Assembly (NCBI GenBank): GCA_947650285.1
Contig: CANTFL010001455.1
Coordinates: 62,001-126,000 of the forward strand
DNA length: 64,000 nt
Source of the DNA: Hyaloperonospora brassicae
Taxonomy: Eukaryota; Oomycota; Peronosporomycetes; Peronosporales; Peronosporaceae
Reading direction: 5' to 3'
The notes beneath the pieces are model-generated. The model did no database searches and was not told the DNA's origin. It was given only the letters and a program-made list of their open reading frames with translations. The position numbers and the translations under genes are program-made. Below are positions 1 through 64,000 of this stretch, one piece after another. Every line of letters begins with the position of its first letter. Position 1 is the first letter of the stretch.

Positions 1-602
1 GCAGGCAAGTTTATTACACTGTAAACAAACTTGTCCATGATTGGACGGCTGCATGCGCGCTTTCAACGCGCGAAGTTGATGTATGATTAAAATGCAGCGT
101 ATAACATTAAACGCTGCTACAAAGCGGTCTTTTTACAGAAGCTAAGTATCTTTACAATAAATCATGATTGCGAGGAGAACCGCTTTCATCCTAGTCGATT
201 GTCGATTGTACGCAACTCCCGTTTTTGATCGCATTGAGATGTGAATCAGTCATCTTTAATAACTTTAAGGGAAAATTGCAATGGTCTTTAGTTGCCAAGA
301 AAATATGCTTGCTGAATATTCACTGGCACAAAATATTGTTTTTGACGTTGCAGTCCTCCAAAAATACAGTGGACAAAGCATTCATTTAAGCCAGGAAAAA
401 AGCAGTGACAAACGTCTTTGTTACACCAAAACAGCTGCAAAAATTGTTATATGTGCCGTAACATCCAACAGTTATCTTTCGCAGAATACTTAGCCATATA
501 AAACTACGTGAAGGTAAATATTGTGTGCGTGGCCGTGACTTTAACAACGTGCATCATGGCAATCCAAAATGGTCGGTATCGTACGTTGAGTCGAGCAAGC
601 AA

Positions 603-764
603 ATCTTCCCAGAGCTAAATCGGCGGCAAATTAAGTTGGTGGAAGTGAAGTAATTAGCTGGTGCGTCAATTCTCGTCAGCCTTATCTTCCCAGGGCTAAA
701 TCGGCGGCAAAATAATTTGGCGGAAGTGAAATAATTAGTAGGTGTGTCAATTTTTCGTCAAGCA
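603..764. repeat. Tandem duplication, period 81 bp
   Basis: Two adjacent copies start with ATCTTCCCAG at 603 and 684. They share the words CTAAATCGGCGGCAAA, GGAAGTGAA, TAATTAG and GTCAATT at the same spacing, with scattered substitutions. The copies look moderately diverged, so the duplication is not recent. Confidence 0.75.
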
Positions 765-3700
765 TCAAAAGTTTCAAGATATGGTGCATCAGGGCGGTTT
801 TTAAAGGCCACAACGTGAAGAAATCAGTGGGTAAAGACCTGCTAGGATGCGGAGTCTCGCTACTAACTTGACATTGTATACATCTCGGGTAATTTTTGTT
901 TTCCACGACCGCGCATTGCAGCTAATTTTGGGTAGGTTTCTGTCAATGAAATGCAGCTCAAAATCTTTCTTGCGTTGCTCTTCAGTCAGCCCGCGTCCTC
1001 GATGATAAACAGCTGGGTATGTAAAAGGTTCGTGATCGTGATCGTGGATGCCAAATTGAGATTTTCTGTGAGATTTATGTTCAACCCGTCAAAAAAACTT
1101 TTAAACCTAGAGCCTGTACCACATCGGGATCAGCAAGCTTGTGTAGATTCAATACGGAGATTTCTGTATCTTTTATTGCGCATGAACAATGAAAAATAAC
1201 AGAAATGATGTCAACTATATTCTCTTTCAAGACTCGCCTAGAGTGCAGAACAGTCATAATGTAGCCTTTATCAGCTAAATGAGAATTAAGAGCATCATGC
1301 GTAGTTTCTAGACTAGCGTAATTGGATGTAAGTTCATGGTAACGTATATGCTGATGTGAGCGATTTTCGTAAGGCAAATGTCTCTGTAATTAAAGATCAA
1401 ATGTTGGTTCCGAGAAGGAGCAGTATCACTGTGTTTAATTTTTATGGAATTGGCCTACCACAAATTTATAAATGGTGTTAGTGGTGGTAGGCGGAAAGTG
1501 AGTGATGGGAAGCGTTTTTGTATGAAATTAATAAGTATTCATTCTCTCGACATCGGTGTGCTAATCGATGAATTATATATTCTTTTGCTAGACGGAGCGC
1601 TTTTTCTTCTAAACTGTTACAATTCGGGACGCCACCTGACCGAGTTTGTCGAGGCGAACAAAATTGTTGTTCCTTGATGTAGTCTGTCTTATTGAAATCG
1701 TCATGAATTATATTTTGGAGTGAGCGTCCTATTGTGCGCCAGGTGGTACGGGGTCTTCTTGATAGTCAAACCATTTATATATTTGATGACACGGTGCAAT
1801 TTATCTGCAATATTATACCATTATACCGCAGCGTATTCCACATAGGCTCATACCGTATGGATCATCGTCATTAAACTTAGCTTTAACTGTTTCAATTTGG
1901 TGAGGTCTATAGCTGAGCGTGAAGAGATCTTTAACTCGCCTAAATCAATGAGATATAAATCAGAATAATTTTTCTTTGCACTTGGGGTCTCAATCGTGGC
2001 GGATGAGACTGAAATTATCGAAGCGCGCGAAATATATTCGCCCGTGACGAATTTTCTACTCAAGATACCGACGTACTGCTCATGTCAGTATCCATTTTCA
2101 TCCCTGTTCAATGGTCTTGAAAGTGTGTTGACGCCGTACTTATTTTGCTTGTCTTCGATAGTGTTATGACACAATCCATTGGTGCCACTAAAAACAGTAG
2201 CTTTGCGACGACGACCAAGTGATGTCCCTTCAGTGTCGTTTTCCTTATGTTCATGCGCTTGTGAATTGCCACATAAACATGCATACTGATCTATTAGTAG
2301 TCGGCCTTGGCCCTGTGATTCGTTCTAGCCCGGAATTTCGTTCGCAGCACATAGCATTCCCGTTGCATCACTTTTGACTCGGGACACCTAACTATGTAGT
2401 AGAGAAGCCCGCCCTAACTCAGTGTAAATATAGGATCGATTTTATCTACAATGATAGCTCGCAGATGTTAGAGCTTGTCGAATTTCCTCGTTGATATGGC
2501 TCGAGATTTATCACTTCGTACTTTTCCTGATCAATTGATGTCCCATTCCGTAGCTCGTTTTAAACAGCAAAGAGATTAACATAAGTCGCGCTTAGCGACG
2601 TTTGCATTGCGGAAAATTGAATTGTCCGCTCGTTGAGTCTCGAGTTGTTAAATAGGCTTTTGCATACTTTATTATTGCTTGACATCTCTTTTGCTTCTAT
2701 CGATTGTATCGTTGCTTCTCTGCGCCTTACCACCTCCTCTGTAACATTGGTTTTATTCGTTAGTAGACAAATATCGCATAATGAGACTTTGTTTGAGAGA
2801 TTGCTGACACTCCCGGTAATATTTCACTACACCTAAAACCTATTTTCCTTAAAAAATCTCCTTTGTAGCCAATTTATTCTAAGTAACTTAGTGAAACAGT
2901 CTACGATTAGTGATGGCATCATACGATCCAAATTTCAAACCTTCCGCAGCTACGATGCCAGATGATACATTTAACAGCATATCACATTTAAGTATCGAAT
3001 GAATTAAATCTTTCAACCAATTCTTTGTGAAGCGTAAATCCCGTTTGCAATACGTCGTGATTACACGCGTCAAAATCAAGTTTTGACGGATTACGATCCT
3101 TGCGTCACCTACAATTATGTGGCCAGATAAATAGTGGTCTAGCTCCGCATGAGTACACATGTTTGTGCCGGTACACTTGGTCAAGTTGACGGAAGGTGAC
3201 GATATGTGTGGTAAACACTCACAGCGAGTGCGATAGACCGTTTTGACGATTTCCACAATGTCTACGCGTAATTTCAAATTCCCGCAATAATTAGAGGTAA
3301 TAAATTTTTTATCGAACGACTATACAAGCTAGTTGTCAAACATGTGTATATAGCAGTTACATATCCAAAAGGACGACCGCCGAGTGCTTATGCGGATGTT
3401 GGATATGTGCTAGCGAGCAGCCGAGTCCAATGATCGATATGATGGTAACCTGGAACAGCCGTACAAACTCAAGCTCTCGCTCGCCGATCCTCTTGATTTT
3501 CAAGTGATACTATGAAAATTGTGCAGCGAAGCCGAAAGTTCGGCAATTGAGAGATCTAGGCATAAAAACTTATTCCTATGCTGAGTACCTCTTGAAGGCA
3601 TGGATCGATTTTATGGCGAGGAAAGTATGCGGTAGTATGGTGGAATGGCGATCGCTCTTTTGAGGAGTCGATCCCAACTCTCCACTGGCGCCCGGACGAC

Positions 3701-6700
3701 CGACAAACGGTGGGGGTACTCCGATTCCGTGCTGTATACTTCGCCCACCTTGTTTACCCCTCGGTATGTCGGATTGCACTCTTCCAGGTGGACTCGATTC
3801 AATGCCGAACTTGACCGTGGTGAGACTGGGGCTGTCGCGTGGAAAACTTTGCACGACTGCGGGTGCACTTGCAAGGTGCTCGACATAAGTCACCTTGAAC
3901 TCTACGAGATTGCCTTGTCCAACGTAGACACTAAATTCATGAGCCTTCTGACCACTTAAGCCGTCTCGCGTACCCTTCTCATGTACTTGTTTGATGCGTC
4001 CAATCGCATTTGGGGTTCTTGGTTTAATCCTTGATCCCTGGCCAATCAATCGAGGTATATCACTTAATTTAAGTATGTTACTTTTAGTTACGTCGGGTGA
4101 TCAGTAATCCAACACAAAAAAAGTCAACACGTGTACTTAGCATCAAATTGAACTCTGTTAAATGTTAACCAATAAGACTCAAAAACTAACACATCGCTGA
4201 GCCTTTCTATATCACGAATTTTAAAGACACGCGTTTTCCTCTCCATAACATCGCTCATTTATACCTATGTAACTTACATCAAGTGCACTCTCTCTGGAAC
4301 CTTGGTGTGACCCACACCCGACTTGTATGCAACTGAACATAGGCTTGCTATCTCTGGTTGGGATCGTGGTCTCGGATTGGAATCGCGAGATCGGATCGGG
4401 ATCTCTAGTCGATCCCGTGATCCTTGAGTGCTTCCGCGATCTCTAGCCAACCTCGTGAACCTTGACGGATTTCGCGATCTCTGGTGAGATTCGTCTTTAG
4501 ATCACGCAACTATCTCAGCGTCACCACATATACCACTCTTATCAAAAACGATCTCGCGATATGCTACGTTTGAGTACACGATCGTGAGCCACCCGTCCCA
4601 GCTCGTATTCTCCCAATCAGAATCCTTCTTGGACTTAACTGATGTCGGCGATCTGTGATCTCCCACGCCCAACTCAACGAAAAAAACTCGCGATTGATTG
4701 AACATAGTGGACTAAGAATTTTATATTACTACCAGTAACTTGAGCTATGCGGAGTCGTAATTTCGATATACTCCCCTTCAGCGCCTGATTTCGAATCCGA
4801 ACCGGAAATAGCTGGCAGTCGTAGTGCTGTATCAATGAAGACAGTATACTACCCAAAGCTCAGGAATTTGCATCAACCATTACGTAAAAATATAACTACA
4901 ATCGAAATGTTGAAGGATTGGTGCATTCACCATTGTCTATTAGGGAACTTAAACAATGCTTCAGCTGTCGCTAAGGCTTTAGATCCATAACATGGTCATT
5001 CTTTAGCTGATTAAGAATTGCGCAGTTTATCACCAGATTAAAATGAAGTGAATACAATGGTTACTTGCACTCTGAAATGATAGCATCTATCTATGAAATC
5101 CGAGAAGGAACTTGTGGCAATCGTAGCCAATCTTCCGGGATCGAATGGATCACCTTGTGCGCTCACTTTGTGTGATAAATAGCGAGCGACCTTTGGATAT
5201 ACAAATATGTCGTCAGAAAGCTTATGATTATCTTGCATCCAGCCAACCGCTAAAAAATCGGTCGGGGCAATAATAATCGACAAACTGTAAAAAAGGCCGA
5301 CATTTAATCGTTGGCGTGACTACGAACTCGTCGAGGTTTTAAGAAGGCGCATATTCGCCACCGGGTCATTAGATATGGGTCGTATTGGGTCAAATTCAAT
5401 ATCAACATTCAGGCTGCAGCAAAACTGGTAAAGTTCTTTCTGTGATGAAGGGCGACGGCACAGCGCAATCCACTGACTGCCGGATTGCTGCTTATAATTT
5501 ATTTTACTGTAGTGGACACGATTTCCAGCCTTCATAAAGCTATACATATTACTAAATACATTGTCGACAAATTGTTAATCGATCATTGGCGCATTTCATC
5601 CATACAAACGGTATTTTAACCATGAAAAATATCGTTACGGACGCATAAACTTTGAGCCATTTCGTAATTTTCCTTTCATGATGATTGACCAAATTATAGG
5701 TGTGCGTCATCCGATGAGCACAAAGACAATTAAATATTAAGCTTGATCAGTCAATCGTCAAATATAGGCAAGACTAATTTTACGCTGAACTTTACTGCTT
5801 ACACCTTCTTGTAATCGATATAAAGACGTACTTCTCCATTCTTGTGTGCTACAATTTACATCGGTGAATCCCACGGACTATTCGAAAATGATAGGAACTC
5901 TGAATTTAGAAGTCTCTTTATTGAGCCTTCCAGATTCGATAAAATACGGAGTGGTTTTCGAAATGCAAGATGTTACATAGGAGCCTGCACCCGGACGTCA
6001 AAGCTGCACACCTATTCATAAGAAGGAGGAGGGCGTGTCATTTCACTTGGAAATGTAACTTTTTTGTACTACTCCTTAATCTTCGTGATTATCGAGATTG
6101 TTTTGTCTCGCCCTGCGCTGGTGAAATATCGTTTGTTTCATAGTAATCCATCTGGACCGTTATAAATTTGACGAGGTATGGTGAAATTGCAAATTAACGG
6201 GCATTATTAGCCATAACGTCATCACCCGACACGTGCTCAAACGTAGAAAGCTCGGTTGGCGCGTCTAGCATCAAATCATTGTAGTGAACATGATCTACCC
6301 CTTAAAGACGCAGAGGAATTGATTTTCGAGTTATTCAAAAAATAATAACATCTTATTTGGACGATGTATGTGATGAGAACGGTTTATCGAAACCGACCTC
6401 TTCAAGGAATTGTTATGTTCATATTAAATTTGATAGACAGGTTGAAACAGAGACGATATATATATCGTCCCCTGATCTTGCGAGAGTCCGCATTCCACCG
6501 TCGTACCACCCGGCATTCCTCCGGTATCCCGGTCTTGACGTATCCGCTGAACATTCTCAGCAATGAACTAGTCGTTTTCGGATCTATAACGTCCTTGCCA
6601 AATATTGCATAGAATCAGTTAGAGTCTTGGCCGAAGCATTCATCGCCGACGATTTCGATGACCGAAGGTGCTATTCGCAACGGCGAACAAAAGCATAAGC

Positions 6701-8226
6701 ATCCTAATACTTTGAGGATGGCTATAGAAGGACCCCGTCGAGAATCATACAAAGAGGCCTCGCGCCTTCGAAGTGAGGATCATAAAACTCGATCGATCCC
6801 ATGGATCAATAAATTTGTCATCTCCGACAAGTCCCAGCTTAGAAGCTTTCTCTTGTTTGTGGTATACCGTCTGAGTCGTTTGTAGCGATATCTATCATTA
6901 TCTGGATCGACCTGTAAAGCGCGATGTTATTTTTTCCTGCATCCTGCTTCACTGGGTATTGCCTCTTTTTATCATCGAATAGGACCCCTGCTTATGTATA
7001 TTATGCTTCGCTTCGATATCACACGACCAACCACAATCCACGTCAGTCACCGCTACACCCCTATATACCAAGCAATAAATATAGTCATACTGTCCACAAA
7101 GTCGACACATTTCTGTGGATAAAGCCGCAACAACAAGAGTGACATAGGCCACGTGGAATGTGCTGAGTATGAATTGATTCGAAGCAAGATATCGTAGAGC
7201 ACGAAATCTCATAGATTTTTTCATTGATTTTGTTCAAAAGAAGTCGATGTTACTTTGACGTATGTATGTTCTCCACATTTATATCGATTCTCGAATTCCA
7301 TGGTCGATATAACTGCCGACCGCTTTAATTCAATAAAGCAATACCTTGCTGTCGTTTCATGCATAGCTGACGAACCAACCTATTTACATCTTTCATTTCC
7401 AGATTACGCGTGCAATGCATGGGTTATGCTTGTTATAGAAGTTCACCACGAGTCAAAAGCAAGTCTGAGGGCAATGCAGAGAAGATTTGCACATTGTGCT
7501 TGAAAAAGATATTATTAGGTGACCAACTAACGACTGTTCAGTCGTAAAGATGAACCTCTTATCGGATATAGGATACAATTCTAACATAATAGAGAAAATA
7601 TATCAATTGAAATGCTTCTTCTTTAGCCTCTGCCATTACAGTCGAGCATTTTTTATCCCAAATACTAGTGTTGGACATCTCACGGATACGCGCTTGTGTG
7701 ATCGAAAAAGCAGAAGCTATAAGTGTACGTGGACGGGTACGAGAATAAAAAACAGAGCCCACAGTAGCCGGGCGGATGTTGGTACCAAATCATGGATTAT
7801 ATGAGCACAGCTGAGCTATATTTTGGTGAGGCATGACACGCATATCGAAAAAAATAGCGCATGAAAAGATAGGCTGATTATGGACGCGTGTCAGACGCGT
7901 TTCAGTCCGTCCACGGGATTCCTTATTGAATTACCGATTGCAATGTGAGCTATCTTAGTGATGCGACAGCCACAAGATTTTAATTGAGATAAAATATATT
8001 AGAATGTCCTCATCTATAGACTACAATAGAACTACCAAGCAGACAAGCACCAGCATATATCTTGTATCCCGTTAGATACGAAATTTGTCCTTTCAACAAA
8101 CCAGAGCAAGAAAACAGCCAGTTATGAAACACAGCCGTGATGCATCGAATCAAACCATCGGATCACCTTTCTACACCAAAATAGTGAGTGTTTGCTTGCA
8201 AGTAAGTCATGAGCGTTATATCAAAT

Positions 8227-8366
8227 GTGTGAGAACTTTTACAATTCAAAAGAGTCATGTAAAACGTACTACTTCGGCGCCAGCTTCATATTAATCGTGT
8301 GAGAGATTATACAATACAAAGAGTCACAAAGCGTTTACTACTTCGGCGCAGAATCTTATTATCAAC
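8227..8366. repeat. Tandem duplication, period about 70 bp
   Basis: Two adjacent copies begin with GTGTGAGA at 8227 and 8297. They share TACAAT, AAAGAGTCA and TACTACTTCGGCGC at the same spacing, with about one indel between them. Confidence 0.7.
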
Positions 8367-11300
8367 ACATTGACCAGCCTTTCGTCTTCTTATGCGAAAA
8401 AAATGACACAAGATCTCCAAAGTTTCTTTTGAATCTTCTCGACGTATTCCTGATCGTGTAAATCAAAGCTGTCAACGGATTCAAAGCATTGTAATAGCTT
8501 GGCAATCGACTTATGTCGTCATTACTCTCCAATGTTGCCCAGACGATCGACTGGAGGAAGAGTGACTCGTTTCCATGTCGATATACAACTTCGTTCACGT
8601 CGTGTACCCGTTATTGAGCAGGCTGCGCTATTCTTGATGGCTTGGGTCGATGCTGTACTCGACCTTGTTGTTGGAATAGGTATGTAGGGAAGCATCAACC
8701 GAGTGAAAACCGTCACTAGATCGCGCATGTTTTTGGGTGTAATCAGCGTAGGTTACCCTGATCTAGTAAAGATCGCCGTGTCTAAAATCCAAATGTCGAT
8801 ACCCGATACACTTACCTTCCGACCACTTAAGCTGTAGCGGAGCTAGTATAGCTCAAATCCAGAGTGAGTTTTTTTCTCAAGAAGCAAGTTAGTTCTTTAA
8901 AAGAACTAGACTCTACGAGTCAAGAAGCTTCAAGTTTAATGCCCTTGTTAAAAGGACCTAACGATGTGAGGAATCGACTGCACAACGTGCTCAGTAGCCT
9001 ATGCCTTAACAAGGCTTGACTCTTCTTAACGATCTAAGTCACCTTAGCAAGGCACTTGTCTCTAACAGATTACAAGGGGAACCAAAATTTATTATGTCTT
9101 TATCTGAAAGGACACCTTAGCCTAAGCGTTCCTAATCTAGACACTAACGCTCTAAATTAGTGCCCTTTATAAATCTTGTATCTGGTGATTGACACAGGTC
9201 AGCCCCAACAAACTCATACGATGGTCTAATATCACTTTTGATGGGATCTCATTCATAATGTAAACCATACATATTATACCGGTTATCATCCGACGTGTAA
9301 CCCCGTTATATGATCCGTTTCGACATTTTATATCTGGCATACTAGTTGTTTTTGCTTCCGGCCGGGGGTGGAAAACGTAGGTCGATTTCTCGAATCGTCG
9401 GGAGGCTAAAGATGTCCTGCCCGAAAAGAGATTGGCGTGCGTCTTTTGAGGTGTTTAATGTTAAACAAGCAACCGATAAAAATGTCGTTTTGCCTATCTG
9501 TCAGCCAGGATTGATCACCTTGTGTTGCCGTTCCAGCGCAAGTCGTCCTCTCGTAATATGAAGTCCACCACACCAATCGACTAGTCTCCCTCGACGATCG
9601 GTCAGATCACGGTCGGCCAGATCAACAGTGAACTTAATCACCCCTCCATTCTCGAATCGGATTTCACCAATTCAGATCGTCTTCGTACCTAGCCGAAATA
9701 CGCATTTCACGTGTCCAACATCGCTCCTGGTCGCCGCTTCGCCGCACCCCCATAATTACCTGAAGCATTTCGAAATTTAATACTGCACTTATAGCATGTA
9801 GTACTTGTCGTCTCTTAACGTTAGATCTTCTTCCCTTCTTACTTTTCAAGTTCTTTCATTACCATTCACACGAATGCAACCTGGTAGTTTACACTGAACC
9901 CACAGGTTCTCGTTTTTTACTTTACTATCTTCTTTCCAGGAATTCCCCCACCCCCGATCCTTATGATTATCCTAAAGAGCCTAAAGAGGCCATATTATGA
10001 AAACTTTGTATCATTTTCGGGCGTAATCAGCCGTCACTTTAGAAGCACTGCGCAATATGACCCCGTGTTTCATACAGACAAAGCTATTTTGCTTTTGTGA
10101 TTACCCAACAAGGTGCTTTGATGTGGTGCTTCATACATTTTTACTACAGGCGAGTATCCTCGACGGAATTTACGTTTCTTGAAAGCTCGAAGTGCTTTGT
10201 GGTCCTTTTGTTGATCATGTAACACGTTTACAAGGTAACCGCAATTTGCCACGTCAGCTTAGTGTTTTAGTTTATTTTAGCCAGCATGATAATGCCAAAC
10301 AGCGAAGTAAGTTATCAGGTCGTAAAAAACTGAATCCCTAAGACAGCAGTAGAACCCAGTCGCATATTTAGACGATTCAAGTGAATCGTTGCTCGACGTC
10401 TTGCGCCCACTGGCACACGCTAGACCGAGTCGTCATTGCCCAAGGCCGCGTCTGATGTCCCTCGGTCTTATAGCGACTGAGGTGAAGCGAACAAGGTTCT
10501 TTTGTTGGAGCAAGTGCGTGGTCTTTTTAGGACGCCGATGAAGCCGTTGACGTTGCTGGAGCCATTGATGTACAATATTTGGTCAGGCTCGGGTTCGGTT
10601 TGTCCATCATAATCTATGTGCGCGGCGGCTCGATCTTAGGACCTTTAAATGACGGCCTGACCGAATGTATCTGGTCAGTGGTGTCAAGTGTCATGTCAGA
10701 ACGCAATTCTAGCACGTATCTTACAATGAGCGGAATCATCACAACTCTTTTGTTGATAAGAAGAATGGTCAGATTCTTGCAATACTGTGCCGACACGATA
10801 CTGCAAGTATCTATGCAACCTCACAGGCATTTCACAGGGAGCGGTATGCCAGCCCGAAGCATACGAGATGTTCTTACTATGTCTTTTTAGCATAGACACA
10901 AGCCAATCATCTGGCCCCGCCACCCTCCTCCAAGGGAGAGGTGAACGTGGTTTCACTGGTGGTGTGCTAGTCTTGTGTGCAGTATCCCGTCCTAAGGTCG
11001 TACTCATCGCGATGTGTTGATGAATACGTCAAGACCATATGTTGCACTGAACGACTTTGATTTAGCTTGCATCTACGTACGCCTGCAGTTTTCCGCTCAC
11101 ATGAACAACGTCCTGGCAAACGCCTGAGAATCAGCTGTATGCGTTATGGGATGGCGGTGATGCGAATGCAATTGCCCTAGAAACCGCACCGATAGCTATG
11201 GACGATGTGTGGCTTTGTATCTTCCAACTGGTGGTGAGTAGGCATTTTTGGACAACACTATTCTCGATCTCCTCTGCAACTTTTCACTCGTTTGCGAGTA

Positions 11301-11423
11301 ATTGGTCGACACTGCACTACATGAAGCGCAATAGAGCATCACCGTCACCTGGCGCCTCCATAACGTGCAACGAGCGTCATACACTTGTGCAAGTAGAGCA
11401 CCCGGTAGCTCATATTGACACGG

Positions 11424-11491
11424 GCATGTGTGGAGGCATATTAGGACTATCTGCGTATTCAGATAGTCCTATTGTGCCTCCACACGCATGC
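11424..11491. repeat. Long near-perfect hairpin
   Basis: The left arm (11424-11452) and right arm (about 11459-11491) are reverse complements over roughly 29 bp. The blocks TGTGGAGGCA and TAGGACTATCTG pair with their complements around a 6-nt loop (CGTATT), with one 2-nt indel and a small internal mismatch. It lies about 260 bp upstream of the FYVE gene's preferred start. It interrupts what would otherwise be an open N-terminal extension, which argues that the extension is not coding. Confidence 0.8.
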
Positions 11492-11710
11492 AAAAGGGGC
11501 CAAGATAGAGCTGTCAGAGAGGCTCTGACCATTTACCGTAACTCTATGAGTACCTACCTGATCGAGTGTGCAGCTTACCACCATGCGGGGCCCCCAAACA
11601 GGTGGAGAAAAAGTACGTCTTCGCCATCCCGCTGCTACCGCCTCTGCCGCCTGCGCGACGCCGCGACGACCTCTGCCACGCATGCCGCTATCTGCAGCTC
11701 TTCACACACC

Positions 11711-11726
11711 TCATTTCTCATTACCC
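11711..11726 (+). promoter_or_regulatory. Oomycete initiator-like element upstream of the FYVE gene
   Basis: The sequence TCATTTCTCATTACCC holds two overlapping matches to the oomycete initiator core TCA-Y-T-Y-Y. It lies 42 bp upstream of the ATG at 11753. This spacing is usual for oomycete transcription starts and supports that ATG rather than upstream in-frame ones. Confidence 0.45.
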
Positions 11727-11752
11727 GAGAGGCTGCCCAGACCCGTCACGTC

Positions 11753-12676
11753 ATGGGGCTCCCGCAGCAGATCACGACCGGTCTTAGCACGCTCGTTGCA
11801 TTTTGTTTTCAGCCGTCGCCGTCGGTGGACTTTCCGGATAAACTCCAGTTTCTAAACTGCGCCACATCGTTGCGCAGCTCTGTTGGCACCCAAAACGGCT
11901 CGACAGGTGCTCGATTTCTAAACGCCGCGAACCCACCGCAATGGGTCAAGGACGACTTTGTCGAAGCCTGTGGGCTCTGCAACGTCGAGTTTGGTCTACT
12001 CAGGCGCAAACACCATTGTAGGAGCTGCGGGTTGATCTTCTGCGGTCACTGTACGGCGACGTTCGACCGCGTGGTCAAACTGGGGTACATCGAGCCTGTA
12101 CGACTGTGTAACAATTGTACGACCACGGTCCAACGGGAGAATGACTTTCTGGAAAAGTTTCTGCCGCTACTGGAAGCCGGGGATGTCTTTACCAAGTACG
12201 GACTGCTGCGCAAGCGACAGGTGCATCTCAAATATGTTCAGACGACGAGCATTTTCCAGTACCAGAAGTACAATTCTGTGACGAAAAGCTACGAAGGGGA
12301 CGTGCAGGCGATTCCCCTCGATGGAATTACGTCAGTCAGGGAGGTACCTGCTGGACGGGACAATGCGGATGTGGGTATTCTCCTGGCGGTTGGCTCACAG
12401 GAGCACAGATTCGACGCCGCAACGGAACGACAGAGGCAGCAGTGGATGGACGCCATTGCCGGAGCACGGCAGCTGCGTGACGCTTTGCTGGCCGCCGAAC
12501 GAGAGAAGCGCGTGAAACAGGCCGAGAAAGAGAACGACGAGATCCGCGATATGTCGGAGAATCTGCTCACGATGGAAAAGCGCCGCACGGCGTTCCAGGA
12601 TGAACGGCTGCGTCGTCGAGGTAAGAAGCGCGAGCAGCTGCGTGCCAAGTACAACCTCGCCATAGCCGCTTCGTGA
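11753..12676 (+). CDS. FYVE and PH domain protein (phosphoinositide-binding adaptor)
   Basis: A 307-residue protein from the ATG at 11753. The frame is open upstream to 11198, but that part contains a long hairpin and has no domain. Residues 64-122 form a FYVE zinc finger: WVKDDF (the WxxD motif), RRKHHCR (the R+HHC+xCG motif) and VRLCNNC (the RVC block, with Leu for Val), with paired cysteines in the right order. FYVE domains bind phosphatidylinositol 3-phosphate on endosomes. Residues of about 143-238 look like a PH domain ending in a tryptophan helix (QQWMDAIAGA). Residues 240-300 are a highly charged coiled coil. FYVE-PH combinations are common in oomycetes; the specific role is unknown. 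A TTTTGTTTTCAG acceptor-like sequence just before codon 21 means that a spliced upstream exon cannot be excluded. Confidence 0.85.
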   Translation: MGLPQQITTGLSTLVAFCFQPSPSVDFPDKLQFLNCATSLRSSVGTQNGSTGARFLNAANPPQWVKDDFVEACGLCNVEFGLLRRKHHCRSCGLIFCGHCTATFDRVVKLGYIEPVRLCNNCTTTVQRENDFLEKFLPLLEAGDVFTKYGLLRKRQVHLKYVQTTSIFQYQKYNSVTKSYEGDVQAIPLDGITSVREVPAGRDNADVGILLAVGSQEHRFDAATERQRQQWMDAIAGARQLRDALLAAEREKRVKQAEKENDEIRDMSENLLTMEKRRTAFQDERLRRRGKKREQLRAKYNLAIAAS

Positions 12677-12981
12677 CTGGCAAGCGAAGGATCGAGCGCC
12701 GTGTGATGCTTACGCATGATCAGACCGTACCCGCTCGCTTGTGTTTTCCCGATCGAGCCACAAGACTATCTCCTCATGTATCCACTCATCCATCCTTGTC
12801 GAGGTGCGTTGCAATAAAGTCGCAGTGTCTATAGCTGTCTCGATGCAAAGCTCGTCCACTCGCGGGTGGGCTTTGATAATACATGTGCATACGTTTTCGA
12901 TTCTGCTTTGAGTGTCGTTTTAGTTTCAGCAGTAAGCTGTGCTGCCTAGCTGTGCTGTAGCACAAGCTGCCTTCCAAGCCA
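12677..12981. other. Convergent intergenic spacer
   Basis: This 305-bp spacer lies between the 3' ends of the FYVE gene (+) and the dienoyl-CoA reductase gene (-), so it should hold both 3' ends. I see no gene in it. Confidence 0.7.
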
Positions 12982-14057
12982 TCACCTTTTGCTCTTGGCG
13001 TTGGAGTCACGAATCGCAGCTTCCAAGTCGTCCCATTTTTCGCTGCTGACCGAGCCAAACATGTTGAACTCGCCAGCATTGGCAACCGTTTCACCACCGT
13101 CAAAGCGAACGATCTCGCCATTGAGCCAGCTGGCATAGTCGCTCGTCATGTACGAAGCCAAGTTGGCCAGCTCGTCCACTTCTCCGAAGCGCTTGAGCGG
13201 GTTGTTTTGCAGCATAATTTCCTCAAACGCGCCCGAGGGATCAAGTCGATCGAACGCGCCTTTCGTCTTGATCGGACCGGGTGCAATGCCCACAAAACGA
13301 ATACCGTACTTGCCCCACTCCACCGCTAATGACTTGATCATTGCCTACAAAACAGCAACAAAAAAGCAGCAAGAAAAACACATACCACATCGACTGCATC
13401 AGCAACGTCCAGTGGTCCGTCCACACACATGTCACACAACACACAACGTACGCTAACCCCAGCTTTCGCTGCGGCCGACGGCACAACGTAACCCGAGCCC
13501 GTCTCAGCATACGTGGTCGTAATGTTTAGAAACACGCCCGGGTGTCCCTCCTGGATCATGCGCTTGCCCGCCTCGAGCGTCACATTGGCTGTGCCTTTGA
13601 GCACAATATCGACAATAGTGCCAAACCCTTTGGCATTCAGCCGCTCAAACGGAGAGATGAAATTGCCCGCGGCATTGTTCACCACAACGGTCGGCACGCC
13701 GGCCACGTGGGCCAGTTCGTCCAGTGCCTTCTTCACTTGCTCAGCGTCACGGACGTCGCCAGTGAGTGCAATGGTCTTGTTCCCTGTGAGCGCCTGAATC
13801 TCTTGAGCTGTGGCTGCCACGACTTCCCGTTTACGACTCAGGATCGCAACCGTCGCGCCGAGATCGGACAGTTTCGTGGCAATGCCTTTGCCCAAGCCAG
13901 TGCCCCCACCAGTGACGAGCGCGATTTTGCCCTGGAACGTTCCAGGAGGTAGCATTGTACGGAGGACCGGGACGGACCGGGGCGTCATGGAGCTCTTGGC
14001 GCGCGCGACAAGAGAAGACGGCGCGCGGACGAAAGATACGCGCTTTACAGTCGACAT
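12982..14057 (-). CDS. DECR1: 2,4-dienoyl-CoA reductase, mitochondrial (short-chain dehydrogenase)
   Basis: Two exons, 14057-13452 and 13344-12982, encode 322 residues. The intron (13451-13345, 107 nt) is GTACGT...TTGTAG, phase 0. The enzyme uses NADPH to reduce 2,4-dienoyl-CoA esters, an auxiliary step in beta-oxidation of unsaturated fatty acids. Visible signatures are [12 protein letters not shown] (cofactor loop), NNAAGNF with the active-site Asn, TTYAETGSG with the DECR-type Tyr, the PSAAAKAG segment with the catalytic Lys, and [14 protein letters not shown] and DYASWLNG further on. These match DECR rather than other dehydrogenases of this fold. The basic, Ser- and Arg-rich first 35 residues look like a mitochondrial presequence. 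The C-terminus SKR is not a standard peroxisomal signal. A pyrimidine-rich initiator (TCACTCTC then a T run) lies near 14171 on the minus strand. It is divergent from OXA1. Confidence 0.93.
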
Positions 14058-14380
14058 GTCAATAGCGACAGATGAAGATTCTAACTGAGAGGGACAGATA
14101 GGGATAGAGATAGAGCGATAGCGCGTGTTGTGTGTGACGAAGACGAAGCGGAAGTAAAAAAAAGAGAGTGAAAAGCAGATATCCAGAGACTCGTGGAAAA
14201 ACGACCAGTGTCGGAAAGGTCGTCACGGCGGATTTGACGTGAATTTAGCAGGTCGATGATGGGTAGACAGAAGGACAGATGTACAGCGGTCGCTGGGGTT
14301 TTGACCAATCGTTGTGGTCGCTATCGCCTCCTTTCGGGTCGTTTGGACGGACTAAACTAGCAGCTCCTGGCTACGACATC
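14058..14380. promoter_or_regulatory. Divergent promoter region between DECR and OXA1
   Basis: This 323-bp spacer separates two divergent genes for mitochondrial proteins. On the minus strand, TCACTCTC followed by a T tract (14164-14171) fits the oomycete initiator plus flanking promoter region for the reductase. On the plus strand a CCAAT word lies at 14305-14309, 72 bp upstream of the OXA1 start. Co-regulation is inference only. Confidence 0.4.
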
Positions 14381-15701
14381 ATGACGCGACAGCTGCAGGT
14401 GCTGCGAAGCAGAGCTTCTTGTGTCGCCCGACGGGCGCCCGTACTGCAAGTGTCGAGTGCCGTGCTGCGTCTTGGCAGCGTACATCGATCGTCTTTCGCT
14501 GCATTCGCTCCTTTGTGCTGCTCAGTGGACGCCATTCGACATGCATCGACGAGTAGCACACCGTCTTTTACGCATAAAGTGGCGGTAGCGGATGGACATC
14601 TCACAGGTGCTGCGTTCACGTGGAATTTGGTGTAAATTAGTGCTATGAGTGATCAGTAGTTTGTGATTGGGCTGTGTACAGACGCAGGAGCTGTTGCGGC
14701 AGAGAGTGGAGCAGGACACGAACCGTGGGCCGTCGTACAGGGCGTGCAGGCAGCTCTCGAGGCAGTGCATACCACTACGGGGTTGCCGTGGTGGGCGACG
14801 CTGATGGTGAGGGAGATGGGAAGATGGTTTTAAAGGCGACGGAATCGACTGACGGATTTGATCAACGTGCTGTTTGTGTCTGTGCATCAGCTCTCAGGCG
14901 TGACACTGCGTGCTGCCATCTTCCCTTTGTATGTGTTCCAGATCCGAGCGACTCAAAGGTCGAGCACGAACGTTTCAGGATGGAGGGGCTGGCCGATGGT
15001 GATGCTGAGAGGTTGTGGTGTTGGTGTCTGGCAGGTTGGTCCAGGCAAGCTTGGACTTTCGAAAATTGCACTCGGCGTACAAGTACGCGCGCACGTTTAC
15101 GGTACAATGCAGCTGACGCCGGTGGGTTATTGCTGGTCAAGGCATTGTAAGTTGAGCTGTGGATTATGTGTGTGTTTCGTAGCCTACGTCCGACCGCAAG
15201 GGACATCTTGACGCGATCTTACTTGCACGACGGGGCGTCCGTGCAATCATGAAGAAGTACAACACGCATCCCATCCAAACGATCGTGGGCGCGGTGGCGT
15301 ACATCCCGATCTTTGCTGTGATGGCGTACAGTGCTCGCGACATGGTGCGCTCGGGCAATTTCGCAGGTTTCGATTCCGGCGGCTTTTTGGCTTGGAAGAA
15401 CCTGTCAGAGGCGGACGGCACATATGTGTTTCCCGTTCTTGCAGCGCTGTCTACGTATGGCAATCTGGAATTGTCAGCGCGACACAAGAGCGGTTTGTGG
15501 ACAGAGGTGCTGCGTGCAGGGCAGTACGCTACGATCTTTGCTGTCCCGTTCATAGCTAGTCTGCCACAGGGAGTGTTCTTTTACTGGTTGGGATCTTCCT
15601 GGTCGTCTATGGCGCAGACCATTGCTATGAACAACAACGAGTTCCGCCGACGCCTGAAAATCAAGCCACGAATTACGACGACGCACTCACCTACTGCGTG
15701 A
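14381..15701 (+). CDS. OXA1: OXA1/YidC-family mitochondrial inner-membrane insertase
   Basis: Five exons: 14381-14606, 14682-14806, 14891-14958, 15035-15101 and 15183-15701. All four introns are GT-AG (75, 84, 76 and 81 nt) and keep phase, giving 334 residues. The ATG at 14381 starts an Arg-rich, acid-poor mitochondrial presequence (MTRQLQVLRSRASCVARR); an in-frame start at 14279 is less likely. Oxa1 inserts mitochondrially and nuclear-encoded proteins into the inner membrane. Signatures in order are TTTGLPWWATLM, VTLRAAIFPLYVFQIRATQR, AYIPIFAVMAYSARDM, YVFPVLAALSTYGNLEL and VPFIASLPQGVFFYWLGSSW, matching the conserved five-helix core. The matrix tail after the last helix is short, so a ribosome-binding coiled coil seems to be missing and a Cox18-like role is also possible. 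Confidence 0.9.
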
Positions 15702-16582
15702 GCAATAAATGGTCTGGATTCGGCCCTTTTTGTAGACACCGGTGGGAGTGGCACTTGTTACTTTGCGCGAGAAAGTACTCATTCAGCAGTCGTATTGACC
15801 AGAGACCGACGTGTACGTAAGCTGACAAACATGGGCAGCGCGTCGATAGCACGTGAGAGACGTGCGATGATATGAGATGGTACAGTGTAAGCTATCGAGT
15901 CTCGTACGGACAACATGTATGGTACGACCCTCCACTTGCCAGATGCGCCGAGTGTGAATGCAACGCATCCCATTGGACCGACCAGTCGGTCCGTCGACCA
16001 AGAGCCACTTTTCTTCAATGTCAAATCCATCCGCACGTTCTTTCACGCGCACTGGATTTGTCAACACTTTATTGTGTCGCCCGCAGAAATCGGGCGCGAG
16101 TGTTGCAACTGCAGTATCTGGAGGTGTTTAGTGCGAGTAAACTAACTGTCAGCTGCAATGTCCCGACTCCCCCAACTCGCGCGTATCCAAATCGTAATCC
16201 GTCGCACTCTTGAGCCCACGTACAGGGCAGTGACTGGATATGAGGCATGTTGAAGCTGTCCACGCAAGTTAACAGCAACAGGCCAGAGACTCGAACATCC
16301 GTTCGTGGGTAGCTCAATGTACCCTCTTACACCAAATACACCGTGCTATTAGATAGCCAAATCTACAGCAGTGGTCATGATCGTGTCTCGCGTAATCGTA
16401 CAAATCAATTCCCTTCCGTCTACGATGCAGCCAATCAAAAGCCACGACTCACGCACGAACATTCGTCGCCTTCCACGACTTGGGAGCTGCTGACTGACTG
16501 ACTGACTATCTCTCGCTGGGGATGCGCCTTCGCTCTCCCTTCACTTCTACACGTGTCAAAGTAGACGCAGCACTGCCTCATC
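15702..16582. other. Intergenic spacer with lipase-gene promoter
   Basis: I see no gene in this 881-bp spacer. Near its right end are a CCAAT word (16431-16435), a short CTGA tandem run (about 16489-16507) and an initiator-like TCACTTC at 16541. Confidence 0.6.
16541..16547 (+). promoter_or_regulatory. Initiator-like element of the DUF676 gene
   Basis: TCACTTC fits the oomycete TCA-Y-T-Y-Y core and lies 42 bp upstream of the ATG at 16583. The CCAAT word at 16431 is 110 bp further upstream. Confidence 0.4.
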
Positions 16583-18572
16583 ATGCGCTCGCCAATCCCT
16601 GACACGCCCAAGACCGCGTCGCTCGTCACGGCCTCACACCTCGTCGTCCTGCAGCACGGACTGCTGGGCAGCAAGCACGACTTTGATCGCTTCGTCCAGC
16701 TCTTCCGCACGCACTTGGAAGCCGACGGCTCTGGCGTCTACTGCCACGCCGCAGCAAGCAACGCGTCGAGCTTTTTCAAGACGTACGATGGGATTGACCA
16801 CGGCGGGGAGCGCCTGGCCGACGAGATCCAAGGCCTAGCCACGCAGATGCCTCACTTGCAGAAGCTGTCGTTGATCGGCCACTCGCTTGGCGGTCTGTAC
16901 TGTCGCTACTGTATTGGCGTGCTCTTCAGTCGTGGCTTCTTTGACAAGATCGAGCCAATGGTAAGTGACATTCTCGCTGTGGAGGTCGCGAGATGTGTAC
17001 TCCGCTCAGGACTTATGGTCGTGATATGGCTGCCTAGAATTTCGTGACGATGGCAGCTCCTCATCTTGGAAGTCGCCGACCTCGTCGTGGTGCAACAAAC
17101 GCTGTGTTTAACGCACTGATGCCCAAAATGTTTAGCCGGACGGGTACCCAATTGACATTGACAGATGCCGCAACGACGGAGACGCAGGCGCTCAGTTGTG
17201 CGTCGCGTGCGCTTCAGGACAAGCACTTTTACCCAGGTGCAGTTTTTTTGTTGCTATCGTCCATACTTGCTTGCTTAATGTTGGGTACTTACATGGGATG
17301 CCTCGTGCTGTAACAGCGCTCTTGGATATAAGCGGATCCTTGCTGGTCCATTTTCCAGATGCAGGAAAGCAACTGGACGATGCACAGAAGACATTCGAGC
17401 TGTTTGATTGTGTTTTGAGCGATCGAAAGCTGCGCATCTCTGAAGGCCAGGAGAAATCAGCCGAGGGGAAGGCAAAGCTTGACATTGACATGTCTTGTGC
17501 TGACGTAAAGATCGTGCTACCCAGCGGAAAAAGCGTCGGCAACGACGCTCCTTCTTCCTCAAGGTTCACCGTTTGGGGTCAAAATGAACCTATTGAGAAG
17601 CTCAACGAGTCTGGCAACTTTGATATCCAGATCTGTTGGTCTGCCAACGAGACAGAACAAGCAGATGCGGACGTCTGTGTGCTACGCATTCCTGAAGCTG
17701 ACATTCATCGCGATTGGAAATGGCTTGTCGCTCTCAGCAACGCTGCATTCGGTGTGCGCTGTCTGACGTTGACTGACAGTACCAAGGAAGGAACGCGGCA
17801 AGTATCGGAGACATCACCTCTCCTGAGTTGCTTGACTCGAGGTCAGTTTATGCAGGCGTTACAGATGTTCAAGGCGCGTACACTGTACTCGAATATATTC
17901 TTCGACCTGCAGGTGCCGTACACATGCGCAGCGGTACGCGCATTCAATCCGTATCGCGCGAGTGCCGAAAAGTGTTCCATGTCTCCTGTATACAAGCACA
18001 TTGCGTCCGTCTCTCTCGAGAGCGCGCGTCAGCTGCGCGATACGATCCCTCACGCGATCAAGTGCCTCATTGTGAAGAAAATGACACCCGACGGAGCAGC
18101 TCTGGCCTCGCCTCCAAGCGCGGAGAATTTGCCGCACGACGATCACGACGTCGATGGTGGCGACGTCGATGGTGCCAACAGCAGTAGAAGCGGTGAAGGA
18201 ATGGCTGAAAGGAAATCTCTTGCAGCTTCCAGCGGTAGTGGCCGACAGCGTCAACCCTTTTTCAGCCGTCATCGTGGGAAAACCGTGGGCAGTGCGCTTG
18301 CAGACGACTCTTGTGGAGCTCGACCAGCTCCGTTTCTTGACGGCGATGTTATCCTCGATCAGCTGCCGTTCGCCTTTACAGCCGATACAGAGCGAGACGA
18401 GCTACGTGGTATGCTGCTATCGATGCAAAGTGTGGGCTGGCGACGGATCGACGTCTTGTTTGGAAGCATCATGTCGCACGAGCACATCATTGCCAAGCGA
18501 GCGAACTTAGACAAGCCCCTTGACTCTGGCGCTGACGTCGTGCACCACGTGATGGATACGCTTCTTCTATGA
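16583..18572 (+). CDS. DUF676 lipase-like serine hydrolase
   Basis: Three exons, 16583-16960, 17038-17236 and 17359-18572, encode 596 residues. Intron 1 (GTAAGT...GCCTAG, 77 nt, phase 0) is clear. Intron 2 (17237-17358, phase 1) has an equally in-phase acceptor at 17316 that would add 14 residues. The alpha/beta-hydrolase core shows VVLQHGLLGS (oxyanion region, about residues 22-30), GHSLGG with nucleophile Ser101, and FVTMAAPHLG after it. FKARTLYSNIFFDLQVPY is the usual DUF676 C-terminal block. Family members are putative lipid esterases; the substrate is unknown. The protein is unusual for an acidic or variable insert of about 130 residues between HFYP and LTRGQFMQAL, and for a Ser/Asp-rich linker with repeated DVDG. 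A CCAAT box and an initiator-like site precede it. Confidence 0.85.
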
Positions 18573-19866
18573 GAGCACGGACATGTATGCTGCATAGTCG
18601 ACAAACAGGACACTGTTGTCTGCTTTGCGTGCGTGTTTACCTGTGCAAGCGATACATCCGGGTAATCGTTTGATGAACTTCAGCTTGAGGTGCGCTATCG
18701 TTTGTCAGAAGGACAAGTGGCTTCACGATCGTCTTGCCGCATCCAGCTACAAAAGATGATTTCGCATAGATCGTACGACACGCTTAATTCACCATTGTGG
18801 TGCGTTTGCAGGGTAAATGTGTTTACGGTCGACCGCTGCGTGCATTTTTTCGTGCGTGATGTTTATGCTCGACCAATGCGTGCATTTTGCGCTGTTAAAT
18901 TCCATTGAAGTAACATGTTGCTAGTTTTGTCGTACATATATCAAATCTCACGGTTAGCTGCAGCAGTGGAGGTTTTGCAACCGTGCAGCACCGCAAAGAA
19001 TCAAGCACCGAAATCGCTCATCATTGAACATGGGCAGGTGAACACAGCAACATAAAAGCGGGGCGCGGGATTGGCAAAATCAGGCGCAGCTACCCTTGAA
19101 CCTGCAACTACATATAATAGCTGGCCAGCTGCTCAAAACGCTACCACAAGCCGACATCAGAGTTTGGCCGAGAACAACCTCGGATATCAAGCTTCCATTT
19201 TGTATGCTAAGGCAGATAGACATCTAAATATTCCTACAACACTTGAATGCTACTTACGAAATGTGTACGAGCAAAGCACTTGTTTCGCTCCTCTTTCGCC
19301 CGTGCTCGCGGAAATCGTTCTTTCGTGCCTGTGAAGCGACGCGCGACCTCGAGTACCCTTACAACTTGACGCGCACTTCAGCTCGTCGTACCGCAAAGCT
19401 TCGAATGACCTTTCACGCTCTCTCCCTATCGCTCAATCGCCACCATTTCCGTTTGCCTTTTGCGCTGTCGATTCTCGAGCCCAATGCATAGCAGCATCAA
19501 GCTCTTACCATCTCGCTGCTCGCTCTGTGTCGTTGTGCCTCCTGATATTCCATTCGGACAGCTCACAATTGCTGTTGGCAACGTCAACACCAGTGTAGCT
19601 ACTGAAGCATATATATTATCTGGAGCTTCTTGATGAGGTCACGTTGAGCATAATGAACACTCTCGATATATAGTGCGTCATGCGAAGAGCAGCAGCTTCA
19701 ATGTGCTCGACTGCTTCCTCGTACGGAAACATCCGTGCAAGCGCCTCGACACATATTCGTTTTGTGCCTCTCGTTGTGCAACGTCATGTGATTCTGCGTG
19801 CATTTGCTCCAGCAGCGTATCAGCATTTCCTACATGTGTCAATGCTGTCCAAGTTGCTCTACACGT

Positions 19867-20350
19867 CTAACTAACCCTTGACCAAGTCCCTGGATCAGTC
19901 AAGTCCGAAGCAAACTCTACTTTACAATATAACCAAAGGTGTCGTGTGGGAATCGCGAAGCGCTTGACTAGATCTGACACTTGGCCAGGTCTGTGCATCT
20001 GCATCAACGCTTCTACTGACTTGTTGACTTGTCCGCGAGCTTCTTCCAGACGCTTGCTGCAGCCAGCTGTTCTGTGTCGTTTACAGCGAAGCTGGATCGT
20101 CTCTCTCGACAAAGAAGGAGAAGTTCAGCCACGTCACTTGATACTTGTTCGCCACGCCGCAGGATGGTCGGAAGTAATGCTGCATAGAAACCTCTTCGTG
20201 CCAGAGACGCATCCAACTTGCCGCAAACGCCGACATCCCCAGCGAGTCGCTGCTTCACGATCGTATGCTACATCGCGTGAGTCAGTTGCCACCGTTTTTC
20301 ACCGTCGAACGTCGCAGGATTTTCTACTGCCTCAAGTGCACGATGGCAAT
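19867..20350 (-). pseudogene. Possible gene relic, unrecognised, frameshifted
   Basis: Minus-strand segments in different frames read like protein. One has ALEAVENPATFDGEKRWQL near 20330-20270. One has DVAELLLLCRERRSSFAVND in 20258-20013. One has RLEEARGQVNKSVEALMQMH in 20112-19867. The last two overlap and change frame by one base near 20090, with no good splice sites between them. The composition suggests a charged coiled-coil protein. I cannot name a family, and this may be chance or an exon set I have misjoined. Confidence 0.22.
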
Positions 20351-20452
20351 TGAGACGGCAGCAACTGACTCCTGCCATTCACAATCACTACGTAAAAAAG
20401 AAAACGACCGACGACGGGAAGACATTTTTGTTGCGGGTCGTGCGACTACAGA

Positions 20453-20480
20453 GAGAAGAAGAAGAAGAAGAAGAAGAAGA
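20453..20480 (+). repeat. AAG/GAA microsatellite
   Basis: A pure run of about nine AAG units. Read on the other strand it makes a poly-leucine stretch that mimics a signal peptide in a chance reading frame. Confidence 0.9.
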
Positions 20481-20666
20481 AAACGCACGAACGAGAGATC
20501 TAAGCGCACCATTTGCAATCGTGTGACGTCGCCCAGTGCCGACGTCGTCTCTCTTCCCCTTTTTGGCACACGTCACACACGGCAGACGCGACGCTGACAA
20601 ACGAGACACAAAAATAGACCGACGAGAGGAACTTTCGCTTGGACGGCCGATCGACCAGTTTACAAT

Positions 20667-22181
20667 TTGCCAGCTTCTCGCCTCTTCCCCTCCTCCTCGT
20701 TCTTAGTACTACTTCAACGCCCGCCAGACGTTTTCGAAGAGCTCCACTTGTGTCGTGTCCAGCGTAACTTCAACATGTTGAAGGAAGAAGACCCAATGAT
20801 TGAGCTCTTGCGGGAGTGGATCATGTCGCCTCTCGACGACGGCACAGAGCTCCGCGAGTCGGTCCTCAAGGTTTTTGGCTTTATGAGCGACCTCATTGCT
20901 GAGCACGTCGCGCGTCCAGAGCGCAGTCGGCTGCGCAAGTTTCTACCACAGCTCACGCAGTTTTTCCTCCCGCTCGACTTGACCGCTGCGGCCCTCGCGT
21001 ACGATGCGAGCACGCACTTTCTCGCACGGAAGCGCGTCCCGCCGACGTTCAAAGAGGTCCGTCATGTCCTCAATCTGGCAACGACGAACGCAATTGCTGG
21101 GAAGTTGAAGCTCGTGACATTTGATGCCGATGATACGATCTACAAAGACGGCGGCAGCATTCGAAAGACGTCAAGGATGGTGCAGATTATCGTGCAGCTA
21201 CTGCAACGCGGAATCGTCGTTTCCCTCGTGACGGCAGCGGGGTACCCTGGTAACCCTGGCCGCTACGAACAGCGTCTTCGTGGGATTCTAGATGCCCTGG
21301 CAGAACTGTCGAGTGCGGAACGGGCCCGGTTTCTGGTCATGGGGGGCGAGTGCAATTACTTGTTTGAGACGTACACGCACAAGCCATCAGGGATTGTTGG
21401 GTTGCGGGAAATTGACGGGGCGTTGTGGAAGGACGGACGTGGAGAACGCTGGCCCGAGGAAGAGGTCACAGGGCTGCTGGATGCTGCTGAGACGGTGCTG
21501 CAAGACACGTTGCAGGCACTGCACTTGTCGGCACAGATTCTGCGGAAAGAGCGAGCGATTGGAATCATCAACACGTCCGACAAGCGCATTCGGTACGAGA
21601 ACCTCGAGGAGATCAGCCTCACGCTTCAGCACAAGCTGCGTGACTTTCAAGTCCCGTTTTGTGCGTTCAATGGCGGTAACGACGTGTGGGTTGACATTGG
21701 GCACAAGGCATTAGGCATCCAGGCGCTGCAGAAGTACGTGTTTCGCTTCCTGCCGAAAGAACTGCACGACAGCGAGGAGCTGCGCATTATTCAAGGCCAA
21801 GAGTGTCTTCACGTCGGAGACCGATTTACGACGACGGGCAACGATACGCGATCGCGGGACGCTGCTACAACGATCTGGGTCTCGAATCCTCAGGAGACTG
21901 TGTATATCATGACGATTTTGCTGCAAACGATTGACTCGGTGCGCGAGCAGAAGAGGGCGCAGAAAGAGGAAAAAGCGAGGGAAAAGAAGGAAAAGAAGGC
22001 TAGAGGGTTGGCAAGCGTTGTAGCTGCAGCCGTGCTCAGCGATGAAGGAAGCGACATCTCACTCGACGGGATTGACGCAAATCTCTCGAGCGATAGCGAA
22101 AGCAGTGGCAGCAGTGACGAGCGGGAGACGACAGTTCAGGCAGCAATTCAAGCTGCTACAACAGCCTGTCTGACCGAGTAA
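20667..22181 (+). CDS. ISN1: IMP-specific 5'-nucleotidase (ISN1 family, HAD fold)
   Basis: Up to 504 residues. The enzyme dephosphorylates IMP to inosine in purine salvage, in the cytosol. FDADDTIYKDGG at about residues 152-163 is the HAD DxDxT nucleophile motif in its ISN1 form. NTSDKRIRYENLEE, CAFNGGNDVWVDIGHKALGI and CLHVGDRFTTTGNDTRSRDAATTIWVSNPQET follow in the expected order; the last holds the metal-binding HAD motif IV. The start is uncertain: an ATG at 20775 would cut into ELHLCRVQRNFNMLKEE, which seems to align with the conserved ISN1 N-terminus. So 20667, or a short spliced exon joined at the CCAG before about 20736, is preferred. The last 60 residues are a KEK-rich then Ser/Asp-rich tail and look disordered. 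Confidence 0.9.
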   Translation: MPASRLFPSSSFLVLLQRPPDVFEELHLCRVQRNFNMLKEEDPMIELLREWIMSPLDDGTELRESVLKVFGFMSDLIAEHVARPERSRLRKFLPQLTQFFLPLDLTAAALAYDASTHFLARKRVPPTFKEVRHVLNLATTNAIAGKLKLVTFDADDTIYKDGGSIRKTSRMVQIIVQLLQRGIVVSLVTAAGYPGNPGRYEQRLRGILDALAELSSAERARFLVMGGECNYLFETYTHKPSGIVGLREIDGALWKDGRGERWPEEEVTGLLDAAETVLQDTLQALHLSAQILRKERAIGIINTSDKRIRYENLEEISLTLQHKLRDFQVPFCAFNGGNDVWVDIGHKALGIQALQKYVFRFLPKELHDSEELRIIQGQECLHVGDRFTTTGNDTRSRDAATTIWVSNPQETVYIMTILLQTIDSVREQKRAQKEEKAREKKEKKARGLASVVAAAVLSDEGSDISLDGIDANLSSDSESSGSSDERETTVQAAIQAATTACLTE

Positions 22182-25100
22182 AACCATCGTGTGCAGGCCG
22201 TCGTTGTGCGCTAACTTACCGTGCATGTTTCCGTTGACAAAGTTCCAGACGTGATCAAGTCCGTCGACTGGTCTCCTTATGACGACGGATCTGTCGACAT
22301 ATTACTTGAGAATACATACTTGCTTGGATACTCTTGATCGCTCCAAGTATCGACATGACGTGTAGCGTTCGTGATTCCAACCGTCTTGCCTTCCGAACCA
22401 GAACTGTAAAGTTGTCATCACAGACAAGGCGAGTGAGCCAACATAATTGTCTTGACGCGATATAACTCATTGTGGAGCGTGACAGGACAAGGTATAGGAG
22501 CGTCGCTTAGCAATTAGAGCGATCGAAAGCATTGTTTGTGTAGCGTGTCTGCAGGCAGCACATGCGGCACGACCTCTACTTCATCAACCAGATAGTGTGT
22601 CCTCTTTCGTAACCACGTATGACACGCTAAGCTCACTTGCACCTACAATGTAGATGTTTTTTTATTGAAGTCTTGATAATCTAAAAACGAAGAGGTCGTA
22701 TAGTAGCCGCCTTGCCCACCGCTGCATCTGCGGCCAAGGCCCATCTTCAAAACACGTGATACCTTGCCAGGTTGACATTGATGCCACTTGTCTTACCTTT
22801 TGCATCAACGAACACGTCGTCAACTCGTTTATATGTCCGAAGGGTTCACGCCCGCTAATGACAGGTAGAGGAGCATGCCGCTAATTTGCGTCAAATGGCG
22901 ACCATCCTTTCCTAACTAAACTGGATTAGCTAATCGGGAGCTCCACGTCGTTTCGCGTCAAGTACGAGATCAAAAAGTCTTGTGCCATGATCCCGACATC
23001 TCATAAATCGCACGCTATCTGTGTACAGATCAAGCGCAGTATACGCATTGGTGCGAGATGAAGCGGGCTGAATATATAACTCTTTTTAACTTCGTTTAGC
23101 CGGTCGTTCAGACTGCTTTCGCTGGCGCTTATATGGTTTTCACGAGCGCGTGCGGCCAATGTGCTAAGCTTCCTCTGATCCTATTCCGGGCATTGACGTT
23201 ATTTAACATAAGTTTACCATCCGGGACGAGATTGTAGATTCTTGTTGTGACAACATGACGGACCCACAATCGATCAATTGTTCATTGTTCCTGGACATTT
23301 GAGATTTATAGAAGTCTCTCAATGAACCCCACCTTCAGCAATAACACCAAGTGTTTGTTGTTTCTACGTAGAAGTTCTCGCACAATTACAGATCAGCGCG
23401 CGCCCCATGGCTAGTACAAACGCGCTTTGTTGCCAGTTAAACATACTGACCATGTCGTTTCGATCTGTGGCGGTATGTTACTAAACTAGCCATTTGACAA
23501 TGGTATGAAATGCATAAGGTGGCTTCATTCCCGGATAGCATCGCTGTTACCTCCATAGACTACGTTATATGTAGGTCTACAGTGATGATATCCGATATTG
23601 AGGGCATGTAGTGCATGGGACTGTTAATTGCGTGATAACCCACACCACTCTGCTACAAAGTCGCAATCATACATTGCACACGACACTCTGTTCATATAGT
23701 CGCAGTCATACATTTCACATACTGATCGTGATGCAAATATATGTCGCGATACTTTAATTCATGTTGCTGATATACGTACTTCCCTGACACGTTAAATCTC
23801 AACTGTTCTTTTCAAAGGGAACTTTCCCCTTGTACTGATAAATTATGAGTGACCTAAACTGAACACAGGATAGGCAGATGCTCCCAAACCTCAAACACAC
23901 GGTGCATGCAGAGGGATAGGCAACCCTTCCAAACGACAACGCCTGGAAGAAGGAAAAGTAGGGCTGCACTTAGTATAGTAGCATCTCCCAATAAAACCCA
24001 TTTTACTGCGATGCTAATTGTGTAAAACTACAAACCCCAAATGTAGGAACTCGCTCACCACCCATTGCGCGCGTCTAGCAGCGATTGGCGATTTATGCGG
24101 TTAGTATAATGGCCCATGTAAATCAATAAGTGGAGCGGATAATCGAAGTCCCAATAATTCTCTGTTTACACCTGTAGCGAATTTGGAACTTCCAGACACG
24201 GTCACACTTAGCAATCGTTAGGTTCCTGGATATAACCATCGGATTCCTCTCTCCTCTACGGACGCACCCCCTTGGTCATCTCGGAGGGTCAGTTTTGACC
24301 AGCATCTCAAAAAAATAAGTTAGATCGATTTTATCATCATTTGTCAAATTCTTTGGGGTACATATTTTCAGTACAACTCAAAATCCGCGTACAGCTTGAT
24401 TTATGTTGGTCGTCTAAACTGATCACGCTTTCCAAGATCAACCAGATGTATGACCACCTATCATGGGTAGTATACGATCTACAAATGCGCACGGTATCAT
24501 TCCAGCCCATGGGTTGGTTCAAGGATCTGGTCGATGTTTATCCTGGTTTTAAGTCTCGTCACCAACAAGCTTTATAGGAGGCTTCAACTTTCCTGCCGGT
24601 CTCCGTAGAGCGGTGTCGATCCGGTCTGGACTTGGCAACTTTTGCTCAGAAGCGGAAACAAAGGCGATCTCGATCTGGTCTTAATGGAAGAAAAAGCTGC
24701 AGATGATCCTCCATGTCATGGTCGCCGATCATTGCGACCTGGGCATCCAGTTGGATCCGTTCTGTATTCCACTCGGTTCAGCGAGGTCCGAGTGTAATTT
24801 CCATGCCTGTCCGAGTAGCGGACCATCATCTCGACCCTGATTACCGCCCTGTCCCAGCGCAAAACTGTAGAGATTTTGGAAGAACCACTTTCGATCTTCG
24901 CTTGCAGAAAATTCGGGGTTTTCTTTTCCCCACTAGACCGGCAAATTTATGGACCTCGAACAGTATGTTATATTCATATCATTTCCATACTAGAATGCTT
25001 ACTATATTTGTTATCTTTTATCGTTTCGATTGAAATTGACTCTCACCGCTATTCCAAATCTTCGATTCATGCGACGGCATTACTCCGAAACGATTTTTGT

Positions 25101-28100
25101 ATTGATTGGTCACGGTCGAACGCATATAACAACGAGTAGCAATTATGTCGGCTTTTTCAATAATGTATCATCGTACCCCTCCCAGTAGATCCAAGAACTC
25201 TCGACTACCTCTTCCATAACTCAATTTTTCCCAGATCGTGCGTCCGCTCTCTTTTTCCACTTCGAATTGTCCCGTTTTAGTCCGCATTCCCATCTACACT
25301 CTGGCACTAACAATTCGTCAAAATCGGCCCGACCACTTTTTTCTACGGCGAGCATCTCCGCAGAGATTTCTGGGAGCCCAATGACTATATTCAACCTCGA
25401 CACATGCACCAATGGAACGGAGTACCCGCAATCCGACGTATCAGTTGAAATGCCGCATATATCGATGAGTCTATACAATCCTTGCCACGCATGAGCCAAC
25501 TTATGACCTTTATTCTAATGAACGCGATCCAGATATAGCCAAACTTGCGAGCGGAAATTTATTTCCAGCAGCTTGTGATCTTCACCATGGAAATCCATCC
25601 GAGCTTGGATCGCGATCTCGAGTCAATCGTTCACCACATCCCTATCACGTTAGTACTGACGATGAATGCCATGCCTCCATCGAAAGGAAGTGTTGCTTCA
25701 AAGGTCGATCGTAGTCACCATGCCACAAGAATTGATGAGTTGTCATGCACCCCATCTTTCGAAATGTTGATCGCACATTTCTACCGTTATGCATACTCTT
25801 CTCAATCATTTTTGTTTCCATCCGCGACATACGTCTTGATCGCTCTCGTCAGGATTTTCACCATAGCCATTATAGCTCATTTACTTGCGGCTTAAACGCC
25901 ATGGTGGTCATAGATCTTGTACCGCGATTCGATGAAAGATGCGAGAGATATCAAACAAGAAGAATCCTGGATCCCGATATCGGAGGATTTCTTCGCTCGC
26001 GCCGAACCGCTTACAACCACATTCTTCCCTATGTTCTGCAATCGTTTGAGCGGTTTGAAATGCGATTGCCTTCGCGGTCACATCGTGGCTAGAAAAATCT
26101 CCACCCATGGCAACAATTTTATTTGTCTCTCGATGATCACGGCAACCACGAAGCGAGATTCATGGTCAGAATTTAATACGGACACGTCGATTGTGCATTT
26201 TCGGGATATGTGCCGCAGTCATACAAACTTTTTTCGCCGTTTATGAAGTTGACGCATCTCCGACGTAATGTTGATCACTCCTATACAATATTCTCCAATG
26301 AACCGCTCTAGTTCGCGGATAAGTGCGACCTATACATTGGTGGCCACCCGTAAAGCTCTTATCGTAGTGACAGATAAAAGTATGCTGTAATAGTTTTGTA
26401 ATCACCAAAAAGTGGCTCCTCCCTATCTTTAGATTTCAAGGCTGATCCAAGCTAAAAATTAACATTCTTTATGATCCAATACATAGCCAGGAGCGATCCA
26501 AGCGCAAATTTATCGTTGACAGACTTAAGTCCAGCTATTTATACAAGCATTTACGTCTTCAAGCCAAAAATAAGCTTACTTTCTTTTGTTCTTGTGTATA
26601 CACTCGATTAGAACTAAAATGCAATATCGCCTTATCGGAATGATGTTTAACAACGGCTTCCCATGATAGTTCGCCTGATCGAAACCACTTAGACAACATG
26701 ATACATCTTGCTTGATATTAGCGACCCATTTAAACGATTAAGTGTATACAATATCGGTGATATGGACCGGCGGCAAATTGTTAAGCTTTCTCCTTCTGTA
26801 AATCGTCACTACTCATTTGATCCGCGCTCTGAATCCTGTCACGATTCACAGAGTGAGTCGTGAATGGGTGTAAATTGGAGTTATCTCATATCCCTATAAC
26901 TTAGTCTTTGTAACCCATGTGTATCGTAGTACATCGCACCACGCATTTGCCATATCACTAAATCATTATCTCCGCAAGTAATCACCCGAGCCCCAGTCTG
27001 GTCAGCTAGATAATAAAAGCAGAGCAGTAACTCTATACATTCTGCTTTGGTTACCATCAGTACAGTGAGGAACGCAGAAGCTGCATTTATAATCTTTCAC
27101 GAAGGTAATTTTCAAATGATCGCGCTACAAGCTACACCCTTCCTTTTCAACCTATCCTACCCATCGGAAGTGGCTCCAAGAAGGATTCCATCGTCCACGA
27201 CAGTAGGTATTGGTCTACATATTGTCCTCTTTGGCTGCTTTTGTGGTGAGACCGCTATCAGCAACTCCTCGTATACACCTTCCCGAGGAGTTGTATCCCC
27301 GTCAGCGTGCAAAGTACCTCAGCTTTGTCGTTCTCACGTCGGTAGATTTTCAGTGTCCATTTCAAAAGTAAAGCGGCCTATATACCGATCTTGAATCGAG
27401 GATAGAGGATTATAATATTCAAGCCATTGTTGCATATCGCTTAAGCACTGTCGTCTTGCGTGATCTCATCATATTATAACAAATACTAAGCACTCGGAGT
27501 CGTTATATCACTTCTTTCTCAGCCACACCGTAATTGGCTTTGATAGACTTTAGCTTGCGACTGGGGAAAATGACAGACCAATATCCGACCTTATGCTCTT
27601 TAGGTAATGCAGACAAAACTGTCCATTTGACGACATACACCACTATAGCATGCAGTAAATACGGATCAAATTGTTTCAGAAACGGCTTTGCCACTATTTT
27701 TGCATTCAAAATGTAAATGTGACCTCAACTTTTTTTCAGCGACTTCCGCCCTCGGGATCGCGAGATCCCAATCCCAAATCCGGATCGCTTACGTAACCAT
27801 TTCGAAAGCAGCGATAGCACTTCGGAACAGCTACATGTGCTGACATATGAGCCTCACTGGTGCGTCTAAAATAATGGGAGTCTGATACGCGCTGTGCGTA
27901 CAAAACTGATGCATATATCGCGAAGTATCAAGAAACCAAATATAGTAGTTGAGACCTCCAAAAAAAAGTGCATCATCTATATTCATATAGTAAGTCCTCA
28001 ATCAGGCGTTGGTGAATTTGAGGAGAGTCTATTGAATCAAAAAGGCACCCTTAACTACCTAAAGTAGAATGGATGGTATAAAGAACGCAGAAATCGCTCT

Positions 28101-31100
28101 TGACAGCTCTATCGAATCTCAATCACCCACAATACACTCGCCATATCGAAGGACGAATACCACATCGCCATATCCATGCCTAACCCGCCTTTATTCGACA
28201 CACAGCCTGATAGTATTGTCTTTTTTTGTAGATTATAAAATTGGCAACGCCCATGGTGATGCGGATGGTGGAATGATATTAGCTAAAAAATCTCTTACTT
28301 AGATTGGATACTTTGCTCCGAAACTACGGAGCCACTATTTGGACCGTTGGTGGTATTGGATTGGGCTCATCCACATCCATAAAACAAACTGCCTATCTGC
28401 CACAGGAGGTAGGGCATCGCTCTTCCCAATATGTACATAAAGCTTCTCCATAACTAACCGCGCAACTCTTCTCATCCTTCGTTAGTGTTACACCGTAGTA
28501 AACTATCAACCATCTTTTCCATCGTTGCGCTCTCCAACAAAAACGATTTCCATCAATATGATTAAAAACACAGCAAACGACTTGACGCCTCAATATTAAT
28601 GAACCGACGCGGCATGAAATTATTCTTTCGTTAATTTCTCATCAATCACAGCTGTATCAGTCTTCATCTCCGATCGATCGAGGCGTTCTTGTAACCCTTA
28701 ATTCTCTACCGTGGTTCCGCTAGGCTGATGTCTCGAATCTCTAGCGACAGTATCGGTCGATGGCTTTTGCACCCGGCCCACGCTTACATGTTTCTTCATC
28801 CTACTGATTGCCAAATGTATTTCCGCTGATTATTGACCGTCCTTAGTAAATGTGACCTTTATGATCGATTTACCTTATTCCGCTCTTAATATTGATTTAT
28901 TGATCGGTTCGAGACAAATTATTTTCAAATTATTTTTGCCCTTCTTCTGCTTTCTTGTTCGAAAGAGAGTTAATTTGAATACACATTTCATGTGCATGAA
29001 GATCGCCTAGATGACTTGCATATCCTTTGAAGCCTTCTTTCTATATGTCCATTCTTGTTTTAAAAATAATGTTTGCTGTTCGTTGTACCGTATCGATATA
29101 ACGGACTCGTATCCCTGTGAGCGAGGTGATGTGTCGGCTAACATCAACAAACCGAATGAGGATTCGTCACCAAAAATCTAGTTGCGATTACAGATGTAAG
29201 TAAGGTGTGAGTACTTATCTTACCGGGCCAGAAAGTAAATGTCGGCGTTGACGCCGCGTCTCGCCTCACCCAAAGTGTAGCCTTATTTGGGTTGACTCCC
29301 ATCTTCACCTCTGAATGCAGACAGAAATAGCTGCATAATGATTGCTCAGATTGATCTCCTGTGTGGTTGATTGGTACACTGGTGTCGGTCCTGCCAGACT
29401 ACTACACGTTAAGCCTAGTAGTAACAAGGTTTCATCGCTAAAATTAAACACACACCCGCCGAAACGATGTAGTCCATACCCATTACGGGTTCTTGGTCGA
29501 CTAGAGTGCCGAACCACACAAAGATATGATATACCACCAATCCGTCCAATTTAATCTTATCATCCTCCGCATTCCTAAAGGCGTTCTTTAAGATCTTGAC
29601 GCACTCTTGCGATATGATGTCGTCGAACATGCATTTCACCTTACGAGAAAAGGTAGCATCGTCGATCGATACTTAGTGACAGATTAGAACAACATGGTGG
29701 CCCTCTTATTGTTGATCTTGCCCACCTCTTTCACTTGTTTGAACCATTTACCGGGGGGGTCTCTCCAATACCCGCGCGATCTCCACGGTACGAGATCGTA
29801 ATCACAGGATATTGCTGCATACTCATCGAATTTTTCCACACTTCACCTCAAATAGACAAATTGAAGGTCATCACGTATAATGAATACCGGAGCAATACGA
29901 TTATTTATCTCTTAATAGATACGTAATCCTTAGAAATGCCAAAATGCAAAGACTATGCGATCAGCTAGTGATAGATACCGACACGGCAAGCGTCTGAGTT
30001 TAACATGTTCTTCACTTGAAGCCAAACAATTTCTGAATGCTTGATAAGAACGTACCCCTTACATATCAAATTGTTAAATTCTTTCATAGGGCATTTGCCA
30101 CTATCACGGATGTCCCGAAATCCGCACACAGAAAAAAAATTCGATGTAACTCCCTTGCGAGCATATTTATGCCAGGTCAATACCCTCCATATCCCTCGAT
30201 CTTTAATTTAGTCATTCCTCGACGGGTACAAACTATCTAGCTCTCGCTCGTGATCATGTACGTCTCCTCGATTGACATCATTCGGTTTTGAGTGTAATTT
30301 CTTTCCCCGACTTCGCTTTGTCGGGTGGGGTATTAACACAAACGCGATGTCAATTCACAAGTCTATCCGGTCCAATCAACTCCGACTCCGATGGATGCGT
30401 TCGCCCTCCACCAGGATAGCCCACATTCCCGCGCCAGTTTTAACGGCACCCAATTATAAGGTGAGACAGCCCGGCGATGAACTTTTTTAATCCTGTCGAC
30501 CATTTGATCTATCGGGGATCCACTCGCTAATACGGAAATAGATTTTTTATGCCTTCGGCGTCTATCAAGCGTAGTCGAATTTTTATTTTTCCAGAGTGCG
30601 ACCAAACAGGGTCTCAAAAATGGTCCATGTGCCCGCGACGCTCAGCCATCTTTTCATCTCTAATAGTAATATGAATACGACCCAATATATATATATAGTT
30701 AATCTTATCGCCGCGACGTTAAGCCGGTAAAATATTTCAGACGAGTTACATTCATTTCTTTTTTTGTGTGTGTGTGTGTTTATATTCAATGGTCACTGAT
30801 ACGCCATATTTACCTTACCATACCATGAAATATTTCAGCAGAGGTTTCCATGTATTAGCGGGTGGATAGAATTTGCCGATTGTATCAATTCTGCACCGTA
30901 TCTGCTAGTATATCGCCAAATCAAAACTAGTTGATTCGCCAGGCGCTTGATCTCGCAGGAAACTCCGACTCGGTCTTGATAATGTAGAGTCTGGATTTAT
31001 CTTCATCTTTATATTTTTCAATGAACTGCTTCGATTTTTTTCGATTGCAGATACTCGAATACTCTGGGAATTGTTCGACTACTTGGTGTAGATTTAGTAG

Positions 31101-32910
31101 AGGATACTAATAGGCGATCTCTATCCTTCGTTCTCGAACCATCAAGATCACGAACTTCGTGATGTTATATCGGTCGTGGTACGATCCGATTGATTCCATC
31201 TCGCTATCCGGGGATTCAGGAATCTTGAACTCATGTGTTTCTTGATACTTTAACATGTTTAGATTGCTTGACGGGACCAATATCGTTTTATCTCTATTAT
31301 ATTGCATAATCAGCAAACAAATTTGACTGCAAGTTTCCGTAATTAGTCGGTTATCACGTCAAATTGTCTTGTTTACCACTGCTATCAATTCGGTCTTTTT
31401 TTCGTGGTCAGGCAGCGATGCTGCTCTACTCGGACATAGGCACATCAGACGAATAGCGGTCGATTCATCTCAATGTGGTTTGAATTTGGCTGAGGCGTAC
31501 TGCAAAGAATCTGTCTTGTTTTTACTCAGATTTTAGAGATCACCGTGTCCGCTTGATGGGCGAAGATCTATTCGCCTGTCATGGAATCCATCTGATGAAG
31601 TGATCAATACGTATGGATAACCTGATTCTGCTCACACTAACCGTTCCATCGTGTCAAATTCTCCCGCGAGAGAAATTCTGCATCGTGCAGCACCTGTATA
31701 ATTTCGTTGATCCCACCTATTATGTTCGAGTTCACTTCGCGGTCTGAAGTGGGATTTGGATTGTTAATATATATACTTGGGTGTGAGTATCTGAACCACT
31801 GAATACATTCATAGCGAAGTCGTAAGAGTATTAAAGTGATACGACTTCGCCAGCAAGTCCAGTTTTCATCCTCCAATGTGCAACGCGTCCTCCACAAACT
31901 TAAGTGGACGATCTATCCAACTCGTAGCACGTCCTCACTAAGTCATTACGGCAATTAAAGTCTTTAATTATGCTGTCTCATATTATCTTTTATCAAAATT
32001 GCGGGGCTGTACTTCGGTAAGCTACGTTCGATTTTACCAAAGATACTTCACCCTGCAAATTCTGCTTTGCAGAAAGATTTGCATGGGCCGCATAAGAGTG
32101 TCAGGGGTGGGAAGAGGTTTCTAGTTTAGATTGAACAGCCGATCGTCCTCTTTGATCTTCGAGTCATATAAAAATCTGGCAAAATTATCATCTATACGAT
32201 TATCCTTTAGATTCACGCGTCTGTGGCGATCATTATGCATCTGGCGCTTCTGTCCTCGATTCAATCTTCATTTCCGCACATTCACTTAGAAATTATCGGT
32301 GAAATTTCAATTAATGTTCAATATCGGAGCACGCGTACCATTGTGGCGGGGTGGAGTTCTCAAAAATGCGGATACGATTATAACCCTCCGCTGCCGCCCG
32401 GGCTACCGGGTGTCGGAAAGGGTGGTCCATTTTCTTGCTCTTTTCCTGCCGTAACTTGTGTAAACATCAGTAGAGCGGGCAGCACTCTTTCGTGTGGAAT
32501 CGTGCCAAGGAAAAACTTGACACCTTTTGTGATAGCAGTCAATTCAATCACGACGATATCGCTTTGTCGATATTTTTTATGCTCCACCCGATTGGCCTTC
32601 TGAAGGCTAGACCATCCATATTCTTGCACCATTTCCTGTGCTGTCTTGCTGTGTCCAAATACAGTATGGGGTTTGTTGATAATTCCTAATCCTTAGACAA
32701 ACTGTACAGGGATGTTGTGGTGAAGTGCTTTCGAAGCAGAATGGACCCAGAGGTCGGCACGGTAAAGGGACAAGAGGCCACCCTCAAGTGAAAGGCTCCC
32801 TAGGTGGAAGGGAGTACGAATAAGGCTGGACGTTTATGGAAGACGGGATCGCAGGACCAAAATAGGAAGGCCGTTTCTAAGGTACCGATTAAGCGATACT
32901 AACGGAAAAC
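22182..32910. other. Long AT-rich gene desert
   Basis: I find no supported gene in 10.7 kb. Frames are mostly under 120 codons, occur equally on both strands and lack motifs. Words such as GATCTCGATCTGG recur at about 24540-24700, and a GGGATCGCGAGATC patch lies near 27750. A TG dinucleotide run sits at about 30765-30780. This is most likely deeply decayed repeat sequence. Confidence 0.6.
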
Positions 32911-33246
32911 GACCGCGGTCCCTCATCTGTGAACCCGGTCCCTCATGGAGACTTGGTCCCGTGTCAAAAGACCCGGTCCCTCATCGGTAGATCCGTCACC
33001 TCATCGGTAGACCCGATGTTTTATTGGAAGACCCGGTTCCCCGTCGGTAGACCTGGATTCCTCATTGGTGAACCCGGTCCCCCATCGGTAGACCTGGGTT
33101 CCTCAGTGGTGAAGCCGGTCGATCATCGGTAGACCAGGATCCCTCATTGGTAGACCCAGTACCTCATCGGTAGAACTGGGTCCCTCATTGGTTGACCCGG
33201 GGTCTAATCGGTAGACCGAGGACCCTCATTGGTAGACCCGTTCCTT
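32911..33246. repeat. Minisatellite with alternating 20/21-bp units (41-bp higher-order repeat)
   Basis: About 15 degenerate units. One type is close to CCGGTCCCTCATCGGTAGAC (20 bp). The other is close to CTGGGTTCCTCATTGGTGAAC in 21 bp, marked by the extra G and by TTGG in place of TCGG. From about 33041 to the end the two types alternate strictly, so the true period is 41 bp. The first units are more irregular, with one insertion near 32945-32971. Units differ from each other by several substitutions, so the array is old. Confidence 0.88.
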
Positions 33247-35637
33247 TAAGGCCCGACTATTCCTGACCAGTCACTTGAAGAGTCAGTGCACCTGGCGAGG
33301 ATAGAGTAGAGAAGCTTAGGAATAGGAATATATTGAATACTAATTAAATTGAGATCAACGGGGCACGCCGTCGTCGTGCCTATAGGGATAACTTTATAAT
33401 TCTGCCCGCCTGTTCCGGAGGAGGGATACATATTGGACCCCTCCGTTGAAGACAGTTGTGTGGCGAGAACAAGTGCAAGTGGACCCCAGGAAGTATTTGG
33501 CTTGTGGGCTCGTTGAGTAGCAGCCCCCCCTCATTATCCGCTATCGGAAGCGGTCTCTCAACCAAGAGAATAATGAGCACGGTAAAGTCCAGGAGGTTAA
33601 CACCCCTGTGATTATACGAAAAGCCAGGAGCGACAAGCTACCTGAAGGATCTGGCTGTAAGCCCGCTCTCGACCGAGAAGATCGAGCGTCCACCTACCGG
33701 CCTACCGAGTAAAGCATATCCACTCGGGGCTCAAGGTCTACCTTTGTCAAAGATGACACTTCTCAGTCTCCGTCCGACTCTACCGTAGAGTATAACCCGC
33801 CAGTCGACGGTTACACAAAGTGAGTCAAGGTACATACGCGGTATCGCGGTACCCCCCCCCGTAAGTCGGCATTTCGGCTTAGTGAGTGTTTTGGGGGTTC
33901 ACCGCACAGTATTGAGACCCCACTCCACCATAATATCACTTAAATAAGGTATGAACTTTAGTATCGTCGAGAGGCCAAATACCCAGACCGGAAGAGAATT
34001 TGATACGTGTCGTCAAAAGTGACTTGTATAATTTTATGCAAATCAACGAGATAATAAACCTACGATTATGCCTATCCCTAGGCCAGGATCTTCTTTCGCG
34101 CAGCGTCAATGAATGGAATGGTCGGTTATTGTCTCTGTGGGGTACACCATATATCGCTCATCTCGATCGCGATCGGGTCGCACCGGATCTCGGTTATGAG
34201 CGGACAACACCGGTTCGCGATTACATTCGCATCAATCAAGTAATAGTTGATTTCCAAAAAAAATCCTTCATCACATCATTTCAACTGAAACACCACCATG
34301 AGCTCGATTATTTGAATATAGCTTCCAGCGCTGACTTATGCTCGTGAAGTTCGACTTGATAGGTAAAAACATTTCCCAGTACAAATTTAGATATGATAAT
34401 AAGTTGACGCTCATGTAATAAATCTTTTCTCATGGAAAAGCACTCTACCCATACCATAGGATACGGTAGTAAAGGTAGACTCATGCGAGTAACGACCAAT
34501 GTACAAGCCAAGCATGTTATAAGTCTCAAGACAGCTCAGACGACCTGTACGCGTCTACTTTCCTTGTGTGGATGATATCAAGTAGCCTTCCTTCATTAAG
34601 GGCATAACAATCGCTGTTATTTTACAGTAGACGTCACGATTGGGACGAATTTCAACAATGACGTCGACGACGCGGTACTTTTAGATTTGCTGCTGTCCAA
34701 CATAATTCATTGAAGGCTTCTTATTGTAAATTGTAAAACGTGTGTGTCGCGTTGCCGAAGACTCCAAAAAGTAATAGAATATCGAATATGTCGAAGCTCC
34801 CTTGGTGTAGATTGTAAAATATGTTTGTCGCGATAACTGAAGACTCCGAGAAGTCGATACATAGCAAAATTAGTATCAGATCAGCCCGAACATGGAACTG
34901 TCTGACGTCTGAAATCGCAGCAAAGGAGATGTACGTCATAAACCGTTTAGAAATGTCTTGATGGTCATTCGCACGTTTACAACCAGCATTATACTCGTAT
35001 GGAAAAGTTCTGCATTCAAGTGTCGTACGTACCTATTTCATTGCATGTGATGTTCCCGCGCTTACTACCGCTGATAATAATTTACAACGCCTATGGCGCC
35101 ATTGCTGTCAGTATAGAACCAACCGGTTTGACAGATTGCAAGTAGTAGTAGTTACTGCAGTAATTATATTACTGTTCAAATGCTTTATAAGTGTGAAAGG
35201 CGAGTTTGTGCACTGATGTATGCTACATTCAATTTCAAATCGAAGAGTATGGACACAATTTAAAATTGGCAAGTTAGTATCACGTCTACTATTCGTAGAT
35301 ATTTTCCCGCTAAAAGTTAATTCAGATATTGTTTGAAAACGTGGCGGAAGGTTTAGTGATTCGTCGACCATCTACCTCCATCGTTTACGATTTCGCATAT
35401 CTTATCCTAAACATACTCAACAATGTTGTTTACACAGACAAGATTGAGATCATTTCAATTCAAGTTAGCGATCGTAGATCAGAATCAAAAGGCTCGACAA
35501 TGATGACGCAGTTGATGTTGGACGTAGGTGCACTTGTGCAGCAGAAGTAGGAAGTAGGAAGTAAAGGTAAAGATATTAAGTGTTAACTACCCTTCGTTGT
35601 TCAAAATCCATTGTGTGCAGTTGATGAACATACGGTA
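33247..35637. other. Gene-poor region
   Basis: I see no gene. There is a run of nine C at about 33851. A diverged tandem duplication (period 81 bp) starts with GTAAATTGTAAAACG at 34726 and GTAGATTGTAAAATA at 34807. Confidence 0.55.
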
Positions 35638-35918
35638 ACTTGACCTAGTCAAGTTTTTCCTGGCACACGTCCATCGTGCCCATCACCGTGTGTCATCTCT
35701 GGTCCCATATGACATCCGTATGTCAATGTCTCTCCCCTGTCACCAGATGTCAGTATGACATGTCAATCGTCTTCCTCCGTACCATATATCAGCTTGTCAG
35801 CCAATCAGGTGAGGTCGACCTAAGCGTGTAACAGGTCTTGCAGTCACATCTAAGCTAATGTAACCTGTCAGAAAACATATCTTCTAGCAGTTGACTGCTC
35901 CCGGGCCGCACCTCAGGG
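35638..35918. repeat. Short palindrome-rich sequence flanking element A
   Basis: This stretch has several small inverted repeats: AACTTGACCTAGTCAAGTT (35638-35656), GGCAC/GTGCC (around 35660-35680) and ATGTCAGTATGACAT (around 35747-35762). It resembles in style the hairpin tiling of the Ty3 elements but is not the same sequence. It may be part of another LTR family into which element A was inserted. Confidence 0.4.
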
Positions 35919-36314
35919 TGTAACGGGGCACACCCTTGCGTGAACTTAACGCAAGGGTTTCGGGTGCCCCGACAGACGTACACGAGGCGAACGAGGAAGC
36001 GTAGACAAGGGAAAAGCAGAACTGTTATATTAATATAATTAAGTCTTTTAACCTACTGTCTCTCTGTTTAACCTGACTTAATTATACTAATCTAACTGAG
36101 TGTATGGTGAAGTCTACGTCACCACTCATTGCGCGCGTCCTGCGGCGATTGGTGGGTTGATATCATCAAGATATCAACCAATGAGCAGACTCTTTGGTAG
36201 ACCCATCAATATCACCACTATTGGTGATATTGTTAAAAGAATTTTCAACATAACATTCTTTATTGTCATTATCTCTCAAATGACAATTTCCATGTAACGG
36301 GCTGCCCCGTTACA
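35919..36314 (-). repeat. 3' LTR of element A
   Basis: 396 bp, TG...CA, with long terminal inverted repeats (TGTAACGGGGCA / TGCCCCGTTACA). It differs from the 5' LTR of the same element at many sites (for example TTTAACCTGACTTA against TTTGACTTTACTTA), far more than the internal regions of A and B differ from each other. Confidence 0.93.
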
Positions 36315-36445
36315 TCACATACCCCTTAACTGATCGTCACCGTGTGACTATCAATATATGGCGGCCACCCGTTGGACACCATTGGGACAGCGAGCACTTG
36401 TTGGGTCCGTCCCATTCACTTTCCATCCGACCTCGCATAGTTAAC

Positions 36446-38050
36446 ATGTCTATGCGGGGTGAATCAAGACACGCACAGACCGCTACTGTGCCAGCCTCTG
36501 CGGCAGACGATTCGTCGTCTGATGCTCGTTCTTCGCCTGCAGCAAGAGGTGCTGCAGGTGCACGCGGTACAGCACCGCGTGCGCATGATGACCCCGACAT
36601 TGAGGTCATCTACTCTGGCGAGTCAGACGTGTCTGACTCGGGCAATGTTCCAGAGGCGTCTCGATCACCGGCGACTCCTCAGTATTCGCCAAGGCCACTG
36701 CCGAACGAACGGACTCCTATGTTGCAAAACAGTCTGTTCGCCAGTGATGATGAATATGATGATGAGTATGATTGCTCATCACCTCGATCAGCTCGTGCTC
36801 CTTCGCACGAGCGACCTGACGATGGTGCAAGCCATCGTCATACTGACAACCGTGGTACCAACAAGGTTACTATCGTGAAACGTGATGAGCTGAAGCCGTG
36901 GCGTTTGCCTGAACGGCTCTTCAATGGCTTGTCTCACGAGACAAGCTAACACCATTGAATACCTTTATTCGATGCGACTGAGCTTCACAGCTTGAGTCCT
37001 AGCGCGAGCAACTTTCGCGCTGAAGAAGATTTTTATCTCGATGTCTTCCTTAGACATCGATGGTACAACAGCAACCAAAAGCGTGACAAAGCCTCGCTTT
37101 TGGCTGCGTGGAACGCGTTCGTCCAAAACGTAAAGAATTTTGGACGAGAAGGGTGGCTCAAGAAACTTGAGGCAACACGCCTCAGGTTCAAACGGCGAAC
37201 GCCAACCGGTGCTAGGTACCGGTTGCATCGATTATCAAGTGAGGCAGGCATTCCTTGCCTCACATGGGGAGACCCTTGTACGAGTTGTGTTGACAACTCG
37301 CAGCGTGCACATAGGGACGTGTATTCCCTAAGCTCGCCCTGGGGAAGGGCACACATCTCGGAGGAGATGCGTGACGCGATTGCAAACTTGCAATCCGTCT
37401 ACAAGCGCCTAGGGCGCGTGTTTACCGATGGGCCACAGGACTCATCGGATGGGTCTCGTCATACTGGCGGACGAGACCTTCAACATCCATCAACAGCTGA
37501 GAGTGGGGCTCCCAGCTGTTCCAAGAAGGTGGATACCCCCGCCGCTGGACGAGGTAGCTCGTCCTTGATCCTGAATCGTCACGGTGGATCAAGATACGCT
37601 CCAACAGAAAGCGTTGACCACCGTGAGAATCCACCAAAGGATGTGGTGGAGGAGGAAAGACCTCCTCCAGATGATTCTGCTCACCATCTCGACCCTTACG
37701 AGATGGACCGCGCAATCGAAGAATCGCGCGATGACTTGAAGCACGAGCGCGACCGGCGCTACGCTTTGACTGATACCGTGCGGAAGAACCGCAAGGATCG
37801 CGAGGCTGATCGGGCGAGAGACCGCGCCGATTACGCCACAGCGCAGCTTCAGGTCGAGCGGGATGTCCGCTCCCTATTCGGCGAGCTGACGAAAGCTCGC
37901 GGGGAGATATCTCAGTTAAGTTCCGAGGTATCTTATCTGCTCGACCAGACGGATCGTCTGGAGCGCGAACGCAAGAACTTGATGGATGTTATTGAACGTG
38001 GGGGCTATCTTCATCGGAAGAAGAAGGCTCGTAATGACAGTACGGTCTGA
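36446..38050 (+). CDS. Antisense gene of element A (hypothetical protein, possible two-exon structure)
   Basis: Antisense to gag-pol, just inside the 3' LTR. The first part (ATG 36446 to stop 36947-36949) is Ser/Asp-rich and acidic. The second (about 36992-38050) lies in the same frame without an early ATG. A 60-nt GTCTCA...TTCACAG segment (36931-36990, phase 2) would remove both stops between them and give one protein of 514 residues; the donor is not a strong one. The second part starts with a possible folded domain ([20 protein letters not shown], about 80 residues). A Pro/Ser linker and a long charged coiled coil (about 37680-38010) follow. It overlaps the chromodomain reading frame on the other strand. 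The same arrangement exists in element B, there with a 1-nt frameshift. Function is unknown. Confidence 0.5.
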
Positions 38051-38399
38051 GTCGCCCCACGTAAAACGTAGGATGCGTGCGCTTCTTACGTGGCAATTCG
38101 AGTGTGTATGCATTGCCCTTGCGATGCAACACTCGAAATGACGCAACGTATTTCGGCAGTAGTTTACTACTGCCGACACTAGTGACTGCATGTCCAGGTA
38201 AGTTTACCGTAGACAGTAGTACTAGGTCAGTAACATTAAACGAAAGAACATTTGCTCTTCCATTCTTGTCTGCGTTCCGTTTCTGAAGGTCCACCGCATA
38301 TGCAATGGAGTCCCGAACGAAACGGACTACCGAATCTCGAGTCAGCAGGGAGTTCTCTGCTGACTCTTTGTTTTGTCTTTCAGTGCGCTTCGTGCGCAC
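37422..38399 (-). pseudogene. Pol C-terminus of element A: GPY/F module and chromodomain
   Basis: The 38399-37989 part carries the integrase C-terminal GPY/F-type module ([37 protein letters not shown]). It ends at a TAA where element B reads through. The 37715-37422 part keeps an intact chromodomain ([33 protein letters not shown]). In chromoviruses this domain steers integration to modified histones. The usual aromatic-cage region reads YLVQRRGYP instead of YLVRWRGYP, so histone binding may be weakened. Confidence 0.85.
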
Positions 38400-38402
38400 T
38401 GG

Positions 38403-39455
38403 CTAAGAGATTGCTCTCTTCTTCAGCGAGGTTGTCTTCTTCCTCGCTGGAATAATCGTTGACGATGCTGAATATACCAGCATCGTCATCATCATCCGCA
38501 TCAGTAATAGCGGCGACGCTATTACTGAGGTGATCTTCTTCATCGATGTCGACTTGATCGACATCAGCATCATACGTGACGACGTTAGCGTCAACACGTG
38601 ATGAGCAAGAGCCAAAACGGTTTTTGCTCGAGCGAGTCCCTCCCCCCTTATCCAAGAGTCACACTCTAGAAGGGTGGGGACACGTGGATGGCGTAAACCA
38701 TTCACGTAAAACGGTGTGTGCTGTGTGGAAGCATGCACCGAATTATTGATGGCAAATTCCACCATGGGTAGGAATTCGTTCCAACTCGAAAACGAGTGGA
38801 CATATCCTCGAAGGATCTCTTCGAGGACACGGTTCGCACGTTCCGTCTGACCATCTACTTCGGGATGGTCAGAAGTAGACATCTTCAATCGTGTTCCGAG
38901 AGAACGGAACACGGTTTGCCAAAATGCCGCCGTGAACCGAGGGTCACGGTCGGATACGAGTTCACAGGGCAACCCGTGAAGTCGGAAGATCGTGTCAAGA
39001 AAGACACGACAACAACCTTGAGCCGTGATGGACTCAGGGACAGCAGCAAGATGCACCATCTTGCTGAACCGGTCAGCGAACACAAGAATGCCATTATTCT
39101 TGTGGTCGTCTTCGGAAAACCCGAAGACGAAGTCCGTTGAAACGGACTGCCAGCACTCTGTCGGAACAGGTAGAGGCTGTGACGCATGGTCGGTATACAC
39201 GATGAACGGTCTATCTCCCAAGAGATAGACGTGAAACTTATCCAGTGCGTACTTCATGGCAAGGCGTCCCTTGTCATGCACTGGGTAATTACGCTCAGCT
39301 GCTTGCAGCTGACGCGACTGATAACAGATGACGCGCTCCGCGCCATCTGCATCGAACTGCATTAACGCACAGCCGATTGCAAAATCGCTGGCGTCACAGA
39401 CCACATGAAATGGTCTGTCCTGATCTGCAATCGCCAAGATCGGCGATTGCATCAA
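38403..39455 (-). pseudogene. RNase H/integrase fusion of element A
   Basis: Starts with the RNase H-like part (FHVVCDASDFAIGCALMQFD, YTDHASQ) and then jumps directly to integrase (PTECWQSVSTDFVFGFSEDD). The distal RNase H, the zinc-binding HHCC region and the linker are gone. The integrase D-D-E residues remain visible in STDFVF, SDRDPRF and DGQTERANRVLEE. Element B has the same join. After integrase, a run of six G shifts the frame into an artificial tail. Confidence 0.88.
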
Positions 39456-39470
39456 GCTTTGCTTGATACC

Positions 39471-40855
39471 CTAAAAGGAGCGCTGGCACTCAGCGTTCCA
39501 TGACCACTTGATATTTTTCTTGAGGAAGCAAGAAAGATGAACAGTCATCTCGGCGTAGTTGCGCGAGTACTTGTGCAAGTACGCCGCTAGACCAAGGAAC
39601 TTCCTTAGTCCCTTGACATCGACTGGCGATGGCCAGTCGGTGATCGCCTTGATCTTTTCGGGACCAGGGCGTACGCCGTGTTTACCCACGATGCACCCAA
39701 GAAGTGGTATTTCGCTAGCCGCGAATATACACTTCTTGAGGTTGGCGTACAACTTATGCCTGCGCATAAGTCGGAGAACCTGACGAACGTGAGTTCTGTG
39801 AACTTCAACGTCCGTCTTTCCGTCCATGGCCCGGCTATGGACGAACACATCGTCGAAGTAACTCGGTGAGAAGTCTCGCACCGGTCTCAACAGATTTGTG
39901 ACACATCTGTTGAATGTTGCAGGGGCATTGCTCAGCCCCTGTGGCATAACTAGCCACTCCCACAGCATCCCGCTGGGGGTACTCACTGCCGTGAACGGGA
40001 TGTCGCGTTCACGCATGAGGATCTGATAGAATCCATTATCAGATCCATGGACGAAAAGATGGTACTCTTTGACATACCATCTATAATTACGTCCTTCCTC
40101 GGTATGGGCGTCTGAGCCGGTACCGTTGCAGCATTCAATTTGTGGAATGGGTGCACTATCCGCCACCCTCTTGTGGCCTTTCGCACACAGAAGGTTGGAG
40201 AGCTGTGAGGGCATGTTGATTCCCTCACATGGCCCGCTGCAAAGCGATCGGCAAAGAACTTGTCGATCGCTAGTACTTGTTCACGAGGCAGTGGCCACTG
40301 CTTCATGACAAAGTACTTAGAGCCCGGTTTGAGCTCGATCTCGTGTCGAGTGCATTTTTCCTTGGGCAACTCGCAAGGTACGGATTTAGGGAATACATCC
40401 TTGAATTCGATCAAATCCTTATACAAAAGATTTGCCTGAAGTGACTCCCAGGATTGAGACGTGTATCGCTTAATCCGAGTCTTCTCATCGAGGACACTTT
40501 CGTCCATCGATGAGCTGCTGAGAACCCGTTCGTTCTCAGCAAATACTGTGGCCGACCGAATATCGGCCACATACTCATCCTCTGTGACGAGTATGCAGAT
40601 CTACTTGAATTTGCCACTACGCAGATCACGCAAGAACCGTTTCGGTTCTAGTGTTGGCAACTGAGTTATCTCCGAAGTTAACTTCGGAGGCACAATCAGA
40701 TCAAGTGTATAAGCATCTACGCTTGATCCGTCATTAACCAAGACGTTCAACGTCTCGGTTACTTCCTGGGAACTTCGTTCCACAGGTTGCTGAAGGCATA
40801 ATCCTTCAGCAAGTGACTCTTGAGGAATTCCTTCCTCATGTACGTGAGGACTCAT
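39471..40855 (-). pseudogene. Reverse transcriptase region of element A
   Basis: Three pieces: 40855-40601, 40570-39983 and 40214-39471. An in-frame TAG separates the first two. A one-base shift inside the RT palm (after FSSMDL, before GFYQILMRERD) separates the last two. Motifs are KQWPLPREQ, FCVRKATRGWRIV, MPQGLSNAPATF, and YFDDVFVHS with the catalytic DD (FDD for YxDD), then LRKFLGLAAYLHKY at the connection. The last piece ends at a TAG (39471-39473) before the RNase H part. Confidence 0.9.
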
Positions 40856-40917
40856 CCCTCGACGTCTTCTGACTGTGGCTGTGCAACCACAGTCAGGGAC
40901 CGATCCTCTACGGTCGA

Positions 40918-41646
40918 CTATCCAGTCGACCTAGGATTTACATGTTGCCCTTTGAAGGCAACAGGTTTCTTTTGTCTAAGATGCTGCCCGCTAGACATGC
41001 ATCCATGTCCCGGTCCACTCGACTTATTCGATTGGTGGACCTTTGGCGCCGCCTGTACTTCTGTACAGTCGCCGGGAGCTTGCTCCACAGTGTAGTGATT
41101 AACTACACTGTGATCTTGTGCGGTCGTGCGAACGACCGAACCGCAAGTGAGGCCATCGCACTCACTTGCAAAACATCCACACGCTTGTGGACGCTCCAAG
41201 ATGCTCATCAGATGGCCATCTGATGAACAAGCGGCCGGCATCTTCACGGATCGATGCTGCCAGCTCACTCTTGGCTTGTACCTTCTGAGCCAAGGTAATC
41301 CCAGGATGACATCAAATTTGTCATCCAGATCCAGTACGATGAAGTCATCATCGTACTGTTCGCCCTCTAACGTGTAGTGGATTCCTACTACACGTTTCTC
41401 AACGGTTATCGATGCGCCTGTTGCAAGGCGCACCGTCATCCTCGTGAGATGAATGTCGCGCTCAACGAACTTGAGCCTACGACCCTCTAGTGACTGGCGA
41501 CGAACAAAGTTGTTCGACGCCCCACAGTCTACTAGGGCACGAAGCGACAAATCATTTGTCGCTTCCAACTTCAAGGTGATGAGCGAAACGTCATCACCAG
41601 GTGCAGAGACACACAATGATTGTGTATCTGGAGCAACTTTCGTCAA
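40918..41646 (-). pseudogene. Retropepsin region of element A
   Basis: 242 residues with LRALVDCGASNNFV, the aspartic protease active site in its DCGAS form, and FDVILGLPWL, the second conserved hydrophobic-Gly motif. It ends in TAG. It is in a different frame from gag and from RT, so it is either expressed by frameshifting or disabled. Confidence 0.88.
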
Positions 41647-41919
41647 GAGATTTGCAAATTCTCTTGAGGTTGCTAAATCAGTAGGGCGCTCCGCCCCTAC
41701 TGACCCCGACCATTTTTTGATGGTCCGTCTCGCTGTTTCGGCTTCGCATCAGCGCTGGACCCACACCCATTGCCCTTTCTGGCAAATGGTCGTCCATTTC
41801 GCTCAGTACTGTTTGGTACTGGGCGTGGAGCACTACACTCGTATGCGTAGTGCCCTAACTTCTGACAGCGATTTCACCTCTGCAATCGCTTGTTGTTTGA
41901 AGAGCGAGGTCTCTCGCTC

Positions 41920-42852
41920 TCAACATAGCAGAGGTCCATTGGTTCTGGACCTCCGAGTCTCTTGTTGTCTAGGTGGACGATAAGAGTTTGAGCTAGCATG
42001 AGCCTGTCTCATGCTAAAGTCTTCCTGTCTCGCGGCTGATATCGCATCTTCTAGCGTATTCAGCTCAAGGCGGAACAGGTGGCTCCTGACGGGCCCTTCT
42101 GCGAGCCCTTGCATGAACACCGTATTCAACGTGTGTTCATGAACTGGGTTAGCAGTTATACTACTCGCGAGGAGTCGTATATGTTGAGCGTAAGCGTGCA
42201 CATCACGCTTACCCTGCTTGAGTTTCAGGAGCTCTGAACGAGCCCTGAACTTAGCCCGTGGAGGCTCAAACGTTTGTCTGAGCTGGGACTTGAAGTCATC
42301 TAGCGACCTAAACACATTTGGGTCGCTACTCTCGAGCCCCAGGGACCAAGTTTTGGCACGTCCTGCCAAGTGGGTCTGAGCAAATGTGAGTTTCATTTGC
42401 TCATCTTCGACGCGACGAGCCCTTAATGCTCTGTCGAGTTCGACAAACCATAGTAACAGGGAGTCTTCCAGGACTCCACTGTACTTGGAGATTTCAGCCT
42501 TCATGACTTCGGGACGACGCACATGTGCCGTCCCGCCCACAGCAGCATGGAATTGCTGCTGTCTCAACAGCTCTGTCTGTTGAGCACCGATTTCTCTCAA
42601 CTGCTCGGCCTGTTGAGAGCCTTGCTGGTGAAGCAAGGCTACTTTCTGCCTTTCGGCGACAAGTTCATGTTGAATGAACTTGGCTATAGCGGCATGTTGT
42701 TGGCCTCTGTCTAGAGACTCCAACATGGCGCTAATGGCGAACTCGCCTACGGTTGAACTCATTCGTTCTACCGCACCCCATTCGATGTCACTCAAATGGT
42801 TAAACCCTTCACGCGTGCCGTGAAAGGTCTTTTCATCATCCAACATGTTCAT
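41920..42852 (-). pseudogene. Gag of element A, frameshifted before the zinc knuckle
   Basis: 310 residues, nearly identical to the first 300 of the gag of element B. A one-base insertion in A near 41968-41975 leads to an early stop, so the CCHC knuckle present in B is lost from this frame. The gag homology block (LWFVELDRALRARRVEDEQ, LAGRAKTWSLGLE) is typical of oomycete Ty3 gag. Confidence 0.9.
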
Positions 42853-42876
42853 GTTGGATGTTGTGGTCCTTGGAAG

Positions 42877-42894
42877 GACTACAAAGTGCTACCA
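42877..42894 (-). other. Primer-binding site of element A
   Basis: On the minus strand TGGTAGCACTTTGTAGTC begins 2 nt after the 5' LTR. TGG complements a tRNA CCA end. I cannot say which tRNA. Element B has the same sequence. Confidence 0.65.
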
Positions 42895-42896
42895 TG

Positions 42897-43289
42897 TGTA
42901 ACGGGGCACACCCTTGCGTAAACTTAACGCAAGGGTTTCGGGTGCCCCGACAGACGTACACGAGGCGAACGAGGAAGCGTAGACAAGGGAAAAGTAAAAC
43001 TGTTGTATTAATATAATTAAGTCTTTAACCTCTGTCTCTCTGTTTGACTTTACTTATTTATACTAATCTAACTGAATGTATGACGGCGTCTACTCACCAC
43101 TCATCGCGCGCGTCTTGCGGCGATTGGTGGGTTGATATCATCAAGATATCAACCAATGAGCAGACCCTTTGGTCGACCCATCAATATCACCACTATTGGT
43201 GATATTGTTAAAAGAATTTTCAACATAACATTCTTTATTGTCATTATCTCTCAAATGACATTTTCCATGTAACGTGATGCCCCGTTACA
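42897..43289 (-). repeat. 5' LTR of element A
   Basis: 393 bp, TG...CA. One mismatch (GTGATGCCCCGTTACA for the usual GGCTGCCCCGTTACA) interrupts its terminal hairpin. In the body it resembles the B 5' LTR most (TTTGACTTTACTTATTTA, GGCGTCTACTCACC). Confidence 0.93.
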
Positions 43290-43329
43290 TCTGTTGCGCT
43301 AGACTCGGAGGGAATTGAAGCGACCAAGC

Positions 43330-45148
43330 TCACTTTGTATTTTGCTGTTGATGTGGAAGCGAGATCTCTTGTAACGACAATTTGATCTTAGGTTTGCGAG
43401 GAAGGTCATTCTTCGCGTCGTACTCGACCCCTAATCGTTTGCCTACCTCATTTATCTGTTTCCGGATACCCGCTATTTCACAACAAGACTTATCTTTCTC
43501 GACGTGATCCGCTAGATACGAGCTTAGAGTTCTGGTCGCAAGTAAAAAATGAAATCTGGTCGAGACGAAAGCAGAATTGGCGATCTTTCGACAGCACAAA
43601 AAACAGATTTCAGCGAAGAATCCTTAATATGACGTATTCACACCTACTAGCTACTATAATGAAACGAGTGTACTCACAATAACTTCTAAATCTTCCTCGT
43701 ACTAGACAAACCAGGCTTTCTTGTAAATGTAAGAAACTTCCCACCAGATCGACACTTGATTACGCTACGGCTTGGAGAGGAATAAGGTTTTATCATGTCA
43801 CTGATGTTGAATCAGATTAGTCTGCCTGACACGCGAGGCTACGTTATTTTTCTACCCGATAGTTCAATGCAACGTGAATTGTATAAAGAAATTCGGTCTT
43901 CAAGTCTGATTGCTGTTTCTAGACCTACTGCTACTGGATTACCCACTATATTTAATGACCACTCTTACTATTTTTACCGTTCTATCACAATGGTTTCCTA
44001 CTGGTATGCTACTCGGATCGTTGACGACTCTTTCCGTTTGAAGGGGTAAGTAGAATATGGTCGAAACGTTACAGGTACCATAACACGGATAGAATAAATT
44101 CAGTTTTCGATGATAACAATACGTAAGGCTGTTTCCGCCACATATTTTGGATTACAACGCGTGCAGGTGTCTTCATCAAAGCATCGATATCCCTTGCATT
44201 CATAACTTGTTTAGACCGTGCCTTGTTATTGTAACTGTATGCAGTCATGTCAGATCGATCGAACTTCCGTTTGTTGACTACAGCGCTTTTATCACGCTGT
44301 GAGATTACATTACACCCAGCTTGCACAATAATGTCTGCTGCTCTACTTTCCGAGCTCTATAACTCTACATGAGGTTTGACCTGCAGAACTGTCTATATGT
44401 CATTAGTAGATACTCATCCAGCTACCCTTTTGTCATGTCTACTTTTTTCGCCACGCATTAAGTCGGTAACCATGCTTTCTCACGTTTCGTCAGTGTTCCG
44501 ACGCCTGGTCCATATATGTCTTTGTAATCCATGAGTGCACACGAAAGATGGCGAAACTTCAAAGGCTACGCATGCTGTTGCACCAACTTGCCCTCCGTTA
44601 CAATTGTATTCCTCAGGGCGCGCACATTTTGATGGCCAGATTTTGTTCCTTGCGATGAAGTTGACCGTTTGTGGGGTACATAAATTGTTTTGAAGTAGCC
44701 GGTCTGGCATGCAAAACAGAAAATTACGTTTCGGTTTCACTATTGTTTGGTGGTGAAAAACACCCTAGCGTACGCGACACAAAGTTTCCATGTACTAAAA
44801 AGTGCACAAATTGGACTCAAAGTTAAAGAGCCATTTCATCGATTAAAAATTCGAAGGTGGCTTGTGGCAAGTCGGAAAAGGTATGAAAATATCTTTTACC
44901 GTCAAAGGTAAAAAAGCTGGTAAATAGATAGCGCACAGTCCTTTGCTGTGACAAAATGGTCGCATTGAAGCAAATGCGTTGGTGTCGGATGTATCGAGAC
45001 TATACGGCAAGGGTTGGGTAAGACTGTCCCGGCCTGTCATCTGAAATGCATACGTCTTGGTTGAGTCCGTGCGATGAAAATGCAATGCATCCATAGACTT
45101 GATGTTATCGGTTGCAAATGGGACCGAAAGAATGCAATGACAGTACAA
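43330..45148 (-). CDS. Possible multi-exon gene, unrecognised
   Basis: Four minus-strand open pieces (45148-44843, 44740-44480, 44326-44069, 43599-43330) read more like protein than their surroundings. Examples are KSMDALHFHRTDSTKTYAF, RSKQVMNARDIDALMKTPAR and IRKQINEVGKRLGVEYDAKN. The last ends with a stop only 41 bp from element A. An acceptor-like TTTTTTACTTGCGACCAG precedes LSSYLADHVEK in the last piece. I could not join the pieces convincingly and recognise no family. Confidence 0.2.
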
Positions 45149-47450
45149 TAACTAGCTTACCGCAGCCATGTTCTCTATCAGCACTTATGTTTGACCGTTT
45201 CAATGAATCATACCACAGAGCATCTCCGACGAGCACACCCCGAGCATACTGTATAACCGGGGGTAACGTACCCGATGCCATGGCATCTCATGATCAATGC
45301 TCAAAGTTCGTGATAAAACAACGCATGATTGCTTGCTGTCAAGCTGTATGGATACGGACGCCAATTTTCCAATAGCGACTTGTTTGACTTGTTGCTGTAC
45401 TGCATGCTGATTGTTTATAGCAGTGTCATTGCAGTGCGTGCTTGTTATTCTTTCTGTTTACTTCTATATGTACTCCTCTGAATTCAAACAATGTCAACAA
45501 ATTAACCAGATAATGGGCTGTCTTGCTGTCTACTCAGCAACGTTTGGGACCACCTGTCACCGCCACTGCTATAGAAGACCTGTCGGCTTATCAGCATTGC
45601 GTTCGACAGGCTTCGCTTCTGTCCATACGCACCTGCACTGTCGCTATGTAAACACACCGCCGACTCTGGTGAGATTTGTTTGCTACGCATGCGTCATTCC
45701 ATTTGTTTGTCGCTCTCAGAAGGGAACGATTGGCTTCATTGACATGCTTGTTTCGTGTGGGATAGTAGAAATTGCTTTCGCTAGCTTGCTTTCTTGTGAT
45801 CATACATGGTCTTGCGAACGTTTGAGCAAAGTTGTTTGTCTCACTCAATCCACCGTCCCGCGACCCTCACAGCAGCGTATATATGCTGTAAGTCAGATAA
45901 GACTAGCCTCATCGTTCGTGCATCTTCGTTTGGACCACGACTGCTAGAGATCAGTCGTGATTTAAACGAAGTCGCACAACAATGGACAAAGTGATGACGC
46001 TTATCTTGCTGGCTGTACGTGTCTTACTAGCCAAGAATGTTTGTTGGCCCTGTGGCCTGGGGCTGAAGCTGGCATAAATGGAACAATATGGCCGTCGATA
46101 TCATCCAATACGGACTCAGCACATTTCGTATTATTGTCCGCAGAGTCGTCATCAACGACATGGTGCATTCATTTGGTGACAGAACCGCTTGTACTGACGC
46201 CATGACCAGCTTGAAACACACATGTACAGTAGGACTCATCTTTGCTAATTCAGTCGGGCAAATGAAAGAAATATGAGGTAGTACAGAATATTAGGTAGGA
46301 GGGGTTGTATAGTCGAGCTATCCACCTCTCTTGCCCAACGTCGGGCCGAAATCTATTGATAACTACAAGGGGTTATTAACTAATAAGGGATTAGCTAAGA
46401 GGGGTTCCCTGTATTCGAAATAAACAACTCACTTAGGGAGAATTCTAGGAAATAGAGAGGAAATCAATAGTATATTCGTTCTTATAAAACTCTAGTAGAT
46501 GTAGTCTGTAAACTCATTTAACCATGTATGTCCTTCTTCTTGTGTCACTCAAGACTGTGGCTATCACATCAGCACTCCAGTGACCCATCACCTGATGTCC
46601 TACCTTCAACAACAAGCACTTCGTGCGTACACGATTGGAAGCAAGGCCCGGACCATAACAGCTGATGGGTGTGGCCCGGTTTTGGTACGAAAATATCTCG
46701 ATCTCCATTCTTTGAGACAAAGCACCTTGGAGGACCAGGTCCTGGTGCCTGCAGATGACACAGATCAAGTGCAGGACCGAGAGAGAGTAGAAGAGACTGA
46801 CTGTTCGGCGATATTACACTCGCAAGATATCTGCCGAAACCAAAGCCAGAGTAGCAGCGTCGGTGCCGGCTTTTGAACCGGCAGGTGACTATGACACGTT
46901 TCGGCTTGTGGTACCTTTGTTAGTCTGTGCCGAGATCACTGAGGCACAACAAAAAGCGCGCACCTTGTACTTTTCTGTGCGAGCCCCTCTCAGTTCTCGT
47001 GTAGCCTTTACGCAGATGCCTCGTCCGCGTTGAGCAAATTATTAAGCGCTACATTCGACGGCGACATTGCTGCTCACGAGCTCTCAGCTAGGTCTCACTC
47101 AATCCATGAGGCCGCAATGCACACTAAACATAGAGGCCGCCACCTTTGTGTTCCATTTGGTCTCACAACTCTTGGCGTCATCGTCAAACACTCGGTGGAC
47201 CCGTGTGGTGACTGCTAATGGCGTTACGGTGTTAGTTGGCCCGAGAATGATTTGCAGTCACGCTTGTGCCGAGAATCCGTATGTTGCGACCAGCCTACCG
47301 ATCTTATAACTTCAGCCCGCCAGAGTCGTGCGCGTTACGACATCCTCATGAAGATTGCTCGGTAGTCATTTGATGACCTGGATCTGTGATTGGCCGATCA
47401 GTTTCGCCCGCCTGGCTTTAGTCACGATATTCTGCGAATAAACTCGACTA
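45149..47450. other. Region without a supported gene
   Basis: A 178-codon frame on plus (45411-45947) starts with hydrophobic residues, but it overlaps an 85-codon frame on minus and has no motif, so I do not call it. The stretch 46560-47340 contains small palindromes (AGGACCAGGTCCT near 46733, GCCGG/CCGGC near 46865-46882) and may be a retroelement remnant. Confidence 0.45.
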
Positions 47451-47473
47451 CAGTAGAACCTTTCTAAAGGAAT
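47451..47473 (+). repeat. Left terminal inverted repeat of the pogo-like element
   Basis: Twenty-three bases match the right end (49502-49524, reverse complement) with three mismatches. Confidence 0.85.
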
Positions 47474-47693
47474 AGTGCCTCATGTAATAACCTGCCCAAG
47501 GTAATATTTTTTTCTGGTCCCGACTTGGGACCCATATTAAATGTAATAAACCTCCCTAAACTAATACTTGATAGCCAAAGGCTGGTCCCAAAATGTTTTT
47601 AAAGTAATACTCACTATATTGAGGACTTTGAAATTGAGTGCAAAGCAGTTAATGGGCCTTGGAAAAGGATTCTAAGATGGGCTTCTGCACCAG

Positions 47694-49378
47694 TCAATTA
47701 GTCCTGATCTTCTTAATTTTGTCCTTCATTTGCTGGAGGCTTATAAGGAAGTCCTGGTTCAGGTTTGGCTGCTGCAACCAAAAGTATTCAAGCGTCGGCG
47801 TGGTATCGAGTGCCTGAGTTGACATGACAAGAGGAAGCTCTTCCGTGTCATCATCCTGTTCCTTCACTTGATCAGATCGAAGGTGCTCAGCAATGATCTC
47901 ATCTTCATCTGGTGTGTAGGCGACCTCCTCCTCAGCAGGGTAGTTGAGAAGGACTCTGATGTCCATTGGGTTCTGGTACCGCAACTGATGAATTTGCAAT
48001 TGAAGATCGTCGTTGACCTCATTGTCGACCATCTGCTGTGCAGTAAGCTTCGAAGTTCCAAAAGCAACCGAGCGAATCTTGCAATGAAAGAAGCAATTCG
48101 ATATTGTTTCGGCCTTGACATCTGAGTTCCAAGCTGCAACCGACATCCGAATGGCCTGAAAACATCAATCCTCTCCGGATCTTCCATATGTTGCTCGAGG
48201 CGCTGATGGAGCAATCGTTTGAAGCGCCTGCGATAATAGGCCTTCAAATTCCTGAGTATGTCTGCGTCGCACGGCTGGTGTTTCAAAGTCGTATCTGGTG
48301 GAAGGTAAAAAAACCGTGGTATTGCGCAACCGGATAACTGTAGGAAGTTGAGCATGCGGTATATGCGCACTGCATTTATCCATGATTAGAAGAACTTGGC
48401 GTCCGGCCATGCGAGTATCAAATGATTTCAGCCACTCGTTGAATATGGCTTGTGTCATCCATGCTTTACTGTTGTTTCGGTACTTGCAGCCGATGGTGTC
48501 AAGGTTGATGTTTTTGAAACAACGCGGACTTTTCGACTTTCCTATGACGAAGAGCGGCAGCTTGTCACTTCCATTTTCATTGCAGCACACTGCCAAGGTG
48601 ATACGCTTTTGTTTGTTTGCGGCCTTCCAACTTCTTGGTTGCCAGCGAATTATCTGCCTGTGAATAAGTTTACGGAAGCACAGAGTGTCACAAAATGTTG
48701 CAAACAAGACCACTTGTTAAAACAAACCTGCAGCTGATAGAATAGCCCGGTTTCATCCATGTTGTAGAATTCTTTCCACTCGTACTTGTCCATCGTCTTC
48801 CGGATGTCAGGGAGTGATTCCTCGATGAGTGTCATGTCAACAGAACCACTCTCTCCAAAACGTCGAAAGGACTTGATTCCATGCCGGTCTTTAAATAATT
48901 TCAGCCATACATTCGAGAAATCGAACACATCATGCTCAGGGTAGAGGTGGTCAAGAAAAAGGGCTGCTTTCTATTTGATAAGATCCCCGCTCACGTTGAC
49001 GCGATCCTGCTGGCTAAGGAACCACTCAACGAGAGCATATTCCATCTGAGGATACTTAACAGTCCTTTGACGTTTTGCGTTAAGATTGCTGTCGTCGGCC
49101 TTCACCAAGATTGTCGCTTTCCTCTTGAGAAGGCTTGAGATTGTAGGCTGACTGAATATCACCTTGTGCCTCTGTTCTATCCACTGGATGAGGTCCTTCT
49201 GGCTGAGCTGAAGATTCTTATCATGGTGCTCACACAAAGCAATGCTGATCTTGTCCGTCATTGTCGTGTACTGTGCGCCTTTCGGAGGCATATTGGAGGG
49301 AGAAAAGTTGGGGGGGACGGCGGGGGACTCCCTTTTTATATAGGTGGGGGGTTTGACTGGGGGTGGCGGCTGCAGCAA
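47694..49378 (-). pseudogene. pogo/Tigger-like transposase (DDE superfamily), inactivated
   Basis: The N-terminal part (49378-48971) has a psq-type helix-turn-helix and the start of a CENP-B-type domain (LSQKDLIQWIEQRHKVIFSQ). An in-frame TAG at 48971 interrupts it before WLKLFKDRHGI. The catalytic region keeps YNMDETGLFY (first Asp, about 48755), LLIMDKCSAH (second, about 48385; K replaces the usual N) and LKHQPCDADILRNLKAYY (third, about 48265). A phase-0 GT-AG intron of 70 nt (48727-48658) fits between FYQLQ and ADNSLATKK. One-base frameshifts follow near 48605, in a seven-A run at 48306-48312, and near 48155. The C-terminal part keeps MSVAAWNSDVKAETISNCF, typical of the family. Homopolymer frameshifts could partly be assembly errors. 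Confidence 0.85.
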
Positions 49379-49501
49379 AAATCAAAAATGTAAACAAAGC
49401 CGATTGCAATATTTTCCCACTCGAAAAAATCCTTGAATTTTCTGTCCCTGTCTAAAGTAATAATCTCCGTAAAGTAATATTATGGCATCGGTCTCAACGA
49501 T

Positions 49502-49524
49502 ATTACTTTAGACAGGTTCTAGTG
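49502..49524 (-). repeat. Right terminal inverted repeat of the pogo-like element
   Basis: Pairs with 47451-47473. A second partial copy of the same end sequence (CTGTCTAAAGTAATAA) lies inside at about 49448. Confidence 0.85.
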
Positions 49525-49794
49525 GATAAACGAGCAAGTACGAGACCGGATCTAGAAGCTAGCGATTGGTACAGAACAGGGCGAAGACCAGATCTGGGAG
49601 TTGGCGGTCGACACAAAGATCTGCGCAGACCAGATCTCAAAGCTGGCAGTCGCCACAGAGTAGTTATGGGACCAGTGCGAGATGGTGGGGGCTGACACGG
49701 TGACCAGATCCAAAAGCCAGCTTCATTGGTCAAATGTCGGGCGGTACTTGGGTGGTCCAGGGCTTGCAGCCACGATGTTTCACGTGTTGGTTTC

Positions 49795-49811
49795 TCATTC
49801 CATAAAGTTCT
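49795..49811 (+). promoter_or_regulatory. Initiator plus flanking element of the effector gene
   Basis: TCATTCCATAAAGTTCT fits the oomycete initiator core (TCATTCC) followed by the A/T-rich flanking promoter region. It lies 28 bp upstream of the ATG at 49823. Transcription starting here would exclude the upstream in-frame starts at 49682 and 49774. Confidence 0.5.
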
Positions 49812-49822
49812 CAATCGACACG

Positions 49823-51196
49823 ATGCGCAACCTGTTCCCTCTGTTCTCGGCCTTTGTCGCCTTTAAGTGGACCGCTGCAGAACCCGTGTCAAAACCAACC
49901 GGTAATAGTACCCAAGATGACCATCACACCAAGTCCCCTATTACCCCTCATCTGAAGGTTGACCAGTCTGACGCGCTAAGATATTTGGGACCACACGGCC
50001 CAGGTGGATTCGAGGACGATCACGTTCACTCGAACAACGAGGAGAGAAGTTTTTGGTCGTCGATGAGCTCAACAATAGCCGATGCGGTGTCATATATGAG
50101 CAGGGCTTGGAGGCTTGAATACCCGGGACGCATCATTGATCCAGAAAGAGCTCAAGTGGAGGATGAGGCGCTTCATGAAAAACTCAAGAGGTGGATACTC
50201 CGCCTTAAACTAATTATGAATCGCGCTCCGACCTACACCACCGGCGATGCCATTAAGTTACTGAGGACGATTGGAGGTCCAAGACTGCCCGTAAAGACCT
50301 TAGTTCGCTATCGTAACGACAACGATGTACGAGCCTTCGCGGACAGCTTGCTGAGAGCGCTAATTGTGGAAAACGACGACACCGCTGAGCTAGTGCTTAA
50401 AACATGTCTGGAGGCTCGTGTACACCCTGAGGAAGTCTTTCACTTGCTGCCCATCGCTGAAGATATATCAATACGTGGCATTGAAGGTATCGAAAGGCAT
50501 ACTGAGATCCGTCTTAAGCTCGCGCAGTGGACGAGGTATGTCCATGACTTCAGCACTCAACAAGGTGTTGACGCGCTCGAGAGGGTTGGCCTGAATGAAG
50601 CGTCTTCTCGTGTTCCCTACCAACCCGAACCTTTCGTCGTCGACACTCTTATGAAAAGTGGCGATCCAAAAGACGTTGTGGAATTTTTTGAAAGTCTTCA
50701 ATCAACGACAATTCAGGGTATGTCCGCCGAGAAAGCGCAACGATGGATGCTGGCGAAATACCGAGATGAGACTGAAAAGTTAATCTTGGAAGCGTGGGCC
50801 AGTTTCCATATGATTCCAGCTGTCGCGTACCCTTCGATGCCATTTCGATTCATCCATGAGCCTCAATTCAGCGTCGCGATTGGCCCGATACGAGACGTCG
50901 ACATATATGCGTGGCTCAGGCAGGTCTTGGAGTATGTGGACCTATACCGGAAAAAGGGTCACACATTCAGTGACAATGCCGTTGTTGAACTACTGCATAA
51001 CGGTAAAACAATTGAGGAACTGCTGGCATATCTCAGGCTGCTAAATAACGGCCGTAAGGACGACATCAAGCGCCATAATCAACTATTAAAAGCTGCCACT
51101 AAGCAATTTCAGCCTACCCAAGCAAATTACAGGCGCGCAAAGGAGATTTTTGAGAATATTCCTCGTGGTAACACACCTGGCCGGGTGACCGAGTAA
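49823..51196 (+). CDS. Secreted RXLR-like (RYLG-EER) effector with WY/LWY-type repeats
   Basis: 457 residues from the ATG at 49823. Residues 1-19 are a signal peptide (hydrophobic core LFPLFSAFVAF, cleavage after TAA). RYLG at 53-56 sits where RXLR is expected, with the last Arg replaced by Gly, and EER follows at 73-75. RXLR effectors are secreted from haustoria and act inside plant cells; EER and the RXLR are processing and uptake signals. The C-terminal part is all-helical, with blocks like L/W/Y modules: HPEEVFHLLPI (201-211), LAQWTRYVHDFS (233-244) and WLRQVLEYVDLYRKKG (364-379). Downy mildews often use degenerate RXLR forms. There is one exon, intact. It lies 298 bp from a pogo-like element and inside the inverted segment. 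The host target is unknown. Confidence 0.82.
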   Translation: MRNLFPLFSAFVAFKWTAAEPVSKPTGNSTQDDHHTKSPITPHLKVDQSDALRYLGPHGPGGFEDDHVHSNNEERSFWSSMSSTIADAVSYMSRAWRLEYPGRIIDPERAQVEDEALHEKLKRWILRLKLIMNRAPTYTTGDAIKLLRTIGGPRLPVKTLVRYRNDNDVRAFADSLLRALIVENDDTAELVLKTCLEARVHPEEVFHLLPIAEDISIRGIEGIERHTEIRLKLAQWTRYVHDFSTQQGVDALERVGLNEASSRVPYQPEPFVVDTLMKSGDPKDVVEFFESLQSTTIQGMSAEKAQRWMLAKYRDETEKLILEAWASFHMIPAVAYPSMPFRFIHEPQFSVAIGPIRDVDIYAWLRQVLEYVDLYRKKGHTFSDNAVVELLHNGKTIEELLAYLRLLNNGRKDDIKRHNQLLKAATKQFQPTQANYRRAKEIFENIPRGNTPGRVTE

Positions 51197-51659
51197 GGTC
51201 ATTTGCGAGCACAGTAAAACTGCATTCGTTTTGATTCGTACTATGATGATTGTTCCATCATCTGTGTGTCTGTGGTTTCTCATTCATCTCCTCTGTAATA
51301 GCACGTATCGCATCCGTAACACGCGGGGCCTCATCGGCGACTATCAACCTAACTTCGTCGGCGATCGACGCATGCCCAGCCAAACCATGCTGTGTATATG
51401 CGCCATAGGTCGGAATGTCTCGTCTGCGATATCTCATAAACTTTTGTAAGTCACACTGCTTTGTTCTCACTAATCAATCGTCGTGGCGCTCGGGATATGT
51501 AAAATCGACCTATGTTGCGTCAAAAGGATGCAATCAAGCCGTCGAGCGTTGTTCGAGATTCGGATGACTTAGGTGCAAAATACAATACACATATATGCAT
51601 TCGCTGGATATAAACAATTCAATCGAGCGCTACATCCGTGTTAGACTTGCTTATTTTCT

Positions 51660-52262
51660 CTAATGTAGCCAGCCACATGGTAAAGCTGATTCACAGATGT
51701 TATGTGCATGTGGTAAGTAAGATTGTTGCTTGCATGTTGTCGCATATATCTGTGTATATAAAGTCTTAATTGTCCATTGCACGTACCGATCGTAACGCGA
51801 TTGAAGTGTCGCTTGCGTTTCTTCGTGTTGCTGACACATGCGCTTCCCGGACATTTTTGTTTTTATCTTGTCAGAAGGAAGCTTACGATCAATGTAATTG
51901 AGCAAAACTGCATCGATATGGTGACACGATGAAGCAAACCTGGCATTAATGAGGTGCTTCGTGGCGTAATCGATGCGATCACCGGATTTATAAATAGCGT
52001 GTGTTGTACGGACAATAGAAACCACTGCATTTAGGGTTGTGAGTTTCTTTACACCGTGCAATGAGTGCAATGAGTGCAAAGTAGTAAGTGGAAAGGTCGG
52101 CTTTATGATGACTTCGTAGTTTTTGGAACGACTAACTTGGCGCTACCCGCCGCGCTCCACGTACTTGTTCTCTATCTACACATGTACGCACACCGTTCTT
52201 ACCTTCATCATCCAAGGCCTTGGTTTACCTTCGACCTTACCCCACTTCTGTGATGTAGATTC
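51660..52262 (-). CDS. Possible two-exon gene fragment, unrecognised
   Basis: A short open piece 52262-52203 (ESTSQKWGKVEGKPRPWMMK) ends at a good GTAAGA donor. It joins in phase 0, across a 60-nt intron ending CGGGTAG, to 52142-51660 (RQVSRSKNYEVIIKPTFPL, then a charged stretch with DRIDYATKHLINARF and DRKLPSDKIKTKMSGKRM, stop at 51660). A further acceptor-like TTGTACAG precedes the first piece. I recognise no family and found no start. It may be a real gene or a chance fit. Confidence 0.25.
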
Positions 52263-53462
52263 CTGTACAATCGAAGATCCTGCTCGAGCGTGTTGACCCC
52301 AGTACCTGCAATCGTGATTGAAGCGCCGTGATACGCCATGATGCGGTAGTAGTAATCATAGGTAATACAACAACCTCCTAGCAACAGGTGGGAGTTCTCA
52401 AACGTCGATTCAAATGAATCGTGCACGCGTGAGCGTGATTATTCTTGCTGTATTTGGAGGAAACCAATGCGTGGTAGACATTGTCCTGGTGCTAGAAAAG
52501 CTGTCTAATACTAACGGCCGATAATTTAGATAGCAGCGTTAGTACACGGTTTTTGGTGCGATGTACTTGCTTACAAGCTTAGCAAAACGTTACTCTGAGA
52601 TATGCAAGCGACAAGATGACACCCCATTGAATTAGGTGCTGACCGGATATAGCAGCCGCGCCTATAGAGCGCTACTAATGACTGACAATATCGAGATCGT
52701 AGATACTAAAAATGAACAACTACCATGCATGCATATTGGTAGATGACATCTTAGGTATAGACGCGCTGTCCGAATAAGGAATGCACTAGTTTGGTGTGTG
52801 ATTATAGAGCATGTCATTTGTGCTGGCATAGAAGCGTTGTATGAAAGTAGTTTACACGGGTCGCGTTGTATGGTCGCAATGTAATATGCGTCAAACGGCA
52901 TGTGCTAGCTTGCAAACACTGACCAAGGTTGCGTAGTGCTTTCTTGTGCGCAAACAGGTGTAACGATACAGCGATTTGACATCATCGAATGAACATCTTC
53001 TATGATTGCTGGTGTTCACGAATTGCAAGCACACCAGCTTGCTTATTCACCGGTTGTCAATAACTTTACCCCAATTTTGACTGTGGTTTGTTATCTAAGA
53101 TTTACGCATGTCGAACTTGTACGGCGCTCTACAATACTATTTAACGAAGTAAGAGCAAACAAATGTTTTGACACCGGATAACGGATACACTCGATTATTT
53201 GCAATCCAAATCATTCCCTTGGACATCCATTTACTGCACAAAAAACGTGGTTATCAAAATTGTTGAAATCAATGAAATTCTTTACAAGTCCATCGAATGC
53301 TTGGTCGTAAAGAGAGATTTATACCGCGCGGTCGTCCAGGTCACCCTGGGGTGGTCTGCGAATACCCTGACTCAGTTTGAACTCCTTACAGGACCCGCAC
53401 CCCTCATTACACTATGGGGCTTTTCGGCTTAGGATGCCTCCAGAGCCCTGCACTACACCCTG
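52263..53462. other. Region without a supported gene
   Basis: AT-rich sequence with no motif. The last 130 bp before element B (about 53330-53462) is GC-richer. In the pre-inversion order it would adjoin the palindrome-rich stretch at 35638-35918. Confidence 0.5.
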
Positions 53463-53853
53463 TGTAACGGGGCAGCCCGTTACATGGAAGTGTCACTTTA
53501 AAGAAAGTGACAACAAAGAATATTAAGTGAATATTCTTTGAACAATATCACCGATAATGTTGATATTGGTGAAGCGACCAAAGGGTCTGCTCATTGGTTG
53601 ATATCTTGATGATATCAACCCACCAATCGCCGCAAGACGCGCGCGATGAGTGGTGAGTAGACGCCGTCATACATTCAGTTAGATTAGTATAAATAAGTAA
53701 AGTCAAACAGAGAGACAGAGGTTAAAGACTTAATTATATCAATACAACAGTTTTACTTTTCCCTTGTCTACGCTTTCTCGTTCGCCTCGTGTACGTCTGT
53801 CGGGGCACCCGAAACCCTTGCGTTAAGTTCACGCAAGGGTGTGCCCCGTTACA
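53463..53853 (+). repeat. 5' LTR of element B
   Basis: 391 bp, TG...CA. About 80 bp of its U3 (53490-53570) differ strongly from the other three LTRs, yet still fold into three hairpins at the same places, including GTCACTTT/AAAGTGAC (53492-53511) and AAAGAATATT/AATATTCTTT (53515-53539). Confidence 0.93.
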
Positions 53854-53855
53854 CC

Positions 53856-53873
53856 TGGTAGCACTTTGTAGTC
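53856..53873 (+). other. Primer-binding site of element B
   Basis: TGGTAGCACTTTGTAGTC starts 2 nt after the 5' LTR, as in element A. The complement ends in CCA, as a tRNA 3' end should. Confidence 0.65.
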
Positions 53874-53897
53874 CTTCCAAGGACCACAACATCCAAC

Positions 53898-55019
53898 ATG
53901 AACATGTTGGATGATGAAGAGACCTTTCACGCCACGCGTGAAGGGTTTACCCATTTGAGTGACATCGAATGGGGTGCGGTAGAACGAATGAGTTCTACCG
54001 TAGGCGAGTTCGCCATTAGCGCCATGTTGGAGTCTCTAGACAGAGACCAACAACATGCCGCTATAGCCAAGTTCATTCAACATGAACTTGTCGCCGAAAG
54101 GCAGAAAGTAGCCTTGCTTCACCAGCAAGGCTCTCAACAGGCCGAGCAGTTGAGAGAAATCGGTGCTCAACAGACAGAGCTGTTGAGACAGCAGCAATTC
54201 CATGCTGCTGTGGGCGGGACGGCACATGTGCGTCGTCCCGAAGTCATGAAGGCTGACATCTCCAAGTACAGTGGAGTCCCGGAAGACTCCCTGTTACTAT
54301 GGTTTGTCGAACTCGACAGAGCATTAAGGGCTCGTCGCGTCGAAGATGAGCAAATGAAACTCACATTTGCTCAGACCCACTTGGCAGGACGTGCCAAAAC
54401 TTGGTCCCTGGGGCTCGAGAGTAGCGACCCAAATGTGTTTAGGTCGCTAGATGACTTCAAGTCCCGGCTCAGACAAACGTTTGAGCCTCCACGGGCTAAG
54501 TTCAGGGCTCGTTCAGAGCTCCTGAAACTCAAGCAGGGTAAGCGTGATGTGCACGCTTACGCACAACATATACGACTCCTTGCGAGTAGTATAACTGCTA
54601 ACCCAGTTCATGAACACACGTTGAATACGGTGTTCATGCAAGGGCTCGCAGAAGGGCCCGTCAGGAGCCACCTGTTCCGCCTTGAGCTGAATACGCTAGA
54701 AGATGCGATATCAGCCGCGAGACAGGAAGACTTTAGCATGAGACAGGCTCATGCTAGCTCAAACTCTTATCGTCCACCGAAACGACAAGATATCGGAGGT
54801 CCAGAACCAATGGACCTCTGCTATGTTGAGAGCGAGAGACCTCGCTCTTCAAACAACAAGCGATTGCAGAGGTGCAATCGCTGTCAGAAGTTAGGGCACT
54901 ACGCATACGAGTGTAGTGCTCCACGCCCAGTACCAAACAGTACTGAGCGAAATGGACGACCATTTGCCAGAAAGGGCAATGGGTGTGGGTCCAGCGCTGT
55001 TGCGAAGCCGCAACAGTGA
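53898..55019 (+). CDS. Gag of element B (capsid and CCHC zinc knuckle)
   Basis: 373 residues, starting 44 bp after the LTR at an ATG set in the hairpin 53891-53912. Gag forms the virus-like particle and binds the RNA. Residues 110-230 hold the retrotransposon gag block (SLLLWFVELDRALRARRVED, GRAKTWSLGLESSDP, RQTFEPPRAKFRARSELLKL). The knuckle CNRCQKLGHYAYEC is a CX2CX4HX4C near residue 335. A Gln-rich coiled segment (about 75-105) could aid assembly. It ends in TGA, overlapping the protease frame by 37 nt in the -1 register. It is intact, unlike in A. Confidence 0.92.
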   Translation: MNMLDDEETFHATREGFTHLSDIEWGAVERMSSTVGEFAISAMLESLDRDQQHAAIAKFIQHELVAERQKVALLHQQGSQQAEQLREIGAQQTELLRQQQFHAAVGGTAHVRRPEVMKADISKYSGVPEDSLLLWFVELDRALRARRVEDEQMKLTFAQTHLAGRAKTWSLGLESSDPNVFRSLDDFKSRLRQTFEPPRAKFRARSELLKLKQGKRDVHAYAQHIRLLASSITANPVHEHTLNTVFMQGLAEGPVRSHLFRLELNTLEDAISAARQEDFSMRQAHASSNSYRPPKRQDIGGPEPMDLCYVESERPRSSNNKRLQRCNRCQKLGHYAYECSAPRPVPNSTERNGRPFARKGNGCGSSAVAKPQQ

Positions 55020-55831
55020 GACGGACCATCAAAAAATGGTCGGGGTCAGTAGGGGCGGAGCGCCCTACTGATTTAGCAACCTCAAGAGAATTTGCAAATC
55101 TCTTGACGAAAGTTGCTCCAGATACACAATCATTGTGTGTCTCTGCACCTGGTGATGACGTTTCGCTCATCACCTTGAAGTTGGAAGCGACAAATGATTT
55201 GTCGCTTCGTGCCCTAGTAGACTGTGGGGCGTCGAACAACTTTGTTCGTCGCCAGTCACTAGAGGGCCGTAGGCTCAAGTTCGTTGAGCGCGACATTCAT
55301 CTCACGAGGATGACGGTGCGCCTTGCAACAGGCGCATCGATTACCGTTGAGAAACGTGTAGTAGGAATCCACTACACGTTAGAGGGCGAACAGTACGATG
55401 ATGACTTCATCGTACTGGATCTGGATGACAAATTTGATGTCATCCTGGGATTACCTTGGCTCAGAAGGTACAAGCCAAGAGTGAGCTGGCAGCATCGATC
55501 CGTGAAGATGCCGGCCGCTTGTTCATCAGATGGCCATCTGATGAGCATCTTGGAGCGTCCACAAGCGTGTGGATGTTTTGCAAGTGAGTGCGATGGCCTC
55601 ACTTGCGGTTCGGTCGTTCGCACGACCGCACAAGATCACAGTGTAGTTAATCACTACACTGTGGAGCAAGCTCCCGGCGACTGTACAGAAGTACAGGCGG
55701 CGCCAAAGGTCCACCAATCGAATAAGTCGAGTGGACCGGGACATGGATGCATGTCTAGCGGGCAGCATCTTAGACAAAAGAAACCTGTTGCCTTCAAAGG
55801 GCAACATGTAAATCCTAGGTCGACTGGATAG
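54983..55831 (+). CDS. Retropepsin of element B
   Basis: 282 codons overlapping the end of gag in another frame. LRALVDCGASNNFV is the aspartic protease active site (DCGAS form) and FDVILGLPWLRRYKP the C-terminal partner motif. The frame closes with TAG, and the RT frame is again different, so a functional Gag-Pol would need recoding more than once. A -1 shift from gag is possible. The element as a whole is disabled further on. Confidence 0.88.
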   Translation: MWVQRCCEAATVRRTIKKWSGSVGAERPTDLATSREFANLLTKVAPDTQSLCVSAPGDDVSLITLKLEATNDLSLRALVDCGASNNFVRRQSLEGRRLKFVERDIHLTRMTVRLATGASITVEKRVVGIHYTLEGEQYDDDFIVLDLDDKFDVILGLPWLRRYKPRVSWQHRSVKMPAACSSDGHLMSILERPQACGCFASECDGLTCGSVVRTTAQDHSVVNHYTVEQAPGDCTEVQAAPKVHQSNKSSGPGHGCMSSGQHLRQKKPVAFKGQHVNPRSTG

Positions 55832-55893
55832 TCGACCGTAGAGGATCGGTCCCTGACTGTGGTTGCACAGCCACAGTCAGAAGACGTCGAGGG

Positions 55894-57278
55894 ATGAGTC
55901 CTCACGTACATGAGGAAGGAATTCCTCAAGAGTCACTTGCTGAAGGATTATGCCTTCAGCAACCTGTGGAACGAAGTTCCCAGGAAGTAACCGAGACGTT
56001 GAACGTCTTGGTTAATGACGGATCAAGCGTAGATGCTTATACACTTGATCTGATTGTGCCTCCGAAGTTAACTTCGGAGATAACTCAGTTGCCAACACTA
56101 GAACCGAAACGGTTCTTGCGTGATCTGCGTAGTGGCAAATTCAAGTAGATCTGCATACTCGTCACAGAGGATGAGTATGTGGCCGATATTCGGTCGGCCA
56201 CAGTATTTGCTGAGAACGAACGGGTTCTCAGCAGCTCATCGATGGACGAAAGTGTCCTCGATGAGAAGACTCGGATTAAGCGATACACGTCTCAATCCTG
56301 GGAGTCACTTCAGGCAAATCCTTTGTATAAGGATTTGATCGAATTCAAGGATGTATTCCCTAAATCCGTACCTTGCGAGTTGCCCAAGGACAAATGCACT
56401 CGACACGAGATCGAGCTCAAACCGGGCTCTAAGTACTTTGTCATGAAGCAGTGGCCACTGCCTCGTGAACAAGTACTAGCGATCGACAAGTTCTTTGCCG
56501 ATCGCTTTGCAGCGGGCCATGTGAGGGAATCAACATGCCCTCACAGCTCTCCAACCTTCTGTGTGCGAAAGGCCACAAGAGGGTGGCGGATAGTGCACCC
56601 ATTCAACAAATTGAATGCTGCAACGGTACCGGCTCAGACGCCCATACCGAGGAAGGACGTAATTATAGATGGTATGTCAAAGAGTACCATCTTTTCGTCC
56701 ATGGATCTGATAATGGATTCTATCAGATCCTCATGCGTGAACGCGACATCCCGTTCACGGCAGTGAGTACCCCCAGCGGGATGCTGTGGGAGTGGCTAGT
56801 TATGCCACAGGGGCTGAGCAATGCCCCTGCAACATTCAACAGATGTGTCACAAATCTGTTGAGACCGGTGCGAGACTTCTCACCGAGTTACTTCGACGAT
56901 GTGTTCGTCCATAGCCGGGCCATGGACGGAAAGACGGACGTTGAAGTTCACAGAACTCACGTTCGTCAGGTTCTCCGACTTATGCGCAGGCATAAGTTGT
57001 ACGCCAACCTCAAGAAGTGTATATTCGCGGCTAGCGAAATACCACTTCTTGGGTGCATCGTGGGTAAACACGGCGTACGCCCTGATCCCGAAAAGATCAA
57101 GGCGATCACCGACTGGCCATTGCCAGTCGATGTCAAGGGACTAAGGAAGTTCCTTGGTCTAGCGGCGTACTTGCACAAGTACTCGCGCAACTACGCCGAG
57201 ATGACTGTTCATCTTTCTTGCTTGCTCAAGAAAAATATCAAGTGGTCATGGAACGCTGAGTGCCAGCGCTCCTTTTAG
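55894..57278 (+). pseudogene. Reverse transcriptase region of element B
   Basis: Three pieces: 55894-56148 (closed by TAG), 56179-56766 and 56535-57278 (closed by TAG). RT motifs are complete in sum: KQWPLPREQ, FCVRKATRGWRIVHPFN, SSMDL, then after a one-base shift near 56710 GFYQILMRERDIPFTAVSTP, MPQGLSNAPATF, SYFDDVFVHS and LRKFLGLAAYL. The stops and the shift occupy the same positions as in element A. Confidence 0.9.
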
Positions 57279-57293
57279 GGTATCAAGCAAAGC

Positions 57294-58370
57294 TTGATGC
57301 AATCGCCGATCTTGGCGATTGCAGATCAGGACAGACCATTTCATGTGGTCTGTGACGCCAGCGATTTTGCAATCGGCTGTGCGTTAATGCAGTTCGATGC
57401 AGATGGCGCGGAGCGCGTCATCTGTTATCAGTCGCGTCAGCTGCAAGCAGCTGAGCGTAATTACCCAGTGCATGACAAGGAACGCCTTGCCATGAAGTAC
57501 GCACTGGATAAGTTTCACGTCTATCTCTTGGGAGATAGACCGTTCATCGTGTATACCGACCATGCGTCACAGCCTCTGCCTGTTCCGACAGAGTGCTGGC
57601 AGTCCGTTTCAATTGACTTCGTCTTCAGGTTTTCCGAAGACGACCACAAGAATAATTGCATTCTTGTGTTCGTTGACCGGTTCAGCAAGATGGTGCATCT
57701 TGCTGCTGTCCCTGAGTCCATCACGGCTCAAGGTTGTTGTCGTGTCTTTCTTGACACGATCTTCCGACTTCACGGGTTGCCCTGTGAACTCGTATCCGAC
57801 CGTGACCCTCGGTTCACGGCGGCATTTTGGCAAACCGTGTTCCGTTCTCTCGGAACACGATTGAAGATGTCTACTTCTGACCATCCCGAAGTAGATGGTC
57901 AGACGGAACGTGCGAACCGTGTCCTCGAAGAGATCCTTCGAGGATATGTCCACTCGTTTTCGAGTTGGAACGAATTCCTACCCATGGTGGAATTTGCCAT
58001 CAATAATTCGGTGCATGCTTCCACACAGCACACACCGTTTTACGTGAATGGTTTACGCCATCCACGTGTCCCCACCCTTCTAGAGTGTGACTCTTGGATA
58101 AGGGGGGGAGGGACTCGCTCGAGCAAAAACCGTTTTGGCTCTTGCTCATCACGTGTTGACGCTAACGTCGTCACGTATGATGCTGATGTCGATCAAGTCG
58201 ACATCGATGAAGAAGATCACCTCAGTAATAGCGTCGCCGCTATTACTGATGCGGATGATGATGACGATGCTGGTATATTCAGCATCGTCAACGATTATTC
58301 CAGCGAGGAAGAAGACAACCTCGCTGAAGAAGAGAGCAATCTCTTAGCCAGTGCGCACGAAGCGCACTGA
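57294..58370 (+). pseudogene. RNase H/integrase fusion of element B
   Basis: 358 codons. RNase H starts normally (VVCDASDFAIGCALMQFDAD, then YTDHASQ) and is cut at about 57568. The sequence continues in integrase at PLPVPTECWQSVSIDFVF. The HHCC zinc finger and part of RNase H are therefore missing, by deletion of an estimated several hundred bases to 1 kb. The D, D and E of the integrase core remain (SIDFVF, SDRDPRF, DGQTERANRVLEE). The tail is a strongly acidic stretch (DADVDQVDIDEEDHL, DADDDDDAG) typical of oomycete chromoviruses. Confidence 0.9.
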
Positions 58371-59352
58371 AAGACAAAACAAAGAGTCAGCAGAGAACTC
58401 CCTGCTGACTCGAGATTCGGTAGTCCGTTTCGTTCGGGACTCCATTGCATATGCGGTGGACCTTCAGAAACGGAACGCAGACAAGAATGGAAGAGCAAAT
58501 GTTCTTTCGTTTAAAGTTAATGACCTAGTACTACTGTCTACGGTAAACTTACCTGGACATGCAGTCACTAGTGTCGGCAGTAGTAAACTACTGCCGAAAT
58601 ACGCTGGGCCATTTCGAGTGTTGCATCGCAAGGGCAATGCATACACGATCGAATTGCCACGTAAGAAGCGCACGCATCCTACGTTTTACGTGGGGCGACT
58701 CAGACCGTACTGTCGGTACGATCCTTCTTCTTCCGATGAAGATAGCCCCCACATTCAAGAACATCCGTCAAGATCTTGCGTTCGCGCTCCAGACGATCCG
58801 TCTGGTCGAGCAGATAAGATACCTCGGAACTTAACTGAGATATCTCCCCGCGAGCTGTCGTCAGCTCGCCGAATAGGGAGCGGACATCCCGCTCGACCTG
58901 AAGCTGCGCTGTGGCGTAATCGGTGCGGTCTCTCGCCCGATCAGCCTCGCGATCCTTGCGGTTCTTCCGCACGGTATCAGTCAAAGCGTAGCGCCGGTCG
59001 CGCTCGTGCTTCAAGTCATCGCGCGATTCTTCGATTGCGCGGTCCATCTCGTAAGGGTCGAGATGGTGAGCAGAATCATCTGGAGGAGGTCTTTCCTCCT
59101 CCACCACATCCTTTGGTGGATTCTCACGGTGGTCAACGCTTTCTGTTGGAGCGTATCTTGATCCACCGTGACGATTCAGGATCAAGGACGAGCTACCTCG
59201 TCCAGCGGCGGGGATATCCACCCTCTTGGAAAAGCTGGGAGCCCCGCTCTCAGCTGTTGATGGATGTTGAAGGTCTCGTCCGCCAGTATGACGAGACCCA
59301 TCCGATGAGTCCTCGTGGCCCATCGGTAAATACGCGCCCTAGGCGCTTGTAG
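58351..59352 (+). CDS. Pol C-terminus of element B: GPY/F module, linker and chromodomain
   Basis: 333 codons in a new frame, overlapping the end of the previous piece by 20 nt. The GPY/F module reads [32 protein letters not shown] and [13 protein letters not shown] 100-residue Ser/Arg/Pro linker follows. The chromodomain reads [40 protein letters not shown] and [10 protein letters not shown]. The linker and chromodomain region is read on the other strand by the antisense gene. Element A has a stop in the linker and a one-base difference near the C-terminus. Confidence 0.88.
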
Positions 59353-60305
59353 ACGGATTGCAAGTTTGCAATCGCGTCACGCATCTCCTCCGAGATGTGT
59401 GCCCTTCCCCAGGGCGAGATTAGGGAATACACGTCCCTATGTGCACGCTGCGAGTTTTCAACACAACTCGTACAAGGGTCTCCCCATGTGAGGCAAGGAA
59501 TGCCTGCCTCACTTGATAATCGATGCAACCGGTACCTAGCACCGGTTGGCGTTCGCTTTTCGAACCTGAGGCGTGTCGCCTCAAGCTTCTTGAGCCACCC
59601 TTCTCGTCCAAAATTCTTTACGTTTTGGACGAACGCGTTCCACGCAGCCAAAAGCGAGGCTTTGTCACGCTTTTGGTTGCTGTTGTACCATCGATGTCTA
59701 AGGAAGACATCGAGATAAAAATCTTCTTCAGCGCGAAAGTTGCTCGCGCTAGGACTCAAGCTGTGAAGCTCAGTCGCATCGAATAAAGGTATTCAATGGT
59801 GTTAGCTTGTCTCGTGAGACAAGCCATTGAAGAGCCGTTCAGGCAAACGCCACGGCTTCAGCTCATCACGTTTCACGGTAGTAAACTTGTTGGTACCACG
59901 GTTGTCAGTATGACGATGGCATGCACCATCGTCAGGTCGCTCGTGCGAAGGAGCACGAGCTGATTGCGGTGATGAGCAATCATACTCATCATCAGATTCA
60001 TCATCACTGCCGAACAGACTGTTTTGCAACATAGGAGTCCGTTCGTTCGGCAGTGGCCTTGGCGAATACTGAGGAGTCGCCGGTGATCGAGACGCCTCTG
60101 GAACATTGCCCGAGTCAGACACGTCTGACTCGCCAGAGTAGATGACCTCAATGTCGTGGTCATCATGCGCACGCGGTGCTGTACCGCTTGCACCTGAAGC
60201 ACCTCTTGCTGCAGGCGAAGAACGAGCAGCAGACGACGAATCGTCTGCCGCAGAGGCTGGCACAGTAGCGGGCTGTGCGTGTCTTGATTCACCCCGCATA
60301 GACAT
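58700..60305 (-). pseudogene. Antisense gene of element B, frameshifted copy
   Basis: The counterpart of the antisense gene in A: acidic exon 60305-59821, the same possible 60-nt intron (59820-59761), then [20 protein letters not shown] onwards. One extra base near 59310-59323 (CCACGAGG against CCACAGG in A) shifts the frame, so the coiled-coil half (59323-58700) is in another register. The coiled half is otherwise preserved, including [12 protein letters not shown]. Confidence 0.5.
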
Positions 60306-60436
60306 GTTAACTATGCGAGGTCGGGTGGAAAGTGAATGGGACGGACCCAACAAGTGCTCGCTGTCCCAATGGTGTCCAACGGGTGGCCGCCATATATCGA
60401 TAGTCACACGGTGACTATCAGTTAAGGGGTGTGTGA

Positions 60437-60827
60437 TGTAACGGGGCAGCCCGTTACATGGAAATTGTCATTTGAGAGATAATGACAATAAAGAATATTA
60501 TGTTGAAAGTTCTTTTAACAATATCACCAATAGTGGTGATATTGATGGGTCGACCAAAGAGTCTGCTCATTGGTTGATATCTTGATGATATCAACCCACC
60601 AATCGCCGCAGGACGCGCGCAATGAGTGGTGAGTGGACGCCGTCATTTATTCAGTTAGATTAGTATAAATAAGTAAAGTCAAACAGAGAGACAGAGGTTA
60701 TAGACTTAATTATATCAATACAACAGTTTTACTTTTCCCTTGTCTACGCTTCCTCGTTTGCCTCGTGTACGCTTGTCGGGGCACGATACCCTTGCGTTAA
60801 GTTCACGCAAGGGTGTGCCCCGTTACA
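60437..60827 (+). repeat. 3' LTR of element B
   Basis: 391 bp, TG...CA. A short purine-rich run (AAGGGGTGTG, about 60424-60433) just upstream is a weak polypurine tract candidate. It resembles the A LTRs in U3 rather than the 5' LTR of its own element. Confidence 0.93.
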
Positions 60828-63800
60828 ACAGATGTAGATGGTCTCGCTATGAAACGTACGATTTGTGATCGTATACATCAAAACATCTCCGATCACGATA
60901 TAATTTCAATTTAGATGTGCATTTAGATGGCAACTTGGACTCTTAGCGTGATCTATACAACCATTATGACAATACCTTGCGGGGCTGCACGGAGTTACTG
61001 GTGATTGTTTTTTCTTTGATTTTTCCTCCAGTGTCAGCATCAACCACCAGTAGAACCAATGTAAAAACAATTGTGCCTCATTAGTTCTTTCGAGAATTAC
61101 TCGCAAAAGTCCGCGGGATTCGCCTCTATCGGTCACACCTGACTCCAAAAATACTGCCTCGTCTGAGCTCAAGTATGTCTCCCCGCCTGCTGCCACAAAC
61201 AATTTCCATACCCATGTATCGTGGATGCGTCGAGACCTCGATCCAACTCTTCGTCTCCGACCGTTTCCCAGATTCATGCCCCAGCCAAGGTGTTAGATTG
61301 GAAACTTCTCGGGGAAGCGTACAGTGGTCGCAATAGTGGGATAATCATCTCTTATGAGGCGCAATCGGATGTGAACAGCAACTTTTGCCTGCAACCTAAC
61401 TCAATTTGCCTGGCGTTTCAGATCTCCTGTGACACTATACCATCCGGATGCTTTAATCGCGTGCCTCTATCTATAGCTCAACTCGCCCCACAATCGTTGC
61501 GACGAGTCGTATTGGCCCGCGTAGCGGATTTGGAAACCGAGACCCAGTTCAAACATTTTCATCAAGACCGAAAAGGTATTTATTTACATTGCAATTGGTA
61601 CGAATCCCCCCTCCACCTTCCACGTCGCAGTAAGCTCCTCCATTAGTGCTTCTGCTACAATCAAGGTGTTGTGAGATTGATCACATTAGGGAAGTGTATC
61701 TCGGCAGGTCATAAGATTCTCAGTTTTCATGTACTGGACGATCTGCCGCGCTTGCAACTTGTACCTTGAACATGAGTGTCGGCACCAAAAAACAATATGG
61801 GTTTCGTTTCACGCTATAAATGTGTTTGAAGAACTGCACTCCGGCAATCTCGATCTGTCGAATCCCTGACAACCGTGCAAACAGCGACGATCTCAATCCG
61901 AACCTTGGTCGACAAGGTCCTTCAATGTGACCGTCAAGAGATGATGAAAGGCCATTGCTATCTAGAAATTCTCCATGATTATTTCTTCAAATACTTACCG
62001 GTATAGGCGGAAGTTTAAATATGGTACTTGGGATTAAGGTTTAAGTCGAAGAAAATACATAGCCTGATCACAGCATATTCATAAGTAGATGCCGCAGAAC
62101 CGTGGCGCAACCAGAATCGATCATCCACTACGAATCGCCCTGTATCGTTGATACCACTTCTGTCCAGTTCGTTGTTCTCCATGTAATTTTCAGGTGTTGA
62201 CCGCATAACTTCAATAATATATATGTTGCACCACCCAATCTATGGTTTTATTCGTTCGTATTCAATATTCACTGCTTTATTTTGGCTTTCTAGCCACATT
62301 CAAGCCCCTTAGATCCTTGGCCGCCACACGAAACTAATGAAAGTGCCTTTTTATCATTTGATTTGATCTACTCGTACGTGTAGATCCCTCTCCATACATA
62401 AATGCAACCAGCTTCTGTATCTTCTAACTTGGCATCTTGACCTCTGTAACAGCCGGCCTCCAATTAATGGGGTCTCATCACTTCAAAATGGTGTTTGTTT
62501 ACCCGATCTCAATTATATTCCTGCATAGGAAAATCACAGCTCAGATCAGCTTCGTCGATCCGGAACGGGCCATTATATGTTCTCCACTCCTCTAGGTGAT
62601 ATTTATGTACCCTTCTAATGCGAGTATTCCTTGCTCATCGCACAACTATAATTTTCCTTACTTCCGTGCCTATATTACCTTGTCAAGTATTTTCTGGTGA
62701 CAAAACTGCATCAAAATGTCACCGATTTACCTTTTCGATCTTCAACGGATTCTATGGTAGATCCGAATTCGTTTTGCAATATAAACTGAAGTGAATAATT
62801 GAAGTTTAGTACCCGAGATCTCCAATCAAACGACATGGTCTCCGCAACTTCCATTAAGTCGGAACGGCATACATTCTACAAATGTGCCAGCCTCCGATCA
62901 TTTCCCTCTTTCACTCGATCTATATGGATACACTTGTGATCCGAGCTCAATTTCATGGGATTCCTGATCAAGTTTATGTCCCTTATCCCGATCTTGAATG
63001 GTCATGTCGAGGCTTTTGTTCGCTACGTAACTTGCTCGATGGTATATGCGTCGTAGATGGCATATATCTTGACGTGGTCCACGTCGCGTCGTTTGGTGAT
63101 TTCTTTATTGTCAAAGTGGACTTCAACGTCGATCGCGGGTTCCAACGTTGAATCAAGCAAAATGATGTGTCTCCACGAACGCGATTTTCGGCTACATTCA
63201 ACGCGACTGTCAGCCGTTCATCATAAAAACACATTCCTTTTGCTAGGAATCATTGATATACATTTATCCCGACCACGTCAAGTCTGCACCGTACACTCAG
63301 CCGTATCATTTGCTTGCGGCCTGTACATCAAAGTTGCACGCTGATTCTATTCGGCAACTCCATTAAAATTTAAAACGATGCCGACGGTAAACGTGGCTCC
63401 CGATGGTGACGGATCACTTGACTTGCGCCAATTATTGGAAGACGCATTCATAGTCATGTTCAGCGTTTGTCGGAACTGTCCAGGATGAAGTTGCCTTCGC
63501 AATTACATACCCCAAAAAGATATCCAGCCACAGCATCAGCTCTGGGGTGCATATGAACGATCGTGGAAAGGATGGAATTCGGTTCATCTTAATGCTCGAA
63601 ATGAATACATAGCCTGCAAATGTCCTAGTGACCCATCGTGGAATACGAGAAGGGCTTTAGCGGTATCATCACCAACGCACTCTCCCACGTAAAGTTGCAA
63701 GCCTCGATATAAGCTGTTTTAGAGAAAGTGGTTCTAATTTTTTGATAGGTCCTTTTGATCCCTTCAAGACCTCTTTTCAGACTAGTGTGGAAAGCGTGTA

Positions 63801-64000
63801 GGAAGTCTTGTTGTAATAATTATAAGATCACCAAATGAACCAATTACAAGCATCCTTCTAGCGGCTCCAACAGCTCAAGGTACAATTAGCAATCCGCTTC
63901 CATCTTTTTCATATTTGGGCGCGAGTCTAGTACTCTTTTTTCTCTTCCAAACTTCATCTTTCTTGTCGCCGATCATCTAACAGTCTGGATATCTTTCATG
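60828..64000. other. AT-rich region without recognised genes
   Basis: Only short frames on both strands. Small coding-like patches at 61221-61646 (+) and 62882-63234 (both strands) have no recognisable domain. It resembles the deserts at 1-11197 and 22182-32910. Confidence 0.55.

Follow-up and report, generated by a model that had tools for sequence, protein, structure and literature searches.

The window, that is, the whole stretch of 64,000 nucleotides that was analysed, holds two elements, A and B, of a chromodomain-bearing Ty3/Gypsy LTR-retrotransposon family of the oomycete, with the chromovirus order of gag, protease, reverse transcriptase, RNase H and integrase (Table 1). The boundaries of element B, with LTR ends at 53463 and 60827, are those given in a preliminary description of the locus. 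Both A and B have internal deletions relative to a longer family to which they are related, and B lacks a ~620-nt stretch of its longer relatives at about 57569/57570, as seen from an alignment break and from the LTR spacing. The two elements differ at 201 of 7495 aligned positions, a count that takes in short flanks, and their 5-bp duplications, putative target-site duplications, are swapped between A and B, which fits an inversion between them. The chromodomain (PF00385) was found with Pfam in B and also at 1606-1656 of the pol of copy L043. Additionally, two loci fetched as outgroups, L055 and L056, turned out to belong to the same family as B, with 18 and 17 repeats of at least 8 bp in 1.4 kb.

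The antisense gene encodes 539 aa in L043, and antisense ORFs are longer in the copies than in B. Sequence comparison indicates that this gene is real and under protein selection: between L043 and L031 the dN/dS of the antisense frame is 0.36, the other two frames giving 1.20 and 1.71, and its protein has 12 homologues. The structure predicted for this protein has a mean pLDDT of 50.6 and a pTM of 0.26.

Table 1. Elements, reading frames and hairpins located in the window
Feature	Coordinates	Strand	Remarks
5' LTR, element B	53463..53853	+	391 bp, 12-bp terminal inverted repeat; 9-bp hairpin at its start
3' LTR, element B	60437..60827	+	391 bp
gag frame, element B	53898..55019	+	373 aa; Pfam Retrotrans_gag, Ty3_capsid; zinc knuckle under cut-off
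Protease frame, element B	54983..55831	+	Pfam RVP_2; contains most of hairpin-dense 55021-55663
Reverse transcriptase frame fragment, element B	56535..57278	+	Pfam RVT_1
RNase H, then integrase core, element B	57294..58370	+	Pfam
Integrase C-terminal part (SH3_Tf2-1) and chromodomain, element B	58351..59352	+	Pfam
Antisense gene, element B	59250..60407	-	two frames (ORFs), 59250-59759 and 59802-60407
Element A, second copy	35919..43289	-	LTRs 35919-36314 and 42897-43289
Hairpin tiling, element B	53463..60827		132, 83 and 29 stems of at least 6, 8 and 10 bp
Example hairpin	55184..55208		12-bp stem, 1-nt loop
Example hairpin	55391..55417		11-bp stem, 5-nt loop
Perfect palindrome	55523..55544		11-bp arms, zero loop
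Example hairpin	55637..55663		11-bp stem, 5-nt loop
Perfect palindrome	56060..56079		10-bp arms
Example hairpin	56703..56730		10-bp stem, 8-nt loop

Perfect hairpins along the elements

Hairpins were counted as non-overlapping perfect inverted repeats, the main class having stems of at least 8 bp and loops of at most 12 nt. The counts for element B (Table 1) compare with averages of 23.8, 2.1 and 0.15, and at most 35, 5 and 1, for stems of at least 6, 8 and 10 bp in 20 dinucleotide shuffles, and element A gives 132, 78 and 29 against shuffle means of 21.9, 2.05 and 0.25 and maxima of 31, 9 and 1. Outside the elements, the window contains 14 inverted repeats of at least 8 bp in about 48.9 kb. 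The excess is kept over codon-preserving shuffles, the pol of four long-ORF family copies holding 63-66 repeats against shuffle means of 1.4-1.8 and a maximum of 5 (n = 20 each). Each of the 30 family loci examined, A and B among them, carries the hairpins, and the tiling extends over the LTRs, gag, pol and the antisense gene.

These results confirm, and exceed, what the preliminary description had proposed, namely a pattern that runs through LTRs, coding frames and antisense gene and recurs in element A. The eight hairpins that it quoted were all located, with two corrections of detail: the stem at 55184-55208 has 12 bp rather than 11, and the palindrome placed at 55524-55543 spans 55523-55544. 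For 55021-55663, where about 17 stems and 8 of at least 8 bp had been counted, we obtained 18 non-overlapping stems of at least 6 bp and 10 of at least 8 bp. The proposed spacing of one stem every 35-40 nt holds as a median (37 nt between centres in L043) but not as a regular interval, the SD being 32 and hairpin-poor gaps reaching 186 nt.

Chance, composition or codon usage as the source of the hairpins is ruled out by the codon-preserving and dinucleotide shuffles, with shuffle means of about 2 (maximum 9) against 63-83 repeats seen. A dispersed palindromic repeat is likewise ruled out, the arms having no common sequence family, and 53463-60827 yielded 0 Rfam matches to a known structured RNA family at gathering score. 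Taken as a single explanation, chance, composition, protein sequence or a dispersed repeat is therefore extremely improbable.

The commonest hairpin of the A/B family has a 9-bp stem and a 5-nt loop, spanning about 23 nt, and there is roughly one hairpin with a stem of at least 6 bp per 48-56 nt. Loops of 4-6 nt, the optimum for a hairpin, are the most frequent, and the longest perfect stem in L043 has 14 bp. Loops of up to 12 nt are enriched and those of up to 30 nt weakly so, with no excess beyond about 30 nt among loops examined up to 400 nt; therefore, the folding is local. A whole hairpin of at least 5 bp is held by only 22% of 21-nt windows, against 6% in a shuffle.

Folding energies agree between the strands. 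The folding-energy excess over shuffled controls in 250-nt fragments (MFED) averages 46-49%, with a mean of 45.6% in L043, and lies above 20% in all 30 fragments of L043, all 30 of L031, 28 of 29 in B and 26 of 29 in A. The folding energy of L043 pol is 30 SD (sense) and 27 SD (antisense) below that of 20 codon shuffles; the difference between the strands is within shuffle level, and the sense strand is not favoured. Predicted accessibility is reduced on both strands in families F1 and F3. Additionally, no consistent preference for G-U over A-C was seen, either in the interior mismatches of L043 (8 and 6) or in the pair variants of 28 copies (GT 48, AC 41; shared 6 and 15, singletons 42 and 26). 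Strand-symmetric pairing of this kind, lacking a G-U preference, argues against simple selection on the sense RNA. The "globally folded" genomic RNA suggested earlier thus does not stand as worded, since the folding is local and of equal strength on the two strands, with no consistent preference for G-U over A-C.

Other families of the genome and the coding sequence

Hairpin enrichment extends to two further Ty3 lineages of this genome, mostly at different positions, one of them with 5-bp mini-hairpins. The geometry is family-specific: F1 has mostly 9-bp stems with 5-nt loops and F3 has 5-bp stems with 3-5-nt loops, the spans being about 23 versus about 13. The third Ty3 family (L058 and L059) has no stem of at least 8 bp but is not hairpin-free, since each of four 900-nt pieces holds 25-29 mini-hairpins of 5 bp where about 7 are expected. 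L063, 98% identical to L058 and with a broken frame of which 405 nt were usable, has 8 against 4.1, within the shuffle maximum. L060 is not a separate family, being 98% identical to L052, and its 813-nt frame does not rise above the shuffle maxima (9, maximum 9; 2, maximum 2).

Two copia elements of the genome are not hairpin-enriched; in one copia control, L054, the antisense strand folds better than in codon shuffles of the element (z -3.1, compared with 0.1 for the sense strand). Among ten between-family comparisons, hairpin positions are strongly shared only between F3 and F3b (18/26) and marginally between F2a and F2b (2/12, p=0.04) and between F1 and F3b (4/16, p=0.05), the other seven giving p=0.07-1. 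No relatives were confirmed in viral contigs, and the only hit in genome contigs, a weak match of 42% in a bacterium, was set aside.

Hairpin sizes that differ between families of one genome are not expected if a single host enzyme set the size, and suit a reader encoded by the element. The hairpins could serve the packaging or compaction of genomic RNA, either as many weak sites for the element's own Gag/nucleocapsid, each family's Gag preferring its own size, or by giving a compact RNA for the virus-like particle. Besides the family-specific geometry, the tiling of the entire element, all of which is in the genomic RNA, would fit such a role, as would an encoded Gag whose zinc-knuckle match is under the Pfam cut-off. 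The sense-strand loops of F1 are A-rich (in two regions A reaches 0.33 and 0.32 and T 0.24 and 0.25, the null values being 0.245 and 0.25), which hints at sense RNA. This richness is found in F2a too, but not in F2b and F3, and no clear common motif emerged from the loops or arms (commonest loop 3-mers 1.3-2.7 times background; shared arm 7-mers 22 vs 15 and 8-mers 4 vs 1, observed against shuffled arms). Considering also that the sense strand is not favoured and that G-U lacks a consistent advantage over A-C, packaging seems an unlikely role.

Our results show that the hairpins are local and compatible with the protein. By codon phase the counts are 29, 22 and 9: the phase in which third positions would pair with each other is avoided, and the two favoured phases take 51 of 60 (p=0.002), a bias that is expected if hairpins are built by synonymous choice. 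Conservation is slightly lower in the columns of stem codons (column maximum 0.746 vs 0.793), and the residue most common among homologues is present in L043 at 73.9% of codons in stems vs 75.6% outside. Departures from homologue residues in conserved columns amount to 5/80 in stems and 15/314 outside, and loss of protein quality at stems is not seen in L043.

Constraint and paired changes in the stems

Old decayed copies stand beside young copies with identical LTRs, a built-in neutral control by which selection on the stems becomes directly measurable. On the branch of the young copy L031, changes affect 1/1756 stem sites vs 45/4335 others (p=4e-6), and on the L043 branch 15/1766 vs 158/4455 (p=2e-10), including 7/312 vs 58/539 (p=2e-6) in the fast antisense region; taken alone, neither the third positions of the L031 branch (p=0.065) nor the LTR of the L043 branch (p=0.19) reach significance. 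Stems change less than other sites on 11 of the 12 copy branches tested, and, among 22 copies, stems have fewer of the variants common to at least two of them (odds 0.44, p=1e-14, a guide only, the copies being related). In contrast, the rates are equal in the old copy L033 (27/1974 stem vs 68/4904 other, p=1), and changes private to A or to B affect stems about as often as non-stems (ratios of 1.19 and 1.0). The private stem ratio is low (0.46) in L032, yet its LTRs are 91% identical, and ranges over 0.8-1.3, with few changes, in the young copies L034, L046 and L047. The hairpins are thus conserved during the mobile phase and tend to decay as copies grow old, with constraint that varies among copies. 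Alternatively, the mutation rate in stems may be lower during the RNA/cDNA phase.

The lack of constraint in L033 and in the private changes of A and B makes a role in integrated DNA unlikely. It also weighs against the palindromes acting in the duplex or in single-stranded cDNA as small cruciforms, hairpin intermediates or sites for symmetric DNA-binding proteins. Although strand symmetry without consistent G-U preference, the sharp commonest span of 23 nt and the zero-loop palindromes (55523-55544 and 56060-56079) are in line with such dyads, the loops peak at the hairpin optimum, the arms have no common sequence and the F1 sense loops are A-rich, so that we regard this explanation as quite improbable.

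Paired compensatory changes, proposed earlier as a check on alignments of the family, outnumber those expected under independence in 11 of the 13 ordered comparisons (over all 13, 0-5 vs 0.01-0.55 expected); between B and L043, 4-5 were seen and 0.05-0.55 expected. In one hairpin, the arms were retained through a paired change while the loop was replaced. Such pairs might arise as a mutational by-product, if the reverse transcriptase switched template at imperfect inverted repeats and copied arm onto arm, palindromes then accumulating and staying perfect without any function. Consistent with this idea, pairs are Watson-Crick and strand-symmetric, every region is affected, geometry is family-specific as a property of the enzyme would be, and hairpin positions of different families overlap about as by chance; creation and repair of stems by template switching have also been reported for DNA replication (PMC8794818). 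However, free arm-to-arm copying predicts far more paired changes at the neutral rate than were seen (35.4 against 2 in L043, 9.5 against 0 in L031, 41.4 against 2 in B). This expectation ignores joint protein constraint; in the LTR/UTR and antisense parts of L043 alone it is 21 against 1 seen. The stems of L043 have also departed no further from homologue residues, and the two copia elements of the genome lack hairpins. Neutral arm copying as the sole maintaining force is ruled out by the shortfall, and the by-product explanation as a whole appears doubtful. The replication-linked making of palindromes proposed earlier is therefore not supported as a maintaining force (about 35 paired changes predicted in L043, 2 seen), but may still have created the hairpins.

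Possible roles and known systems

The sequence patterns lead us to favour, tentatively, local folding of both strands, under selection, that would hinder annealing and silencing. Purifying selection would keep the hairpins so that the single-stranded nucleic acids of the element fold locally on themselves, the most likely benefit being that transcripts of both polarities would be trapped in local stems. This benefit is suggested by the Watson-Crick, strand-symmetric pairing, by the real antisense gene and by the small RNAs of both polarities that lie along two P. infestans Gypsy elements (PMC3522703). Trapped transcripts would form long dsRNA poorly and would be poor targets for guide RNAs and, as a consequence, silencing would start less easily. 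The shielding from silencing suggested in the preliminary description may thus apply. The perfect stems themselves, of at most 14 bp in L043, would be too short for feeding Dicer. Several observations speak against this reading: guides could use the hairpin gaps of up to 186 nt, few 21-nt windows (22%) hold a whole hairpin, the hairpin size differs between families, and the F1 sense loops are A-rich.

With similar caution, we propose that an oomycete Ty3 clade may have independently rewritten several element genomes, largely by synonymous choice, as strand-symmetric perfect hairpins of family-specific size. These would form a second code over the genes, read in single-stranded RNA/cDNA of both polarities, either by a machine specific to the element or by the silencing machine of the host, and the architecture would be one undescribed in any retroelement. 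No description of hairpin-tiled LTR retrotransposons was found in literature titles and abstract openings among the matches listed, which covered few subscription papers.

Families of different hairpin size in one genome constitute a natural experiment on the reader of the hairpins. If their role is to hinder annealing or silencing, a counter-defence would be written in codon choice; if it is packaging, a retroelement would hold a many-site packaging code. The stems are also a confounding factor wherever codon usage, dN/dS or small-RNA targets are analysed in such elements.

The RNA phages MS2 and Qbeta, with RNA-only replication in bacteria, carry dense local hairpins in both strands, which are thought to prevent annealing of plus and minus strands. 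By analogy, the dense local hairpins on both strands of the present elements may be comparable, unlike as an LTR retrotransposon is to RNA-only bacterial replication. The order of Gag, protease, reverse transcriptase, RNase H, integrase and chromodomain is shared with chromoviruses, to which the element adds the hairpin tiling and the antisense gene. Template switching that makes or repairs hairpins, described for RNA genes and for DNA replication (PMC8794818), would account for perfect Watson-Crick stems with paired changes, whereas here there are over a hundred stems per element, conserved rather than pair-changing. The genomic RNA of yeast Ty3, as probed by SHAPE-MaP, is well folded in a core that makes up about 20% of it, and has six short palindromes close to its 5' end (PMC11381356, in part). 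The present elements share with it a Ty3/Gypsy LTR-retrotransposon RNA with stable local motifs, predicted in our case, but are tiled with perfect 8-12-bp hairpins, which the same part of that report does not mention for yeast Ty3.

A close parallel is the genome-scale ordered RNA structure (GORS) of positive-strand RNA viruses (coronaviruses, HCV, pegivirus), described as a genome-wide folding-energy excess in coding sequence with reduced diversity at paired sites, the MFED record quoted there for vertebrate RNA viruses being 23.4% (PMC7642675). Likewise, the folding energy of the element is well below shuffles throughout and variability is lower at paired sites. Unlike GORS, the present case concerns LTR retrotransposons, with a mean excess of 46-49% vs 23.4% (from 250-nt fragments and a different shuffle), and consists of discrete perfect hairpins mostly of one size class, with no excess beyond loops of about 30 nt, no strand bias or consistent G-U preference, and size classes that differ by family. 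Genome-scale RNA structure, so far an RNA-virus idea, appears here in an LTR-retrotransposon family, about twice as strong as the record quoted and readable directly in the DNA through its discrete perfect hairpins.

Hairpins in the family and in other lineages

The preliminary description had proposed that short inverted repeats tile whole elements A and B, two Ty3/Gypsy copies of a family here called F1, and its eight example hairpins are as described. Element B contains 132, 83 and 29 non-overlapping stems of at least 6, 8 and 10 bp (loops of at most 12 nt), compared with 23.8, 2.1 and 0.15 in dinucleotide shuffles. The excess stands when pol of four copies is shuffled with its codons preserved: 63–66 repeats of at least 8 bp are seen versus means of 1.4–1.8 (maximum 5), and 25–26 stems of at least 10 bp versus 0.15–0.25. 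The window outside A and B holds 14 inverted repeats of at least 8 bp over about 49 kb; the longest stem there, a perfect one of 12 bp closed by a 6-nt loop (11442–11471), lies inside a FYVE-domain ORF.

Searching its own genome (100.6 Mb, 898 contigs; 114 of 8802 candidates scored) with the RNase H/integrase protein of B returned at least 115 matches, which include A and B. From around the best of these we took 30 loci, counting A and B, together with 20 larger stretches; hairpins are present in 30 of 30 loci, most weakly in copy L021. In L043, another F1 copy, 46% of bases lie within 165 hairpins (stem of at least 6 bp), and stems of at least 8 bp most often have loops of 4–6 nt and a span of 23 nt. 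Enrichment is present for loops up to 12 nt, weak up to 30 nt and absent above. Within the LTR, the longest gap between hairpins (L043:100–245) carries, by eye, one larger stem-loop, in which about 10 bp enclose a loop of about 23 nt and an outer stem is added.

Our survey covered three Ty3 lineages and two copia elements, the two other Ty3 lineages (F2 and F3; 46–59% protein identity) being sampled as 0.7–1.4-kb pieces. The check on other elements gave a divided answer, as hairpins occur in F2 and, at another size, in F3, and enrichment is absent from copia L053 and L054. F2 (L051; L052, the same as L060) has 8–10-bp hairpins, with 9, 6 and 2 stems of at least 8 bp versus 0.3, 0.4 and 0.1 in shuffles (maximum 2 each). 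The F3 pieces L058, L059, L061 and L062 have no stem of at least 8 bp and carry 5-bp stems with 3–5-nt loops, 25–29 versus about 7 expected per 900 nt, a tiling that escapes any search for stems of at least 8 bp; in the decayed F3 piece L063, hairpins do not exceed shuffles. The trait extends beyond one family, and its size differs by family. That each family has its own size is the strongest point in favour of the main rival to the role that we prefer, namely that the hairpins are a packaging code read by Gag. Hairpin centres of different families overlap about as often as expected by chance, and a few F1 and F2 hairpins do coincide in position, with different sequence (e.g., AGCAAGATG/CATCTTGCT and AGCAAAATG/CATTTTGCT); F3 and F3b, 90% identical, have 18 of 26 centres in common.

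Elements A and B and the antisense gene

Coordinates of the two elements and the antisense gene (window positions unless a copy is named)
Feature	Position	Strand	Remarks
Element B	53463–60827		two 391-bp LTRs
Element A	35919–43289	-	second copy
Antisense gene	59250–60407; L043:5752–7368	-	539 aa in L043

The frames of B encode Gag, protease, RT, RNase H, integrase and a chromodomain. About 620 nt of longer relatives are absent from A and B at B position 4107/4108 (window about 57569; 57569–57570), and this internal deletion, common to both although they are separate insertions, suggests a deletion derivative that transposed after the loss. Among eight of the 20 larger stretches whose ORFs were inspected, seven have a stop-to-stop pol frame of 1601–1666 aa, the frame being split in L037. 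LTR identity (201–336 bases compared) is 100% in nine of the 20, 98.4–99.7% in nine, and 91% and 93% in two. Protein relatives total 2348; the 120 listed are 60–89% identical, with Peronospora effusa (89%), Globisporangium splendens and several Phytophthora species among their named sources. These sources point to a peronosporalean oomycete as the host.

Element A is flanked by CAGGG (35914–35918) and TCTGT (43290–43294), and B by CCCTG (53458–53462) and ACAGA (60828–60832). Since the 5-bp target duplications are exchanged between the two, the intervening 10.2 kb or so (43290–53462) was probably inverted via recombination of the inverted copies. Within this presumably inverted segment sits a 504-aa ORF (49682–51196) with a match to the WY domain (RXLR-type effector) of 27.2 bits, the Pfam cut-off being 26.7.

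An antisense frame of 430–540 aa lies near the 3' end of all eight copies examined. The gene is under protein-level selection: between L043 and L031, a further F1 copy, its frame has a dN/dS of 0.36, and the two remaining frames have 1.20 and 1.71. The protein has 12 homologues, from metagenomes and Peronospora matthiolae (two so named), no Pfam family above cut-off, and a predicted long C-terminal helix (422–523) in a poor structure model.

Constraint on the stems

For a given copy, changes were counted at sites where two other copies agree, inside versus outside stems. Stems changed less often than other sites in every copy tested (12 copies, not independent of one another) except the old copy L033, where the two rates do not differ (27/1974 versus 68/4904): the counts are 1/1756 versus 45/4335 on the L031 branch, 15/1766 versus 158/4455 in L043, 52/1854 versus 203/4493 in B and 14/1756 versus 79/4334 in L032. 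On the L043 branch, constraint is seen at third codon positions (4/322 versus 30/765, p=0.02) and in the antisense region (p=2e-6); the difference is not significant in the LTR alone (p=0.19), nor at third positions of the L031 branch (0/318 versus 9/743, p=0.065).

Variants common to at least two copies amount to 0.041 per stem site versus 0.089 elsewhere, and singletons to 0.062 versus 0.088, a smaller depletion; private changes of A and B are spread evenly over stems and non-stems. We read from this a constraint that acts between transpositions and not on chromosomal copies. L032 departs from the pattern, being old yet low in its private stem ratio, as do some young copies, whose private changes are few and whose stem ratios lie near 1.

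Between B and L043, 4–5 paired changes are found versus 0.05–0.55 under independence, all of them single pairs and double transitions. Paired changes are above independence, yet rare: simple arm-to-arm copying would give 35 on the L043 branch, where 2 are seen. Replication-linked making of palindromes, suggested in the preliminary description, is accordingly not supported as the force that maintains the stems, though it may have created hairpins. In one hairpin (L043 7013–7038, L031 7001–7026) the loop has been replaced, with the arms kept through G-C/A-T exchange.

Hairpin axes fall 29, 22 and 9 times in the three codon phases, the third-with-third pairing phase being avoided. L043 carries the commonest homologue residue at 73.9% of stem codons versus 75.6% outside, and deviates at conserved columns in 5/80 versus 15/314. 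The hairpins have cost the protein little.

Folding strength, strand and possible role

In 200-nt windows, L043 pol has a folding energy of -87.9 kcal/mol in sense versus -58.2 in codon shuffles (z -30), and of -84.8 kcal/mol in antisense versus -55.4 (z -27); the sense-antisense gap is no greater than in shuffles. The control copia L054 reaches z -3.1, on the antisense strand only. Stems have no consistent preference for G-U over A-C: interior mismatches of L043 number 8 and 6, and 28 copies together have 48 and 41 pair variants (singletons 42 and 26, shared 6 and 15). The absence of a consistent G-U preference, together with strand-equal energies, suggests to us that selection acts on both polarities, or else on Watson-Crick complementarity as such. 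One feature counts against it: loops of F1 show a modest enrichment in A on the sense strand, which F2a shares and F2b and F3 lack. Stem mismatches of single copies show strand bias in opposite directions (GT 10/AC 1 in L032, GT 1/AC 7 in L035, GT 3/AC 9 in L048), possibly from damage or editing that struck one strand of the copy concerned.

Stems that slow strand annealing have a parallel in RNA phage, Dicer needs a certain stem length, and RNA structure has been reported able to block RNA interference. Our preferred role for the hairpins is that local stems on both polarities hinder annealing and silencing: in transcripts of both polarities they would slow sense-antisense annealing and, by concealing targets, would make silencing less readily initiated. 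For stretches of 8 and 16 nt, the predicted accessibility falls below that of codon shuffles on both strands in F1 and F3, is mixed in F2a and does not change in copia L053. In P. infestans, small RNAs of sense and antisense polarity are described all along two Gypsy elements (PMC3522703).

No description of hairpin-tiled LTR retrotransposons was found in the literature searched. The mean folding-energy excess, computed on 250-nt fragments versus dinucleotide-preserving shuffles, is 45.6% in L043, 48.9% in L031, 42.3% in B and 38.5% in A; it is 5–13% in other Ty3 families (3–5 fragments each), and about -2% for the two copia elements. Two stretches of host DNA give -1.3% and 1.8%, one fragment there reaching 37%. 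The nearest known systems are two, the genome-scale ordered RNA structure of RNA viruses and the RNA map of yeast Ty3, in which PMC11381356 places a well-folded core at about 20% of the RNA. PMC7642675 quotes an excess of 15% for SARS-CoV-2 and a vertebrate RNA virus record of 23.4%, figures with which the F1 values can be compared only approximately, fragment length and shuffle being different.
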